This document shows positions 1 to 37,763 of a stretch of 37,763 bases of DNA, piece after piece (the first letter of the stretch is position 1; each line of letters starts with the position of its first letter). Position numbers and translations under genes: made by a program. The stretch covers positions 1 to 37,763 of the forward strand of contig NZ_QKQV01000019.1 in the NCBI RefSeq assembly GCF_003233725.1. The letters are read 5' to 3'. This stretch comes from Mesonia sp. K7 (lineage in GTDB: Bacteria > Bacteroidota > Bacteroidia > Flavobacteriales > Flavobacteriaceae). The notes under the pieces are model-generated. The model ran no database searches. It saw only the letters and a program-made list of their open reading frames with translations, and had not been told where the DNA came from.

Positions 1-124
1 TTTCATCAAAAAACAATTACTATTTTTAATAATGAAATAAATGTTTAATAACGGTCAACTCTATTCAGGGAAGTTCAATCCTGAGAAGTTTAAGTAAATG
101 GTATTGTAGCTATACTATATCTTA

Positions 125-146
125 ATACATATAATTTTGTATGTAT
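125..146 (+). promoter_or_regulatory. Promoter with flanking operator arms for a broken XRE gene
   Basis: The 7-nt arms ATACATA (125-131) and TATGTAT (140-146) are exact inverted repeats. They bracket TAATTTTG (132-139), which fits the Bacteroidota -7 box TAnnTTTG. The start codon of the small XRE relic lies 28 bases downstream. The layout matches the two other XRE promoters in this window (8650-8677 and 17383-17433), so autoregulation by the lost or truncated protein is the likely origin. Function is inferred from layout only. Confidence 0.45.
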
Positions 147-173
147 ATTCAATATTATATTTAAAAACATATA

Positions 174-353
174 ATGAAGAATTTAGCTGATTTTGTTAAA
201 GAACGTCGTAAAGCATTAGGTTTGATTACTTAAACTGATGAAAGTGTCATATCTAGAAATACTAACAGAACGATAGGCTATAATAGAATGATGTCGCTAA
301 CTAAAATCGAAAAATATTTCATTTATCATAAATTAAGATTTATGATAATATGA
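174..353 (+). pseudogene. Truncated XRE/HipB-like antitoxin relic
   Basis: An ATG at 174 opens a frame starting MKNLADFVKERRKALGL, which is how many Bacteroidota HipB-type helix-turn-helix antitoxins begin. A TAA stop at 231-233 ends it after 19 codons. The same frame then stays open to a TGA at 351-353, with residues reminiscent of the recognition helix (SVISRNT) and the following helix (SLTKIEKYF). This looks like a nonsense-disrupted, partly degraded gene of about 59 codons. No HipA-like partner follows, and the end of the convergent Roco gene overlaps it. The family call rests on the short N-terminus. Confidence 0.5.
323..348 (-). terminator. AT-only hairpin at the end of the Roco gene
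   Basis: An 11-nt perfect inverted repeat, TTATCATAAAT (323-333) and ATTTATGATAA (338-348), has a 4-nt loop and includes the stop codon of the Roco gene (326-328). On the minus strand a short T-run follows at about 310-315. A weak or bidirectional terminator between convergent genes is plausible, but the stem has almost no GC pairs. Confidence 0.35.
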
Positions 354-3010
354 TATAGAAATAATTTTGTGTTGTTACGATGATATACGGTTTTGAAAAC
401 TTTCATTTCTGATGAACCTAAATAAATTTCGGAAACATCAGTGTTACTATCTAGAACAATATTTTTTAAATCAATTTCATTTAAATATGCTAGATATTTA
501 ATGGTTAAAAGATCAAAGTCTTCTACTTTAGAATATACCCCAATATATTTCTCTTTAAGACCGTTGGAGTCATATTTCAGTAATGTTTTTTCTATATGAG
601 TTGAAATATTACGCCTGTCCATACTTTTTAAAATAAAACCTTCATAAAAAGATATCATTTCACCTTCTAAGGTTTCAATTGTAAAATCTAATTCTCCAGC
701 TTTCTTACCTGAGCTAGATTTACCTCTTAGGGATTGCTCATTTAAAAAATAATTACTTTTTATAATGTGAGCTCTAAAAATATCTTGAAAATAAATGTTA
801 ATTTCATCTTCATTAAAATCTTTAATTTGATTATATCTAGTTTGTAATGTTGAACCTGTACTTATTAATTTTCTTAAGAGGTCTTTTTTAGAATTTTCAT
901 CTGATCTATAGCCAATCATCATATTCTTAATATCAACCTGTTCAGTACTTTGTTGACAATAAATATATTCTTTGTCTTTTTTTAAAAAATTTATTAGTGT
1001 AGCTCTTTTGAATAGATAAGGAGAAGATGAATGAGAACATTCATTGCAATTGCAAGCTAAATATTCATTGGTATCAGTTTCAGCTATTTTAATGTCTGTA
1101 TGTATTTCTTTTATTTCGTGTTCAATAATGTTGAATAGAGGCGTGACCAACGAGCCTTTAACATATACTTTCAATTCTCGATTATGAACATCTGATATTA
1201 TTAAGGCTTCACTGTTTTCGGTATTTAATATCATTCCGTATTTCCAGATATTATTTCCTTTAATGTAATTGTTAAGCCGGCATATTAGTCTTTCTATAAC
1301 GCCAGATGGCATAAAATTATAATGAATTTTGTATTGTAGAGAGTTCATTTCATTTAGAAAGTTGTCAATTAATTTGTAATCATTTGGATATGGCGGTAAT
1401 AATGTTGGAATAATATATTCTTGTGGAGAACCTAAAATTTTATAACATATTTCGAATTTTTCCATTAATAAAATAATATCAAAAAACTTATCGTAAGGAT
1501 AATTAGAATTATCGAATAGTTCTTCTAATATATCAGCAGAAAATAAACCATTATTTTTTTGAACTTTAATCGAATTTATTAGTAAATATATAGCGTTTGT
1601 TAACCATTCGGGGTTAATTACAATTAGATTTTTTAAATAGAAATCACTTTGAAAATGTATGATTACGCCCAAATCATTTAAATATCTACTGATATATGCA
1701 ATGTCTTTTTTGTTTGAAGAATTACATATTTTTTTAAATTCATCAAGATTCAAATAATCTTGAGAGCTTTCTTTAAGTTCTCTCCTGATTCGATCCCAAG
1801 ATTTAGGTAGTGAATCACCTATGTGTGGCAAATTTAGAATTACACTTTCTATTTCAGTATTTAAATTCTCAAGTCCTGATTTATTTAAACAAGATATTTC
1901 TAAAAATGATACAATGTTGCTAAATCTTCTCTTGTAATATTCTTCATCTATAAGCTTAACCCTAATATCAGCCTTATTCATCACAATAATTACAGGGCTA
2001 TTATTACTCAATCTTTTTATTGTGTTCAGCCAATATTCAAAACTCTCTATTTCATCATCAGATCGAGGTTCCCATATTAATAAGTATATTGATCTTTGAG
2101 TTAAAAAAAACTGATGAGTAGAATAAAGTATTTCTTGGCCTCCAAAATCCCATATATTAATTATAATTTCTTTTTCAAAATAAATATTATTGTCTATAAA
2201 AAAAGGTTGTTGTTCAAGTCTTAATTGTAATAATGTATCTTCTGATAAATCAAGTTCTGATATATGATAATATCGTAAAACATTTTTCGGTATTGATAAA
2301 TTATTGTCATCATCATCGATATCAAAATCCGAATCTAATATTTGGAAATACAGATTTTGGATATTTGAAAAATGGTCATAATAAGGCTTTTTAGCTGGAA
2401 AAAGAATATTCTTTTTAACTGTCTGAACATTAATACCGTGTGTTGTTTTTTCTTTACCAACCTTAACTTTATATTTTTTGTTAGCGAGAACCTTCATCAG
2501 TGTTGTCTTTCCAACATTTCCTTTTCCCACTATTAAAAGTTTTGATTCAAAAAGTTTTTCTGTAGCATCTCTACTTCTTAATTGATCAAAATAAAAATCT
2601 ATATAACCTAAATCATTTGATGCTAATATTTCTATAGGTAATCCATCTAAAAAGGGGTTGTCTTCAAAAATTATTTCTGCATTAATAAAAAATAGATCAT
2701 TAGGAATATGATTTAATAAATTAGAGGAAATATTTAAAGTTTGTAGGCTATAATAAAGTCCTTCTATGAAATGTATGTCTTGAAGTAAATTATTACTAAG
2801 GTTAAGTGTTTGAAGGTTAGTTAATTTTGATAAGCAAAGGGGAAATTCTTTAAAGTTATTATGACTTACATCTATTTCCAAAAGATATATCATGTCAGAA
2901 ATATCTTCAGGAATATTATCAAGGTGTAGGCAAGACAAATCAAGAAACAATAATCTATCTTCACGTACTTTTTTAATTCTCTTTTTTGCTTCTTGAATAT
3001 AATTATTCAC
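326..3010 (-). CDS. LRR-Roc-COR (Roco-family) GTPase with possible nuclease-like C-terminus
   Basis: This 894-aa protein starts with leucine-rich repeats (about residues 20-130, LxxLxxLxLsxNxL pattern). A Roc GTPase domain follows, with P-loop GKGNVGKT (162-169), switch motif DFGG (288-291) and NKAD (345-348). A COR-like region spans about 400-640. Next comes a cysteine cluster CNCNEC (653-658) with a further Cys at about 685, a pattern I associate with the segment after COR in bacterial Roco proteins. The tail has GELDF (772-776) and YEGFILK (789-795), which could be a degenerate PD-(D/E)xK-type core. The start is GTG at 3010; the frame is open to 3049 with no ATG, and the next Met is residue 40. 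It lies 210 bases downstream of the methyltransferase gene on the same strand. Roco identity is firm; the nuclease idea and any defence role are inference. Confidence 0.88.
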   Translation of the reverse strand: MNNYIQEAKKRIKKVREDRLLFLDLSCLHLDNIPEDISDMIYLLEIDVSHNNFKEFPLCLSKLTNLQTLNLSNNLLQDIHFIEGLYYSLQTLNISSNLLNHIPNDLFFINAEIIFEDNPFLDGLPIEILASNDLGYIDFYFDQLRSRDATEKLFESKLLIVGKGNVGKTTLMKVLANKKYKVKVGKEKTTHGINVQTVKKNILFPAKKPYYDHFSNIQNLYFQILDSDFDIDDDDNNLSIPKNVLRYYHISELDLSEDTLLQLRLEQQPFFIDNNIYFEKEIIINIWDFGGQEILYSTHQFFLTQRSIYLLIWEPRSDDEIESFEYWLNTIKRLSNNSPVIIVMNKADIRVKLIDEEYYKRRFSNIVSFLEISCLNKSGLENLNTEIESVILNLPHIGDSLPKSWDRIRRELKESSQDYLNLDEFKKICNSSNKKDIAYISRYLNDLGVIIHFQSDFYLKNLIVINPEWLTNAIYLLINSIKVQKNNGLFSADILEELFDNSNYPYDKFFDIILLMEKFEICYKILGSPQEYIIPTLLPPYPNDYKLIDNFLNEMNSLQYKIHYNFMPSGVIERLICRLNNYIKGNNIWKYGMILNTENSEALIISDVHNRELKVYVKGSLVTPLFNIIEHEIKEIHTDIKIAETDTNEYLACNCNECSHSSSPYLFKRATLINFLKKDKEYIYCQQSTEQVDIKNMMIGYRSDENSKKDLLRKLISTGSTLQTRYNQIKDFNEDEINIYFQDIFRAHIIKSNYFLNEQSLRGKSSSGKKAGELDFTIETLEGEMISFYEGFILKSMDRRNISTHIEKTLLKYDSNGLKEKYIGVYSKVEDFDLLTIKYLAYLNEIDLKNIVLDSNTDVSEIYLGSSEMKVFKTVYHRNNTKLFLYHIIINLNL

Positions 3011-3219
3011 ATCAATATTTTTACTTTTCCAATTATCTTTCTGTAATATTTAGGATAATTCTATTTCACACCTTGGTTCCATAATTTAATATTTCCGGAT
3101 TATCTTCATTAATAATTAAAATAAACTTCAACATCATTAAAATTAATAAATTCAATAAATCTTGATATAATTTCTACTTAATGAATATAATTTATATTGG
3201 AAGAAATAGACATGAATTT

Positions 3220-4815
3220 CTATTTACGGTGTCTTTTTTTTACTAACTTCTTTCTGATTAATTCAATTTTATTGATTTCTTCGGTTGTAAGATTAAGAGA
3301 GCTATTTAATATTTGATGATTATATTTTAATAGAACATCTTCAATGTCCTGCTTACCTTTAAAATCTTTTTTATATGAACTAAAATCTTTATGAATAGCC
3401 ATTGGTACAGGTAAGACTCTAAATTCATTTGGTGTAAGTTCTAAAACGCCACCACCATAATAACGCCCTTCTAATTCAGCAAAAGCCAACGTTAATGAAT
3501 TGTAGAATGAGAATATAAAATCATTTAAATTGTAATCATTTTTAATAGATACATTATAAGCACTATCAGTTACAAATACATTCGCCTCATTCTTTAATAA
3601 CTTTGGATATTCGTGTGCTCTTTTAAAGAAAAAGGCTTTTGATTGTTTAGAAATATTCGGTACTTGATACCAATGATTTCTTTGTTTACATTTGAATCTA
3701 TCTTGAAGTTTTCCTTCTTCGCCTAAATCTATATATGCCTTTACATTTGAAGGAATATTTTCAACATCTAAACCATTAAAATCCAATAAAAAAGCTGGTT
3801 TGTTTTCTTTTATTAATTTTGAATAATCATATTTATTAAAAGACACAGAGCCATTAACGAAAAAACCTTTTTGCACTATTGGTTTTGCATAATCTTTTAA
3901 ATCAAATTTATCTAAAGTTTCTTTAACAACAATGAAATAATTGTTTGCGGCAGTAACTATACCTGCTTTATTATCTACATAATCAGAAACAAGACTTAAA
4001 TCTTTTTTTATGTTCTCAAGGAATGTATGTTCTTCTGGCGTTATAAAATGATGTGTCCATTTTTTACTTGACTCTGATACACTTTCATTACTATACAATC
4101 TGAAACTTCTATTTTGAAGCTCATCCATTGATTTGATTGTTGTATAAAATGTACCTGGTACTTTATGCTTTTTATAGCCTATTAACAATACTGTATCTTG
4201 ACCTTTACACTCCAAAAATTGAAGTTCGTCGAACATAAAAATCTCGATACGCTCAAAGTTTTTTTTAAGCAAATCTCTTATTTCTTCTGTAAACTTTACC
4301 TGTAGTAATTCTAGTGGAAGCACAAAAGCTAAAAGACCATTTTTCTGTAGTTTAGAAATACCGCTAACAAGAAATGATGTCCAAATATTATTTATTTTTC
4401 TATCAGCAAGGTTTTGTTCTAAATGAATTTCTTTAGCTAGTGCCTTTTGTTCATCAGTGAGGTAATTACTTTTTACATAAGGTGGGTTTCCCAAGATAGC
4501 AGAAAATTTCTTTTTACTATCAGAGTGAAAATTCAAATAATCTTTGTTTAAAGCTACCAATGTGATAGAATTATTAGTCTTTTTCTTTTTTGCTTTTTTT
4601 AATTCTTCCTTTTCCCTTTCAACAATAGTTAAATCAATTTTATTAAAATTATTTAGTGCTTCTGTTTCATTTATAGCCTGTACAAAATTACCATCGCCGA
4701 CACTTGGTTCGAGCACAGAGATATTAAGTTTATCTATTTGAGATAAACAATAATCAGCAATAAATTTTGCTAAATTAAGAGGTGTGTAATATGAGCCTAT
4801 ACTTTTTTTATTCAT
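3220..4815 (-). CDS. N6-adenine DNA methyltransferase (class with NPPY motif)
   Basis: This 531-aa protein has the M.TaqI/Eco57I-type layout. Motif X-like GSYYTP is at residues 7-12, SAM-binding motif I (VLEPSVGDGNF) at 34-44, and catalytic motif IV NPPY at 110-113. The C-terminal half (about 240-500) is suited to be the target-recognition domain. No PD-(D/E)xK nuclease is fused at the N-terminus, unlike the larger type IIG enzymes, so cleavage would need a partner. The ATG overlaps the stop of the upstream HNH gene in an ATGA junction (4812-4815), which indicates translational coupling. It is the last gene of the XRE/GHKL/receiver/HNH operon. Its likely role is to mark host DNA for the system; target specificity cannot be read from the sequence. 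Confidence 0.92.
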   Translation of the reverse strand: MNKKSIGSYYTPLNLAKFIADYCLSQIDKLNISVLEPSVGDGNFVQAINETEALNNFNKIDLTIVEREKEELKKAKKKKTNNSITLVALNKDYLNFHSDSKKKFSAILGNPPYVKSNYLTDEQKALAKEIHLEQNLADRKINNIWTSFLVSGISKLQKNGLLAFVLPLELLQVKFTEEIRDLLKKNFERIEIFMFDELQFLECKGQDTVLLIGYKKHKVPGTFYTTIKSMDELQNRSFRLYSNESVSESSKKWTHHFITPEEHTFLENIKKDLSLVSDYVDNKAGIVTAANNYFIVVKETLDKFDLKDYAKPIVQKGFFVNGSVSFNKYDYSKLIKENKPAFLLDFNGLDVENIPSNVKAYIDLGEEGKLQDRFKCKQRNHWYQVPNISKQSKAFFFKRAHEYPKLLKNEANVFVTDSAYNVSIKNDYNLNDFIFSFYNSLTLAFAELEGRYYGGGVLELTPNEFRVLPVPMAIHKDFSSYKKDFKGKQDIEDVLLKYNHQILNSSLNLTTEEINKIELIRKKLVKKRHRK

Positions 4816-5429
4816 TTTCTAATTTCAGCCAATTTGTATGGTCTTATATTATTTCGTTTTTGGGTTGTCTTAAGCAATTCAATTATGCCTTTATTAGACT
4901 CCTTTAATAACTCTTTTGTATCTATTATTTCTTGCAGCGATTCAATAGCTTTCGTAACATTTTCTGCTCTTTGCTGTAAAACTGTTTCACGCCTTTCATA
5001 CAACAATTGTGGTCGATTTAAATAAAGTCTTTCTGTCATATATCTAGTACTAATATATTTACCATTGACTTTATAATCATCACTACTAATCTCAAATAAT
5101 TCCGAATAATTGTATTCAGAAGGATCTGGATAACAAATTATATCTAAATCATCTGCATCATTTGGCCAGTCATTGCTCTTAAACCTATTGCATATAGGAC
5201 AACTGTAGAATAAGTTACAAATATCATTCTCTAAAGCTTTAAATTTTTCAATTGATTTTGGCTTATAATGCTCGATATGATAATGGTCAATACCTCCAAA
5301 TTGTGCTTCATTTATTGAACAATAAATACATTGAAAAAAACACTCTTCTGCTATTTGCTCTTTCCAATCTGTATATATTCCTTTTTCCGGTTGAGTAGCC
5401 TTGTCTTTAATTATAAGTTTCCAATTCAC
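4812..5429 (-). CDS. HNH endonuclease
   Basis: This 205-aa protein has a compact HNH/treble-clef signature: CIYC (34-37), DHYHIEHYKPKS (48-59) with the general-base histidine candidates, then CPIC followed by Asn (77-81). These are the zinc ligands and metal-binding residues expected of HNH nucleases of the type found beside ATPases in defence loci. The C-terminal part (about 120-205) is helical and has no motif I recognise. The gene is coupled at both ends: its start lies at the end of the receiver gene (5429) and its stop overlaps the methyltransferase start. It is the obvious candidate for the DNA-cleaving subunit of this operon; that role is inferred. Confidence 0.88.
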   Translation of the reverse strand: MNWKLIIKDKATQPEKGIYTDWKEQIAEECFFQCIYCSINEAQFGGIDHYHIEHYKPKSIEKFKALENDICNLFYSCPICNRFKSNDWPNDADDLDIICYPDPSEYNYSELFEISSDDYKVNGKYISTRYMTERLYLNRPQLLYERRETVLQQRAENVTKAIESLQEIIDTKELLKESNKGIIELLKTTQKRNNIRPYKLAEIRK

Positions 5430-6088
5430 TATTCCTTGATTTTATTTTCAATTTTCTTCTGAAGCTCTTCTAAAAATTGAATTTTACCTTCATACTCATC
5501 TAACCAATCCTTTCTTTCTCCTAAACCACTATCGATTTGAACATTTAGTTTAAGTTGTAACGCTTTCAAGCGTATTAAATCATTTTCATCACTCTTACCC
5601 GATGCTACTAACTCCGACAAATGCTTTAATTCTGAAAGCTCTGAAATATTTTCATCTAAAAAACTTTGACTTGCACGGATAAACCTTTTTACATATTTCT
5701 CACCATCATTAATAAATTCTTCTCTACCTATAATATCTTCAAACTCACTAAACTTTTCCTGTAAGTCGTCATCATTTTTGTGTGACGTTATTACATAGAT
5801 TGGAATATCTTTAAAATATTTTCTTATCTCTAAAACAAGCTGATTTCCTCTATAGCCGACAGGACCTTTTCCCCCTTCAGAATCATTATGCATTTGTTCA
5901 TCAAAAATTAAACAAACTATATCATTTTGCTCTACCCAATCTTTGTATTGAGCTATTGAATCATCAGGAAAAGGAAATGTATCAACCACCTCAATACTAG
6001 AATCAAAATTTTCTAAATGAGATTCAAGAATTGTTTTTAACGTTTCTCTTTGCGCTTTATCATCATCTATAATGCCTATTTTACTCAT
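5429..6088 (-). CDS. Response-regulator receiver protein without a known output domain
   Basis: The N-terminal 125 residues form a CheY-like receiver. There is an acidic pocket DDD at residues 8-10, a phosphoacceptor candidate Asp63 in LIFDEQ, and a TS pair at 101-102 before HKND. About 95 residues follow that look helical and coiled-coil, with many Glu, Leu and Lys. No DNA-binding or enzymatic output domain is visible, so it may act by binding another subunit. I chose ATG 6088 because MSKIGIIDDD is the natural receiver start and it lies 2 bases after the kinase stop (6091-6093). An in-frame upstream start at 6124 would add 12 basic residues and overlap the kinase gene by 33 bases. It is paired with the adjacent GHKL/histidine-kinase protein. 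Confidence 0.87.
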   Translation of the reverse strand: MSKIGIIDDDKAQRETLKTILESHLENFDSSIEVVDTFPFPDDSIAQYKDWVEQNDIVCLIFDEQMHNDSEGGKGPVGYRGNQLVLEIRKYFKDIPIYVITSHKNDDDLQEKFSEFEDIIGREEFINDGEKYVKRFIRASQSFLDENISELSELKHLSELVASGKSDENDLIRLKALQLKLNVQIDSGLGERKDWLDEYEGKIQFLEELQKKIENKIKE

Positions 6089-6090
6089 AA

Positions 6091-8436
6091 CTAATTTCTT
6101 TGTTTTCTTTCTTTTGGAAGCCAAATTTTAAACCTAGCTCCTTTTAATATAGGGTCTTTATCAAAAGAAATATTACCGTTTAAATCGTTTACTATAGAAT
6201 TTACAACTGTAAGACCAAGACCAGTACCAATACTCTTACTACTCTGTGTTGGATTTACTTTAGTTGAAAAAAGCGGTTCAAATAATCTATGTTCAAACTC
6301 TTTAGAAATACCTGGTCCAGAATCAGAAACAATAAGAGAATATCCATTTTCTATCAATTTTTTTGGCTCCTTCAAGCCTTCTTCTATTAATCTAACTTCT
6401 ATCAATCTCTTACCGGACTTCAAGGTAGCAGCTGTATAAGCATTTGTCAAAAGGTTAATTAAAACTGTTTCAATATCCATTTGAAACGTATATGTATAAA
6501 TATCTTTAAGTTCTGTATTAATGCTTATTGAAGCAGCTTTATATGCCGGTTCTAACTCATTAACGACCGACTGTATGATTTTAGCAATATTTACATTTTT
6601 TTTATTACGCTTTTCTCTTTGAACTCTTGTTAATGCGTAAGCACCCCATGCAGCAACTCTTTTCGACGATTTTACAGCTTTTTCGATTTCTACAATCGCA
6701 TCCTCTACTTTTGGAACTTTTCTAGATAATGCAAGTTTTGCTGCCATTACAGAACCTTTAAGTTGGGTTATGGAACCTTCCGTTTCATGTCCGAAAACCG
6801 CAGAAGATATTCCGATTGTAGCCAAACCACTTAAGGTTCTATTCCAATTAAGAAGTTCAGTTATAGTTTTTTCAACTTTATCAGTTGTACCGCTTAAGTC
6901 ATTTACATTTTTTTGAACTCTCTCTTTAATATGACTAGCTATATCAGAGTTATTTTGAATATCTAAATTGATACTATACAAATCCCTTTCAATACTGTTT
7001 AAAGCTTTTATTATTCTTTCAGTTCTTGACTCTTTACTACGTGATTTTCTTTTAGCTTCATTAATTTTTGGTATTAATTTGGTTCTGTAAGATTCAAGCA
7101 TATTTATAGTACCCATTACCAAACTTTTTAAATCATAAAAAGCTTCTGATTCCACCAAACCCTCTCTTGCAGCACTATCTGCTAATTCTATATTAGAATC
7201 TCTAGCTATAAAAACAGCACCAACTAATTGATTTGGGGTAACACTATAATTTGCAGATCTACTAATACCAGCCGGATCTTTAGCTTTCCTATCTGCCAAT
7301 CCTAACCAATCATATCCAAATTGAGAACTTGGGAAGCCATAAGGCTTGACAACTATTCGGTCACGATATATTTTAATTCCAGCATTGTTGTCGAGAAATT
7401 CTCTTAATTTGGTTAGATTAAATTCAAGATCTTTAACTGATGCACTCTCTCTTAAAAAGAAATAAAGTTTAATAGTAGCTGAACCAGATCTAATTTTATT
7501 GTCAACTAAGTTAGTGGTATCAATGCCTGCTCTTGTTAACAAATTAGACCACTCAATTTTTTCAATAACCTCTTTTTTATTGTATTTGTCCCAATAAGTA
7601 TAAATTATTTCTGTACCTGTCCCTGGATAATAAGCTTCAATTTTAATTTCAGCTGCATCAAGATAATTTGAGTTAATTTCTTCTGATGGAAGAGGATAGA
7701 CATCGTTAACTAAGGAAATATGAAAATCTTCAACACCCTCAAAAGGTGGAGTTAATGCTGATAGTTCTTGAAAAAGATTTTCAATATTTATTTTTGACCA
7801 TGATTGACGTTGCTCTTCAATTAATATTTCCGTTCCAGTCGTGGAAGGTTTACCATTAGTTAAGGGTAAATTAATTTCTTTTGGCTCAAAAATTTGAACA
7901 CGAATATCTGAAAGAGATTTTCCTTCTACATCAAAATCATCCCAATTGACTTTTAAGCCTATAAGTTTTTCATCTTTAGATTTTGTTCTTAATTCTAGTT
8001 TTGAACCTAGTCTATCAGTAGATATACGCCCAATTCCTTTTTCGCCAGTTTTCCTACGTCCTAACTTACTTTTTGTTGAAACCCTTTTACCTGAATACCC
8101 AATGCGTAACCAATTATTCTTCAATTCCTCTGGTTTCATACCAAAACCATTATCTGCAACACGTATAATATCTTTAGTTTCAGAGAAAATCTCAATATCT
8201 ACTTTCGTAGCATCAGCATCATAGCTGTTTTTTACCAACTCTAACAAAGCAGTTGAATGATCTTTAATGCTATCTCTTCCCAAATGAATTAAAGTTTTAG
8301 CATCAATATAAAATCTTTGATTTGTAGGATCCAGCTTTGCTAATTCTGTAGACAATGAAACAATATCATCTAAATTTGGCGGGTTACTTTGTATGGCCAA
8401 AAGTAATTTTGCTTGTATTTCTTCAGATTTACTCAC
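6091..8436 (-). CDS. Dual-GHKL protein: MORC/Hsp90-like ATPase fused to a histidine kinase
   Basis: This 781-aa protein carries two GHKL ATP-binding modules. The first (about 45-250) has N-box ELVKNSYDAD (66-75), DNGFGM (95-100) and GEKGIGR (131-137), typical of MutL/Hsp90/MORC-type ATPases. A middle region (about 260-450) may be the S5-like part. A helical segment (450-610) contains an H-box candidate FGHETEGS with His550. The second module (610-775) has NLLTNA (661-666), DSGPGI (705-710) and GTGLGL (737-742), the N, G1 and G2 boxes of a histidine kinase. There is no transmembrane segment, so it should act in the cytoplasm. It starts with GTG at 8436, sharing one base with the XRE stop. Prokaryotic MORC-like ATPases are known from restriction-modification neighbourhoods. 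The combination with a kinase half and a cognate receiver suggests ATP-driven sensing passed on by phosphotransfer. Confidence 0.9.
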   Translation of the reverse strand: MSKSEEIQAKLLLAIQSNPPNLDDIVSLSTELAKLDPTNQRFYIDAKTLIHLGRDSIKDHSTALLELVKNSYDADATKVDIEIFSETKDIIRVADNGFGMKPEELKNNWLRIGYSGKRVSTKSKLGRRKTGEKGIGRISTDRLGSKLELRTKSKDEKLIGLKVNWDDFDVEGKSLSDIRVQIFEPKEINLPLTNGKPSTTGTEILIEEQRQSWSKINIENLFQELSALTPPFEGVEDFHISLVNDVYPLPSEEINSNYLDAAEIKIEAYYPGTGTEIIYTYWDKYNKKEVIEKIEWSNLLTRAGIDTTNLVDNKIRSGSATIKLYFFLRESASVKDLEFNLTKLREFLDNNAGIKIYRDRIVVKPYGFPSSQFGYDWLGLADRKAKDPAGISRSANYSVTPNQLVGAVFIARDSNIELADSAAREGLVESEAFYDLKSLVMGTINMLESYRTKLIPKINEAKRKSRSKESRTERIIKALNSIERDLYSINLDIQNNSDIASHIKERVQKNVNDLSGTTDKVEKTITELLNWNRTLSGLATIGISSAVFGHETEGSITQLKGSVMAAKLALSRKVPKVEDAIVEIEKAVKSSKRVAAWGAYALTRVQREKRNKKNVNIAKIIQSVVNELEPAYKAASISINTELKDIYTYTFQMDIETVLINLLTNAYTAATLKSGKRLIEVRLIEEGLKEPKKLIENGYSLIVSDSGPGISKEFEHRLFEPLFSTKVNPTQSSKSIGTGLGLTVVNSIVNDLNGNISFDKDPILKGARFKIWLPKERKQRN

Positions 8437-8639
8437 TATGAATTAATTAGGTTTCTTGGATTAATGTTTAAAGCTTTTGCTATTTTGAATAGTGTTGGTA
8501 GTGATGGCTGTCTATGATTTGTACACCAATTAGATATGGTTGTTTCACTCATATCCAATTTTTTTGCCAACCATTTATTGGATTTATTTTTTTCTGCTAG
8601 AACAATTTTTATCCTATTGTAACTATTAAATACAAGCAT
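8436..8639 (-). CDS. XRE-family controller protein
   Basis: This 67-aa protein is almost entirely one Cro/C1-type helix-turn-helix: NKWLAKKLDMSETTISNWC is followed by PSLPTLFKIAKALNI. It resembles the controller (C) proteins of restriction-modification operons. I chose ATG 8639. An upstream TTG at 8660 falls inside the -7 promoter box and is unlikely. It is first in the five-gene operon, with its TAG stop sharing a base with the GTG of the next gene. The palindrome at 8650-8677 covering its promoter suggests that it regulates its own operon. Confidence 0.88.
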   Translation of the reverse strand: MLVFNSYNRIKIVLAEKNKSNKWLAKKLDMSETTISNWCTNHRQPSLPTLFKIAKALNINPRNLINS

Positions 8640-8649
8640 ATTATTTACA

Positions 8650-8677
8650 CTAAAACACAAATATATTTAAGTTTTAG
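8650..8677 (-). promoter_or_regulatory. Promoter/operator of the XRE-led defence-like operon
   Basis: On the minus strand TATATTTG (8665-8658) matches the Bacteroidota -7 consensus TAnnTTTG. It sits between exact inverted arms CTAAAAC (8650-8656) and GTTTTAG (8671-8677). Transcription would start near 8652, giving a leader of about a dozen bases before ATG 8639. A repressor bound to the arms would cover the box, so negative autoregulation by the XRE protein is the simplest reading. No clear -33 element was seen. Confidence 0.6.
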
Positions 8678-8728
8678 CATATTTTTTTAAAATATCATAA
8701 CTATCTGTGTTTATCAGCACTTTTTTTA

Positions 8729-9130
8729 TCAAAAGCAATCAAATTGAAAAGTTGTCTCATTCTGGAACGGACATGTTTGCTGTAAAGGTCTTATGGCTCT
8801 TTGATATTTAGGCTTGTTTAAATGATATTTTCCACTCACCTTTCTACCCACAAGTATATAGTTAATTTGCCAGTAACCACCTTTTGCACTACCAATTCTT
8901 TCTGTAAGACCTAAATCTTTTAGGGCATCAAGGTTGTTATCAATAGCAGTAGGACTTAAGCCCACTTTATCTTTCAGTTCTCTTTTAGAAACTTTACTGT
9001 CTTCGTGAATAGCTTTAATTATATTAACTTTATTATCAGTAAGATTATCTACCCACTTATCTACCCACGTATTAAAGTCAAAAGGACTTCTAATTATTTC
9101 GGTAAACATACCTTCTGTATTAAACTCAGT
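8729..9130 (-). pseudogene. C-terminal remnant of a winged-helix (AlbA/RecG-like) ATP-binding protein
   Basis: An open frame of 126 codons from ATG 9109, open upstream to a TAG near 9131, encodes a winged-helix segment. The segment runs NKVNIIKAIHEDSKVSKREL to GLSPTAIDNNLDALKDLGL, then GSAKGGYWQI. The preceding residues (TEFNTEGMFTEII) look like the last strand of AlbA_2/HATPase_c_4 proteins, which carry such a winged helix at their C-terminus. The rest of that family is missing upstream. I read this as the tail of a deleted gene rather than a complete small regulator. Upstream DNA (about 9150-9235) is noticeably richer in GC than its surroundings. If it is expressed from ATG 9109, it would be a free winged-helix protein. 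Confidence 0.5.
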
Positions 9131-9340
9131 GACCTAAAATCTGCTATAATCAAAGGCAAATCTCCAAGCCCAGCTGCTGCCCTTTGCGGGAAAAGGATGA
9201 CACATCATCGGCTATATGCAATTTGATCGTGTTTAATCTGTATTTTAAGTATTCTTGAATAAATTCGATATATTTAGAATCAAAAACGTAACTAAGCATA
9301 GCCAGCTCTACCGCATGTACAATTATAAACGGATACTAAA

Positions 9341-10550
9341 ATGAAAAGTATTTTTACTATTCTTATATTAATTAACTTCAATGTTGCTATTGCTCAATGG
9401 ACACAGAAGAATTCGGGAACAACCCATGATTTATATGACATTCATTTTCCAACGGCTGACACTGGTTATGCAGTGGGTTATTATGGAACTATTCTTAAAA
9501 CCAATGATGCTGGAAATACATGGACTATCTTAAATAGCAACACTTTTTCCGATTTATACGCTGTTTATTTTTTGAATTCAAATCAAGGATTTGTAGTGGG
9601 TGACAGTGGAATATTCACAACAACTAATGGGGGCAATACTTGGAATCAACAGGTTATTCCCACATCTAATCCATTGAGAGATGTTGAATTCATTAATCAT
9701 CAAATTGGATTTTGTGTAGGGCATAGTGGTACTATTTTGAAAACCACAGATGGTGGAAATTCGTGGGTAATTAAACCTAACGATATTTCGCAGCCAATGA
9801 TTAATTTTAAAAGTATTATCTTTCCCATACCTGACACAGGTTATATTGCTGGACATTCTCTTTGGGACTTTCTAAAAACCACAGATGGAGGAGAAACATG
9901 GAATCGTATTCAAATAGACACTAATCCCGGTAATCCTGTTATTTTTGAATCTGTATATTTCACCAGTGCCCATACGGGTTATATTGGAGGTTGGTACGGA
10001 GCGGTACTTATTAAAACATTGGATGGTGGGAATAGCTGGATTAATAAAGATAGTTCAGGGCAAGCTCAGATTTATTCAATTTACTTTCCAACATCTGCTG
10101 TTGGATATACAACAGGATGGTATAGTACTGTTCTTAAAACAAGTGACAGCGGATCTTAAAACAAGTGACAGCGGAAATACATGGAGCTATCAAAATACAG
10201 GTGTACCAAATAAAGTATTTTATTCCGTTTATTTTACTGACAACTCAACGGGTTATATTGTTGGTGAAAGCGGGACGATATTAAAAACTACAACTGGAGG
10301 TACAATGGGAATCAATCAACATTTACCATATAATCAGCAAATTATCATTTATCCTAACCCGACAAATAGCCAACTTAACTTTTCTGTTCAGACTAACGTT
10401 CAACTGACCAGTGTAACAGGTCAAATTGTTGCCGATAGAAAAACCATAAAAACACTTAGCCTTTCCGACCAACCGACAGGCGTTTACTTTCTGACATTTA
10501 CCGATACCAACGGACAAGTAGTTCAACGAAGTAAAATTATAAAAGAATAA
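9341..10550 (+). pseudogene. Secreted YCF48/BNR-repeat protein with T9SS type-A sorting tail, frameshifted
   Basis: The protein has a signal peptide (MKSIFTILILINFNVAIAQ) and then about six repeats of the form TGYAVGxxGTILKTxDgGxTW. These resemble YCF48/photosystem II stability-factor and BNR beta-propeller blades. A C-terminal T9SS type-A sorting domain begins at IIIYPNPTNSQLNF and ends GQVVQRSKIIKE. The reading frame breaks at 10132-10175: a 22-bp unit is directly duplicated, giving a TAA at 10157-10159 and shifting the rest by one base. Removing one copy restores VLKTSDSGNTWSYQNTG across the junction. The intact gene would make about 395 residues, an exported surface or secreted propeller. 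As it stands, the product lacks its last blade and its secretion signal. Confidence 0.85.
10132..10175 (+). repeat. 22-bp tandem duplication that breaks the YCF48-like gene
   Basis: Bases 10132-10153 and 10154-10175 are identical, adjacent 22-mers. Since 22 is not a multiple of 3, the second copy shifts the frame and introduces an immediate TAA. Perfect identity suggests a recent event or an assembly or clonal variant. Confidence 0.95.
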
Positions 10551-11123
10551 CTGGCCACTACAATGGTAACCGTTCTACCTTCACCAGATAAATGCCCAAA
10601 GCTATAATTTACAAAAAAAGAAGTTTTTTAAAGCGTTTTAAGCGGTTTTAGTTTTTGATTGTCGTGTCAAACAAAAACTAAAGAGTTTATGGCCTCTCCC
10701 AACTGATTTTTTATAAATAGAATATTTGCCCACTTTTTGTCCTTTTAGTGGGGATTTTTGAGTTATTTTTTAAAATAGTGAGCTATTATTGTCAATTGTA
10801 ATCCAGCGCAATGGCAAACTTCAGGCTGTGGTGAATGTTATTTTCGAAAACGGAATTGGTTGAAGAGTTTTTCTTGATAGGTGTTTTTTACTTGTATCTT
10901 ATGAAATTAATTTTTTTAAGTAACTTGTGCAGCAGGCGCGCATTTTATAAACGCAAGGGGTTAAGTGCCAAGTTGAAAGAATTTTGTAAATTTTTTTAGT
11001 GAATTTTAATAATATTTGATATTAAACCTGATATAAAGACTGTTGTTATCCAGTGACATATAATGCGAAAAGATTATATTAGGTTTTGATAAAGAGTTGT
11101 ACCTTATTTAAAGAAAACATTCT
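10551..11123. other. Gene-free stretch with hairpins and a possible degraded IS
   Basis: No coding frame is supported here. The region has the shared boundary sequence AATGGTAACCGTT (about 10563-10575, close to 12099-12111). A 9-nt inverted repeat follows, TAGTTTTTG (10649-10657) with CAAAAACTA (10672-10680). A CCCACT/AGTGGG hairpin lies near 10729-10752. Bases 10680-10920 resemble eroded insertion-sequence flank, but no transposase motif could be fixed. GTTATCC near 11046-11052 may be the left end of the next cassette-like unit. Confidence 0.35.
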
Positions 11124-12083
11124 ATGATTAAAGAAATAATTGATGAATTAACTGAGACTGAAAAATCTTTAGTAAATCCACTTTTAAAGGCGAAGGTGTT
11201 GGCTAACCGATTAGGGAATACTGAATTACTTAATTGGGTTGATAAGGAATTGAAAGGTTATGTCGGAACACCACCTAAATATCGAATAGTAAAGACAAGA
11301 ATGACTTGTGACATTTCTGTTGGCGGTATGATATATAAAGAAAACACACCCTTTCCCGTACTTTTCTTAAACGACAAAGAATTGCAGAATTTCTTTATGC
11401 AATTCGATATCAAAGACGGAATTGAAACAATAGAGAATTATTTTGTTGGAGGAAATGATACGTTAATCAAACCTTTAGGAGTTGATTTTGATTCAATCAT
11501 TACGCAACATTTACAAAAAAACAACTTTCAAGGAAGAGTTCATAATATTCAAATCAGTTCATATAAAACGGAAGTAATCCAATGCTTATCTAATGTGCGA
11601 AATATTTTCTTGAACCTTATGCTTGAGCTTGAAAAGGAATTTCCTGATGTTGAAGATGTTTCAAAAGAACCACAGGATGTAAAAGAAGAAATAAGTAATA
11701 AAATAACTATAATTATGGCTGAAAACAACTATTCCACAGGAGATGGAAGTAACATCGTGTCTGGAAGTAATAATAATACCAATTTTGCATCTGGAAAAAA
11801 TATTAGACAAAATTTTGTAATAAATACTGCTAAAAAAGAACAGATAAAAACTGTTGTAGATGAAATTCGAGAATTTATAGAATCTAATGATTTCGAAGAG
11901 AAAGATGAGGCGAAACTCGAACTTCAACGAATTGAAAATCAAATTGAAAAAGACCAACCGAAAGGAAATGTAATTTCTCAGTCGCTCGGTGCTTTAAAAG
12001 ATATATTCACAAGTGTAACAGCAAATTTAATTTCTGGACCTGTTATCGAATCAATAACGAAATTGTTATCCAGTCTCGGATAA
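11124..12083 (+). CDS. AbiTii-domain protein, probable phage-defence gene
   Basis: The first 80 residues match the AbiTii domain pattern: LVNPLLKAKVLANRLGN, then LLNWVDKELKGY. This domain is found at the N-terminus of proteins linked to abortive infection. A beta-rich middle follows to about residue 190. Next is a Gly/Ser/Asn-rich repeat segment (YSTGDGSNIVSGSNNNTNFASGKNI, residues about 200-224, shown here only for its composition). A charged coiled-coil helix (about 235-275) leads to a last hydrophobic or amphipathic helix (SLGALKDIFTSVTANLISG onward). That end could insert into a membrane or mediate assembly; this is inference. It stands alone on the plus strand between cassette-like boundaries, with no partner gene and no clear promoter. 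Confidence 0.72.
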   Translation: MIKEIIDELTETEKSLVNPLLKAKVLANRLGNTELLNWVDKELKGYVGTPPKYRIVKTRMTCDISVGGMIYKENTPFPVLFLNDKELQNFFMQFDIKDGIETIENYFVGGNDTLIKPLGVDFDSIITQHLQKNNFQGRVHNIQISSYKTEVIQCLSNVRNIFLNLMLELEKEFPDVEDVSKEPQDVKEEISNKITIIMAENNYSTGDGSNIVSGSNNNTNFASGKNIRQNFVINTAKKEQIKTVVDEIREFIESNDFEEKDEAKLELQRIENQIEKDQPKGNVISQSLGALKDIFTSVTANLISGPVIESITKLLSSLG

Positions 12084-12090
12084 AAAAATA

Positions 12091-12130
12091 AGGCATAACA
12101 ATGGTAGTCGTTGCACAAGGCTCTAATCTT
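12091..12130 (+). repeat. Left half of a cassette-boundary palindrome interrupted by IS fragments
   Basis: GGCATAAC at 12091-12098 follows the AbiTii gene. Its complement GTTATGCC closely resembles GTTATCC at the presumed start of the same unit (about 11046). AATGGTAGTCGTT follows, then GGCTC near 12119, which can pair with GAGCC at 12911-12915 just before AAACCGTTA. The two halves are now separated by about 780 bases of IS relics, as if an element had inserted between them. Confidence 0.4.
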
Positions 12131-12149
12131 ATAAAAACAAGATAGGTTT

Positions 12150-12172
12150 AAGCCCTTTTAAGGGCTTTTATT
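12150..12172 (+). terminator. Rho-independent terminator-like hairpin
   Basis: AAGCCCTT/AAGGGCTT forms a compact stem at 12150-12167, followed by TTTATTTT. It could end transcription of the AbiTii gene on the plus strand, or it may belong to the end of the IS1182-like fragment that begins beside it. Confidence 0.6.
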
Positions 12173-12378
12173 TTAGCCTAGGATTTAGTTGTATGTTAAA
12201 ATCTAGAAGCTTAAAACAAAGTAAAATGTGTTTTATGATGGTTTTTGGAACAGAATAGATAGACTGTAGGCTTGCCGCTCCACTTTTTATCTTCTTTTGT
12301 GTGAATTTCAGGTACTTTTTTAAGTTATAGGCAACAGCTGAAAGATGCATATATTTATTTGCCTGTTTTAAACCAATA
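12168..12378 (-). pseudogene. IS1182-family transposase, C-terminal fragment
   Basis: The minus-strand frame reads LKQANKYMHLSAVAYNLKKY and on to a stop at 12168. This is the conserved end of IS1182-type DDE transposases in Bacteroidota, about 65 residues long. The catalytic core is absent. Its upstream end is joined directly, near 12378, to an unrelated IS110-like sequence, so this is a chimera of two broken elements. Confidence 0.6.
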
Positions 12379-12660
12379 ACGCTTGAAACGTCCTGACTGC
12401 ATCACACAAACCTTATATCCCAAATTATGGAGGTAATGACATACTTCTTGATGGTAAACTCCTGTTGTTTCCATTAAAACATAAAAGTCTACATTAGTCT
12501 TTACTGTTTTAACCAACCATGCCTTCAAGGTTTTTAAATCCCAAAACATCATTGCTTATTTCAGGGTGACTTGTAAAGTTCTTTTTTTAATTACTACCAA
12601 TAATACCGAAATTTAGAGATAAGCTGCTCTTAGATACATTTATTCCCAGATTGCTTTAAT
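12355..12660 (-). pseudogene. IS110-family (DEDD) transposase, N-terminal fragment with frameshifts
   Basis: Reading in from about 12660 on the minus strand gives LKQSGINVSKSSLSLNFGII, after a one-base frameshift, which is the start of the RuvC-like DEDD domain with its first Asp replaced by Asn. After further shifts come LKAWLVKT, FYVLMETTGVYHQ and KVCVMQSGRFKRY, the expected next blocks of the IS110 N-terminal domain. The sequence then breaks off into the IS1182-like tail. It is certainly inactive. Family recognition is good because the block order is preserved. Confidence 0.72.
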
Positions 12661-12769
12661 ATGGTGTCCATAATAACTTTTTTAAGCTATTGCTCCCTTT
12701 GTCATCTTTACTCGCTTTTGATTCGATCCTTTAATTTGGATCTAGGTATTGTCCAGATTCGAAAAGAAC

Positions 12770-12842
12770 AATAGAAGGGCGAGGTTTCTATGAAACGATA
12801 TCATTGAATGTATCTAGCCGAGACCTCGCTGTCCCTTCTATT
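12770..12842 (-). other. Large imperfect hairpin upstream of the IS110 relic (possible bridge-RNA region)
   Basis: AATAGAAGGGCGAGGT (12770-12785) pairs with the inverted copy at 12823-12842, leaving only a 4-nt bulge. Inside it a second stem, GTTTC/GAAAC, lies at about 12784-12796. It is located in the non-coding side upstream of the IS110-type transposase start, where intact IS110 elements encode their bridge (seek) RNA. The assignment is inference from position and structure. Confidence 0.35.
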
Positions 12843-12910
12843 TTAGCTTTCATTAATAATTAGAAAACTACTATATTTATAGTCAATAAATTAGTAAAGT
12901 TTAAACATAC

Positions 12911-12930
12911 GAGCCGAAACCGTTATGTGA
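12911..12930 (+). repeat. Cassette-boundary right arm before the DarT-like gene
   Basis: GAGCC is followed by AAACCGTTA (12917-12925) and then TGTG. The start codon is 17 bases further on. The 8-mer GTTATGTG (12922-12929) is the exact reverse complement of CACATAAC at 13707-13714, just after this gene. That is the relation expected between the two ends of an integron cassette. Confidence 0.5.
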
Positions 12931-12942
12931 AAGCTGAAAAAA

Positions 12943-13713
12943 ATGTCTGAATTCAATCTAAATACATTGGAATTATATAATATTCTCTCAAAAAAGGGAA
13001 TTACTCATCTATATCACGCAAATACAGTTTCAACTTCAATTACCTTTTTAAATCATAAAAATCTACTATCTCGAAAGTATGTGGAGGACAACCAATTATT
13101 TCAAACAACTCAATATTCTGACAAGAAAGACAAAAAGATGGGTATTTATAATGATATTTTTTTAGATTTCGTTGATATCCACGAAGAATGGAAAAGACAT
13201 AATAAATACGGCCCTTTTTTGTTTGCTTTTAGTATTGAATTGTTAAAATCCGACAAAATAAAAAATTTACGCATCACAAAGAAAAATCCGGTGTATTGGA
13301 AAATAACAGAAAATGAAAAAGATCGGTATTATACAAGCCTAAAAGACTTTGATGATAATTATCGAAAGGGAAACCGCTTAAAAGATGTAGGTTCAATGAT
13401 AATTTTGAAAGACCTAAACGGAAAATTACCATTGCGCCCGCATTTGAAAAAATTCATTTTTGACAATCCTAATCTATTTGTGAATTACAAAAACGAAAAG
13501 AAATATTTATCTCAATTACTCGGAACGGAATTAAAAAGAGTTGTTGGCGAAAATGATTTTGAGGATATCGAACGAGTTTTAAGACATAAACATAAAATTT
13601 TTAGATGTTCTTGTTGGCATGAATATAATATAATGTTGTTGCGAAATATGAATAATTTGAAAAGATTATTTCACCATAACTTGAACAATAAAGAGGAAAA
13701 AGCCAGCACATAA
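12943..13713 (+). CDS. Uncharacterised protein with an ADP-ribosyltransferase/DarT-like N-terminus
   Basis: This 256-aa protein begins GITHLYHANTVSTSITFL and NLLSRKYVED. The pattern, His/Tyr then a short helix and GLLS-like turn, recalls DarT and related ADP-ribosyltransferase folds (YHhT..N...I...GLLS). It continues with YNDIFLDFVDIHEEW and YGPFLFAFSIELL, blocks I recall from a broad family of unannotated bacterial proteins. No catalytic Glu can be fixed with confidence. No antitoxin-like macrodomain gene (DarG) is adjacent, so a toxin-antitoxin reading is not supported by context. It is a single-gene unit between two cassette-like palindromes, with low GC like its neighbours. Confidence 0.5.
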   Translation: MSEFNLNTLELYNILSKKGITHLYHANTVSTSITFLNHKNLLSRKYVEDNQLFQTTQYSDKKDKKMGIYNDIFLDFVDIHEEWKRHNKYGPFLFAFSIELLKSDKIKNLRITKKNPVYWKITENEKDRYYTSLKDFDDNYRKGNRLKDVGSMIILKDLNGKLPLRPHLKKFIFDNPNLFVNYKNEKKYLSQLLGTELKRVVGENDFEDIERVLRHKHKIFRCSCWHEYNIMLLRNMNNLKRLFHHNLNNKEEKAST

Positions 13714-13840
13714 CAGCGAATATAGGTTATGGCGGAATTAGTGTCAAATCCTAAGTTTTTGTATTTTTAAAATCGTAAAACTTTAACCGAAAAATTTGTG
13801 CATTTTTGCATGCCACAAACCATATACGCAAACCGTTACA
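13707..13840 (+). repeat. attC-like imperfect palindrome between two accessory genes
   Basis: The left arm CACATAAC (13707-13714) is followed by GCGAATATAGGTTATGG (13716-13732). The right arm at 13813-13829 is close to the reverse complement of that inner part (GCG, ATAT, GGTT and GG keep their order). It runs into AAACCGTTACAC (13830-13841). The whole would fold into a long bulged hairpin with a central loop of about 77 bases. Stop-to-palindrome and palindrome-to-start distances are very short. The core GTTACAC differs from the classical GTTRRRY of attC sites. Confidence 0.5.
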
Positions 13841-13859
13841 CACAATTTAGACGCAAGGG

Positions 13860-14603
13860 ATGATTAAAAAAGAGGAGGTTGAAAAAATAAAATATGTTTT
13901 AATAAGTATTTCTGAACGCAATAAAGAAATTAAAATAAAAGAAATATTAGAGAATTCAGATTTTCACTTTACACCCCACTGGAATAATAAAGCTTTTCCT
14001 AATGCTTATGATTTAGAAATAAGGACTGATACTAACATCTATACTAAAAATTATTCTTCATTAGAACTTTTAAGGTTGTATCTGCAAGGTAGACTAAATA
14101 AAGCTACTAACTATTTAATTGATAAAATTAATGTAATTCCAAATTATGATAAACTTCAAATTGTAAACTTTAAAATACAACCTGTTTCAACACAATGGGA
14201 GGAAATAAATTTTGGACAAGAAAAACTTATTAAAATACTGAATGAAAGTTCTGATTCAATCGATTATCAAAGTATTGGCAATAGCGCTAGAATTTTAATG
14301 GATAAATTAGCTCGACAAGTTTTTATAAAAGAAAAACATTTGAATAATCCCGAAAATCTTGATTTAAAGGATGGTAAATTTAAGAATCAATTAAAAATTT
14401 ATGTAGAAAATGAACTTTATGGAAAAGAAAATAAAGAACTACGAAAATTATCAAAGTCATCTATTGACTTAGTATTAAACTCAATTGACATTATGAATAT
14501 AACAACTCATCAGTTAAATGCAAGAAAACATTTGGCTGAACTTTGCATTATAAGTTTAATTAGTGTCATTAGTATAATAAAAACAATAAGTGAAATAAAA
14601 TAA
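13860..14603 (+). CDS. Uncharacterised helical protein
   Basis: I do not recognise this 247-aa protein with certainty. Residues about 1-120 are mixed alpha/beta and rich in Lys, Glu and Asn. From about 125 it is helical: INFGQEKLIKILNESSDSI, then YQSIGNSARILMDKLARQVF, a pattern seen in several bacterial proteins of unknown function near HEPN-like domains. The end, NITTHQLNARKHLAELCIIS with a hydrophobic last helix, is also reminiscent of HEPN-type four-helix bundles. No R-x4-6-H motif was identified. It starts at ATG 13860, 22 bases after the AAACCGTTA motif, and is alone in its cassette-like unit. Confidence 0.65.
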   Translation: MIKKEEVEKIKYVLISISERNKEIKIKEILENSDFHFTPHWNNKAFPNAYDLEIRTDTNIYTKNYSSLELLRLYLQGRLNKATNYLIDKINVIPNYDKLQIVNFKIQPVSTQWEEINFGQEKLIKILNESSDSIDYQSIGNSARILMDKLARQVFIKEKHLNNPENLDLKDGKFKNQLKIYVENELYGKENKELRKLSKSSIDLVLNSIDIMNITTHQLNARKHLAELCIISLISVISIIKTISEIK

Positions 14604-14607
14604 AACT

Positions 14608-14744
14608 GTGAGCAACAAATATCTCGCAAATTGCTACGGATTTATCCTCATGGATAAATCCTCGCGTGTTCGAAATGTTTACGTTTTTTAACTACTTTAG
14701 CCCTAACTCCAACACAAGTTGGATCGAGATACCAAACCGTTAGC
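14608..14744 (+). repeat. attC-like palindrome with a central perfect hairpin
   Basis: GTGAGCAAC (14608-14616) and TATCTCG (14620-14626) form the left arm. CGAGATA (14725-14731), then AAACCGTTAGC (14734-14744), form the right arm. Between them GGATTTATCC (14638-14647) and GGATAAATCC (14652-14661) make a perfect 10-bp hairpin with a TCAT loop. GTGAGCAAC matches 7 of 9 bases of the reverse complement of GTTACACAC, the start of the preceding gene unit (13835-13843). Confidence 0.48.
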
Positions 14745-14761
14745 AATAATGTAATAGAAAC

Positions 14762-15592
14762 TTGAAAAGATTTTTAAATATTCTTACCGATTTGAAAATT
14801 GATCCGACTAATTTAATTATTGAGAGATTAGGAGGTGGGAGTTTAGGAAATAACTCTGATTTGTCGCCAAAAGACTTCATTCGATTTTCGAAAAAAGATA
14901 TAAAAGATGATGATACAAGAGGATTAATTAATTCATTAACAAATGCTAAACGAGCAATTGATTGCCAAATAGATAATGCTCTTCAAGAATTCGGAATTAA
15001 ACCTGACGATCTAAATAAAGCTTCAGATATATTAATCAAACAACTTCAACTTGATAAAAAAAATCTCCCTTACAAACTTAAACTAATACAATCATTAGGG
15101 TTGGCACCTGGAACATTAACCTCTAAAGTAAGAAATTTAAGAAATAAATTGGAACACTATTATAAAATTCCAGAAAAAGCAGAAGTTGAAGAAGCCATTG
15201 AAATAGCTGAATTGTTTATTTTATCTATAGAAAGTAAAACAAAAATTTTAGACGATGATTATATAATAACATCAACAAATTTCCAGAATGTTGATACTTT
15301 AAAAAGTTTAAATAATGAAACATATAATATTCTTGACCCAGAACATTTTTCAACGCAAATTAGAGTGAATTTTATATCTTATTACAACCAGATTGAAGTA
15401 ACACCAATAAAAGAATTCAAAAAGAAAAGAAAATTAATTTATAAGTTTGATAATGAATTATACTATTATTTAATTCGATTAATGAACCATTTGGATGACC
15501 AATATGACACTGAAAATGACTTAAAATTGATTTTTGAATATTGTAACCATCCAATACCAACAAAAAACATTAGGTTACTTGAATATTATTAA
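14762..15592 (+). CDS. Probable HEPN-type helical protein, function unknown
   Basis: This 276-aa protein starts at TTG 14762, 20 bases after AAACCGTTA; a nearer ATG is followed at once by a stop. Residues about 50-160 are helical and contain VRNLRNKLEHYY, an R-x4-H type motif like the catalytic motif of HEPN ribonucleases. The next part (IAELFILSIESKT) would be the closing helix of such a bundle. The C-terminal 110 residues are beta/alpha mixed and unrecognised. HEPN proteins are common in abortive infection and toxin-antitoxin loci, but no MNT-type partner is next to it. RNase activity is inferred from one motif. Confidence 0.5.
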   Translation: MKRFLNILTDLKIDPTNLIIERLGGGSLGNNSDLSPKDFIRFSKKDIKDDDTRGLINSLTNAKRAIDCQIDNALQEFGIKPDDLNKASDILIKQLQLDKKNLPYKLKLIQSLGLAPGTLTSKVRNLRNKLEHYYKIPEKAEVEEAIEIAELFILSIESKTKILDDDYIITSTNFQNVDTLKSLNNETYNILDPEHFSTQIRVNFISYYNQIEVTPIKEFKKKRKLIYKFDNELYYYLIRLMNHLDDQYDTENDLKLIFEYCNHPIPTKNIRLLEYY

Positions 15593-15822
15593 ATAACACT
15601 ATTGAAAACAATGTACAAAATAATAGAGAAATTAGTCGCCAAATAAAAGGTTATCAAGTATTTGTAAGGTATCCAAATTTAAAAATTTGGAGTATTGATA
15701 AAGAGAAAATAATAAGAAAATTAAAAAACTCGACTTGTGTTTCATCCGAATGGTTTGCGTCTTTTTTCAGTCCTACTATTGTCATACGTAACCTTTGTCT
15801 CCATATGACCCGTCCTGAATAA
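15586..15822 (+). other. Open frame without a start, possible gene fragment
   Basis: In a frame different from the preceding gene, about 78 codons stay open from 15586 to a TAA at 15820. It reads VFVRYPNLKIWSIDKEKI among others, which looks protein-like. There is no ATG until the last six codons and no evident ribosome site. It may be a remnant whose 5' part was lost or a frameshifted continuation of the previous gene. The final bases (GACCCGTCCTGAATAA) resemble IS-flanking sequence. Confidence 0.25.
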
Positions 15823-15835
15823 AAACTACATAATT

Positions 15836-17086
15836 TTAAACATTAAACGCTTTAGACATCAAACTTTGCTCTTTGTTAGGTATGCCAATTTCTTTCGCTA
15901 CCTCTTGCCAAGTTGCTACTACCGTTAATACTTCTTTTATGATTTTGTCCATTTGCTCCTCGTCTAAGCGGAAAAACTCGCCAACGCTTTTGGCTAATTC
16001 ATAATCCAATGCATTATTGTCCATATCGATATTGAGCGCAAGTCCGTCTTTGTCTATAGAAGGGTTTATGTCGTAAGCTGATGATAATACCCAACCGCTC
16101 TTGGTTAAGATAAAACCATGGTTGCGTAAATGGTCATCGGTATTTGAAATGGCAATATTAAATATTATTCTGCGCCATAATTGTTCTAAATTATCAGCAA
16201 CCATTGCTCCGTGATTTTGGATGAATTCTGCCATATCCAAATAACTTGCTGGATTATCCCTGATGGTATCTTCGTTATTGCCTGTCATGGTCATCGCAGA
16301 AGCAAAGTGAACTCTGCAGCCTTCTTCACGGTCAAATCTTTTGGTAAAAAAAGTATGAAATCTGCCACTGATCTTTTCAATTTTTGAAGGTGCCATATGA
16401 ATGCCTGCTTTTATTGCCAATTGATATGCTAGGTATTCCCAAGCTGCTTTATCTACCGTATCGTTTTTAGAAGGGAATTTGGCTATCCATAATTCTTTGT
16501 TTTCATCAAGTATATTTGCCTTGGGTCTTGCCCCACCCAATGAGGAGCCTGGAGCCATTAAAACTGCTAGCCATTTTCTTACCTCATCACTATCTTCATC
16601 ATTTTCAAAATTTTTTGCAGCCTCTTGCAATTCCCTCACGGATGACCAAGGTGGGGTAGGGTTTAGCTCGTTGTTATCTAAGAAAGGCCCTTTTGGGTCT
16701 AGTTTAAACCGTAAGGCGCCCATTCGGCTTTCATCATAAACTCCTAACAAATAATCAATTTCATAAAGTGTTTTCGTCTTTTCATTCTTTACTGTTGCTT
16801 GTTGTGCTGCTCTTCTTTTCATTAGCGTTCGTCCCCACGTATCCGGCATACTGTCTAGGAATACCCCGAAATTTTCTTTATTGTTTGGGTATTGTGGACC
16901 ACTATAGAATTGTATGTCCGGATCTAATACCATTTGTGCTTTGGACTTTAGCCAATCTTTATCATACTCAAAGCTAAATGCTTTTTTGCCCTTAGCATAC
17001 AACGCAGAAAGGACTCCCATTAATTGGGGTTTTTCCAAACCTTTCCAATGGGCATATATGTAGATATTCTTTTTTCCTTTTGCCAT
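15836..17086 (-). CDS. hipA: HipA-family serine/threonine kinase toxin
   Basis: This 416-aa protein is a full-length HipA-type kinase. It has an N-terminal subdomain ending at MPDTWGRTLMKRR (80-92), a flexible P-loop SSLGGARPKA (181-190), AKF with the ATP-binding Lys203, and TKRFDR (248-253). The catalytic loop is NTDDHLRNH (315-323) and the metal-binding motif is YDINPS (338-343). HipA kinases phosphorylate translation components (GltX in E. coli), causing growth arrest that the HipB partner relieves; the target here is unknown. It starts 1 base after the hipB stop, so the two are cotranscribed from the operator at 17383-17433. All expected motifs are present, so the toxin is probably active. 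Confidence 0.95.
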   Translation of the reverse strand: MAKGKKNIYIYAHWKGLEKPQLMGVLSALYAKGKKAFSFEYDKDWLKSKAQMVLDPDIQFYSGPQYPNNKENFGVFLDSMPDTWGRTLMKRRAAQQATVKNEKTKTLYEIDYLLGVYDESRMGALRFKLDPKGPFLDNNELNPTPPWSSVRELQEAAKNFENDEDSDEVRKWLAVLMAPGSSLGGARPKANILDENKELWIAKFPSKNDTVDKAAWEYLAYQLAIKAGIHMAPSKIEKISGRFHTFFTKRFDREEGCRVHFASAMTMTGNNEDTIRDNPASYLDMAEFIQNHGAMVADNLEQLWRRIIFNIAISNTDDHLRNHGFILTKSGWVLSSAYDINPSIDKDGLALNIDMDNNALDYELAKSVGEFFRLDEEQMDKIIKEVLTVVATWQEVAKEIGIPNKEQSLMSKAFNV

Positions 17087-17087
17087 T

Positions 17088-17375
17088 TTAAATTAAATCT
17101 AAATCTTGTAATTTTCTTCCAAATTCGTCATCTGCTGCGAGTTTTAAAAAATCATCTTGTAGTCCAAGTACACGCAGCACATTGAAATAAGCACCTATTG
17201 TTACACTTGGGTTTCCTGTTTCAATGAGGTATAGGGTACTTCTTACAATATCAGCTCTTTCGGCGACTTGCTCTTGGGTTAGCTTCCTCCTTTTTCGTGC
17301 CAATTTAATGTTTTCCCCCATTTCTTTAAGCACTTCTTTATGCTTTGGAAACAATATTTGCTTTTTTTTATTCAT
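17088..17375 (-). CDS. hipB: HipB-family XRE antitoxin
   Basis: This 95-aa protein contains a Cro/C1-type helix-turn-helix: ENIKLARKRRKLTQEQVAER, then ADIVRSTLYLIETG (about residues 21-60). A short C-terminal tail ends GRKLQDLDLI. I chose ATG 17375 (MNKKKQILF). An upstream in-frame start at 17429 would begin inside the operator and promoter. It lies directly before hipA. It should bind HipA and repress the operon through the long palindrome just upstream. Confidence 0.93.
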   Translation of the reverse strand: MNKKKQILFPKHKEVLKEMGENIKLARKRRKLTQEQVAERADIVRSTLYLIETGNPSVTIGAYFNVLRVLGLQDDFLKLAADDEFGRKLQDLDLI

Positions 17376-17382
17376 TCTAATT

Positions 17383-17433
17383 ATGATTGTTATTTCATAC
17401 AAATATAGTCTTTTTGATTGAAATAACAATCAT
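17383..17433 (-). promoter_or_regulatory. hipBA operator and promoter
   Basis: Two 15-nt arms, ATGATTGTTATTTCA (17383-17397) and TGAAATAACAATCAT (17419-17433), are perfect inverted repeats 21 bases apart. On the minus strand the spacer holds TATATTTG (17405-17398), a TAnnTTTG -7 box. A TTG about 19 bases upstream, in the distal arm, can serve as the -33 element. The near arm ends 8 bases before the hipB start. HipB binding would cover both promoter elements. Confidence 0.75.
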
Positions 17434-17630
17434 TTTTATTTTTATCATAAAGGGTTGTCATTGGTTAATTTTTGGTAGATTTTAAAGATTTTGCTAGAGT
17501 ATAAATTTAATGTGAGTACAGGCATCTGGTATTTCTTTATTATCACTCATTTGTATGGTTTAGTGCTTGTAGATACTCATAAAATGATTTTTTAGTATCA
17601 AATTTTAAAAAAAAAAATATTTAAAAAAGT

Positions 17631-17665
17631 TTGGATATTTAAAATTTATGTTTCAATATTTGCAC
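17631..17665 (+). promoter_or_regulatory. Probable promoter of the methionine operon
   Basis: TTTG near 17631-17634 and AATATTTG near 17656-17663 (one mismatch to TAnnTTTG), about 21 bases apart, fit the Bacteroidota -33/-7 pattern. The riboswitch begins about 30 bases further down, so the aptamer would lie in the leader RNA. Confidence 0.45.
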
Positions 17666-17691
17666 TCATCAAGTTCAACAACTTATTGAAA

Positions 17692-17795
17692 TGTTATCAA
17701 GAAAGGTGGAGGGAATAGACCCGATGAAACCTTAGCAACCCTTTGTTCTATACAAAGAAGGTGCTACATTCTACCCCAAATTGGGATAGATAACA
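17692..17795 (+). ncRNA. SAM-I (S-box) riboswitch
   Basis: The sequence carries the SAM-I aptamer core: P1 strand TGTTATC (17692-17698) pairs with GATAACA (17789-17795). Between them are AAGAAAGGTGGAGGGA, GACCCGATGAAACCTTAGCAACC (first 20 bases are diagnostic) and AAGGTGCTA. It precedes the methionine operon, so binding of S-adenosylmethionine should switch the operon off. The expression platform is not obvious: a TTCGAG/CTCGAA hairpin lies at 17859-17872, but its U-rich tract starts several bases later. Confidence 0.93.
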
Positions 17796-17927
17796 CAAAC
17801 AGCATTGCTTTCTGCATATGCGTGTATTTTTCTTATAACATTTTTCTTAAGTATACAATTCGAGTGCTCGAACTGTGTGTTTGGCTTTTTGTTTTAATTA
17901 TTTATTAACTCAAAAAACAAAAGAAAA

Positions 17928-19100
17928 ATGAGTTCAACAAAAATTATTCACTCGATACCGAGTGATCCGTTAACAGGGGCGATTTCGACTCCCATTTATC
18001 AAACTTCCACTTTCGTGCAAACGGCACCTGGAGTGAACAAAGGTTATGATTATGCCCGATCGAACAATCCAACCCGAAAGGTATTGGAAGATTTGGTCGC
18101 CAATCTCGAAGGTGGTCATTCCGGCTTTGCCTTTTCTACTGGCTTGGCAGCCATCGATGCGGTTTTAAAGCTATTATCTGCAGGGGACGAAATTGTAGCC
18201 GTCAATGATATTTATGGGGGTGCCTATCGTTTGTTTACCCATGTGTATGAAAAACTGGGGATCACAGTAAACTATGTCGATACCACTGAAGTGGAAAATG
18301 TACAAGAAGCGATTACTGCTAACACCAAACTGGTTTGGATTGAATCGCCAACCAATCCTACTTTAAAGATTTCAGATATTCAAGCGATAGGAAAAATCGC
18401 TAAAAGTGTCGATGCGCTTTTGGTGGTGGACAATACATTTGCGAGTCCGATTGCACAAAAACCAATTGCACTCGGAGCAGATATTGTTATTCATTCGGGG
18501 ACCAAATATTTGGCAGGACATTCTGATATTGTTGCTGGTTTGGTGGTGACCAAAACTGAAGAACTTTCAGAGAAAATCAAATTTATACAAAACGCTTCCG
18601 GTGCTGTTTTAGGACCATGGGATTGCTTTTTATGTATCAGAGGTATTGAAACTTTAGACCTTCGGTATAAAAAGCAATGCGATAATGCTTTTAGTGTAGC
18701 GGTTTTTTTAGTCAATCATCCTGATGTTGATGAAGTTTTCTACCCTGGTTTGTTTTCACACAAGAACCATGAAATTGCCAAAAAGCAACAAAACGGTTGG
18801 TTTGGAGGGATTGTTTCTTTCACCTTAAAAGAAGATACGCAAGAAGCCGCCGAAGCTTTTGTGACCCATACCCAATATTTCAAATTGGCAGAAAGTCTCG
18901 GTGGAGTCAAAAGTTTACTATGTCATCCACCGCAAATGACACACGCTTCTGTACCAAGGGAAATTCGCTTAAAAAGCGGAATAAAAGATTCGTTGATACG
19001 ATTGTCCTGTGGGATTGAGGAAGAAGATGACTTGGTAAAAGATGTCAACCAGGCCCTTGCGAAGTTAAACCAATTAAAAGAAGAAGCATATGTCAGCTAA
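17928..19100 (+). CDS. metB: Cystathionine gamma-synthase / O-acylhomoserine sulfhydrylase-type enzyme
   Basis: This 390-aa protein belongs to the Cys/Met-metabolism PLP-enzyme family. It has YARSNNPTR (42-50), the SGTKYLAGHSD block with the PLP lysine Lys193, and VVDNTFASP (166-174). The C-terminus has SLGGVKSLLCHP and IRLSCGIE, both typical of the family. Family members use acylhomoserine with cysteine or sulfide, or cleave cystathionine, and sequence alone does not separate them well. The position directly behind the SAM riboswitch and before hom and metH supports a biosynthetic (metB/metZ-like) role over lyase activity. The length is normal. The stop overlaps the hom start by 11 bases. 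Confidence 0.9.
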   Translation: MSSTKIIHSIPSDPLTGAISTPIYQTSTFVQTAPGVNKGYDYARSNNPTRKVLEDLVANLEGGHSGFAFSTGLAAIDAVLKLLSAGDEIVAVNDIYGGAYRLFTHVYEKLGITVNYVDTTEVENVQEAITANTKLVWIESPTNPTLKISDIQAIGKIAKSVDALLVVDNTFASPIAQKPIALGADIVIHSGTKYLAGHSDIVAGLVVTKTEELSEKIKFIQNASGAVLGPWDCFLCIRGIETLDLRYKKQCDNAFSVAVFLVNHPDVDEVFYPGLFSHKNHEIAKKQQNGWFGGIVSFTLKEDTQEAAEAFVTHTQYFKLAESLGGVKSLLCHPPQMTHASVPREIRLKSGIKDSLIRLSCGIEEEDDLVKDVNQALAKLNQLKEEAYVS

Positions 19101-20232
19101 TAAAACCATTCATCTTGTTATTTTTGGGATTGGTAATGTAGGCTCAACGCTCATTCATCAAATCCAACAAGCCAAACCTGTTTTATCAGAAAAAGGGATT
19201 GATCTCAACATTTTGATCATTACCAATTCTAAACACGCCTTTTACAAAAAGGAAGGTATTTCAGCTACTTGGGAAATCGATTTCAAACAATTTTCTGTTC
19301 CTTACCAGATTGAAGATATTATTGCCTTTGTCAAGGAGCAAAATTATCAGAACTTGATTGCCATCGATGCCACGGCGAGTAGAGATTTTGTCGAAAATTA
19401 TATTCCGCTTATCGAAAACGGTTTTCATTTGGTTTCTGCCAATAAAATTGCCAATACCTTAAAGTATAAATTTTATGAAAACTTGCGTTGGACTTTAAAA
19501 GCACATCGGAAGAAATTTTTATATGAAACCAATGTAGGGGCAGGGTTACCGGTAATCGATACGATTCGCAATCTATATTACTCTGGAGAGAAAATCTTAA
19601 AAATAAGAGGCGTTTTTTCAGGCTCGCTTAGTTATTTGTTCAATATCTATTCCGAAGAAAATATTGCTTTTTCCAAAGTATTGAGAAAAGCTGAAAAATT
19701 AGGCTATACAGAACCAGATTTTAGAGAAGACTTATCAGGAAATGATGTTGCCAGAAAGCTTTTGATTTTAGCTCGAGAGCTCAATTTAAAAGTGGAATTC
19801 TCTGATGTAAAAATACAATCGCTAGTTCCAAAATTTTTGAATGGAAAACTTACCACAGAGCAATTTAAACAACGTTTACATGAAATGGATGTACCTTATT
19901 TCAGAAAAAAGGATGCTTTATCAAAAGATAAGGTTTTGCGTTATGTGGGAGAACTCGATGTCGAGCAAAAAACTTTAGAAGTAAAGTTGGTTTCAGAAAC
20001 TAAAAACTCCGCTTTAGGGCAATTGAAAGGTGCTGATTCTGTGTTTGAAATATTTACTGAATCCTATGGCAATCTTCCCTTAGTCATTCAAGGTGCTGGT
20101 GCTGGCAATGCTGTAACAGCTCGGGGTGTACTTTCGGACATCCTTATTATCGCGAATGGTATTATTTCCAGCCAGTTCACTCCAAACGAAAAAGAAGTAT
20201 TTGTCGAAAGTGAATATTCAGAGATCAAATGA
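19090..20232 (+). CDS. hom: Homoserine dehydrogenase
   Basis: This 380-aa protein has an N-terminal Rossmann fold with GIGNVGS (13-19) and a cofactor-site block SANKIANT (about 135-142). The signature AEKLGYTEPDFREDLSGNDVARKL (start of it shown by AEKLGYTEPD and SGNDVARK) contains the substrate Asp and Lys residues. There is no aspartokinase domain and no ACT domain, so it is the monofunctional short form. It reduces aspartate semialdehyde to homoserine, the precursor used by the preceding enzyme. The 11-base overlap with the upstream gene and the 4-base overlap with metH (20229-20232) show tight coupling in the methionine operon. Confidence 0.93.
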   Translation: MSANKTIHLVIFGIGNVGSTLIHQIQQAKPVLSEKGIDLNILIITNSKHAFYKKEGISATWEIDFKQFSVPYQIEDIIAFVKEQNYQNLIAIDATASRDFVENYIPLIENGFHLVSANKIANTLKYKFYENLRWTLKAHRKKFLYETNVGAGLPVIDTIRNLYYSGEKILKIRGVFSGSLSYLFNIYSEENIAFSKVLRKAEKLGYTEPDFREDLSGNDVARKLLILARELNLKVEFSDVKIQSLVPKFLNGKLTTEQFKQRLHEMDVPYFRKKDALSKDKVLRYVGELDVEQKTLEVKLVSETKNSALGQLKGADSVFEIFTESYGNLPLVIQGAGAGNAVTARGVLSDILIIANGIISSQFTPNEKEVFVESEYSEIK

Positions 20233-21230
20233 AAGCAATTTTACAAGAGCTCGAAAAGCGCATTTTAGTACTCGATGGTGCCATGGGAACGATGATTCAA
20301 ACCTATCAACTTTCTGAAGAGGATTATAGAGGTGAACGCTTTGCCACTTATGCTTCTCCTTTACAAGGGAATAATGATTTGCTTTCGATCACTCAGCCGG
20401 ATATCATTGAAGAAATTCATCGTAAGTTTCTTACTGCAGGAGCAGATATTATTGAGACCAATACTTTTTCGGGAACTTCTATTGCCATGGCGGATTATGG
20501 TATGGAAGATTTGGTTTATGAGTTGAATTACAAAAGTGCTGTGATTGCCAAAAGATTAGCTAAAGCGTTTACTTCCCAAAATCCGGAAAAACCTAGATTT
20601 GTTGCAGGAAGTATTGGTCCGACCAACAAAACAGCAAGTTTGTCACCTGATGTAAACCAACCCGGATATCGGTCGATTACTTTTGAAGAACTGCGGTTGG
20701 CTTATAAAGAACAAATATATGCCTTAATCGATGGAAGAGTAGATTTGCTTTTGGTCGAAACCATTTTTGATACTTTAAATGCCAAAGCAGCACTTTTCGC
20801 TATCGAAGAAGTCAAAGATGAACGTAACCTAAATATCCCGATTATGGTATCTGGAACCATTACTGATGCTTCAGGGCGAACACTTTCCGGGCAAACCGTG
20901 GAAGCTTTTCTGATATCAATTTCCCATCTGCCGTTGTTAAGTGTAGGTTTTAATTGTGCTTTGGGAGCTCAACAGCTGAAACCCTATATACAACGACTGG
21001 CTCATGAAACCAGTTTTTACACTTCGGTTTACCCAAATGCAGGATTACCCAATGCTTTTGGAGCTTATGACCAAAGTGCTAAGGAGATGCAAGAACTGAT
21101 TAAAGCTTATCTGGAAGAAGGACTTGTAAATATTGTGGGAGGTTGTTGTGGCACCACGCCAGAACACATTCAAGCTATTGCTGAAATTGCAAGTCAATTT
21201 TCACCAAGAACAATCCAAAACTATGCTTAG
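20229..21230 (+). CDS. metH: Methionine synthase, homocysteine-binding subunit (MetH N-terminal part)
   Basis: This 333-aa protein is a homocysteine S-methyltransferase barrel: [10 protein letters not shown] (15-24) and ETNTF (76-80). The zinc-binding cysteines are in GFNCA (Cys243) and GGCCGT (Cys306, Cys307). These correspond to the first domain of E. coli MetH; the other domains are in the next gene. A two-gene MetH is usual in Flavobacteriia. The ATG overlaps the hom stop by 4 bases. It binds and activates homocysteine for methyl transfer from methylcobalamin. Confidence 0.95.
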
Positions 21231-23907
21231 AAACGAAAAAAGGTATTTGCGATTATCAGGTTTAGAACCTCTGGTGGTTACACCAGAAAGCAATTTTATT
21301 AATGTGGGTGAGCGAACCAATGTTACTGGTTCGCGAAAGTTTTTGCGTCTCATCAAAGAAGAGAACTTTGACGAAGCGCTTGAAATAGCTAAATCCCAAG
21401 TAGAAAATGGTGCTCAAATCATTGATATCAATATGGATGAAGGAATGCTTGACGGAAAAAGTGCCATGGTCAATTTTCTAAATCTAATCGCTTCCGAACC
21501 AGACATCGCTCGCGTTCCGATTATGATTGATAGTTCAAAATGGGAAGTTTTGGAAGCTGGCTTGCAGGTGGTTCAGGGCAAAGGTGTGGTAAATTCCATT
21601 AGTTTAAAAGAAGGTAAAGAAGAATTTAAAAAACAAGCTAAACTCATTAAGCGCTATGGAGCGGCAGTAATTATTATGGCTTTTGATGAGATTGGTCAAG
21701 CCGATACTTTTCAACGTCGTATTGACATTTGCAAGCGGTCTTATGATATTTTGGTGAACGAAGTCGATTTTCCTCCAGAAGACATCATTTTTGACCCTAA
21801 TATATTTCCTGTGGCCACGGGAATGGAAGAGCATCGTAGAAATGCGTTAGATTTTTTTGAAGCTACTCAATGGATTAAGGATAATCTCCCCTTTGTAAAC
21901 GTTTCGGGCGGTGTGAGTAATGTTTCGTTTTCCTTTAGAGGAAACATGACCGTTCGCGAAGCTATTAATTCAGCATTTTTATACCATGCGATACAGTATG
22001 GTATGACTTTAGGGATCGTCAACCCAGAACTTTTAACAATTTATGACGATATTCCTAAAGTCTTGCTGAGTTATGTTGAAGATGTGTTGTTCGATCGTCG
22101 TGATGATGCTACCGAGCGCTTACTTGATCTTGCAGAAACCATCTCCGAATCTAAGTCTAAGGTAAAAGTTGAAAAGGAAGTTTTAGCATGGCGTCAGCAT
22201 AACTTACAAGAGCGAATTACCCATGCTTTAGTAAAAGGAGTCGATAAATATATTCTTGAAGATGTAGAAGAAGCGCGAAATGTAGTTTCAAGACCTATCG
22301 AAGTAATCGAAGAATATCTCATGAACGGAATGAATGTCGTGGGTGACCTGTTTGGAAGTGGAAAGATGTTTCTGCCCCAAGTTGTTAAATCGGCACGAGT
22401 GATGAAAAAAGCAGTAGCCTATTTACAACCTTTTATCGAAGCCGAAAAAGATGTTGAAAAAAAATCCGCAGGAAAAATTCTGATGGCTACCGTCAAAGGT
22501 GATGTGCACGATATCGGTAAAAATATTGTGAGTGTGGTTCTAGGTTGTAATAATTATGAAATCATTGATTTAGGGGTGATGGTACCTTTAGAAAAGATAC
22601 TTGAAACTGCTACAAAGGAAAGGGTAGATGCCATTGGCCTAAGTGGTTTGATAACCCCTTCTTTAGATGAAATGGTTTTGGTTTCCAAAGAAATGGAAAG
22701 ATCGAATTTTCAAATTCCTTTATTGATAGGAGGAGCTACTACATCACGTGCCCATACCGCTGTAAAAATTGCTCCCCATTATACCCATACCGTGATGCAT
22801 GTGAATGATGCCTCCCGTGCTGTAACCGTTGTGGGAAATTTGTTAAAAAAAGGGAATCGGGTTTTTAAGGAGCAGATCAGGGAAGAATACGAAAACTTTA
22901 GAAAACAGTTTTTAAAAAGAGGGAAACAAAAAAGTTATATCTCGATTGTAGAAGCTAGAAAAAGAAAGTATAAAATCGATTGGAATACGAATGAAATCAG
23001 AAAACCAAAACAATTAGGTGTTCAAGTTTATAAAGATTTTGATTTAAAAAAATTAGAGAAATTTATCGATTGGTCACCCTTTTTCAGGTCGTGGGATCTA
23101 CATGGAAAATACCCCAATATATTGGAAGATAAAACGGTAGGTCAACAAGCCCAGGATTTGTTTTTAGACGCTCAGCGTCTATTGCAACAAATATTCTCAG
23201 AAAAATTACTTGTGGGTCGTGCCGTCTTTGGTCTTTTTCCAGCTAACACGATAGACGATGACGATATCGAAGTTTACGATGAAAACGGAAATACCAAAAC
23301 TATTTTTCTCACACTTCGTCAACAACTTGAGAAGCGAGCAGGAAAACCTAATTTTGCTTTAGCGGATTTTGTAGCTCCAAAAGAGACTGGCAAACAAGAT
23401 TATGTAGGCTGTTTCTGTGTTTCTGCTGGTTTTGGTACAGAAGAATTAGCGCAGCGATTCAAAAACGAAAACGACGATTACAATGCGATTATGATTCAGG
23501 CATTGTCCGATCGCTTGGCAGAAGCTTTCGCGGAATATTTACATTGGGAAATTAGAAACAAGCATTGGGCATATGTTTCTGAGAATTTTTCGAACGAAGA
23601 TTTGATTTCTGAAAAATACCAAGGTATTCGACCTGCTCCAGGTTACCCTGCTTGTCCGGATCATTTAGAGAAAAATACGATTTGGGAGTTATTGGAAGTA
23701 GAGGAAAATATCGGAGTTAAACTTACCGAAAGTCTTGCGATGTGGCCTGCAGCCTCGGTATCCGGTTATTATTTTGCCCATCAAGAAGCCAAGTATTTTG
23801 GGTTGGGGAAAATTACCGAAGATCAAGTAAAAGATTATGCTAAACGCAGAAACATCACTCTCGATTTAGCCGAAAAATGGCTGAGTCCGAACATTGCAGA
23901 TTTATAA
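21223..23907 (+). CDS. metH: Methionine synthase, pterin-, cobalamin- and activation-domain subunit
   Basis: This 894-aa protein starts at ATG 21223 ([11 protein letters not shown]), overlapping the previous stop by 8 bases. An earlier in-frame start at 21133 would lie deep inside the other subunit and is rejected. It begins with the pterin-binding barrel ([14 protein letters not shown] near residue 28, then [11 protein letters not shown]). A helical cap follows, then the cobalamin domain with [11 protein letters not shown], whose His (about residue 429) is the lower B12 ligand. It ends with the SAM-dependent reactivation domain ([12 protein letters not shown], about 802-813). It transfers the methyl group of 5-methyl-tetrahydrofolate to homocysteine bound by the partner subunit. 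The gene depends on B12, and no metE is visible here. Confidence 0.96.
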
Positions 23908-23917
23908 ATCAATAATA

Positions 23918-24874
23918 ATGAAAGTAACCGAACATATAGCAAAGAACAAAGGAAAAGGTGTTTTTTCCTTTGAAGTATTACCCCCTTTAAAAGGTCAGAA
24001 TATTCAGTCTATTTTTGAAAGTATTGATCCGTTGATGGAGTTTGACCCTAAATTTATAGATGTCACCTATCATCGGGAAGAATACATTTATAAAACCCAA
24101 TCCAACGGATTGTATAAAAAACATGTGGTTAAAAAGCGTCCAGGAACAGTTGGTATTTGTGCGGCGATTCAGAATAAATATAAAGTAGATGCTATTCCTC
24201 ATATTTTATGTGGGGGCTTTACTAAAGAAGATACCGAAAATTTTTTGATCGATTTAGACTTTTTAGGGATCGATAATGTCTTGGCTTTACGCGGAGATGC
24301 TGTGAAAACCGAAACCTATTTTAGAGCAGAACCCGACGGCCATCATTATGCCAGTGAACTGATTTCACAACTTAGCGATATGAATAAAGGCAAGTATTTA
24401 GACGAAGAATTAAAAAACTCTTCTGCTACCAATTTTTGCATTGGCACTGCTGCTTACCCCGAAAAACATATGGAAGCCCCAAGTTTAGAAAGTGACCTTA
24501 ATTTTTTGAAAAAGAAAATAGAAAATGGAGCAGAATATATCATCACTCAAATGGTTTTTGATAACCAGAAGTTTTTTGATTTTGTCGCTCGTTGCCGAAA
24601 AGGAGGAATTAAGGTTCCTATCATTCCAGGTTTAAAACCCTTATCCACCAAACGTCAACTTAATTTAATCCCACATCGCTTTCATGTGGATTTACCTGAT
24701 GATCTGGTCAATGAGGTGTTAAAATGTAAAAATAATCAAGCGGTTAAACAAGTAGGTGTAGAGTGGTGTATACAGCAATCCCAAGCCCTTTTAAAATTAG
24801 GTGTTCCGGCATTGCATTATTATACGATGGGGAAAAGTGAAAACATCAAAGAGATTGCTAAAAGAGTATTTTAA
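23918..24874 (+). CDS. metF: 5,10-methylenetetrahydrofolate reductase
   Basis: This 318-aa protein begins at ATG 23918 (MKVTEHIAKNKGKGVFSFEV). An in-frame TTG at 23894 would overlap metH and is not needed. It has the family blocks FSFEVLPP, FIDVTYHRE, NVLALRGD and EKHMEAPS, then IITQMVFD and IPGLKPL, all in the expected order for the FAD-binding barrel. It makes the 5-methyl-tetrahydrofolate used by the metH product just upstream, 10 bases away. It is the last gene of the SAM-riboswitch operon. The end of the operon has no strong hairpin; the histidine promoter follows within 45 bases. Confidence 0.96.
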   Translation: MKVTEHIAKNKGKGVFSFEVLPPLKGQNIQSIFESIDPLMEFDPKFIDVTYHREEYIYKTQSNGLYKKHVVKKRPGTVGICAAIQNKYKVDAIPHILCGGFTKEDTENFLIDLDFLGIDNVLALRGDAVKTETYFRAEPDGHHYASELISQLSDMNKGKYLDEELKNSSATNFCIGTAAYPEKHMEAPSLESDLNFLKKKIENGAEYIITQMVFDNQKFFDFVARCRKGGIKVPIIPGLKPLSTKRQLNLIPHRFHVDLPDDLVNEVLKCKNNQAVKQVGVEWCIQQSQALLKLGVPALHYYTMGKSENIKEIAKRVF

Positions 24875-24898
24875 AGTAAAATATAAAAAAAGAGTTAG

Positions 24899-24925
24899 TT
24901 TGATTAAAAAAATAAATTATATTTG
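24899..24925 (+). promoter_or_regulatory. Promoter of the histidine operon
   Basis: TATATTTG (24918-24925) is a perfect TAnnTTTG -7 box. A TTTG at 24899-24902, or TTAG at 24895-24898 with the usual 19-base spacing, may be the -33 element. Transcription should begin near 24930, only a few bases before the leader-peptide ATG at 24933. Confidence 0.65.
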
Positions 24926-24932
24926 CCGCATT

Positions 24933-24986
24933 ATGATACAGAAACAACAACATCATCATATGCATACTTACACTCAAACGAGGTGA
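24933..24986 (+). CDS. hisL: Histidine operon leader peptide
   Basis: The 17-codon frame encodes MIQKQQHHHMHTYTQTR and carries four His codons within five (residues 7-9 and 11). It ends 30 bases before a strong terminator and 115 bases before hisG. Ribosome stalling at the His codons when charged tRNA-His is scarce would free the RNA at 24973-24980 to pair with the terminator's left arm. The promoter suggests an almost leaderless transcript, so initiation would occur at or next to the 5' end of the RNA. Confidence 0.88.
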   Translation: MIQKQQHHHMHTYTQTR

Positions 24987-25050
24987 GCATGAGATGATGT
25001 ATCTATAATGTATCGAAAAACCCGTTTGAGCAGATCAAACGGGTTTTTTT
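24973..25050 (+). promoter_or_regulatory. Histidine operon attenuator (antiterminator and terminator)
   Basis: The terminator is CCCGTTTGA (25021-25029), loop GCAGA, TCAAACGGG (25035-25043), then seven T. The A-run before it extends the stem. CTCAAACG at 24973-24980, near the end of the leader-peptide frame, is perfectly complementary to CGTTTGAG (25023-25030), so the two structures exclude each other. This is the classical layout of transcription attenuation. Confidence 0.88.
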
Positions 25051-25100
25051 ATTCTACCCATTTATTTGAACTGCTCAGACCTTAAAGATTTTTAATAAAA

Positions 25101-25958
25101 ATGAAATGTTTAAAGATTGCTGTTCAAAAGTCGGGTAGACTTCATGATGATTCACTTCAAATTTTAAAAGAAGCAGGCATCCATATCGATAATGGTAAGG
25201 ATCAATTGAAAGCTCATGCTTCTAATTTTCCCTTGGAAGTTCTCTATTTAAGAAATGGAGATATTCCGCAGTATTTAGAAGATGGTGTGGTAGATATCGC
25301 TATTATAGGTGAGAATCTACTGGTGGAACAGGAGAGGGCTTTACCTATAGCAGAGCGTTTGGGCTTTTCTAAATGTAGGCTTTCCGTTGCTGTGGAAAAA
25401 AGTTTTCCTTATAAAGAGATTAAAGACCTCAACGGAAAAAAAATTGCCACTTCGTATCCCAATAGTGTGCAACACTTTTTAGACAAAAAAGGAATCAATG
25501 CTGACATCCACATTATTAGTGGCTCCGTGGAAATTGCACCTAATATAGGTTTAGCAGATGCTATTGTTGATATTGTTTCCAGTGGAAATACGCTTTTTAA
25601 AAACAACCTTATTGAAGTGGAAGAAGTTCTAACGAGTGAAGCGGTATTGGTTGTTTCTCCTCATATCACTGAAGAAAAAGATCAAATTCTCAACGAATTG
25701 CAATTTCGATTACGAGCCGTGTTAATGGCTCGAAACTCAAGGTATGTCTTATTAAACATTCCTAATGAAAAATTAGAAAATATTCGTCAAATCCTTCCAG
25801 GAATGAATAGCCCTACCGTAATGCCTTTAATGAAAGCAGGGTGGAGTTCGATACATTCAGTAATTCCTAAAGAGTCTTTTTGGGAAATTATTAATGAATT
25901 AAAGACTCATGGTGCGGAAGGCATCTTAGTTTGTCCCATCGAAAAAATGGTGCTTTAA
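25101..25958 (+). CDS. hisG: ATP phosphoribosyltransferase, long form
   Basis: This 285-aa protein has the HisG start KIAVQKSGRLHDDSLQIL and the phosphate-binding block LADAIVDIVSSGNTL. A C-terminal regulatory domain (about 215-285) defines the long, HisZ-independent form, usually feedback-inhibited by histidine. It catalyses the first committed step from ATP and PRPP. It is the first structural gene after the attenuator, and its terminator-controlled leader governs the whole operon. The ATG at 25101 is well placed, 50 bases after the terminator. Confidence 0.96.
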   Translation: MKCLKIAVQKSGRLHDDSLQILKEAGIHIDNGKDQLKAHASNFPLEVLYLRNGDIPQYLEDGVVDIAIIGENLLVEQERALPIAERLGFSKCRLSVAVEKSFPYKEIKDLNGKKIATSYPNSVQHFLDKKGINADIHIISGSVEIAPNIGLADAIVDIVSSGNTLFKNNLIEVEEVLTSEAVLVVSPHITEEKDQILNELQFRLRAVLMARNSRYVLLNIPNEKLENIRQILPGMNSPTVMPLMKAGWSSIHSVIPKESFWEIINELKTHGAEGILVCPIEKMVL

Positions 25959-25989
25959 TTATATATAAATACGTAAACCCTCCTTGATC

Positions 25990-27294
25990 ATGAAAAAAAT
26001 ATATAATCCCACTCAAGATTCTTGGGAAACAATTTTGCAAAGACCCCAAAGCAGCTCCACTGAGGAAATAGAAGAAACTATAAAAACAATTTTTACAGAT
26101 GTGCAGCAAAAAGGAGATCAAGCTATCACTAAATATACTCGCCTTTTTGATGGGTCAAACCTTAATGATTATCGCGTTAGCCAAAACGAAATAGAAATAG
26201 CTGTAAATGATGTCTCAGAACCTTTAAAAAAGGCCATTCAGTTAGCAAAAAAGAATATAGAAACATTTCACCAGGCTCAACTTACCAAATCAGAGGTTAT
26301 AGAAACGCAGAAAGGAGTTGTATGTTGGCAAGAAAAAAGACCTATTGAAAAAGTAGGGCTTTATATACCAGGAGGAACAGCACCACTTTTTTCTACGGTT
26401 TTGATGTTGGTAATCCCTGCAAAATTGGCAGGCTGTAAAGAAATTGTATTGTGTACGCCTCCTAATGAGCAAGGAAAAGTAGCTTCTGCTATTTTATATG
26501 CAGCTCACGTATGTGGTGTGACTACTATTTTAAAAGTAGGAGGTATCCAAGCTATTGCGGGATTGACTTTTGGAACTAAGCAGATTCCTAGAGTTTATAA
26601 AATTTTTGGGCCTGGAAACGTCTATGTTACTGCGGCTAAACAATATGCCACCAAATTTAATGTTGCTATCGATATGCCCGCTGGTCCCTCAGAATTATTG
26701 GTGTTTGCAGATAATACTGCAGATGCTTCGTTTGTAGCCTCAGACTTATTGTCGCAAGCAGAACACGGTTCAGATAGTCAGGTTATATTAGTAACTACTT
26801 CTTCAAAATTGATCGATCTAGTTGAAAAGGAAATAGAAAATCAAATTAATTTGTTACCTCGAAAGGCCATAGCTATTAAAGCTATTGAAAATTCAAAGCT
26901 CATCTTAGTGGAAAACAATAAGGAGGCCATGCATCTTATCAACCTATATGCCCCAGAACATTTTATTGTTATTTCTGAAGATGAAGATTTTTTCATCCAT
27001 AATATTCAAAATGCCGGTTCTGTTTTTATTGGTCATTATACCCCAGAAAGTGCTGGAGATTATGCCTCTGGAACTAACCATACTTTACCCACCAATGGTT
27101 ACGCTAAACAATACAGCGGTGTGAACTTAGACAGTTTTATGAAGAATATTTCATTTCAGAAAATTTCTGAAGGAGGCATACAAAATATTGGAAAGACCAT
27201 AGAAATTATGGCAGAAGCCGAAGGATTACAAGCCCATAAAAATGCAGTGACCTTACGTTTAAGAAGTTTAAAACTGAAGGCTAATGGAAAATAA
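25990..27294 (+). CDS. hisD: Histidinol dehydrogenase
   Basis: This 434-aa protein begins at ATG 25990 (MKKIYNPTQ); an in-frame TTG two codons earlier is less likely. It has the family blocks VGLYIPGGTAPLFST, KIFGPGNVYVTAAK, DMPAGPSELL, and SQAEHGSDSQ, which carries the zinc-site Gln and His. Near the end come YAPEHF and SAGDYASGTNHTLPT. It carries out the last two oxidations, histidinol to histidine, with NAD. The length is normal. The stop overlaps the hisC start by 11 bases. Confidence 0.97.
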   Translation: MKKIYNPTQDSWETILQRPQSSSTEEIEETIKTIFTDVQQKGDQAITKYTRLFDGSNLNDYRVSQNEIEIAVNDVSEPLKKAIQLAKKNIETFHQAQLTKSEVIETQKGVVCWQEKRPIEKVGLYIPGGTAPLFSTVLMLVIPAKLAGCKEIVLCTPPNEQGKVASAILYAAHVCGVTTILKVGGIQAIAGLTFGTKQIPRVYKIFGPGNVYVTAAKQYATKFNVAIDMPAGPSELLVFADNTADASFVASDLLSQAEHGSDSQVILVTTSSKLIDLVEKEIENQINLLPRKAIAIKAIENSKLILVENNKEAMHLINLYAPEHFIVISEDEDFFIHNIQNAGSVFIGHYTPESAGDYASGTNHTLPTNGYAKQYSGVNLDSFMKNISFQKISEGGIQNIGKTIEIMAEAEGLQAHKNAVTLRLRSLKLKANGK

Positions 27295-28339
27295 TAATTT
27301 TAATATAGAAAACCACATTCGACCTCATCTCATGAAAATGAAACCCTATAGTTCTGCACGAGATGAATATAAGGATTTTGATAAAGAGATGGTTTTTCTT
27401 GATGCCAATGAAAACCCTTTTGAAACAGCGTATAATCGTTATCCCGATCCGCAGCAGCAAAAATTAAAAAAGCTACTCTCTCAACATAAAAATGTTGAGG
27501 TAAATCAAATTTTATTAGGTAATGGAAGCGATGAAGTACTCGATTTGATATTTAGAGCATTTTGTGAACCTTCTAAAGATAACATTATCACTTTACCCCC
27601 CACTTACGGAATGTATAGTGTATTGGCAAATTTGAATAATATTGTAGTTAGAGAAACATTATTGGATAAGGATTTCCAGCCATCAACTGAAGCTGTCCTA
27701 GAAATTACAGACTCAAACACCAAACTTTTAATTATATGTTCGCCTAATAATCCCACCGGAAATTTAATTAGTGTTGAGCATATTTTAAAGTTACTGAAGG
27801 AGTTCAAAGGATTGGTTGTTATTGATGAAGCCTATATTGACTTTTCCCCTCAGGAAAGTTGGATATCAAAGTTAAACGAATTTCCTAATTTAATTATTAC
27901 CCAAACTTTTTCAAAAGCATATGGCTTAGCAGGACTACGACTAGGAGTTTGTTATGCTTCGCAGGAAATTATTACTGTATTAAACAAAATAAAGCCCCCG
28001 TACAATGTTAACCAACTCACACAGAAACTTGCCATAAAACGGCTACAGAATAATCAAAATATAAAAGAGGAAATCACTCTAATCAATCAAGAAAAGAAGC
28101 GATTACTTAAAGTTTTAGGCGAAACAAGTTTCATTCAAAAAGTATTTCCAACTCAAGCAAATTTTATCCTTATCAAAGTAGATGATGCCCAAAAACGCTA
28201 TGATCAATTCATTGAAAATGGAATTGTAGTACGCAATAGAAATTCGCAACCTCTTTGTGAAAACTGTTTGAGATTAAGCATAGGAACACCTGTAGAAAAC
28301 AAAAAATTATTACACATTATTAAAACATTAGACTCATGA
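27284..28339 (+). CDS. hisC: Histidinol-phosphate aminotransferase
   Basis: This 351-aa protein is a class I/II PLP aminotransferase of the HisC type. It has LDANENPF near the N-terminus, LGNGSDEVLD, CSPNNPTGN and VIDEAYIDFS. The PLP lysine is in TQTFSKAYGLAGLRLG. It converts imidazole-acetol phosphate to histidinol phosphate. The start lies inside hisD and the stop makes an ATGA overlap with hisB, so the three genes are translationally coupled. Confidence 0.96.
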   Translation: MENNNFNIENHIRPHLMKMKPYSSARDEYKDFDKEMVFLDANENPFETAYNRYPDPQQQKLKKLLSQHKNVEVNQILLGNGSDEVLDLIFRAFCEPSKDNIITLPPTYGMYSVLANLNNIVVRETLLDKDFQPSTEAVLEITDSNTKLLIICSPNNPTGNLISVEHILKLLKEFKGLVVIDEAYIDFSPQESWISKLNEFPNLIITQTFSKAYGLAGLRLGVCYASQEIITVLNKIKPPYNVNQLTQKLAIKRLQNNQNIKEEITLINQEKKRLLKVLGETSFIQKVFPTQANFILIKVDDAQKRYDQFIENGIVVRNRNSQPLCENCLRLSIGTPVENKKLLHIIKTLDS

Positions 28340-29472
28340 AAAAACGTGTTTTGTTTATTGATCGTGACGGAACGATTATCAAAGAAGCTGATGATGAGCA
28401 AATTGATGCTTTTGAAAAATTGATTTTTTACCCCAAAGTCTTTACTTATTTAGGAAAAATAGCCAAAGAATTCGATTTTGAATTGGTTCTGATTACCAAC
28501 CAAGATGGTTTAGGAACAGATTCTTTTCCTGAAGAAACATTTTGGCCTGTACAAAACTTTATCATTCAATCATTTGAAAATGAAGGAGTCACCTTCGATG
28601 AGGTATTGATCGATCGAACTTTCCCTTATGAAAAAGCTGATACTCGAAAACCTAGAACAGGTTTACTCCAAAAATATTTTTCCGAAATGTATGATCTTAA
28701 AAATTCTTTTGTCATCGGCGATCGACTTGCAGACATAGAACTCGCTAAAAACCTGGGAGCCAAAGGGATTTTTATTAATGACGAAACCCATTTAGGAGTT
28801 TCAGAAGTTTCTGTAAATACAAAAGAAATTCAATCCTATATCTCTTTTGAAACAAACGATTGGCAGTCTATCTATGATTTTTTAAAATTAGGACGACGTT
28901 TTATAAGCAGACAACGAAAAACCAATGAAACCGATATTTCCATTCAACTAAATTTAGACGGAACTGGAAAGAGTGAGATCAATACTGGAATTGCCTTTTT
29001 TGATCATATGCTGGATCAATTGGCAAGACACGGACAAATGGATTTGCAAATCACAGTTAAAGGTGATCTTGAAGTAGATGAACACCACACCATTGAAGAC
29101 ACGGCCATTGCTTTAGGAGAAGCTTTTCGAATATCACTTGGAGATAAACTTGGTATTGAACGCTATGGCTTCTACCTTCCTATGGATGATTCGTTAGCCC
29201 GAGTAGCCCTTGATTTTGGCGGACGAAATTGGTTGGTTTGGCGTGCCAATTTTAAGAGAGAATATATAGGAAAAATGCCAACCGAAATGTTTTATCATTT
29301 TTTTAAATCTTTTTCTGATGGCGCCAAAGCTAATATAAACATTTGGGCTAAAGGAAACAATGAACACCATAAAATAGAAGCCATTTTTAAAGCTTTTGCA
29401 AAGTCTATTAAGATGGCTGTCAAACGAGATACTGAAAAAATGATTTTACCTACTACTAAAGGAAAATTGTAA
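28336..29472 (+). CDS. hisB: Bifunctional histidinol-phosphatase / imidazoleglycerol-phosphate dehydratase
   Basis: This 378-aa protein fuses two enzymes. The N-terminal HAD phosphatase (about 1-165) has the nucleophile motif FIDRDGT with Asp9 and Asp11, and IGDRLADIELA. The dehydratase (about 185-378) has FFDHMLDQLARHG, DEHHTIEDTAIALG and FKSFSDGAKANI, with the Mn-binding His and Glu residues. The fusion is typical of E. coli and many Bacteroidota. It supplies two non-adjacent steps, before and after hisC. It starts by ATGA overlap with hisC. Confidence 0.97.
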   Translation: MKKRVLFIDRDGTIIKEADDEQIDAFEKLIFYPKVFTYLGKIAKEFDFELVLITNQDGLGTDSFPEETFWPVQNFIIQSFENEGVTFDEVLIDRTFPYEKADTRKPRTGLLQKYFSEMYDLKNSFVIGDRLADIELAKNLGAKGIFINDETHLGVSEVSVNTKEIQSYISFETNDWQSIYDFLKLGRRFISRQRKTNETDISIQLNLDGTGKSEINTGIAFFDHMLDQLARHGQMDLQITVKGDLEVDEHHTIEDTAIALGEAFRISLGDKLGIERYGFYLPMDDSLARVALDFGGRNWLVWRANFKREYIGKMPTEMFYHFFKSFSDGAKANINIWAKGNNEHHKIEAIFKAFAKSIKMAVKRDTEKMILPTTKGKL

Positions 29473-29478
29473 AAATAC

Positions 29479-30087
29479 ATGATGAAAAATATAGAAGATA
29501 AAAAAAATAAACTTGTAATTATTGATTATGGAGCTGGAAATATTCAAAGTATTCGATTTGCTTTTAAAAGACTAGGCGTTGAAGCTGTCTTAACCGATTG
29601 TGAAAATGAAATCCGTCAAGCAGATAAAGTAATTTTTCCAGGCGTCGGTGAAGCGAGCAGTGCCATGAAAAAATTAAAGTATAGTGGTTTGGCTCATGTA
29701 ATTCCTACTTTAAGACAACCTGTTTTAGGTATCTGCTTAGGGATGCAGTTGCTCTGTAATTCTACTGAAGAAGGAAATACTCGAGGTTTGGGAGTATTTG
29801 ATGTTAATGTGATTCGTTTTTCAAACCATCTTAAAACACCACAAATAGGTTGGAACCAAATCTCAAATTTGAAAACCCATTTATTTCAGCATATTTCAGA
29901 AAATGAATTTATTTATATGGTACACAGTTACTATGCTCCTTTATGCAAGGAAACCACCGCAACCTCAGACTATGGCATTCCATATAGCGCTGCTCTACAA
30001 AAAGATAATTTTTATGGTGTACAATTCCACCCTGAAAAAAGCAGTTTAAGGGGAGGACAAATTTTAAAAAACTTTTTAGCTCTCTAA
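29479..30087 (+). CDS. hisH: Imidazole glycerol phosphate synthase, glutaminase subunit
   Basis: This 202-aa class I glutamine amidotransferase has [11 protein letters not shown] at the start, [10 protein letters not shown] with nucleophile Cys86, and VQFHPEKS with His184 and Glu186. It channels ammonia to the HisF subunit encoded two genes later. Its length is normal. It starts 6 bases after hisB and ends 1 base before hisA. Confidence 0.97.
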
Positions 30088-30088
30088 T

Positions 30089-30823
30089 ATGCGAATCATC
30101 CCTGCTATAGATATCATTGAAGGAAAGTGTGTTCGTCTCACCCAAGGTGATTATAGTACCAAAAAAATATATCATGAAAATCCACTAGAGGTAGCAAAAG
30201 AATTTGAAGCTCATGGAATTCAGCATATACACCTAGTGGATTTGGATGGTGCAAAAAGTAATCACGTCGTTAACTATAAAATTTTAGAAGAAATATCTAC
30301 AAAAACCTATTTGAAGATAGATTTTGGGGGAGGTGTGAAAACAGATCAGGCTATTCAAATAGCCTTTGATTGTGGTGCTAACCAAGTTACCGGAGGAAGC
30401 ATTGCTGTGAAAAACCCTGAAATTTTTAAAAAATGGCTTCAGCGGTACGGAAACGAAAAAATTATTTTGGGAGCAGATGTAAAAAAAGAAAACATTGCTA
30501 TAAGTGGTTGGATAGAAGATTCTGCTATAGAAATACTGCCTTTTATAAGAGATTATGTAAAAGAAGGGGTAACATATATTATTTGTACAGACATTGGTAA
30601 AGACGGAATGCTACAAGGACCTTCATTTAAACTGTATCAAAAAATAATTGAAACTATACCTAACATTAAATTAATTGCTTCTGGAGGAATCTCTGCTATT
30701 GAAGAACTTCCAAAATTGGCAAAAGTGGGTTGTGAAGGAGTTATTATAGGAAAGGCTATTTATGAAAATAAAATTACTCTAAAACAACTGGAAAATTATA
30801 TAATAAAATATCATGCTGACTAA
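30089..30823 (+). CDS. hisA: ProFAR isomerase (phosphoribosylformimino-5-aminoimidazole carboxamide ribotide isomerase)
   Basis: This 244-aa TIM barrel begins [19 protein letters not shown] with catalytic Asp8. It continues through [32 protein letters not shown] and ASGGIS, the phosphate-binding and second-acid blocks of HisA. It differs from the neighbouring HisF by the KCVRLTQG element. It isomerises ProFAR to PRFAR for HisHF. The hisF start overlaps its end by 11 bases. Confidence 0.97.
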
Positions 30824-31577
30824 ACGAATTATTCCGTGTCTAGACATCAAGAACGGACGAACTGTAAAGGGTTTAAACTTTCTTAGCTTACGTGACGTAG
30901 GCGATCCCGTTGAGCTTGCGCAATATTATTCAGATAACGGTGCTGACGAATTGGTTTTTCTTGATATTTCGGCAACCGAAGAAGGTAGAAAAACACTTAC
31001 CCAATTGGTATTAAAAGTTGCTGAGGCCATCAATATTCCTTTTACAGTGGGAGGGGGCATATCGTCTGTTGAAGATGTGGAGTTGCTTTTGAAAAACGGA
31101 GCTGATAAGGTATGTATTAATTCTGCAGCAATTAGAAATCCTGAACTTATTCATGAAATCGCTTTAAGATTTGGTTCTCAGTGTATCGTTGTAGCCATTG
31201 ATGCAAAACAGGTGAACAAGGACTGGAACGTATTTGGGGTAGGAGGAAAAACACCTACTAAATTAAACTTGTTCAATTGGGCAAAGGAAGTCCAAGACCG
31301 AGGTGCAGGTGAAGTTTTATTTACCTCCATCAATCACGATGGAACTAAAAATGGTTTTGCCAACGAAGCTTTGGCGAAACTATCATGTATGTTATCCATT
31401 CCAGTTATCGCCTCGGGTGGAGCTGGAAAGGTTCAAGATTTTGAAGATGTTTTTATAACTGGAAAAGCAGATGCTGCTTTAGCTGCTAGTGTTTTTCATC
31501 ACAAACAAATTGAGATTCGAAGCTTAAAAACACACTTGATCACAAAAGAAATACCTGTTCGGCCATTTGACCCATAA
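30813..31577 (+). CDS. hisF: Imidazole glycerol phosphate synthase, cyclase subunit
   Basis: This 254-aa TIM barrel begins [16 protein letters not shown] with catalytic Asp11. It also has [28 protein letters not shown], and [10 protein letters not shown], where HisF enzymes have the second catalytic Asp. It makes imidazole-glycerol phosphate and AICAR from PRFAR and the ammonia from HisH. It overlaps hisA by 11 bases and ends 3 bases before the annotated hisIE start. Confidence 0.97.
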
Positions 31578-31580
31578 ATA

Positions 31581-32255
31581 ATGAATTTAAAAGCATTTCA
31601 AATAAATAAAACCATACTCATGAAACTTAAAGAAAATAAAGATGAAGCTAAAAAAAAAATAGTTGAAGTATTTAAAGAAGGTGACTTAATTCCTGCTATT
31701 ATACAAGATATTGACACAAGAAAAGTTCTTATGCTTGGTTATATGAATCTTGCAGCTTATCAACAAACCATGACACTTCAAAAAGTTACTTTTTATAGTC
31801 GAAGTAAAAAAAGACTATGGACTAAAGGAGAAGAAAGTGGTCATTTTCTCAAACTTATAGAAATAAAGGTAGATTGTGATGCAGACACTTTATTGGTTTT
31901 TGCTCAACCCGAAGGACCTGTATGCCATACTGGTTATGATACCTGTTGGGGCGAAGAAAATGAAACGGATTATGGATTTCTAAGTGTGTTGGAGGCCATA
32001 ATTGATCAACGTAAATCCTATAATCCATCCCTTAAAAGTTATGTTTCCTCTTTATTTAAGCAAGGGGTTGATCGAATTGCCCAAAAAGTGGGTGAGGAGG
32101 CTGTAGAAACTGTTATTGCTGCTAAGAATGATGATACTGAACTTTTTATAGATGAAGCTGCGGATTTACTTTTTCATTACCTCATACTGCTTTCCCATAA
32201 GAAAGTAAGCTTCCGTGAAATTACCGCTGTTCTACAAAAACGACACCTTCAATAG
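31581..32255 (+). CDS. hisIE: Bifunctional phosphoribosyl-AMP cyclohydrolase / phosphoribosyl-ATP pyrophosphatase
   Basis: This 224-aa fusion has the HisI domain first: AIIQDIDTRKVLMLGYMN, FYSRSKKRLWTKGEESGH, DCDADTLL and CHTGYDTCW, with the zinc and magnesium ligands. The HisE domain (about 130-224) has GVDRIAQKVGEEAVETVIA, then EAADLLFHYL. It performs the second and third steps of histidine synthesis. The start could be ATG 31581, 3 bases after hisF, or ATG 31620 (MKLKENK), since the first 13 residues are not typical of the family. It is the last gene of the operon. Confidence 0.96.
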   Translation: MNLKAFQINKTILMKLKENKDEAKKKIVEVFKEGDLIPAIIQDIDTRKVLMLGYMNLAAYQQTMTLQKVTFYSRSKKRLWTKGEESGHFLKLIEIKVDCDADTLLVFAQPEGPVCHTGYDTCWGEENETDYGFLSVLEAIIDQRKSYNPSLKSYVSSLFKQGVDRIAQKVGEEAVETVIAAKNDDTELFIDEAADLLFHYLILLSHKKVSFREITAVLQKRHLQ

Positions 32256-32393
32256 GAGTAATGTTTATTGGGAATAAAATGTGTGAAAATTATTTAGGAT
32301 ATTAAATTGTAGTTTTCCATATGTTTTTTTAGGAAATTACTCTTTCTATTCATTTATTTTGGATAAAAATTGTAATATTAGTAGTTGATAAAA

Positions 32394-34052
32394 ATGACTT
32401 TGTTTATGAGTAACCGCCAATTTCTTTTTTATGTTTTTTGTTGTGTAAGTTTATTTTCGTTCTCTCAGGAGAACCAAAAATATTCTCCCGAAGAATGTGT
32501 CTTGTTGCTTACTAAGGGTATTGAGGCTTATGATGCTAAAGAATATTCTGAAGCACTCAAAAAACTTACTAAGGTAGAAGTGATTATTCAGAATAAAACT
32601 TGTGAGGAGGAATTATGGTATGTTCAGAACCTTATTGGAAATGTCTATAAAATCAGTACCAATTATGCCGAAGCCTTACGCTACTATTTAAAAGCATTGG
32701 AAAACACGCGTAATGAAAGCCAATTGAATGAAAATACAGCTACTGTCCTTGCCAACATCGGTGTTCTTTATTACCAAACCAATGAAAAACTGAAGGCTTT
32801 GGTGTATTATGAAGAAGCCTTTGAGCTTGCCCAACAAATAGACTCTGATTACAATAAGGTTTTTGCTGGTTTGAATATAGCTGATATCTATAATAAGAAC
32901 GGAGAGTTAGATAAGGCTTTAGGTTTTTTAAATGCGATAAAAAATGTTCCAAAAAATGACTTTTTTCAGCGAATATGGGATGTGAATTATGCTGATAATT
33001 TATTTTACCGCGGAGAAATTATACAAGCCCAACAAATTGCAGAACGTTTATTAAGGGAAAACCAAGAAAAGGATGTTTGTCATGTATGTGTTTTAGAACT
33101 ATTGGCTCGCATTTATGCCCAACAACATAACACCCAAGAAGCTATTGGGTATACGCATGAGGCCTTAAAGTATACCGAAGAATGGAAACCCAAAATTGAA
33201 AAATACCAATACTTATCTGAACTTTACCAAAAGGAGGGGGAATATGATAAAGCACTTCGGTATATGGATTCTGTTGTAATTGCCAAAGACTCTCTTTCTG
33301 CCCGTATCAATAAACAGCTCTTTGCTGTAAATAAAGTAAAACTTGAAGTACAAGAGTATGAAAATGATCTAAAAATACATAAGCAAAAACAAAAAGCAGA
33401 ACGGCGAATGTTTATTGTGCTTATTATTTTTATTGTTTTGTTAGCCCTTATCATAGGATTTATTATTTATAAGGGGTTAAGAAATAAAATAGCCAAACAA
33501 AGGCAACAAAAAACTATTATTGAAAGTGAGCAAAAGATAACCCAACTTGAACTTGAGAAAGAAAAAAAAGAACATGAAGCTTTAAAGGACCAAGCCTTAC
33601 TGCAACAAGAACAACTCAAGAATAAAATAGCTCAAAAGAATAGAAAGCTTTCCGCTAAAGCCCTGTACCTCTCTGATCGTGATAAAATGATAGAAGGTAT
33701 TATTAATTCCTTGACCCAAATACCAGAAATAGCGCGCCATGAAGACATCACCGATGATATACGATTATTGAAAGACCATCTTAAGGCAGATGCTGAATGG
33801 GATGATTTTATTTCCCATTTTGAAAAAGTAAACCCTGAATTTTTGCGTTTGCTAAAAGAGAAACACCCTAAGCTAAGTTCGCACGACATTCGTTTTTTAT
33901 GTTATATTTACATGAATTTAGACGTTAAGGAAATTAGTTCAATATTTAGTATTACCGTAGATGCCAGTAGAAAGAGAAAACAACGTATTGCCAAAAAAAT
34001 GAATCTTAATGTAGATGAATTGCATGAATACGTTTTAGGTATTTCCTTATAA
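32394..34052 (+). CDS. TPR-repeat membrane protein with a C-terminal helix-turn-helix
   Basis: This 552-aa protein starts at ATG 32394; an in-frame TTG at 32385 is less likely. A signal peptide (NRQFLFYVFCCVSLFSFS) leads to a periplasmic region of tetratricopeptide repeats (about 35-300; for example AEALRYYLKALENTRNE and ALVYYEEAFELAQQI). One transmembrane helix (about 337-358, FIVLIIFIVLLALIIGFIIY) is followed by a long coiled coil. The last 55 residues have a LuxR/GerE-like helix-turn-helix (KLSSHDIRFLCYIYMNLDVK, then SITVDASRKRKQRIAKKM). Such TPR-TM-HTH proteins are frequent, poorly studied regulators in Flavobacteriia. It is separated from hisIE by 138 bases and probably has its own promoter. 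Its ligand and targets are unknown. Confidence 0.85.
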   Translation: MTLFMSNRQFLFYVFCCVSLFSFSQENQKYSPEECVLLLTKGIEAYDAKEYSEALKKLTKVEVIIQNKTCEEELWYVQNLIGNVYKISTNYAEALRYYLKALENTRNESQLNENTATVLANIGVLYYQTNEKLKALVYYEEAFELAQQIDSDYNKVFAGLNIADIYNKNGELDKALGFLNAIKNVPKNDFFQRIWDVNYADNLFYRGEIIQAQQIAERLLRENQEKDVCHVCVLELLARIYAQQHNTQEAIGYTHEALKYTEEWKPKIEKYQYLSELYQKEGEYDKALRYMDSVVIAKDSLSARINKQLFAVNKVKLEVQEYENDLKIHKQKQKAERRMFIVLIIFIVLLALIIGFIIYKGLRNKIAKQRQQKTIIESEQKITQLELEKEKKEHEALKDQALLQQEQLKNKIAQKNRKLSAKALYLSDRDKMIEGIINSLTQIPEIARHEDITDDIRLLKDHLKADAEWDDFISHFEKVNPEFLRLLKEKHPKLSSHDIRFLCYIYMNLDVKEISSIFSITVDASRKRKQRIAKKMNLNVDELHEYVLGISL

Positions 34053-34354
34053 ACCCTTGATTATTTTTTATTCTTTTGCTTTGCCCATCATTTCTCCTTT
34101 TTTCTCTATTTTTTTTGAAAAAAAACTCTCTATTACTGCGTCTATTATTTAAAAATTTAAATAATTCTTAATTTTTTGTTGTGATGTTGGTAAGCTAGTA
34201 AGCCTTGATTTTATTGAACTTTACTAACATGTCCTCATTTTTCTGCTAGTTTGTCCAAGTTATTCTTATCGATTTTTTATAAATATTTAAGATTTTGTTA
34301 ATATTTGGTGAAACGTTTAACCTGTTTAACCTTATTAACCTAAAAATTTAACTT
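34053..34354. other. T-rich intergenic region before the CHU_C protein
   Basis: This 302-base gap holds no coding frame. AATATTTG at about 34299-34306, one mismatch from TAnnTTTG, could be the -7 box of the next gene. The three closely similar bases-long blocks GTTTAAC, GTTTAAC and ATTAACC at about 34313-34340 form an irregular direct repeat of unknown meaning. No terminator with a GC-rich stem was seen. Confidence 0.3.
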
Positions 34355-36991
34355 ATGAAAAAAATACTACTTTATTTAAGTATACTGATGTGCTTTATGC
34401 ATGAAGGTGTACATGCCCAATTAGAATCTGCCCATTGGTTTTTTAATTACGGAGGTCTAGATTTTACTACAGGAACTCCCGTAGCTAAATCTGTTGACTT
34501 CTGGGGTTATCAACATCAAGGAGGGACTTCTATATCTACCGCTAATGGAAATTTACTATTTCATGGAAGTGGGTCTTCATTGATTAATTCTAATGGCTCT
34601 GTAATGGATAATGGGGCTGGATTAATCGGCGGTTTAGGTAATAGTTATCAACCAGCAATAACTGTTCCTTACCCTGCAAATCCTGATAAATATTATGTAT
34701 TCCAAGCTCATGGTATGGCTGTTAATATACCTATTAACGCTCCTTTTATGTATTCGGTAGTTGATATGACTTTGGATGGGGGGTTAGGAGGAGTTGTAAG
34801 TGGACAAAAAAACATTCCTCTAGATGGGAATTGGCCTCCTTCTGCAACTCCAAATCCATATCACGCTGCTAAAGTTACAGCGATTCCTCATGCTAATAAC
34901 CAAGATGTATGGGCGGTAGTCCACAGAGGAACCTATGATTATAATGCTTCCGCAGGATTGAGTAATGTTACAGGACATTTTGCTGCTTTCTTGGTAACCT
35001 CCAGTGGTGTACAAACTACTCCCGTCGTTTCTAATGAATTTCCTTTATTTGGAGGCTACTTTCGAATATCTCCGAATGGAAGGAAGCTTGCATCTACCTA
35101 TTATGATCAAAATGAAGGAACAGGTGTGTTTGCACTTTTTGACTTTAATACGGCTACGGGTGAAGTCACTAACCCTCAAAAACTATTAACATTAGCGCCA
35201 TATCAATACCCAGCAACTCAAACAGGTAATTTATCGCAAGTATCGGGAGTGGAGTTTTCACCAGATAGTAAACGTTTATATATTACAATGCCAGATTACT
35301 ATACAGAGAATAATGGGCAATGGGTACATGATGGTTCTAGAATTTTTCAGTATAACCTTGATGTATCTTCTACTCAAGATATTATCAATTCCAAAACATT
35401 ATTATGGTCTATTACGCAACCACCTTTTTATAGCATTCATAGTTTACAATTAGCTTTGGATGGAAAAATATATGCCTCAAGGCATGGTACTGAGTATTTA
35501 AGTGTTATTGAAAAACCCAATGCATTAGGTGTGGCTTGTGACTTTCAGTTGGATAATTTTTATTTAGGAGCGGGCTCTGCCGATCAAGGCTATGGTCTAC
35601 CACAATTTATGCCTGATAATTTTCAGTATGAAATTGTGAATGATATTTATTGCTATGGGGAATCCACCCAATTCCAAATAGATAGTCATGTTGGGATTAG
35701 TGCAGCGACTTGGGATTTTGGGGATTCAAGCAGTTCGCAAAACACTTCTACAGATTTAGCTCCTACCCATGTTTATACTCAACCAGGGACTTATATCGTT
35801 ACCGTAGAGTTGTATAACCAGTTTGGGACGCTTATTGAATTAGAGGACGAAATTACCATTTTACAGGGAGCTACAGCCACGATGCCGAATGATTTGGCGG
35901 AGTGCCAGCCTGATGCCAATACGCCAGCTGTTTTCGACCTTTCGCAGCAGGATTCCGTGGTGCTCAATGGTCAAGACCCTTCTACGTACGCCGTGAGTTA
36001 TCATACCGATCTTAACGATGCCGAAAACAATTCTGGCGCTATCCTCCCGAACAATAATTATAGCGCTACTGACGGTACGACTATTTATGTAAGGGTGACC
36101 AATACCAATACCCAATGTTATGACATTACTAGTTTTATGCTGCAAAGTGCCATTACTCCTGTGGCACCAACTGTCAGCCCTATTGTTTCGTGCGATCAAG
36201 ATGTACTGGACGGAAGCGTGTATTTTGACCTTACCCAACGGGAGAATGATCTGCAGGCTGGACAGCCTAATACTTTAATTAGCTACCATCTTGACCCAAC
36301 AGAAGCAGTGAATGCTATCAATGCGATCAGTGATCCAACTAATTTTTTAAGAAACAACGAACAGTATATTTATGTAAGGATTACTGCGAACGATCCTGCT
36401 GTGGATTGTTATGCTATTGCTCAATTGGAGTTACAGGTAAGTCAGGCTCCAGGAGCAGGAAGTTCATTGGAACTCACCGATTGTCCTCCTTTTGATTTGA
36501 CCACGGTTGCCGCTGAATTCCCTTCCGCTACTATCGAAGGTTATTTTATCAGTTCTAGCGATGCACAGGAGAATACCAATGCATTATTAACCCCAGAAGC
36601 TTACGAGGATGCCTTGAACAACAGCAGCGTTTATCTCCGACTTATCGATGCTAACGGTTGCGGAGGTATTGCACAAGTTGATCTCACTCTGGACGAAGAA
36701 TGTTTTTTCTTGCCTGAAGGGATCTCCCCTAATGGTGATGGTCTAAACGACAGTTTTGATCTTTCCGTATTGGACGCAGGGTATGGAGTCAATAATTTGG
36801 TCGTATATAATCGCCATGGACGAAACGTATTTGAGCGAGCCAATTATACGAATGAGTGGATAGGTCAGGATATGAATGGCAACAACCTGCCCACGGGTAC
36901 TTATTTCTATGTACTGGAATTGGATCGCTCACACCCAGCATATGGACAGACCATCAAAAAGTGGGTGTATGTCAATCGAAATGTTAATTAA
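34355..36991 (+). CDS. T9SS-secreted protein with PKD domain and type-B (CHU_C) sorting domain
   Basis: This 878-aa protein has a signal peptide (MKKILLYLSILMCFMHEGVHA). A beta-propeller-like region (about 25-430) follows, with repeats such as PDSKRLYITM and LQLALDGKIYAS. A PKD domain starts at about residue 450 (WDFGDSSSS, then PTHVYTQPGTYIVTV). Two or three Ig-like segments come next. The C-terminus has FLPEGISPNGDGLNDSF (about 783-799), then VYNRHGRNVFE and GTYFYVLEL, the gliding-motility-associated type-B domain. It should be exported by the type IX system and stay at the surface. A PorP/SprF gene follows, and type-B cargo usually travels with such a partner. The ligand or adhesion target is unknown. 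Confidence 0.92.
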   Translation: MKKILLYLSILMCFMHEGVHAQLESAHWFFNYGGLDFTTGTPVAKSVDFWGYQHQGGTSISTANGNLLFHGSGSSLINSNGSVMDNGAGLIGGLGNSYQPAITVPYPANPDKYYVFQAHGMAVNIPINAPFMYSVVDMTLDGGLGGVVSGQKNIPLDGNWPPSATPNPYHAAKVTAIPHANNQDVWAVVHRGTYDYNASAGLSNVTGHFAAFLVTSSGVQTTPVVSNEFPLFGGYFRISPNGRKLASTYYDQNEGTGVFALFDFNTATGEVTNPQKLLTLAPYQYPATQTGNLSQVSGVEFSPDSKRLYITMPDYYTENNGQWVHDGSRIFQYNLDVSSTQDIINSKTLLWSITQPPFYSIHSLQLALDGKIYASRHGTEYLSVIEKPNALGVACDFQLDNFYLGAGSADQGYGLPQFMPDNFQYEIVNDIYCYGESTQFQIDSHVGISAATWDFGDSSSSQNTSTDLAPTHVYTQPGTYIVTVELYNQFGTLIELEDEITILQGATATMPNDLAECQPDANTPAVFDLSQQDSVVLNGQDPSTYAVSYHTDLNDAENNSGAILPNNNYSATDGTTIYVRVTNTNTQCYDITSFMLQSAITPVAPTVSPIVSCDQDVLDGSVYFDLTQRENDLQAGQPNTLISYHLDPTEAVNAINAISDPTNFLRNNEQYIYVRITANDPAVDCYAIAQLELQVSQAPGAGSSLELTDCPPFDLTTVAAEFPSATIEGYFISSSDAQENTNALLTPEAYEDALNNSSVYLRLIDANGCGGIAQVDLTLDEECFFLPEGISPNGDGLNDSFDLSVLDAGYGVNNLVVYNRHGRNVFERANYTNEWIGQDMNGNNLPTGTYFYVLELDRSHPAYGQTIKKWVYVNRNVN

Positions 36992-37013
36992 ATTTAGTTG
37001 TGTTTAAGAATGC

Positions 37014-37046
37014 TCCCAGAGGGTTTTTTGTAAAGCTCTCTGGGAC
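37014..37046 (+). terminator. Hairpin after the CHU_C gene
   Basis: TCCCAGAG (about 37015-37022) and CTCTGGGA (about 37038-37045) form an 8-bp stem with a T-rich loop (GGTTTTTTGTAAAG). There is no strong T-run after the right arm, so it could also be an RNA-stabilising structure. Confidence 0.45.
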
Positions 37047-37084
37047 ATATTAAGAATGATGAAATTTGAGATAGCAACAGACTT

Positions 37085-37135
37085 GAGATATGAGATATGA
37101 GATATGAGATTTGAAAGTTGAAAGTTGAAAGTTGA
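37085..37135 (+). repeat. Period-7 tandem repeats
   Basis: Two adjacent short arrays lie here. The first is about three to four units of GAGATAT with a decayed last unit, the second three exact units of GAAAGTT plus a decayed GAAAGTC. Both have a 7-base period. A similar structure is common in intergenic DNA of Flavobacteriia, and no protein-coding role is indicated. Confidence 0.85.
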
Positions 37136-37205
37136 AAGTCGAAAAATTATAAGAGAATAAAATTAATCATTAAATATAAAATGGTTGATCGAAAATTATC
37201 CATAA

Positions 37206-37302
37206 AAATTTCTAGAGACTACTCCGTTGTCCTTACCTGCATTTCGACACTTCGACATGCTCAGTGCAAGTGCTCAATGACCACGTTAGGCAAGCTCGCA
37301 GT
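37206..37302. repeat. Dispersed intergenic repeat-like segment
   Basis: The GC-richer segment with TTTCGACACTTCGACATG, CTCAGTGCAAGTGCTCAATGAC and GCAAGCTCGCAGTGACG (each given in part) resembles the short palindromic TTCGAC...CTCAGTGAC repeats scattered between genes in Flavobacteriia. This is recalled from general pattern, not searched. Confidence 0.45.
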
Positions 37303-37303
37303 G

Positions 37304-37339
37304 ACGGATAATAAAAAAAATACGGATAATAAAAAAAAT
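37304..37339 (+). repeat. 18-bp direct duplication upstream of the PorP/SprF gene
   Basis: Bases 37304-37321 and 37322-37339 are identical 18-mers starting ACGGATAATAAA and ending in an A-run and T. They lie about 30 bases before the next start codon, in the leader or promoter region. Confidence 0.9.
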
Positions 37340-37367
37340 AAAACACCCAAAAACTTAAAACCAAAAT

Positions 37368-37763
37368 ATGAGAAAACATTATTACTTATGGCTGATAGCA
37401 GTGGTTCTTGCTACGGTAAAGACAAATGCGCAGCAAGACCCTCAGTATACTCAATACATGTATAATATGAACGTAGTCAACCCAGCTTATGCAGGTTCCA
37501 AAGACCACCTAGATGTTGGTTTATTATACAGAAGCCAGTGGAACAATATAGAAGGAGCACCAACAACTTATACTTTCAATGCACATTCACCTGTAGGAGA
37601 AAATACAGGTTTGGGTTTATCCGCAATTAGTGACGAAATAGGTCCCATTAAAGAGACCAATGTCTATGCAGATTTCTCTTATACGTTACGTTTTGCTAAC
37701 TCTAACTTAGCTTTTGGATTAAAGGCAGGAGCTACTTTTCATGATGTAAACCTTATGGAGTTG
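37368..37763 (+). CDS. PorP/SprF-family T9SS outer-membrane protein (partial)
   Basis: The frame opens at ATG 37368 and is still open at the window edge, giving 132 codons of a protein that is usually about 300-350 residues. A signal peptide (MRKHYYLWLIAVVLATVKTNA) is followed by QQDPQYTQYMYNMNVVNPAY and AGSKD, the hallmark of the PorP/SprF family. It continues with LYRSQWNNIEGAPTTYTFN. These beta-barrel proteins work with type-B CTD cargo in the type IX secretion and gliding system. Its location 376 bases after the CHU_C gene fits that pairing. Confidence 0.95.
   Translation, partial: MRKHYYLWLIAVVLATVKTNAQQDPQYTQYMYNMNVVNPAYAGSKDHLDVGLLYRSQWNNIEGAPTTYTFNAHSPVGENTGLGLSAISDEIGPIKETNVYADFSYTLRFANSNLAFGLKAGATFHDVNLMEL

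Follow-up and report, generated by a model that had tools for sequence, protein, structure and literature searches.

The operon at positions 3220–8660 on the minus strand of the window (the whole stretch of Mesonia sp. K7 DNA analysed, 37,763 nucleotides) was best explained as a phosphorelay-gated, restriction-like immune unit, a reading that is held with evenly poised confidence. A histidine kinase, a receiver, and an HNH nuclease formed an inseparable trio, and the adjoining DNA methyltransferase was inherited apart from the trio and was often swapped between such operons. A defence role resembling restriction-modification (R-M) had been suggested by the original prediction, and it was the likeliest reading of the linkage of the trio, the invariant His–Asp residues, and a methyltransferase found alongside wherever the contig was long enough.

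All five open reading frames of the predicted tightly coupled set were found in place, and neighbouring frames overlapped or were separated by a few bases (Table 1). When positions 1–14000 of the window were compared by blastn with the 15,346 bases of the Lutibacter flavus locus, homology within the window was confined to the operon. The dN/dS values against L. flavus were 0.05–0.08 for all five genes, and these ratios are rough because dS was near saturation. Judged from sequence comparison, the operon is conserved beyond chance and under purifying selection, and its five genes resemble a defence unit. In a genome of the same genus, no kinase was found at E 1e-40; an empty site was not obtained, as a search of this genome with the island flank gave only a 200-base match of 67% identity. 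The island of the operon also holds AbiTii, LRR-Roc-COR, and HipA genes. Relatives of the operon occur in proviral contigs and in one plasmid.

Table 1. Features of the operon in the window.
Feature	Position	Strand	Description	Evidence
XRE/Cro-type HTH protein	8436..8660	-	74 aa from TTG; ATG a few codons inside; likely operon control protein	HTH_3, PADLOC Control_protein
Soluble dual-GHKL histidine kinase, 781 aa	6091..8436	-	MORC/Hsp90-like ATPase, linker helices, DHp helices with H550, kinase ATPase	Pfam, fold matches, invariant residues
Stand-alone receiver, 219 aa from ATG	5429..6088	-	phospho-acceptor D63; helical tail	PF00072, model, receiver folds
PtuB-like HNH nuclease, 205 aa (predicted)	4812..5429	-	H54, N72, N81, K84 invariant	PADLOC PtuB, Pfam HNH, PDB profiles
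Eco57I-type N6-adenine DNA methyltransferase, 531 aa (predicted)	3220..4815	-	NPPY 110-113; exchangeable module	M_Eco57I_C, MTase_II
DNA homology to Lutibacter flavus operon L046	3221..8772	.	80% nucleotide identity; compared flanks unmatched	blastn

The kinase had been described as a dual-GHKL protein, and Pfam matched both domains, HATPase_c_3 at residues 62–184 (1.1e-23) and HATPase_c at residues 654–776 (3.7e-25). The best fold matches of its AlphaFold model (mean pLDDT 83, pTM 0.58) were the HK853 crystal structures, and MORC2–DNA and Hsp90 structures were also matched. The H-box candidate H550 was located in a predicted helix (residues 539–571), followed by a second helix (residues 577–605) in the layout of a DHp domain. 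This phospho-His was kept in 69/69 HNH-type loci. The N-terminal ATPase residues E66, N70, D95, G97, and G99 and the C-terminal ATPase residues N661, N665, G707, G737, G739, and G741 were kept in the same 69 loci. These counts were drawn from 72 HNH-type loci, leaving out L066, whose kinase was split into two ORFs, and two identical kinases; L042, with a kinase also split, was outside the HNH class under the operon rule given below. HATPase_c_3 at the N-terminus, HATPase_c at the C-terminus, the phospho-His, and both ATPase sites were present in 24/24 diverse kinases across all effector types. The hydropathy of the window kinase peaked at 0.83 over 19 residues, and the predicted lack of a membrane segment was thereby confirmed. 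No PADLOC model covered the whole kinase, and a search of annotated phages gave one partial match only, which covered 53% of the query and came from an unannotated record.

The receiver was divergent and matched PF00072 at 5.8e-6, under the gathering cut-off. Its model had a mean pLDDT of 89, and the closest solved folds were receiver proteins. The likeliest start was the ATG at 6088, which gives a protein of the same length as that of Lutibacter; the phospho-acceptor is therefore D63, as proposed, and a longer reading from the TTG at 6124 places it at D75. The phospho-Asp and the Thr/Ser were each kept in 66/66 HNH-type loci with a clustered full-length receiver (three further loci lacking one were left out), and the Lys/Arg in 61/66, with Lys in 53, Arg in 8, and another residue in 5. 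The H, N, G1, and G2 boxes of the kinase and the acidic pair, Asp, and Thr/Ser of the receiver were thus all present in the window, with Arg in place of Lys. At L058, a methyltransferase and a cut-off HNH were found with no receiver ORF called, and the protein at the receiver position of L099 did not cluster with the receivers. The C-terminal part of the window receiver was a helical tail alone, and Pfam and the model revealed no known output domain and no DNA-binding domain, as the original prediction had stated. No PADLOC model matched the receiver at E 0.01, and no match to it was found in plasmids by tblastn.

The XRE protein matched HTH_3 (Pfam, 1.2e-12) and Control_protein (PADLOC, 1e-5). 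An XRE-like reading frame was located upstream of the kinase in only 15/67 HNH-type loci, and in 5/5 fetched HNH-type loci of the window's own family. XRE was accordingly rejected as a core member, and the proposed five-gene set was reduced to a conserved core of four genes. An alternative role, on which the 2021 authors speculate, is two-component regulation of R-M transcription or expression: the available Discussion text of PMC8011034 suggests that signalling governs R-M systems, and an operon headed by an XRE gene would suit this role. However, the receiver had no DNA-binding domain, the HNH was inherited with the kinase and receiver and not with the methyltransferase, and XRE, where present, already serves as the likely control protein; this regulatory role is therefore considered improbable.

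The HNH nuclease and N6-adenine methyltransferase identities were supported. The HNH protein matched PtuB in PADLOC (9e-19) and HNH in Pfam (3.6e-4, just below the cut-off), its PDB profile matches were PtuB and other HNH chains, and its residues H54, N72, N81, and K84 were present in 69/69 loci. The methyltransferase matched M_Eco57I_C (Pfam, 1.5e-31) and MTase_II (PADLOC, 5.1e-131); its catalytic NPPY motif was intact, and the class of this motif was kept in 64/64. Among the five operon proteins, no PtuA-type ABC ATPase was matched in PADLOC and Pfam, and no PNP in Pfam, NCBIfam, and PADLOC.

Across 395 genomes of the phylum, five strong receiver matches and five strong HNH matches were located at the same five kinase loci. 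The receiver scores at these loci were 2.7e-44 or lower, followed by a gap to 1.6e-10, and the HNH scores were 5.5e-52 or lower, with the next at 4.2e-21. The expected co-occurrence thus held for the trio. The HNH was found in 54 of the best 80 of 534 kinase relatives, which is not a prevalence because the count covers the best 80 relatives and the patterns were drawn from HNH-type kinases. The methyltransferase was in the operon of 51 of these 54 loci from the best 80 of 534 (40 downstream and 11 upstream), under a rule of same strand and gaps below 120 bases that favours tight neighbours; the contigs of the remaining three stopped within 3 kb, and the methyltransferase thus accompanied the trio wherever the contig was long enough. 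In related loci, the receiver was followed by a metallo-beta-lactamase-fold protein or was fused to another domain. Pfam and PDB profiles matched the receiver part alone of these fusions and no nuclease family, so the proposal that the receiver gates the nuclease rests on gene order. For ten more proteins encoded downstream in other subtypes, Pfam gave one HNH_2 match, one weak leucine-zipper match, and nothing else.

The methyltransferase followed a different history from the trio. Between the window and L024, the kinase, receiver, HNH, and methyltransferase were 27, 17, 23, and 88% identical in multiple alignments and 30, 26, 34, and 88% identical in pairwise alignments. Among the loci of this set, HNH identity tracked that of the kinase and the receiver (r 0.79–0.92), whereas in two separate methyltransferase groups HNH and methyltransferase identities gave r 0.09. 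The kinase and methyltransferase identities remained weakly and positively correlated (r 0.23, Mantel p 0.0015, 23 loci). In quick trees of 23 loci chosen from the 64 with all four genes, a fully supported 11/12 split was common to the kinase, receiver, and HNH. Clade A had been defined on the kinase tree ahead of its test on the methyltransferase tree, which conflicted with the trio split (8 changes vs 1; AU p 1e-9); the reverse test took its clade from the methyltransferase tree itself and gave AU p 4.5e-103. In 7/8 pairs of operons with unrelated trios, DNA homology started about 15 bases or less from the HNH/methyltransferase junction.

Because the methyltransferase is inherited separately, the HNH appears not to act as a classical sequence-cognate restriction enzyme. 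A classical type II pairing of HNH and methyltransferase was not supported in its simple form. An ordinary type II R-M pair with a single shared specificity, assisted by a GHKL ATPase whose kinase chemistry is incidental, would account for the R-M-like gene content, for the median overlap of 4 bases between the HNH and methyltransferase genes (47 adjacent pairs, those more than 120 bases apart being excluded), and for the resemblance of the N-terminal ATPase to the BbrUII/HgiDII restriction family (5.6e-25, but 88 of 550 bits). Such a pair is very unlikely, however, given the near-zero correlation, the near-identical methyltransferases beside HNHs that were 23–31% identical, the reverse combination, and the invariant phospho-His and phospho-Asp.

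The free exchange of methyltransferases beside an unchanged trio also fits a nuclease without sequence choice, as in an abortive-infection guard. Here the trio would monitor the methyltransferase or the methylation state, and disturbance by an invader would fire the relay, so that the HNH cleaves host RNA or DNA and the cell stops; the methyltransferase would be antitoxin-like and its specificity would hardly matter. The HNH was most like PtuB, and Septu PtuAB cleaves tRNA-Tyr with its HNH residues required, according to the available text of PMC13096335. The likeness is far below the NCBIfam PtuB cut-off (29.4 of 150 bits), however, a PtuA-type ABC ATPase is missing from the five-gene operon, and the constant presence of DNA methyltransferases suggests that the decision is taken on DNA. 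The guard is rated as unlikely.

In the preferred phosphorelay-gated unit, the MORC/Hsp90-like ATPase at the N-terminus of the kinase would act as a DNA clamp or as a sensor for DNA without the self mark, detected directly or via the methyltransferase. Sensing would lead to autophosphorylation at H550 and to transfer of the phosphate to D63, and the phosphorylated receiver may, through its helical tail, free or activate the HNH nuclease. The methyltransferase would mark self DNA and probably also defines which sequence is self, given its free exchange between trios. The kinase, receiver, and HNH would form a sensing and killing trio indifferent to sequence, and XRE may serve as an optional control protein for the timing of expression. 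A more specific and more tentative proposal, to which we give about one chance in three, is a plug-in identity module: the trio would take its definition of self from the adjoining methyltransferase, a cytoplasmic His–Asp phosphorelay driven by the MORC-like clamp would decide cutting, and the kinase/receiver core would be combined with different effectors (HNH, metallo-beta-lactamase fold, or receiver-fused domains). If this is true, a classical signalling relay serves as a bacterial safety catch on DNA destruction, and one gene change could alter what counts as self. It would also show in what functional context a prokaryotic protein related to the eukaryotic MORC ATPases operates. In the open-access literature, no paper was found on phosphotransfer in a protein of this kind, on the HNH subfamily, or on methyltransferase re-pairing.

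The relay had been called not well described, which needs correction: a 2021 publication describes kinase–receiver pairs next to R-M genes, and a two-component system known to serve defence exists in Detocs (available text of PMC11249213). Bellieny-Rabelo et al. (PMC8011034, available text) described soluble proteins with HATPase_c_3, phospho-His helices, and HATPase_c, named HEF_HK, with an adjoining receiver-like protein without other domains, Response_reg_2, enriched beside type II R-M genes, HNH domains included; the mechanism was left without test. The association with R-M genes is shared here, with a methyltransferase in 51 of 54 HNH-type loci from the best 80 of 534 relatives. The window kinase did not match PF19191 (HEF_HK) at E up to 10, a range in which most matches above 0.1 are removed by the HMMER filters, and the receiver matched PF00072 only and not PF19192 (Response_reg_2); among the 24 diverse kinases, one reached HEF_HK, at 0.0032. 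Simple identity with HEF_HK/Response_reg_2 was thus rejected, and by these profile searches the window subfamily appears to be outside the Pfam models of the 2021 authors. The commonest HEF_HK companions in that text are a C5-cytosine methylase and Vsr, whereas the companions here are a predicted N6-adenine methyltransferase and a PtuB-like HNH, and methyltransferase re-pairing, seen here, is not reported in it. The role left open for such pairs in 2021 is made sharply testable by the split between trio and methyltransferase.

The paraMORC proteins (Iyer et al. 2008, PMC2292703) likewise carry a GHKL ATPase at the N-terminus and belong to R-M-like operons, and paraMORC1 was noted with HNH nucleases. 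However, that text contains no receiver or two-component term, and here the C-terminal part of the chain is a complete histidine kinase. In Detocs, a kinase and a receiver also serve phage defence, in a system of three genes whose best-described case has an ATP-degrading PNP effector, in contrast to the separate HNH and DNA methyltransferase of this operon. In Septu and retron I-A PtuAB, an HNH of the PtuB kind is under ATPase control, an arrangement that this operon may share, but PtuA is an ABC-type ATPase, and a GHKL ATPase-kinase, a receiver, and a methyltransferase are found here. In VcSduA, of the Shedu type, phage defence was experimentally proven to need both a GHKL ATPase and a nuclease (available text of PMC12137116); as described there, these are joined in a single chain with a PD-(D/E)xK nuclease and without kinase, receiver, or methyltransferase, whereas in the present operon the GHKL ATPase is part of the kinase and the nuclease is a separate HNH protein.

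The operon in the window was composed of five consecutive open reading frames (ORFs) on the minus strand, from 8660 to 3220, whose neighbours overlapped or were separated by a few bases, as expected from the tight coupling claimed for them. Compared with the operon of Lutibacter flavus (L046), all five genes gave dN/dS values of 0.05 to 0.08, with synonymous sites near saturation. The two regions (14 kb against 15 kb) shared a single DNA homology block, which corresponded to the operon itself (window 3221–8772), so that the five-gene unit moves as one piece. At another locus, L047, a phage-type integrase gene (4860–6158) was located directly upstream of the kinase gene, which suggests carriage on an integrative element.

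Features of the operon and its surroundings in the window
Feature	Position	Strand	Basis
LRR-Roc-COR protein	326–3010	minus	
Methyltransferase (MTase)	3220–4815	minus	ORF call
HNH protein	4812–5429	minus	ORF call
Receiver	5429–6124 (ATG 6088, better start)	minus	ORF call
Kinase, 781 aa	6091–8436	minus	ORF call
XRE	8436–8660	minus	ORF call
Winged-helix fragment	8729–9109		
YCF48/BNR-repeat secreted-type protein	9341–10550		
AbiTii-domain protein	11124–12083		
IS110 transposase fragment	12355–12552		
HipA-like/HTH pair	15836–17429		

The LRR-Roc-COR protein directly downstream of the operon (COR-A 7.7e-34, Roc 6.4e-23) had no PADLOC match at 0.01. Because of the AbiTii-domain protein and the HipA-like/HTH pair, positions 1–17.5 kb resembled a defence island, next to genes for the synthesis of methionine and histidine. 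The YCF48/BNR-repeat gene was split over two overlapping frames and looked broken, since the second frame terminated in a sorting-signal-like tail. The winged-helix and IS110 fragments were apparent remnants between the defence genes.

Separate searches for the kinase (single sequence, E 1e-30), the receiver and the HNH protein (profiles) were each run against one phylum sample of 395 genomes. The kinase was present in 17 genomes. The receiver profile gave five strong loci at 2.7e-44 or better, the next match (1.6e-10) being at the level of ordinary receivers, and the HNH profile gave five at 5.5e-52 or better, followed by 4.2e-21. The strong receiver and HNH loci coincided (genomes G000, G025, G057, G226, and G249), and the predicted co-occurrence thus held for kinase, receiver and HNH at the same five loci. 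The remaining twelve kinase genomes contained related kinases without this HNH. Among the best 80 of 534 kinase relatives, retrieved with the kinase as the sole criterion, 54 loci carried the HNH, a count obtained with HNH-type-biased patterns and not a prevalence; the operon included an MTase in 51 of these (40 downstream, 11 upstream), and the other three contigs ended within 3 kb of the kinase. Proviral contigs contributed 46 kinase loci, of which 14 were HNH-type, all with an MTase. In the family sample, the kinase was found at 1e-40 in 19 of 149 genomes, and in one same-genus genome it was absent at this threshold. Of 13 other loci fetched there, with five lower-scoring genomes left out, five were HNH-type, and each of these had the complete set of XRE, kinase, receiver, HNH and MTase. 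Locus L058 had a kinase, an upstream MTase and a cut-off HNH, but no receiver ORF was called; at L099, the protein in the receiver position fell outside the receiver cluster.

The kinase matched HATPase_c_3 and HATPase_c (Pfam), which confirmed two GHKL ATPases in one chain. The top structural matches of its AlphaFold model (mean pLDDT 83, 50-sequence alignment) were HK853 structures, and MORC2–DNA and Hsp90 structures were within the first fifty. Two long helices were predicted ahead of the C-terminal ATPase, and residue H550, the proposed H-box candidate, was in the first of them; the phospho-His was conserved in 69/69 HNH-type loci with different kinases. Residues N661, N665, G707, G737, G739, and G741 of the C-terminal ATPase and E66, K69, N70, D95, G97, and G99 of the N-terminal ATPase were likewise conserved in 69/69. 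The histidine and both ATPase sites did not vary among 24 kinases drawn from every subtype seen, which indicates strong constraint on both ATPases and the relay chemistry. The kinase of two HNH-type operons, L042 on a Klebsiella variicola plasmid and L066 in Pseudomonas, was split into separate ORFs, with intact neighbouring genes.

The receiver model (pLDDT 89, 61 sequences) contained alternating strands and helices followed by three helices, and receiver proteins, PorX among them, were its closest solved folds. In the model, the ends of strands 1, 3, 4, and 5, or the positions immediately beyond them, held the acidic residues, D75 (D63 when counted from the ATG), T113, and R134, respectively. 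The phospho-Asp, the acidic pair and Thr/Ser were each present in 66/66 receivers, and Lys or Arg in 61/66.

The HNH protein was PtuB-like by PADLOC and PDB profile matches, with H54, N72, N81, and K84 conserved in 69/69 HNH-type loci. Residues C37 and C80, the second cysteine of each CxxC pair, were jointly absent in 15/69 (e.g. L024, L029, L069, L076, and L078) and neither was ever absent alone, a coupled loss of the zinc knuckle. The MTase was of the Eco57I type (PADLOC, Pfam).

The sequences of the MTase and of the trio of kinase, receiver and HNH record different histories. Over 64 loci, pairwise-identity correlations were 0.84 to 0.90 within the trio and 0.29 to 0.40 between trio members and the MTase. 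Within one MTase group (23 loci) the trio values were 0.90–0.94 and within a second (18 loci) 0.79–0.92, with an HNH–MTase value of 0.09 in both; a weak residual kinase–MTase link was seen, with r 0.23 and Mantel p values of 0.0015 and 0.07. Kinase identity reached 50% or more in 105 pairs; among these, MTases were below 35% in 29, receivers below 30% in one and HNHs below 30% in none. Conversely, kinases were below 40% in 81 of 140 pairs with MTases at least 50% identical. The MTases of the window and L024 were 88% identical over the whole length, with kinase, receiver and HNH at 27, 17, and 23%; for two Belliella species, the values were 93% and 36, 24, and 30%. Similar MTases lay beside dissimilar trios because the shared DNA block approximately spanned the MTase gene: by blastn, homology began about 15 bases or less from the HNH/MTase junction in 7/8 pairs with mismatched trios and stopped near the MTase end. 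In the exception, L105–L108, it began about 200 bases further in. In trees of 23 chosen loci, kinase, receiver and HNH shared an 11/12 split with full support and one change each. The MTase tree required eight changes for this split and rejected it (AU p 1.1e-9); in the reverse comparison, the MTase clade was rejected by the kinase data (AU p 4.5e-103).

The restriction-modification (R-M) pairing in the original prediction therefore stood in part: an MTase accompanies the HNH, but joint inheritance of the two was not found (r 0.09, conflicting trees). The HNH keeps its kinase and receiver and changes its MTase, which is hard to reconcile with a classical, sequence-cognate restriction enzyme, because the host should be killed by a mismatched pair. 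In the simplest reading, the trio would be a sensing and killing unit that lacks a strong sequence preference itself and is restrained through methylation by the partner MTase. Judging from the relay residues, this restraint would be lifted when the kinase passes phosphate to the receiver. The strongest alternative, an abortive guard whose HNH cuts RNA, is raised by the cleavage of tRNA-Tyr by PtuAB of Septu (PMC13096335); we consider it less likely.

Related loci pair the same kinase–receiver layout with another protein or domain, so that the effector behaves like a plug-in. A metallo-beta-lactamase-fold protein was called with this layout in L025, L026, L027, and L041. In L028, L030, L038, L044, and others, the receiver continued at its C-terminus into a fused domain that has no Pfam name and carries a conserved P-x-C-D motif. 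Of 60 plasmid records with relatives of the kinase, the majority (41) were Campylobacter conjugative plasmids; at the one inspected (L044), the kinase adjoined a receiver protein and a cytosine MTase.

Among the papers listed by searches of the open-access literature, none covered this HNH subfamily or MTase re-pairing. ParaMORC ATPases are reported in R-M operons (PMC2292703), Detocs is described as a two-component system for defence (PMC11249213), and VcSduA demonstrates that a defence can consist of a GHKL ATPase together with a nuclease (PMC12137116). The relay in an R-M-like system had been thought not well described, yet pairs of such build are published: PMC8011034 describes soluble HATPase_c_3, HEF_HK and HATPase_c proteins with Response_reg_2 receivers (91.6% linkage over 644 regions), with type II R-M genes, including HNH domains, enriched nearby. 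A connection to paraMORCs is proposed there, and the paper gives no tested mechanism. The window kinase and receiver matched neither the HEF_HK nor the Response_reg_2 domain of Pfam, and HEF_HK was reached by only a single kinase of the 24 compared, which places this subfamily outside the Pfam models of the published elements.
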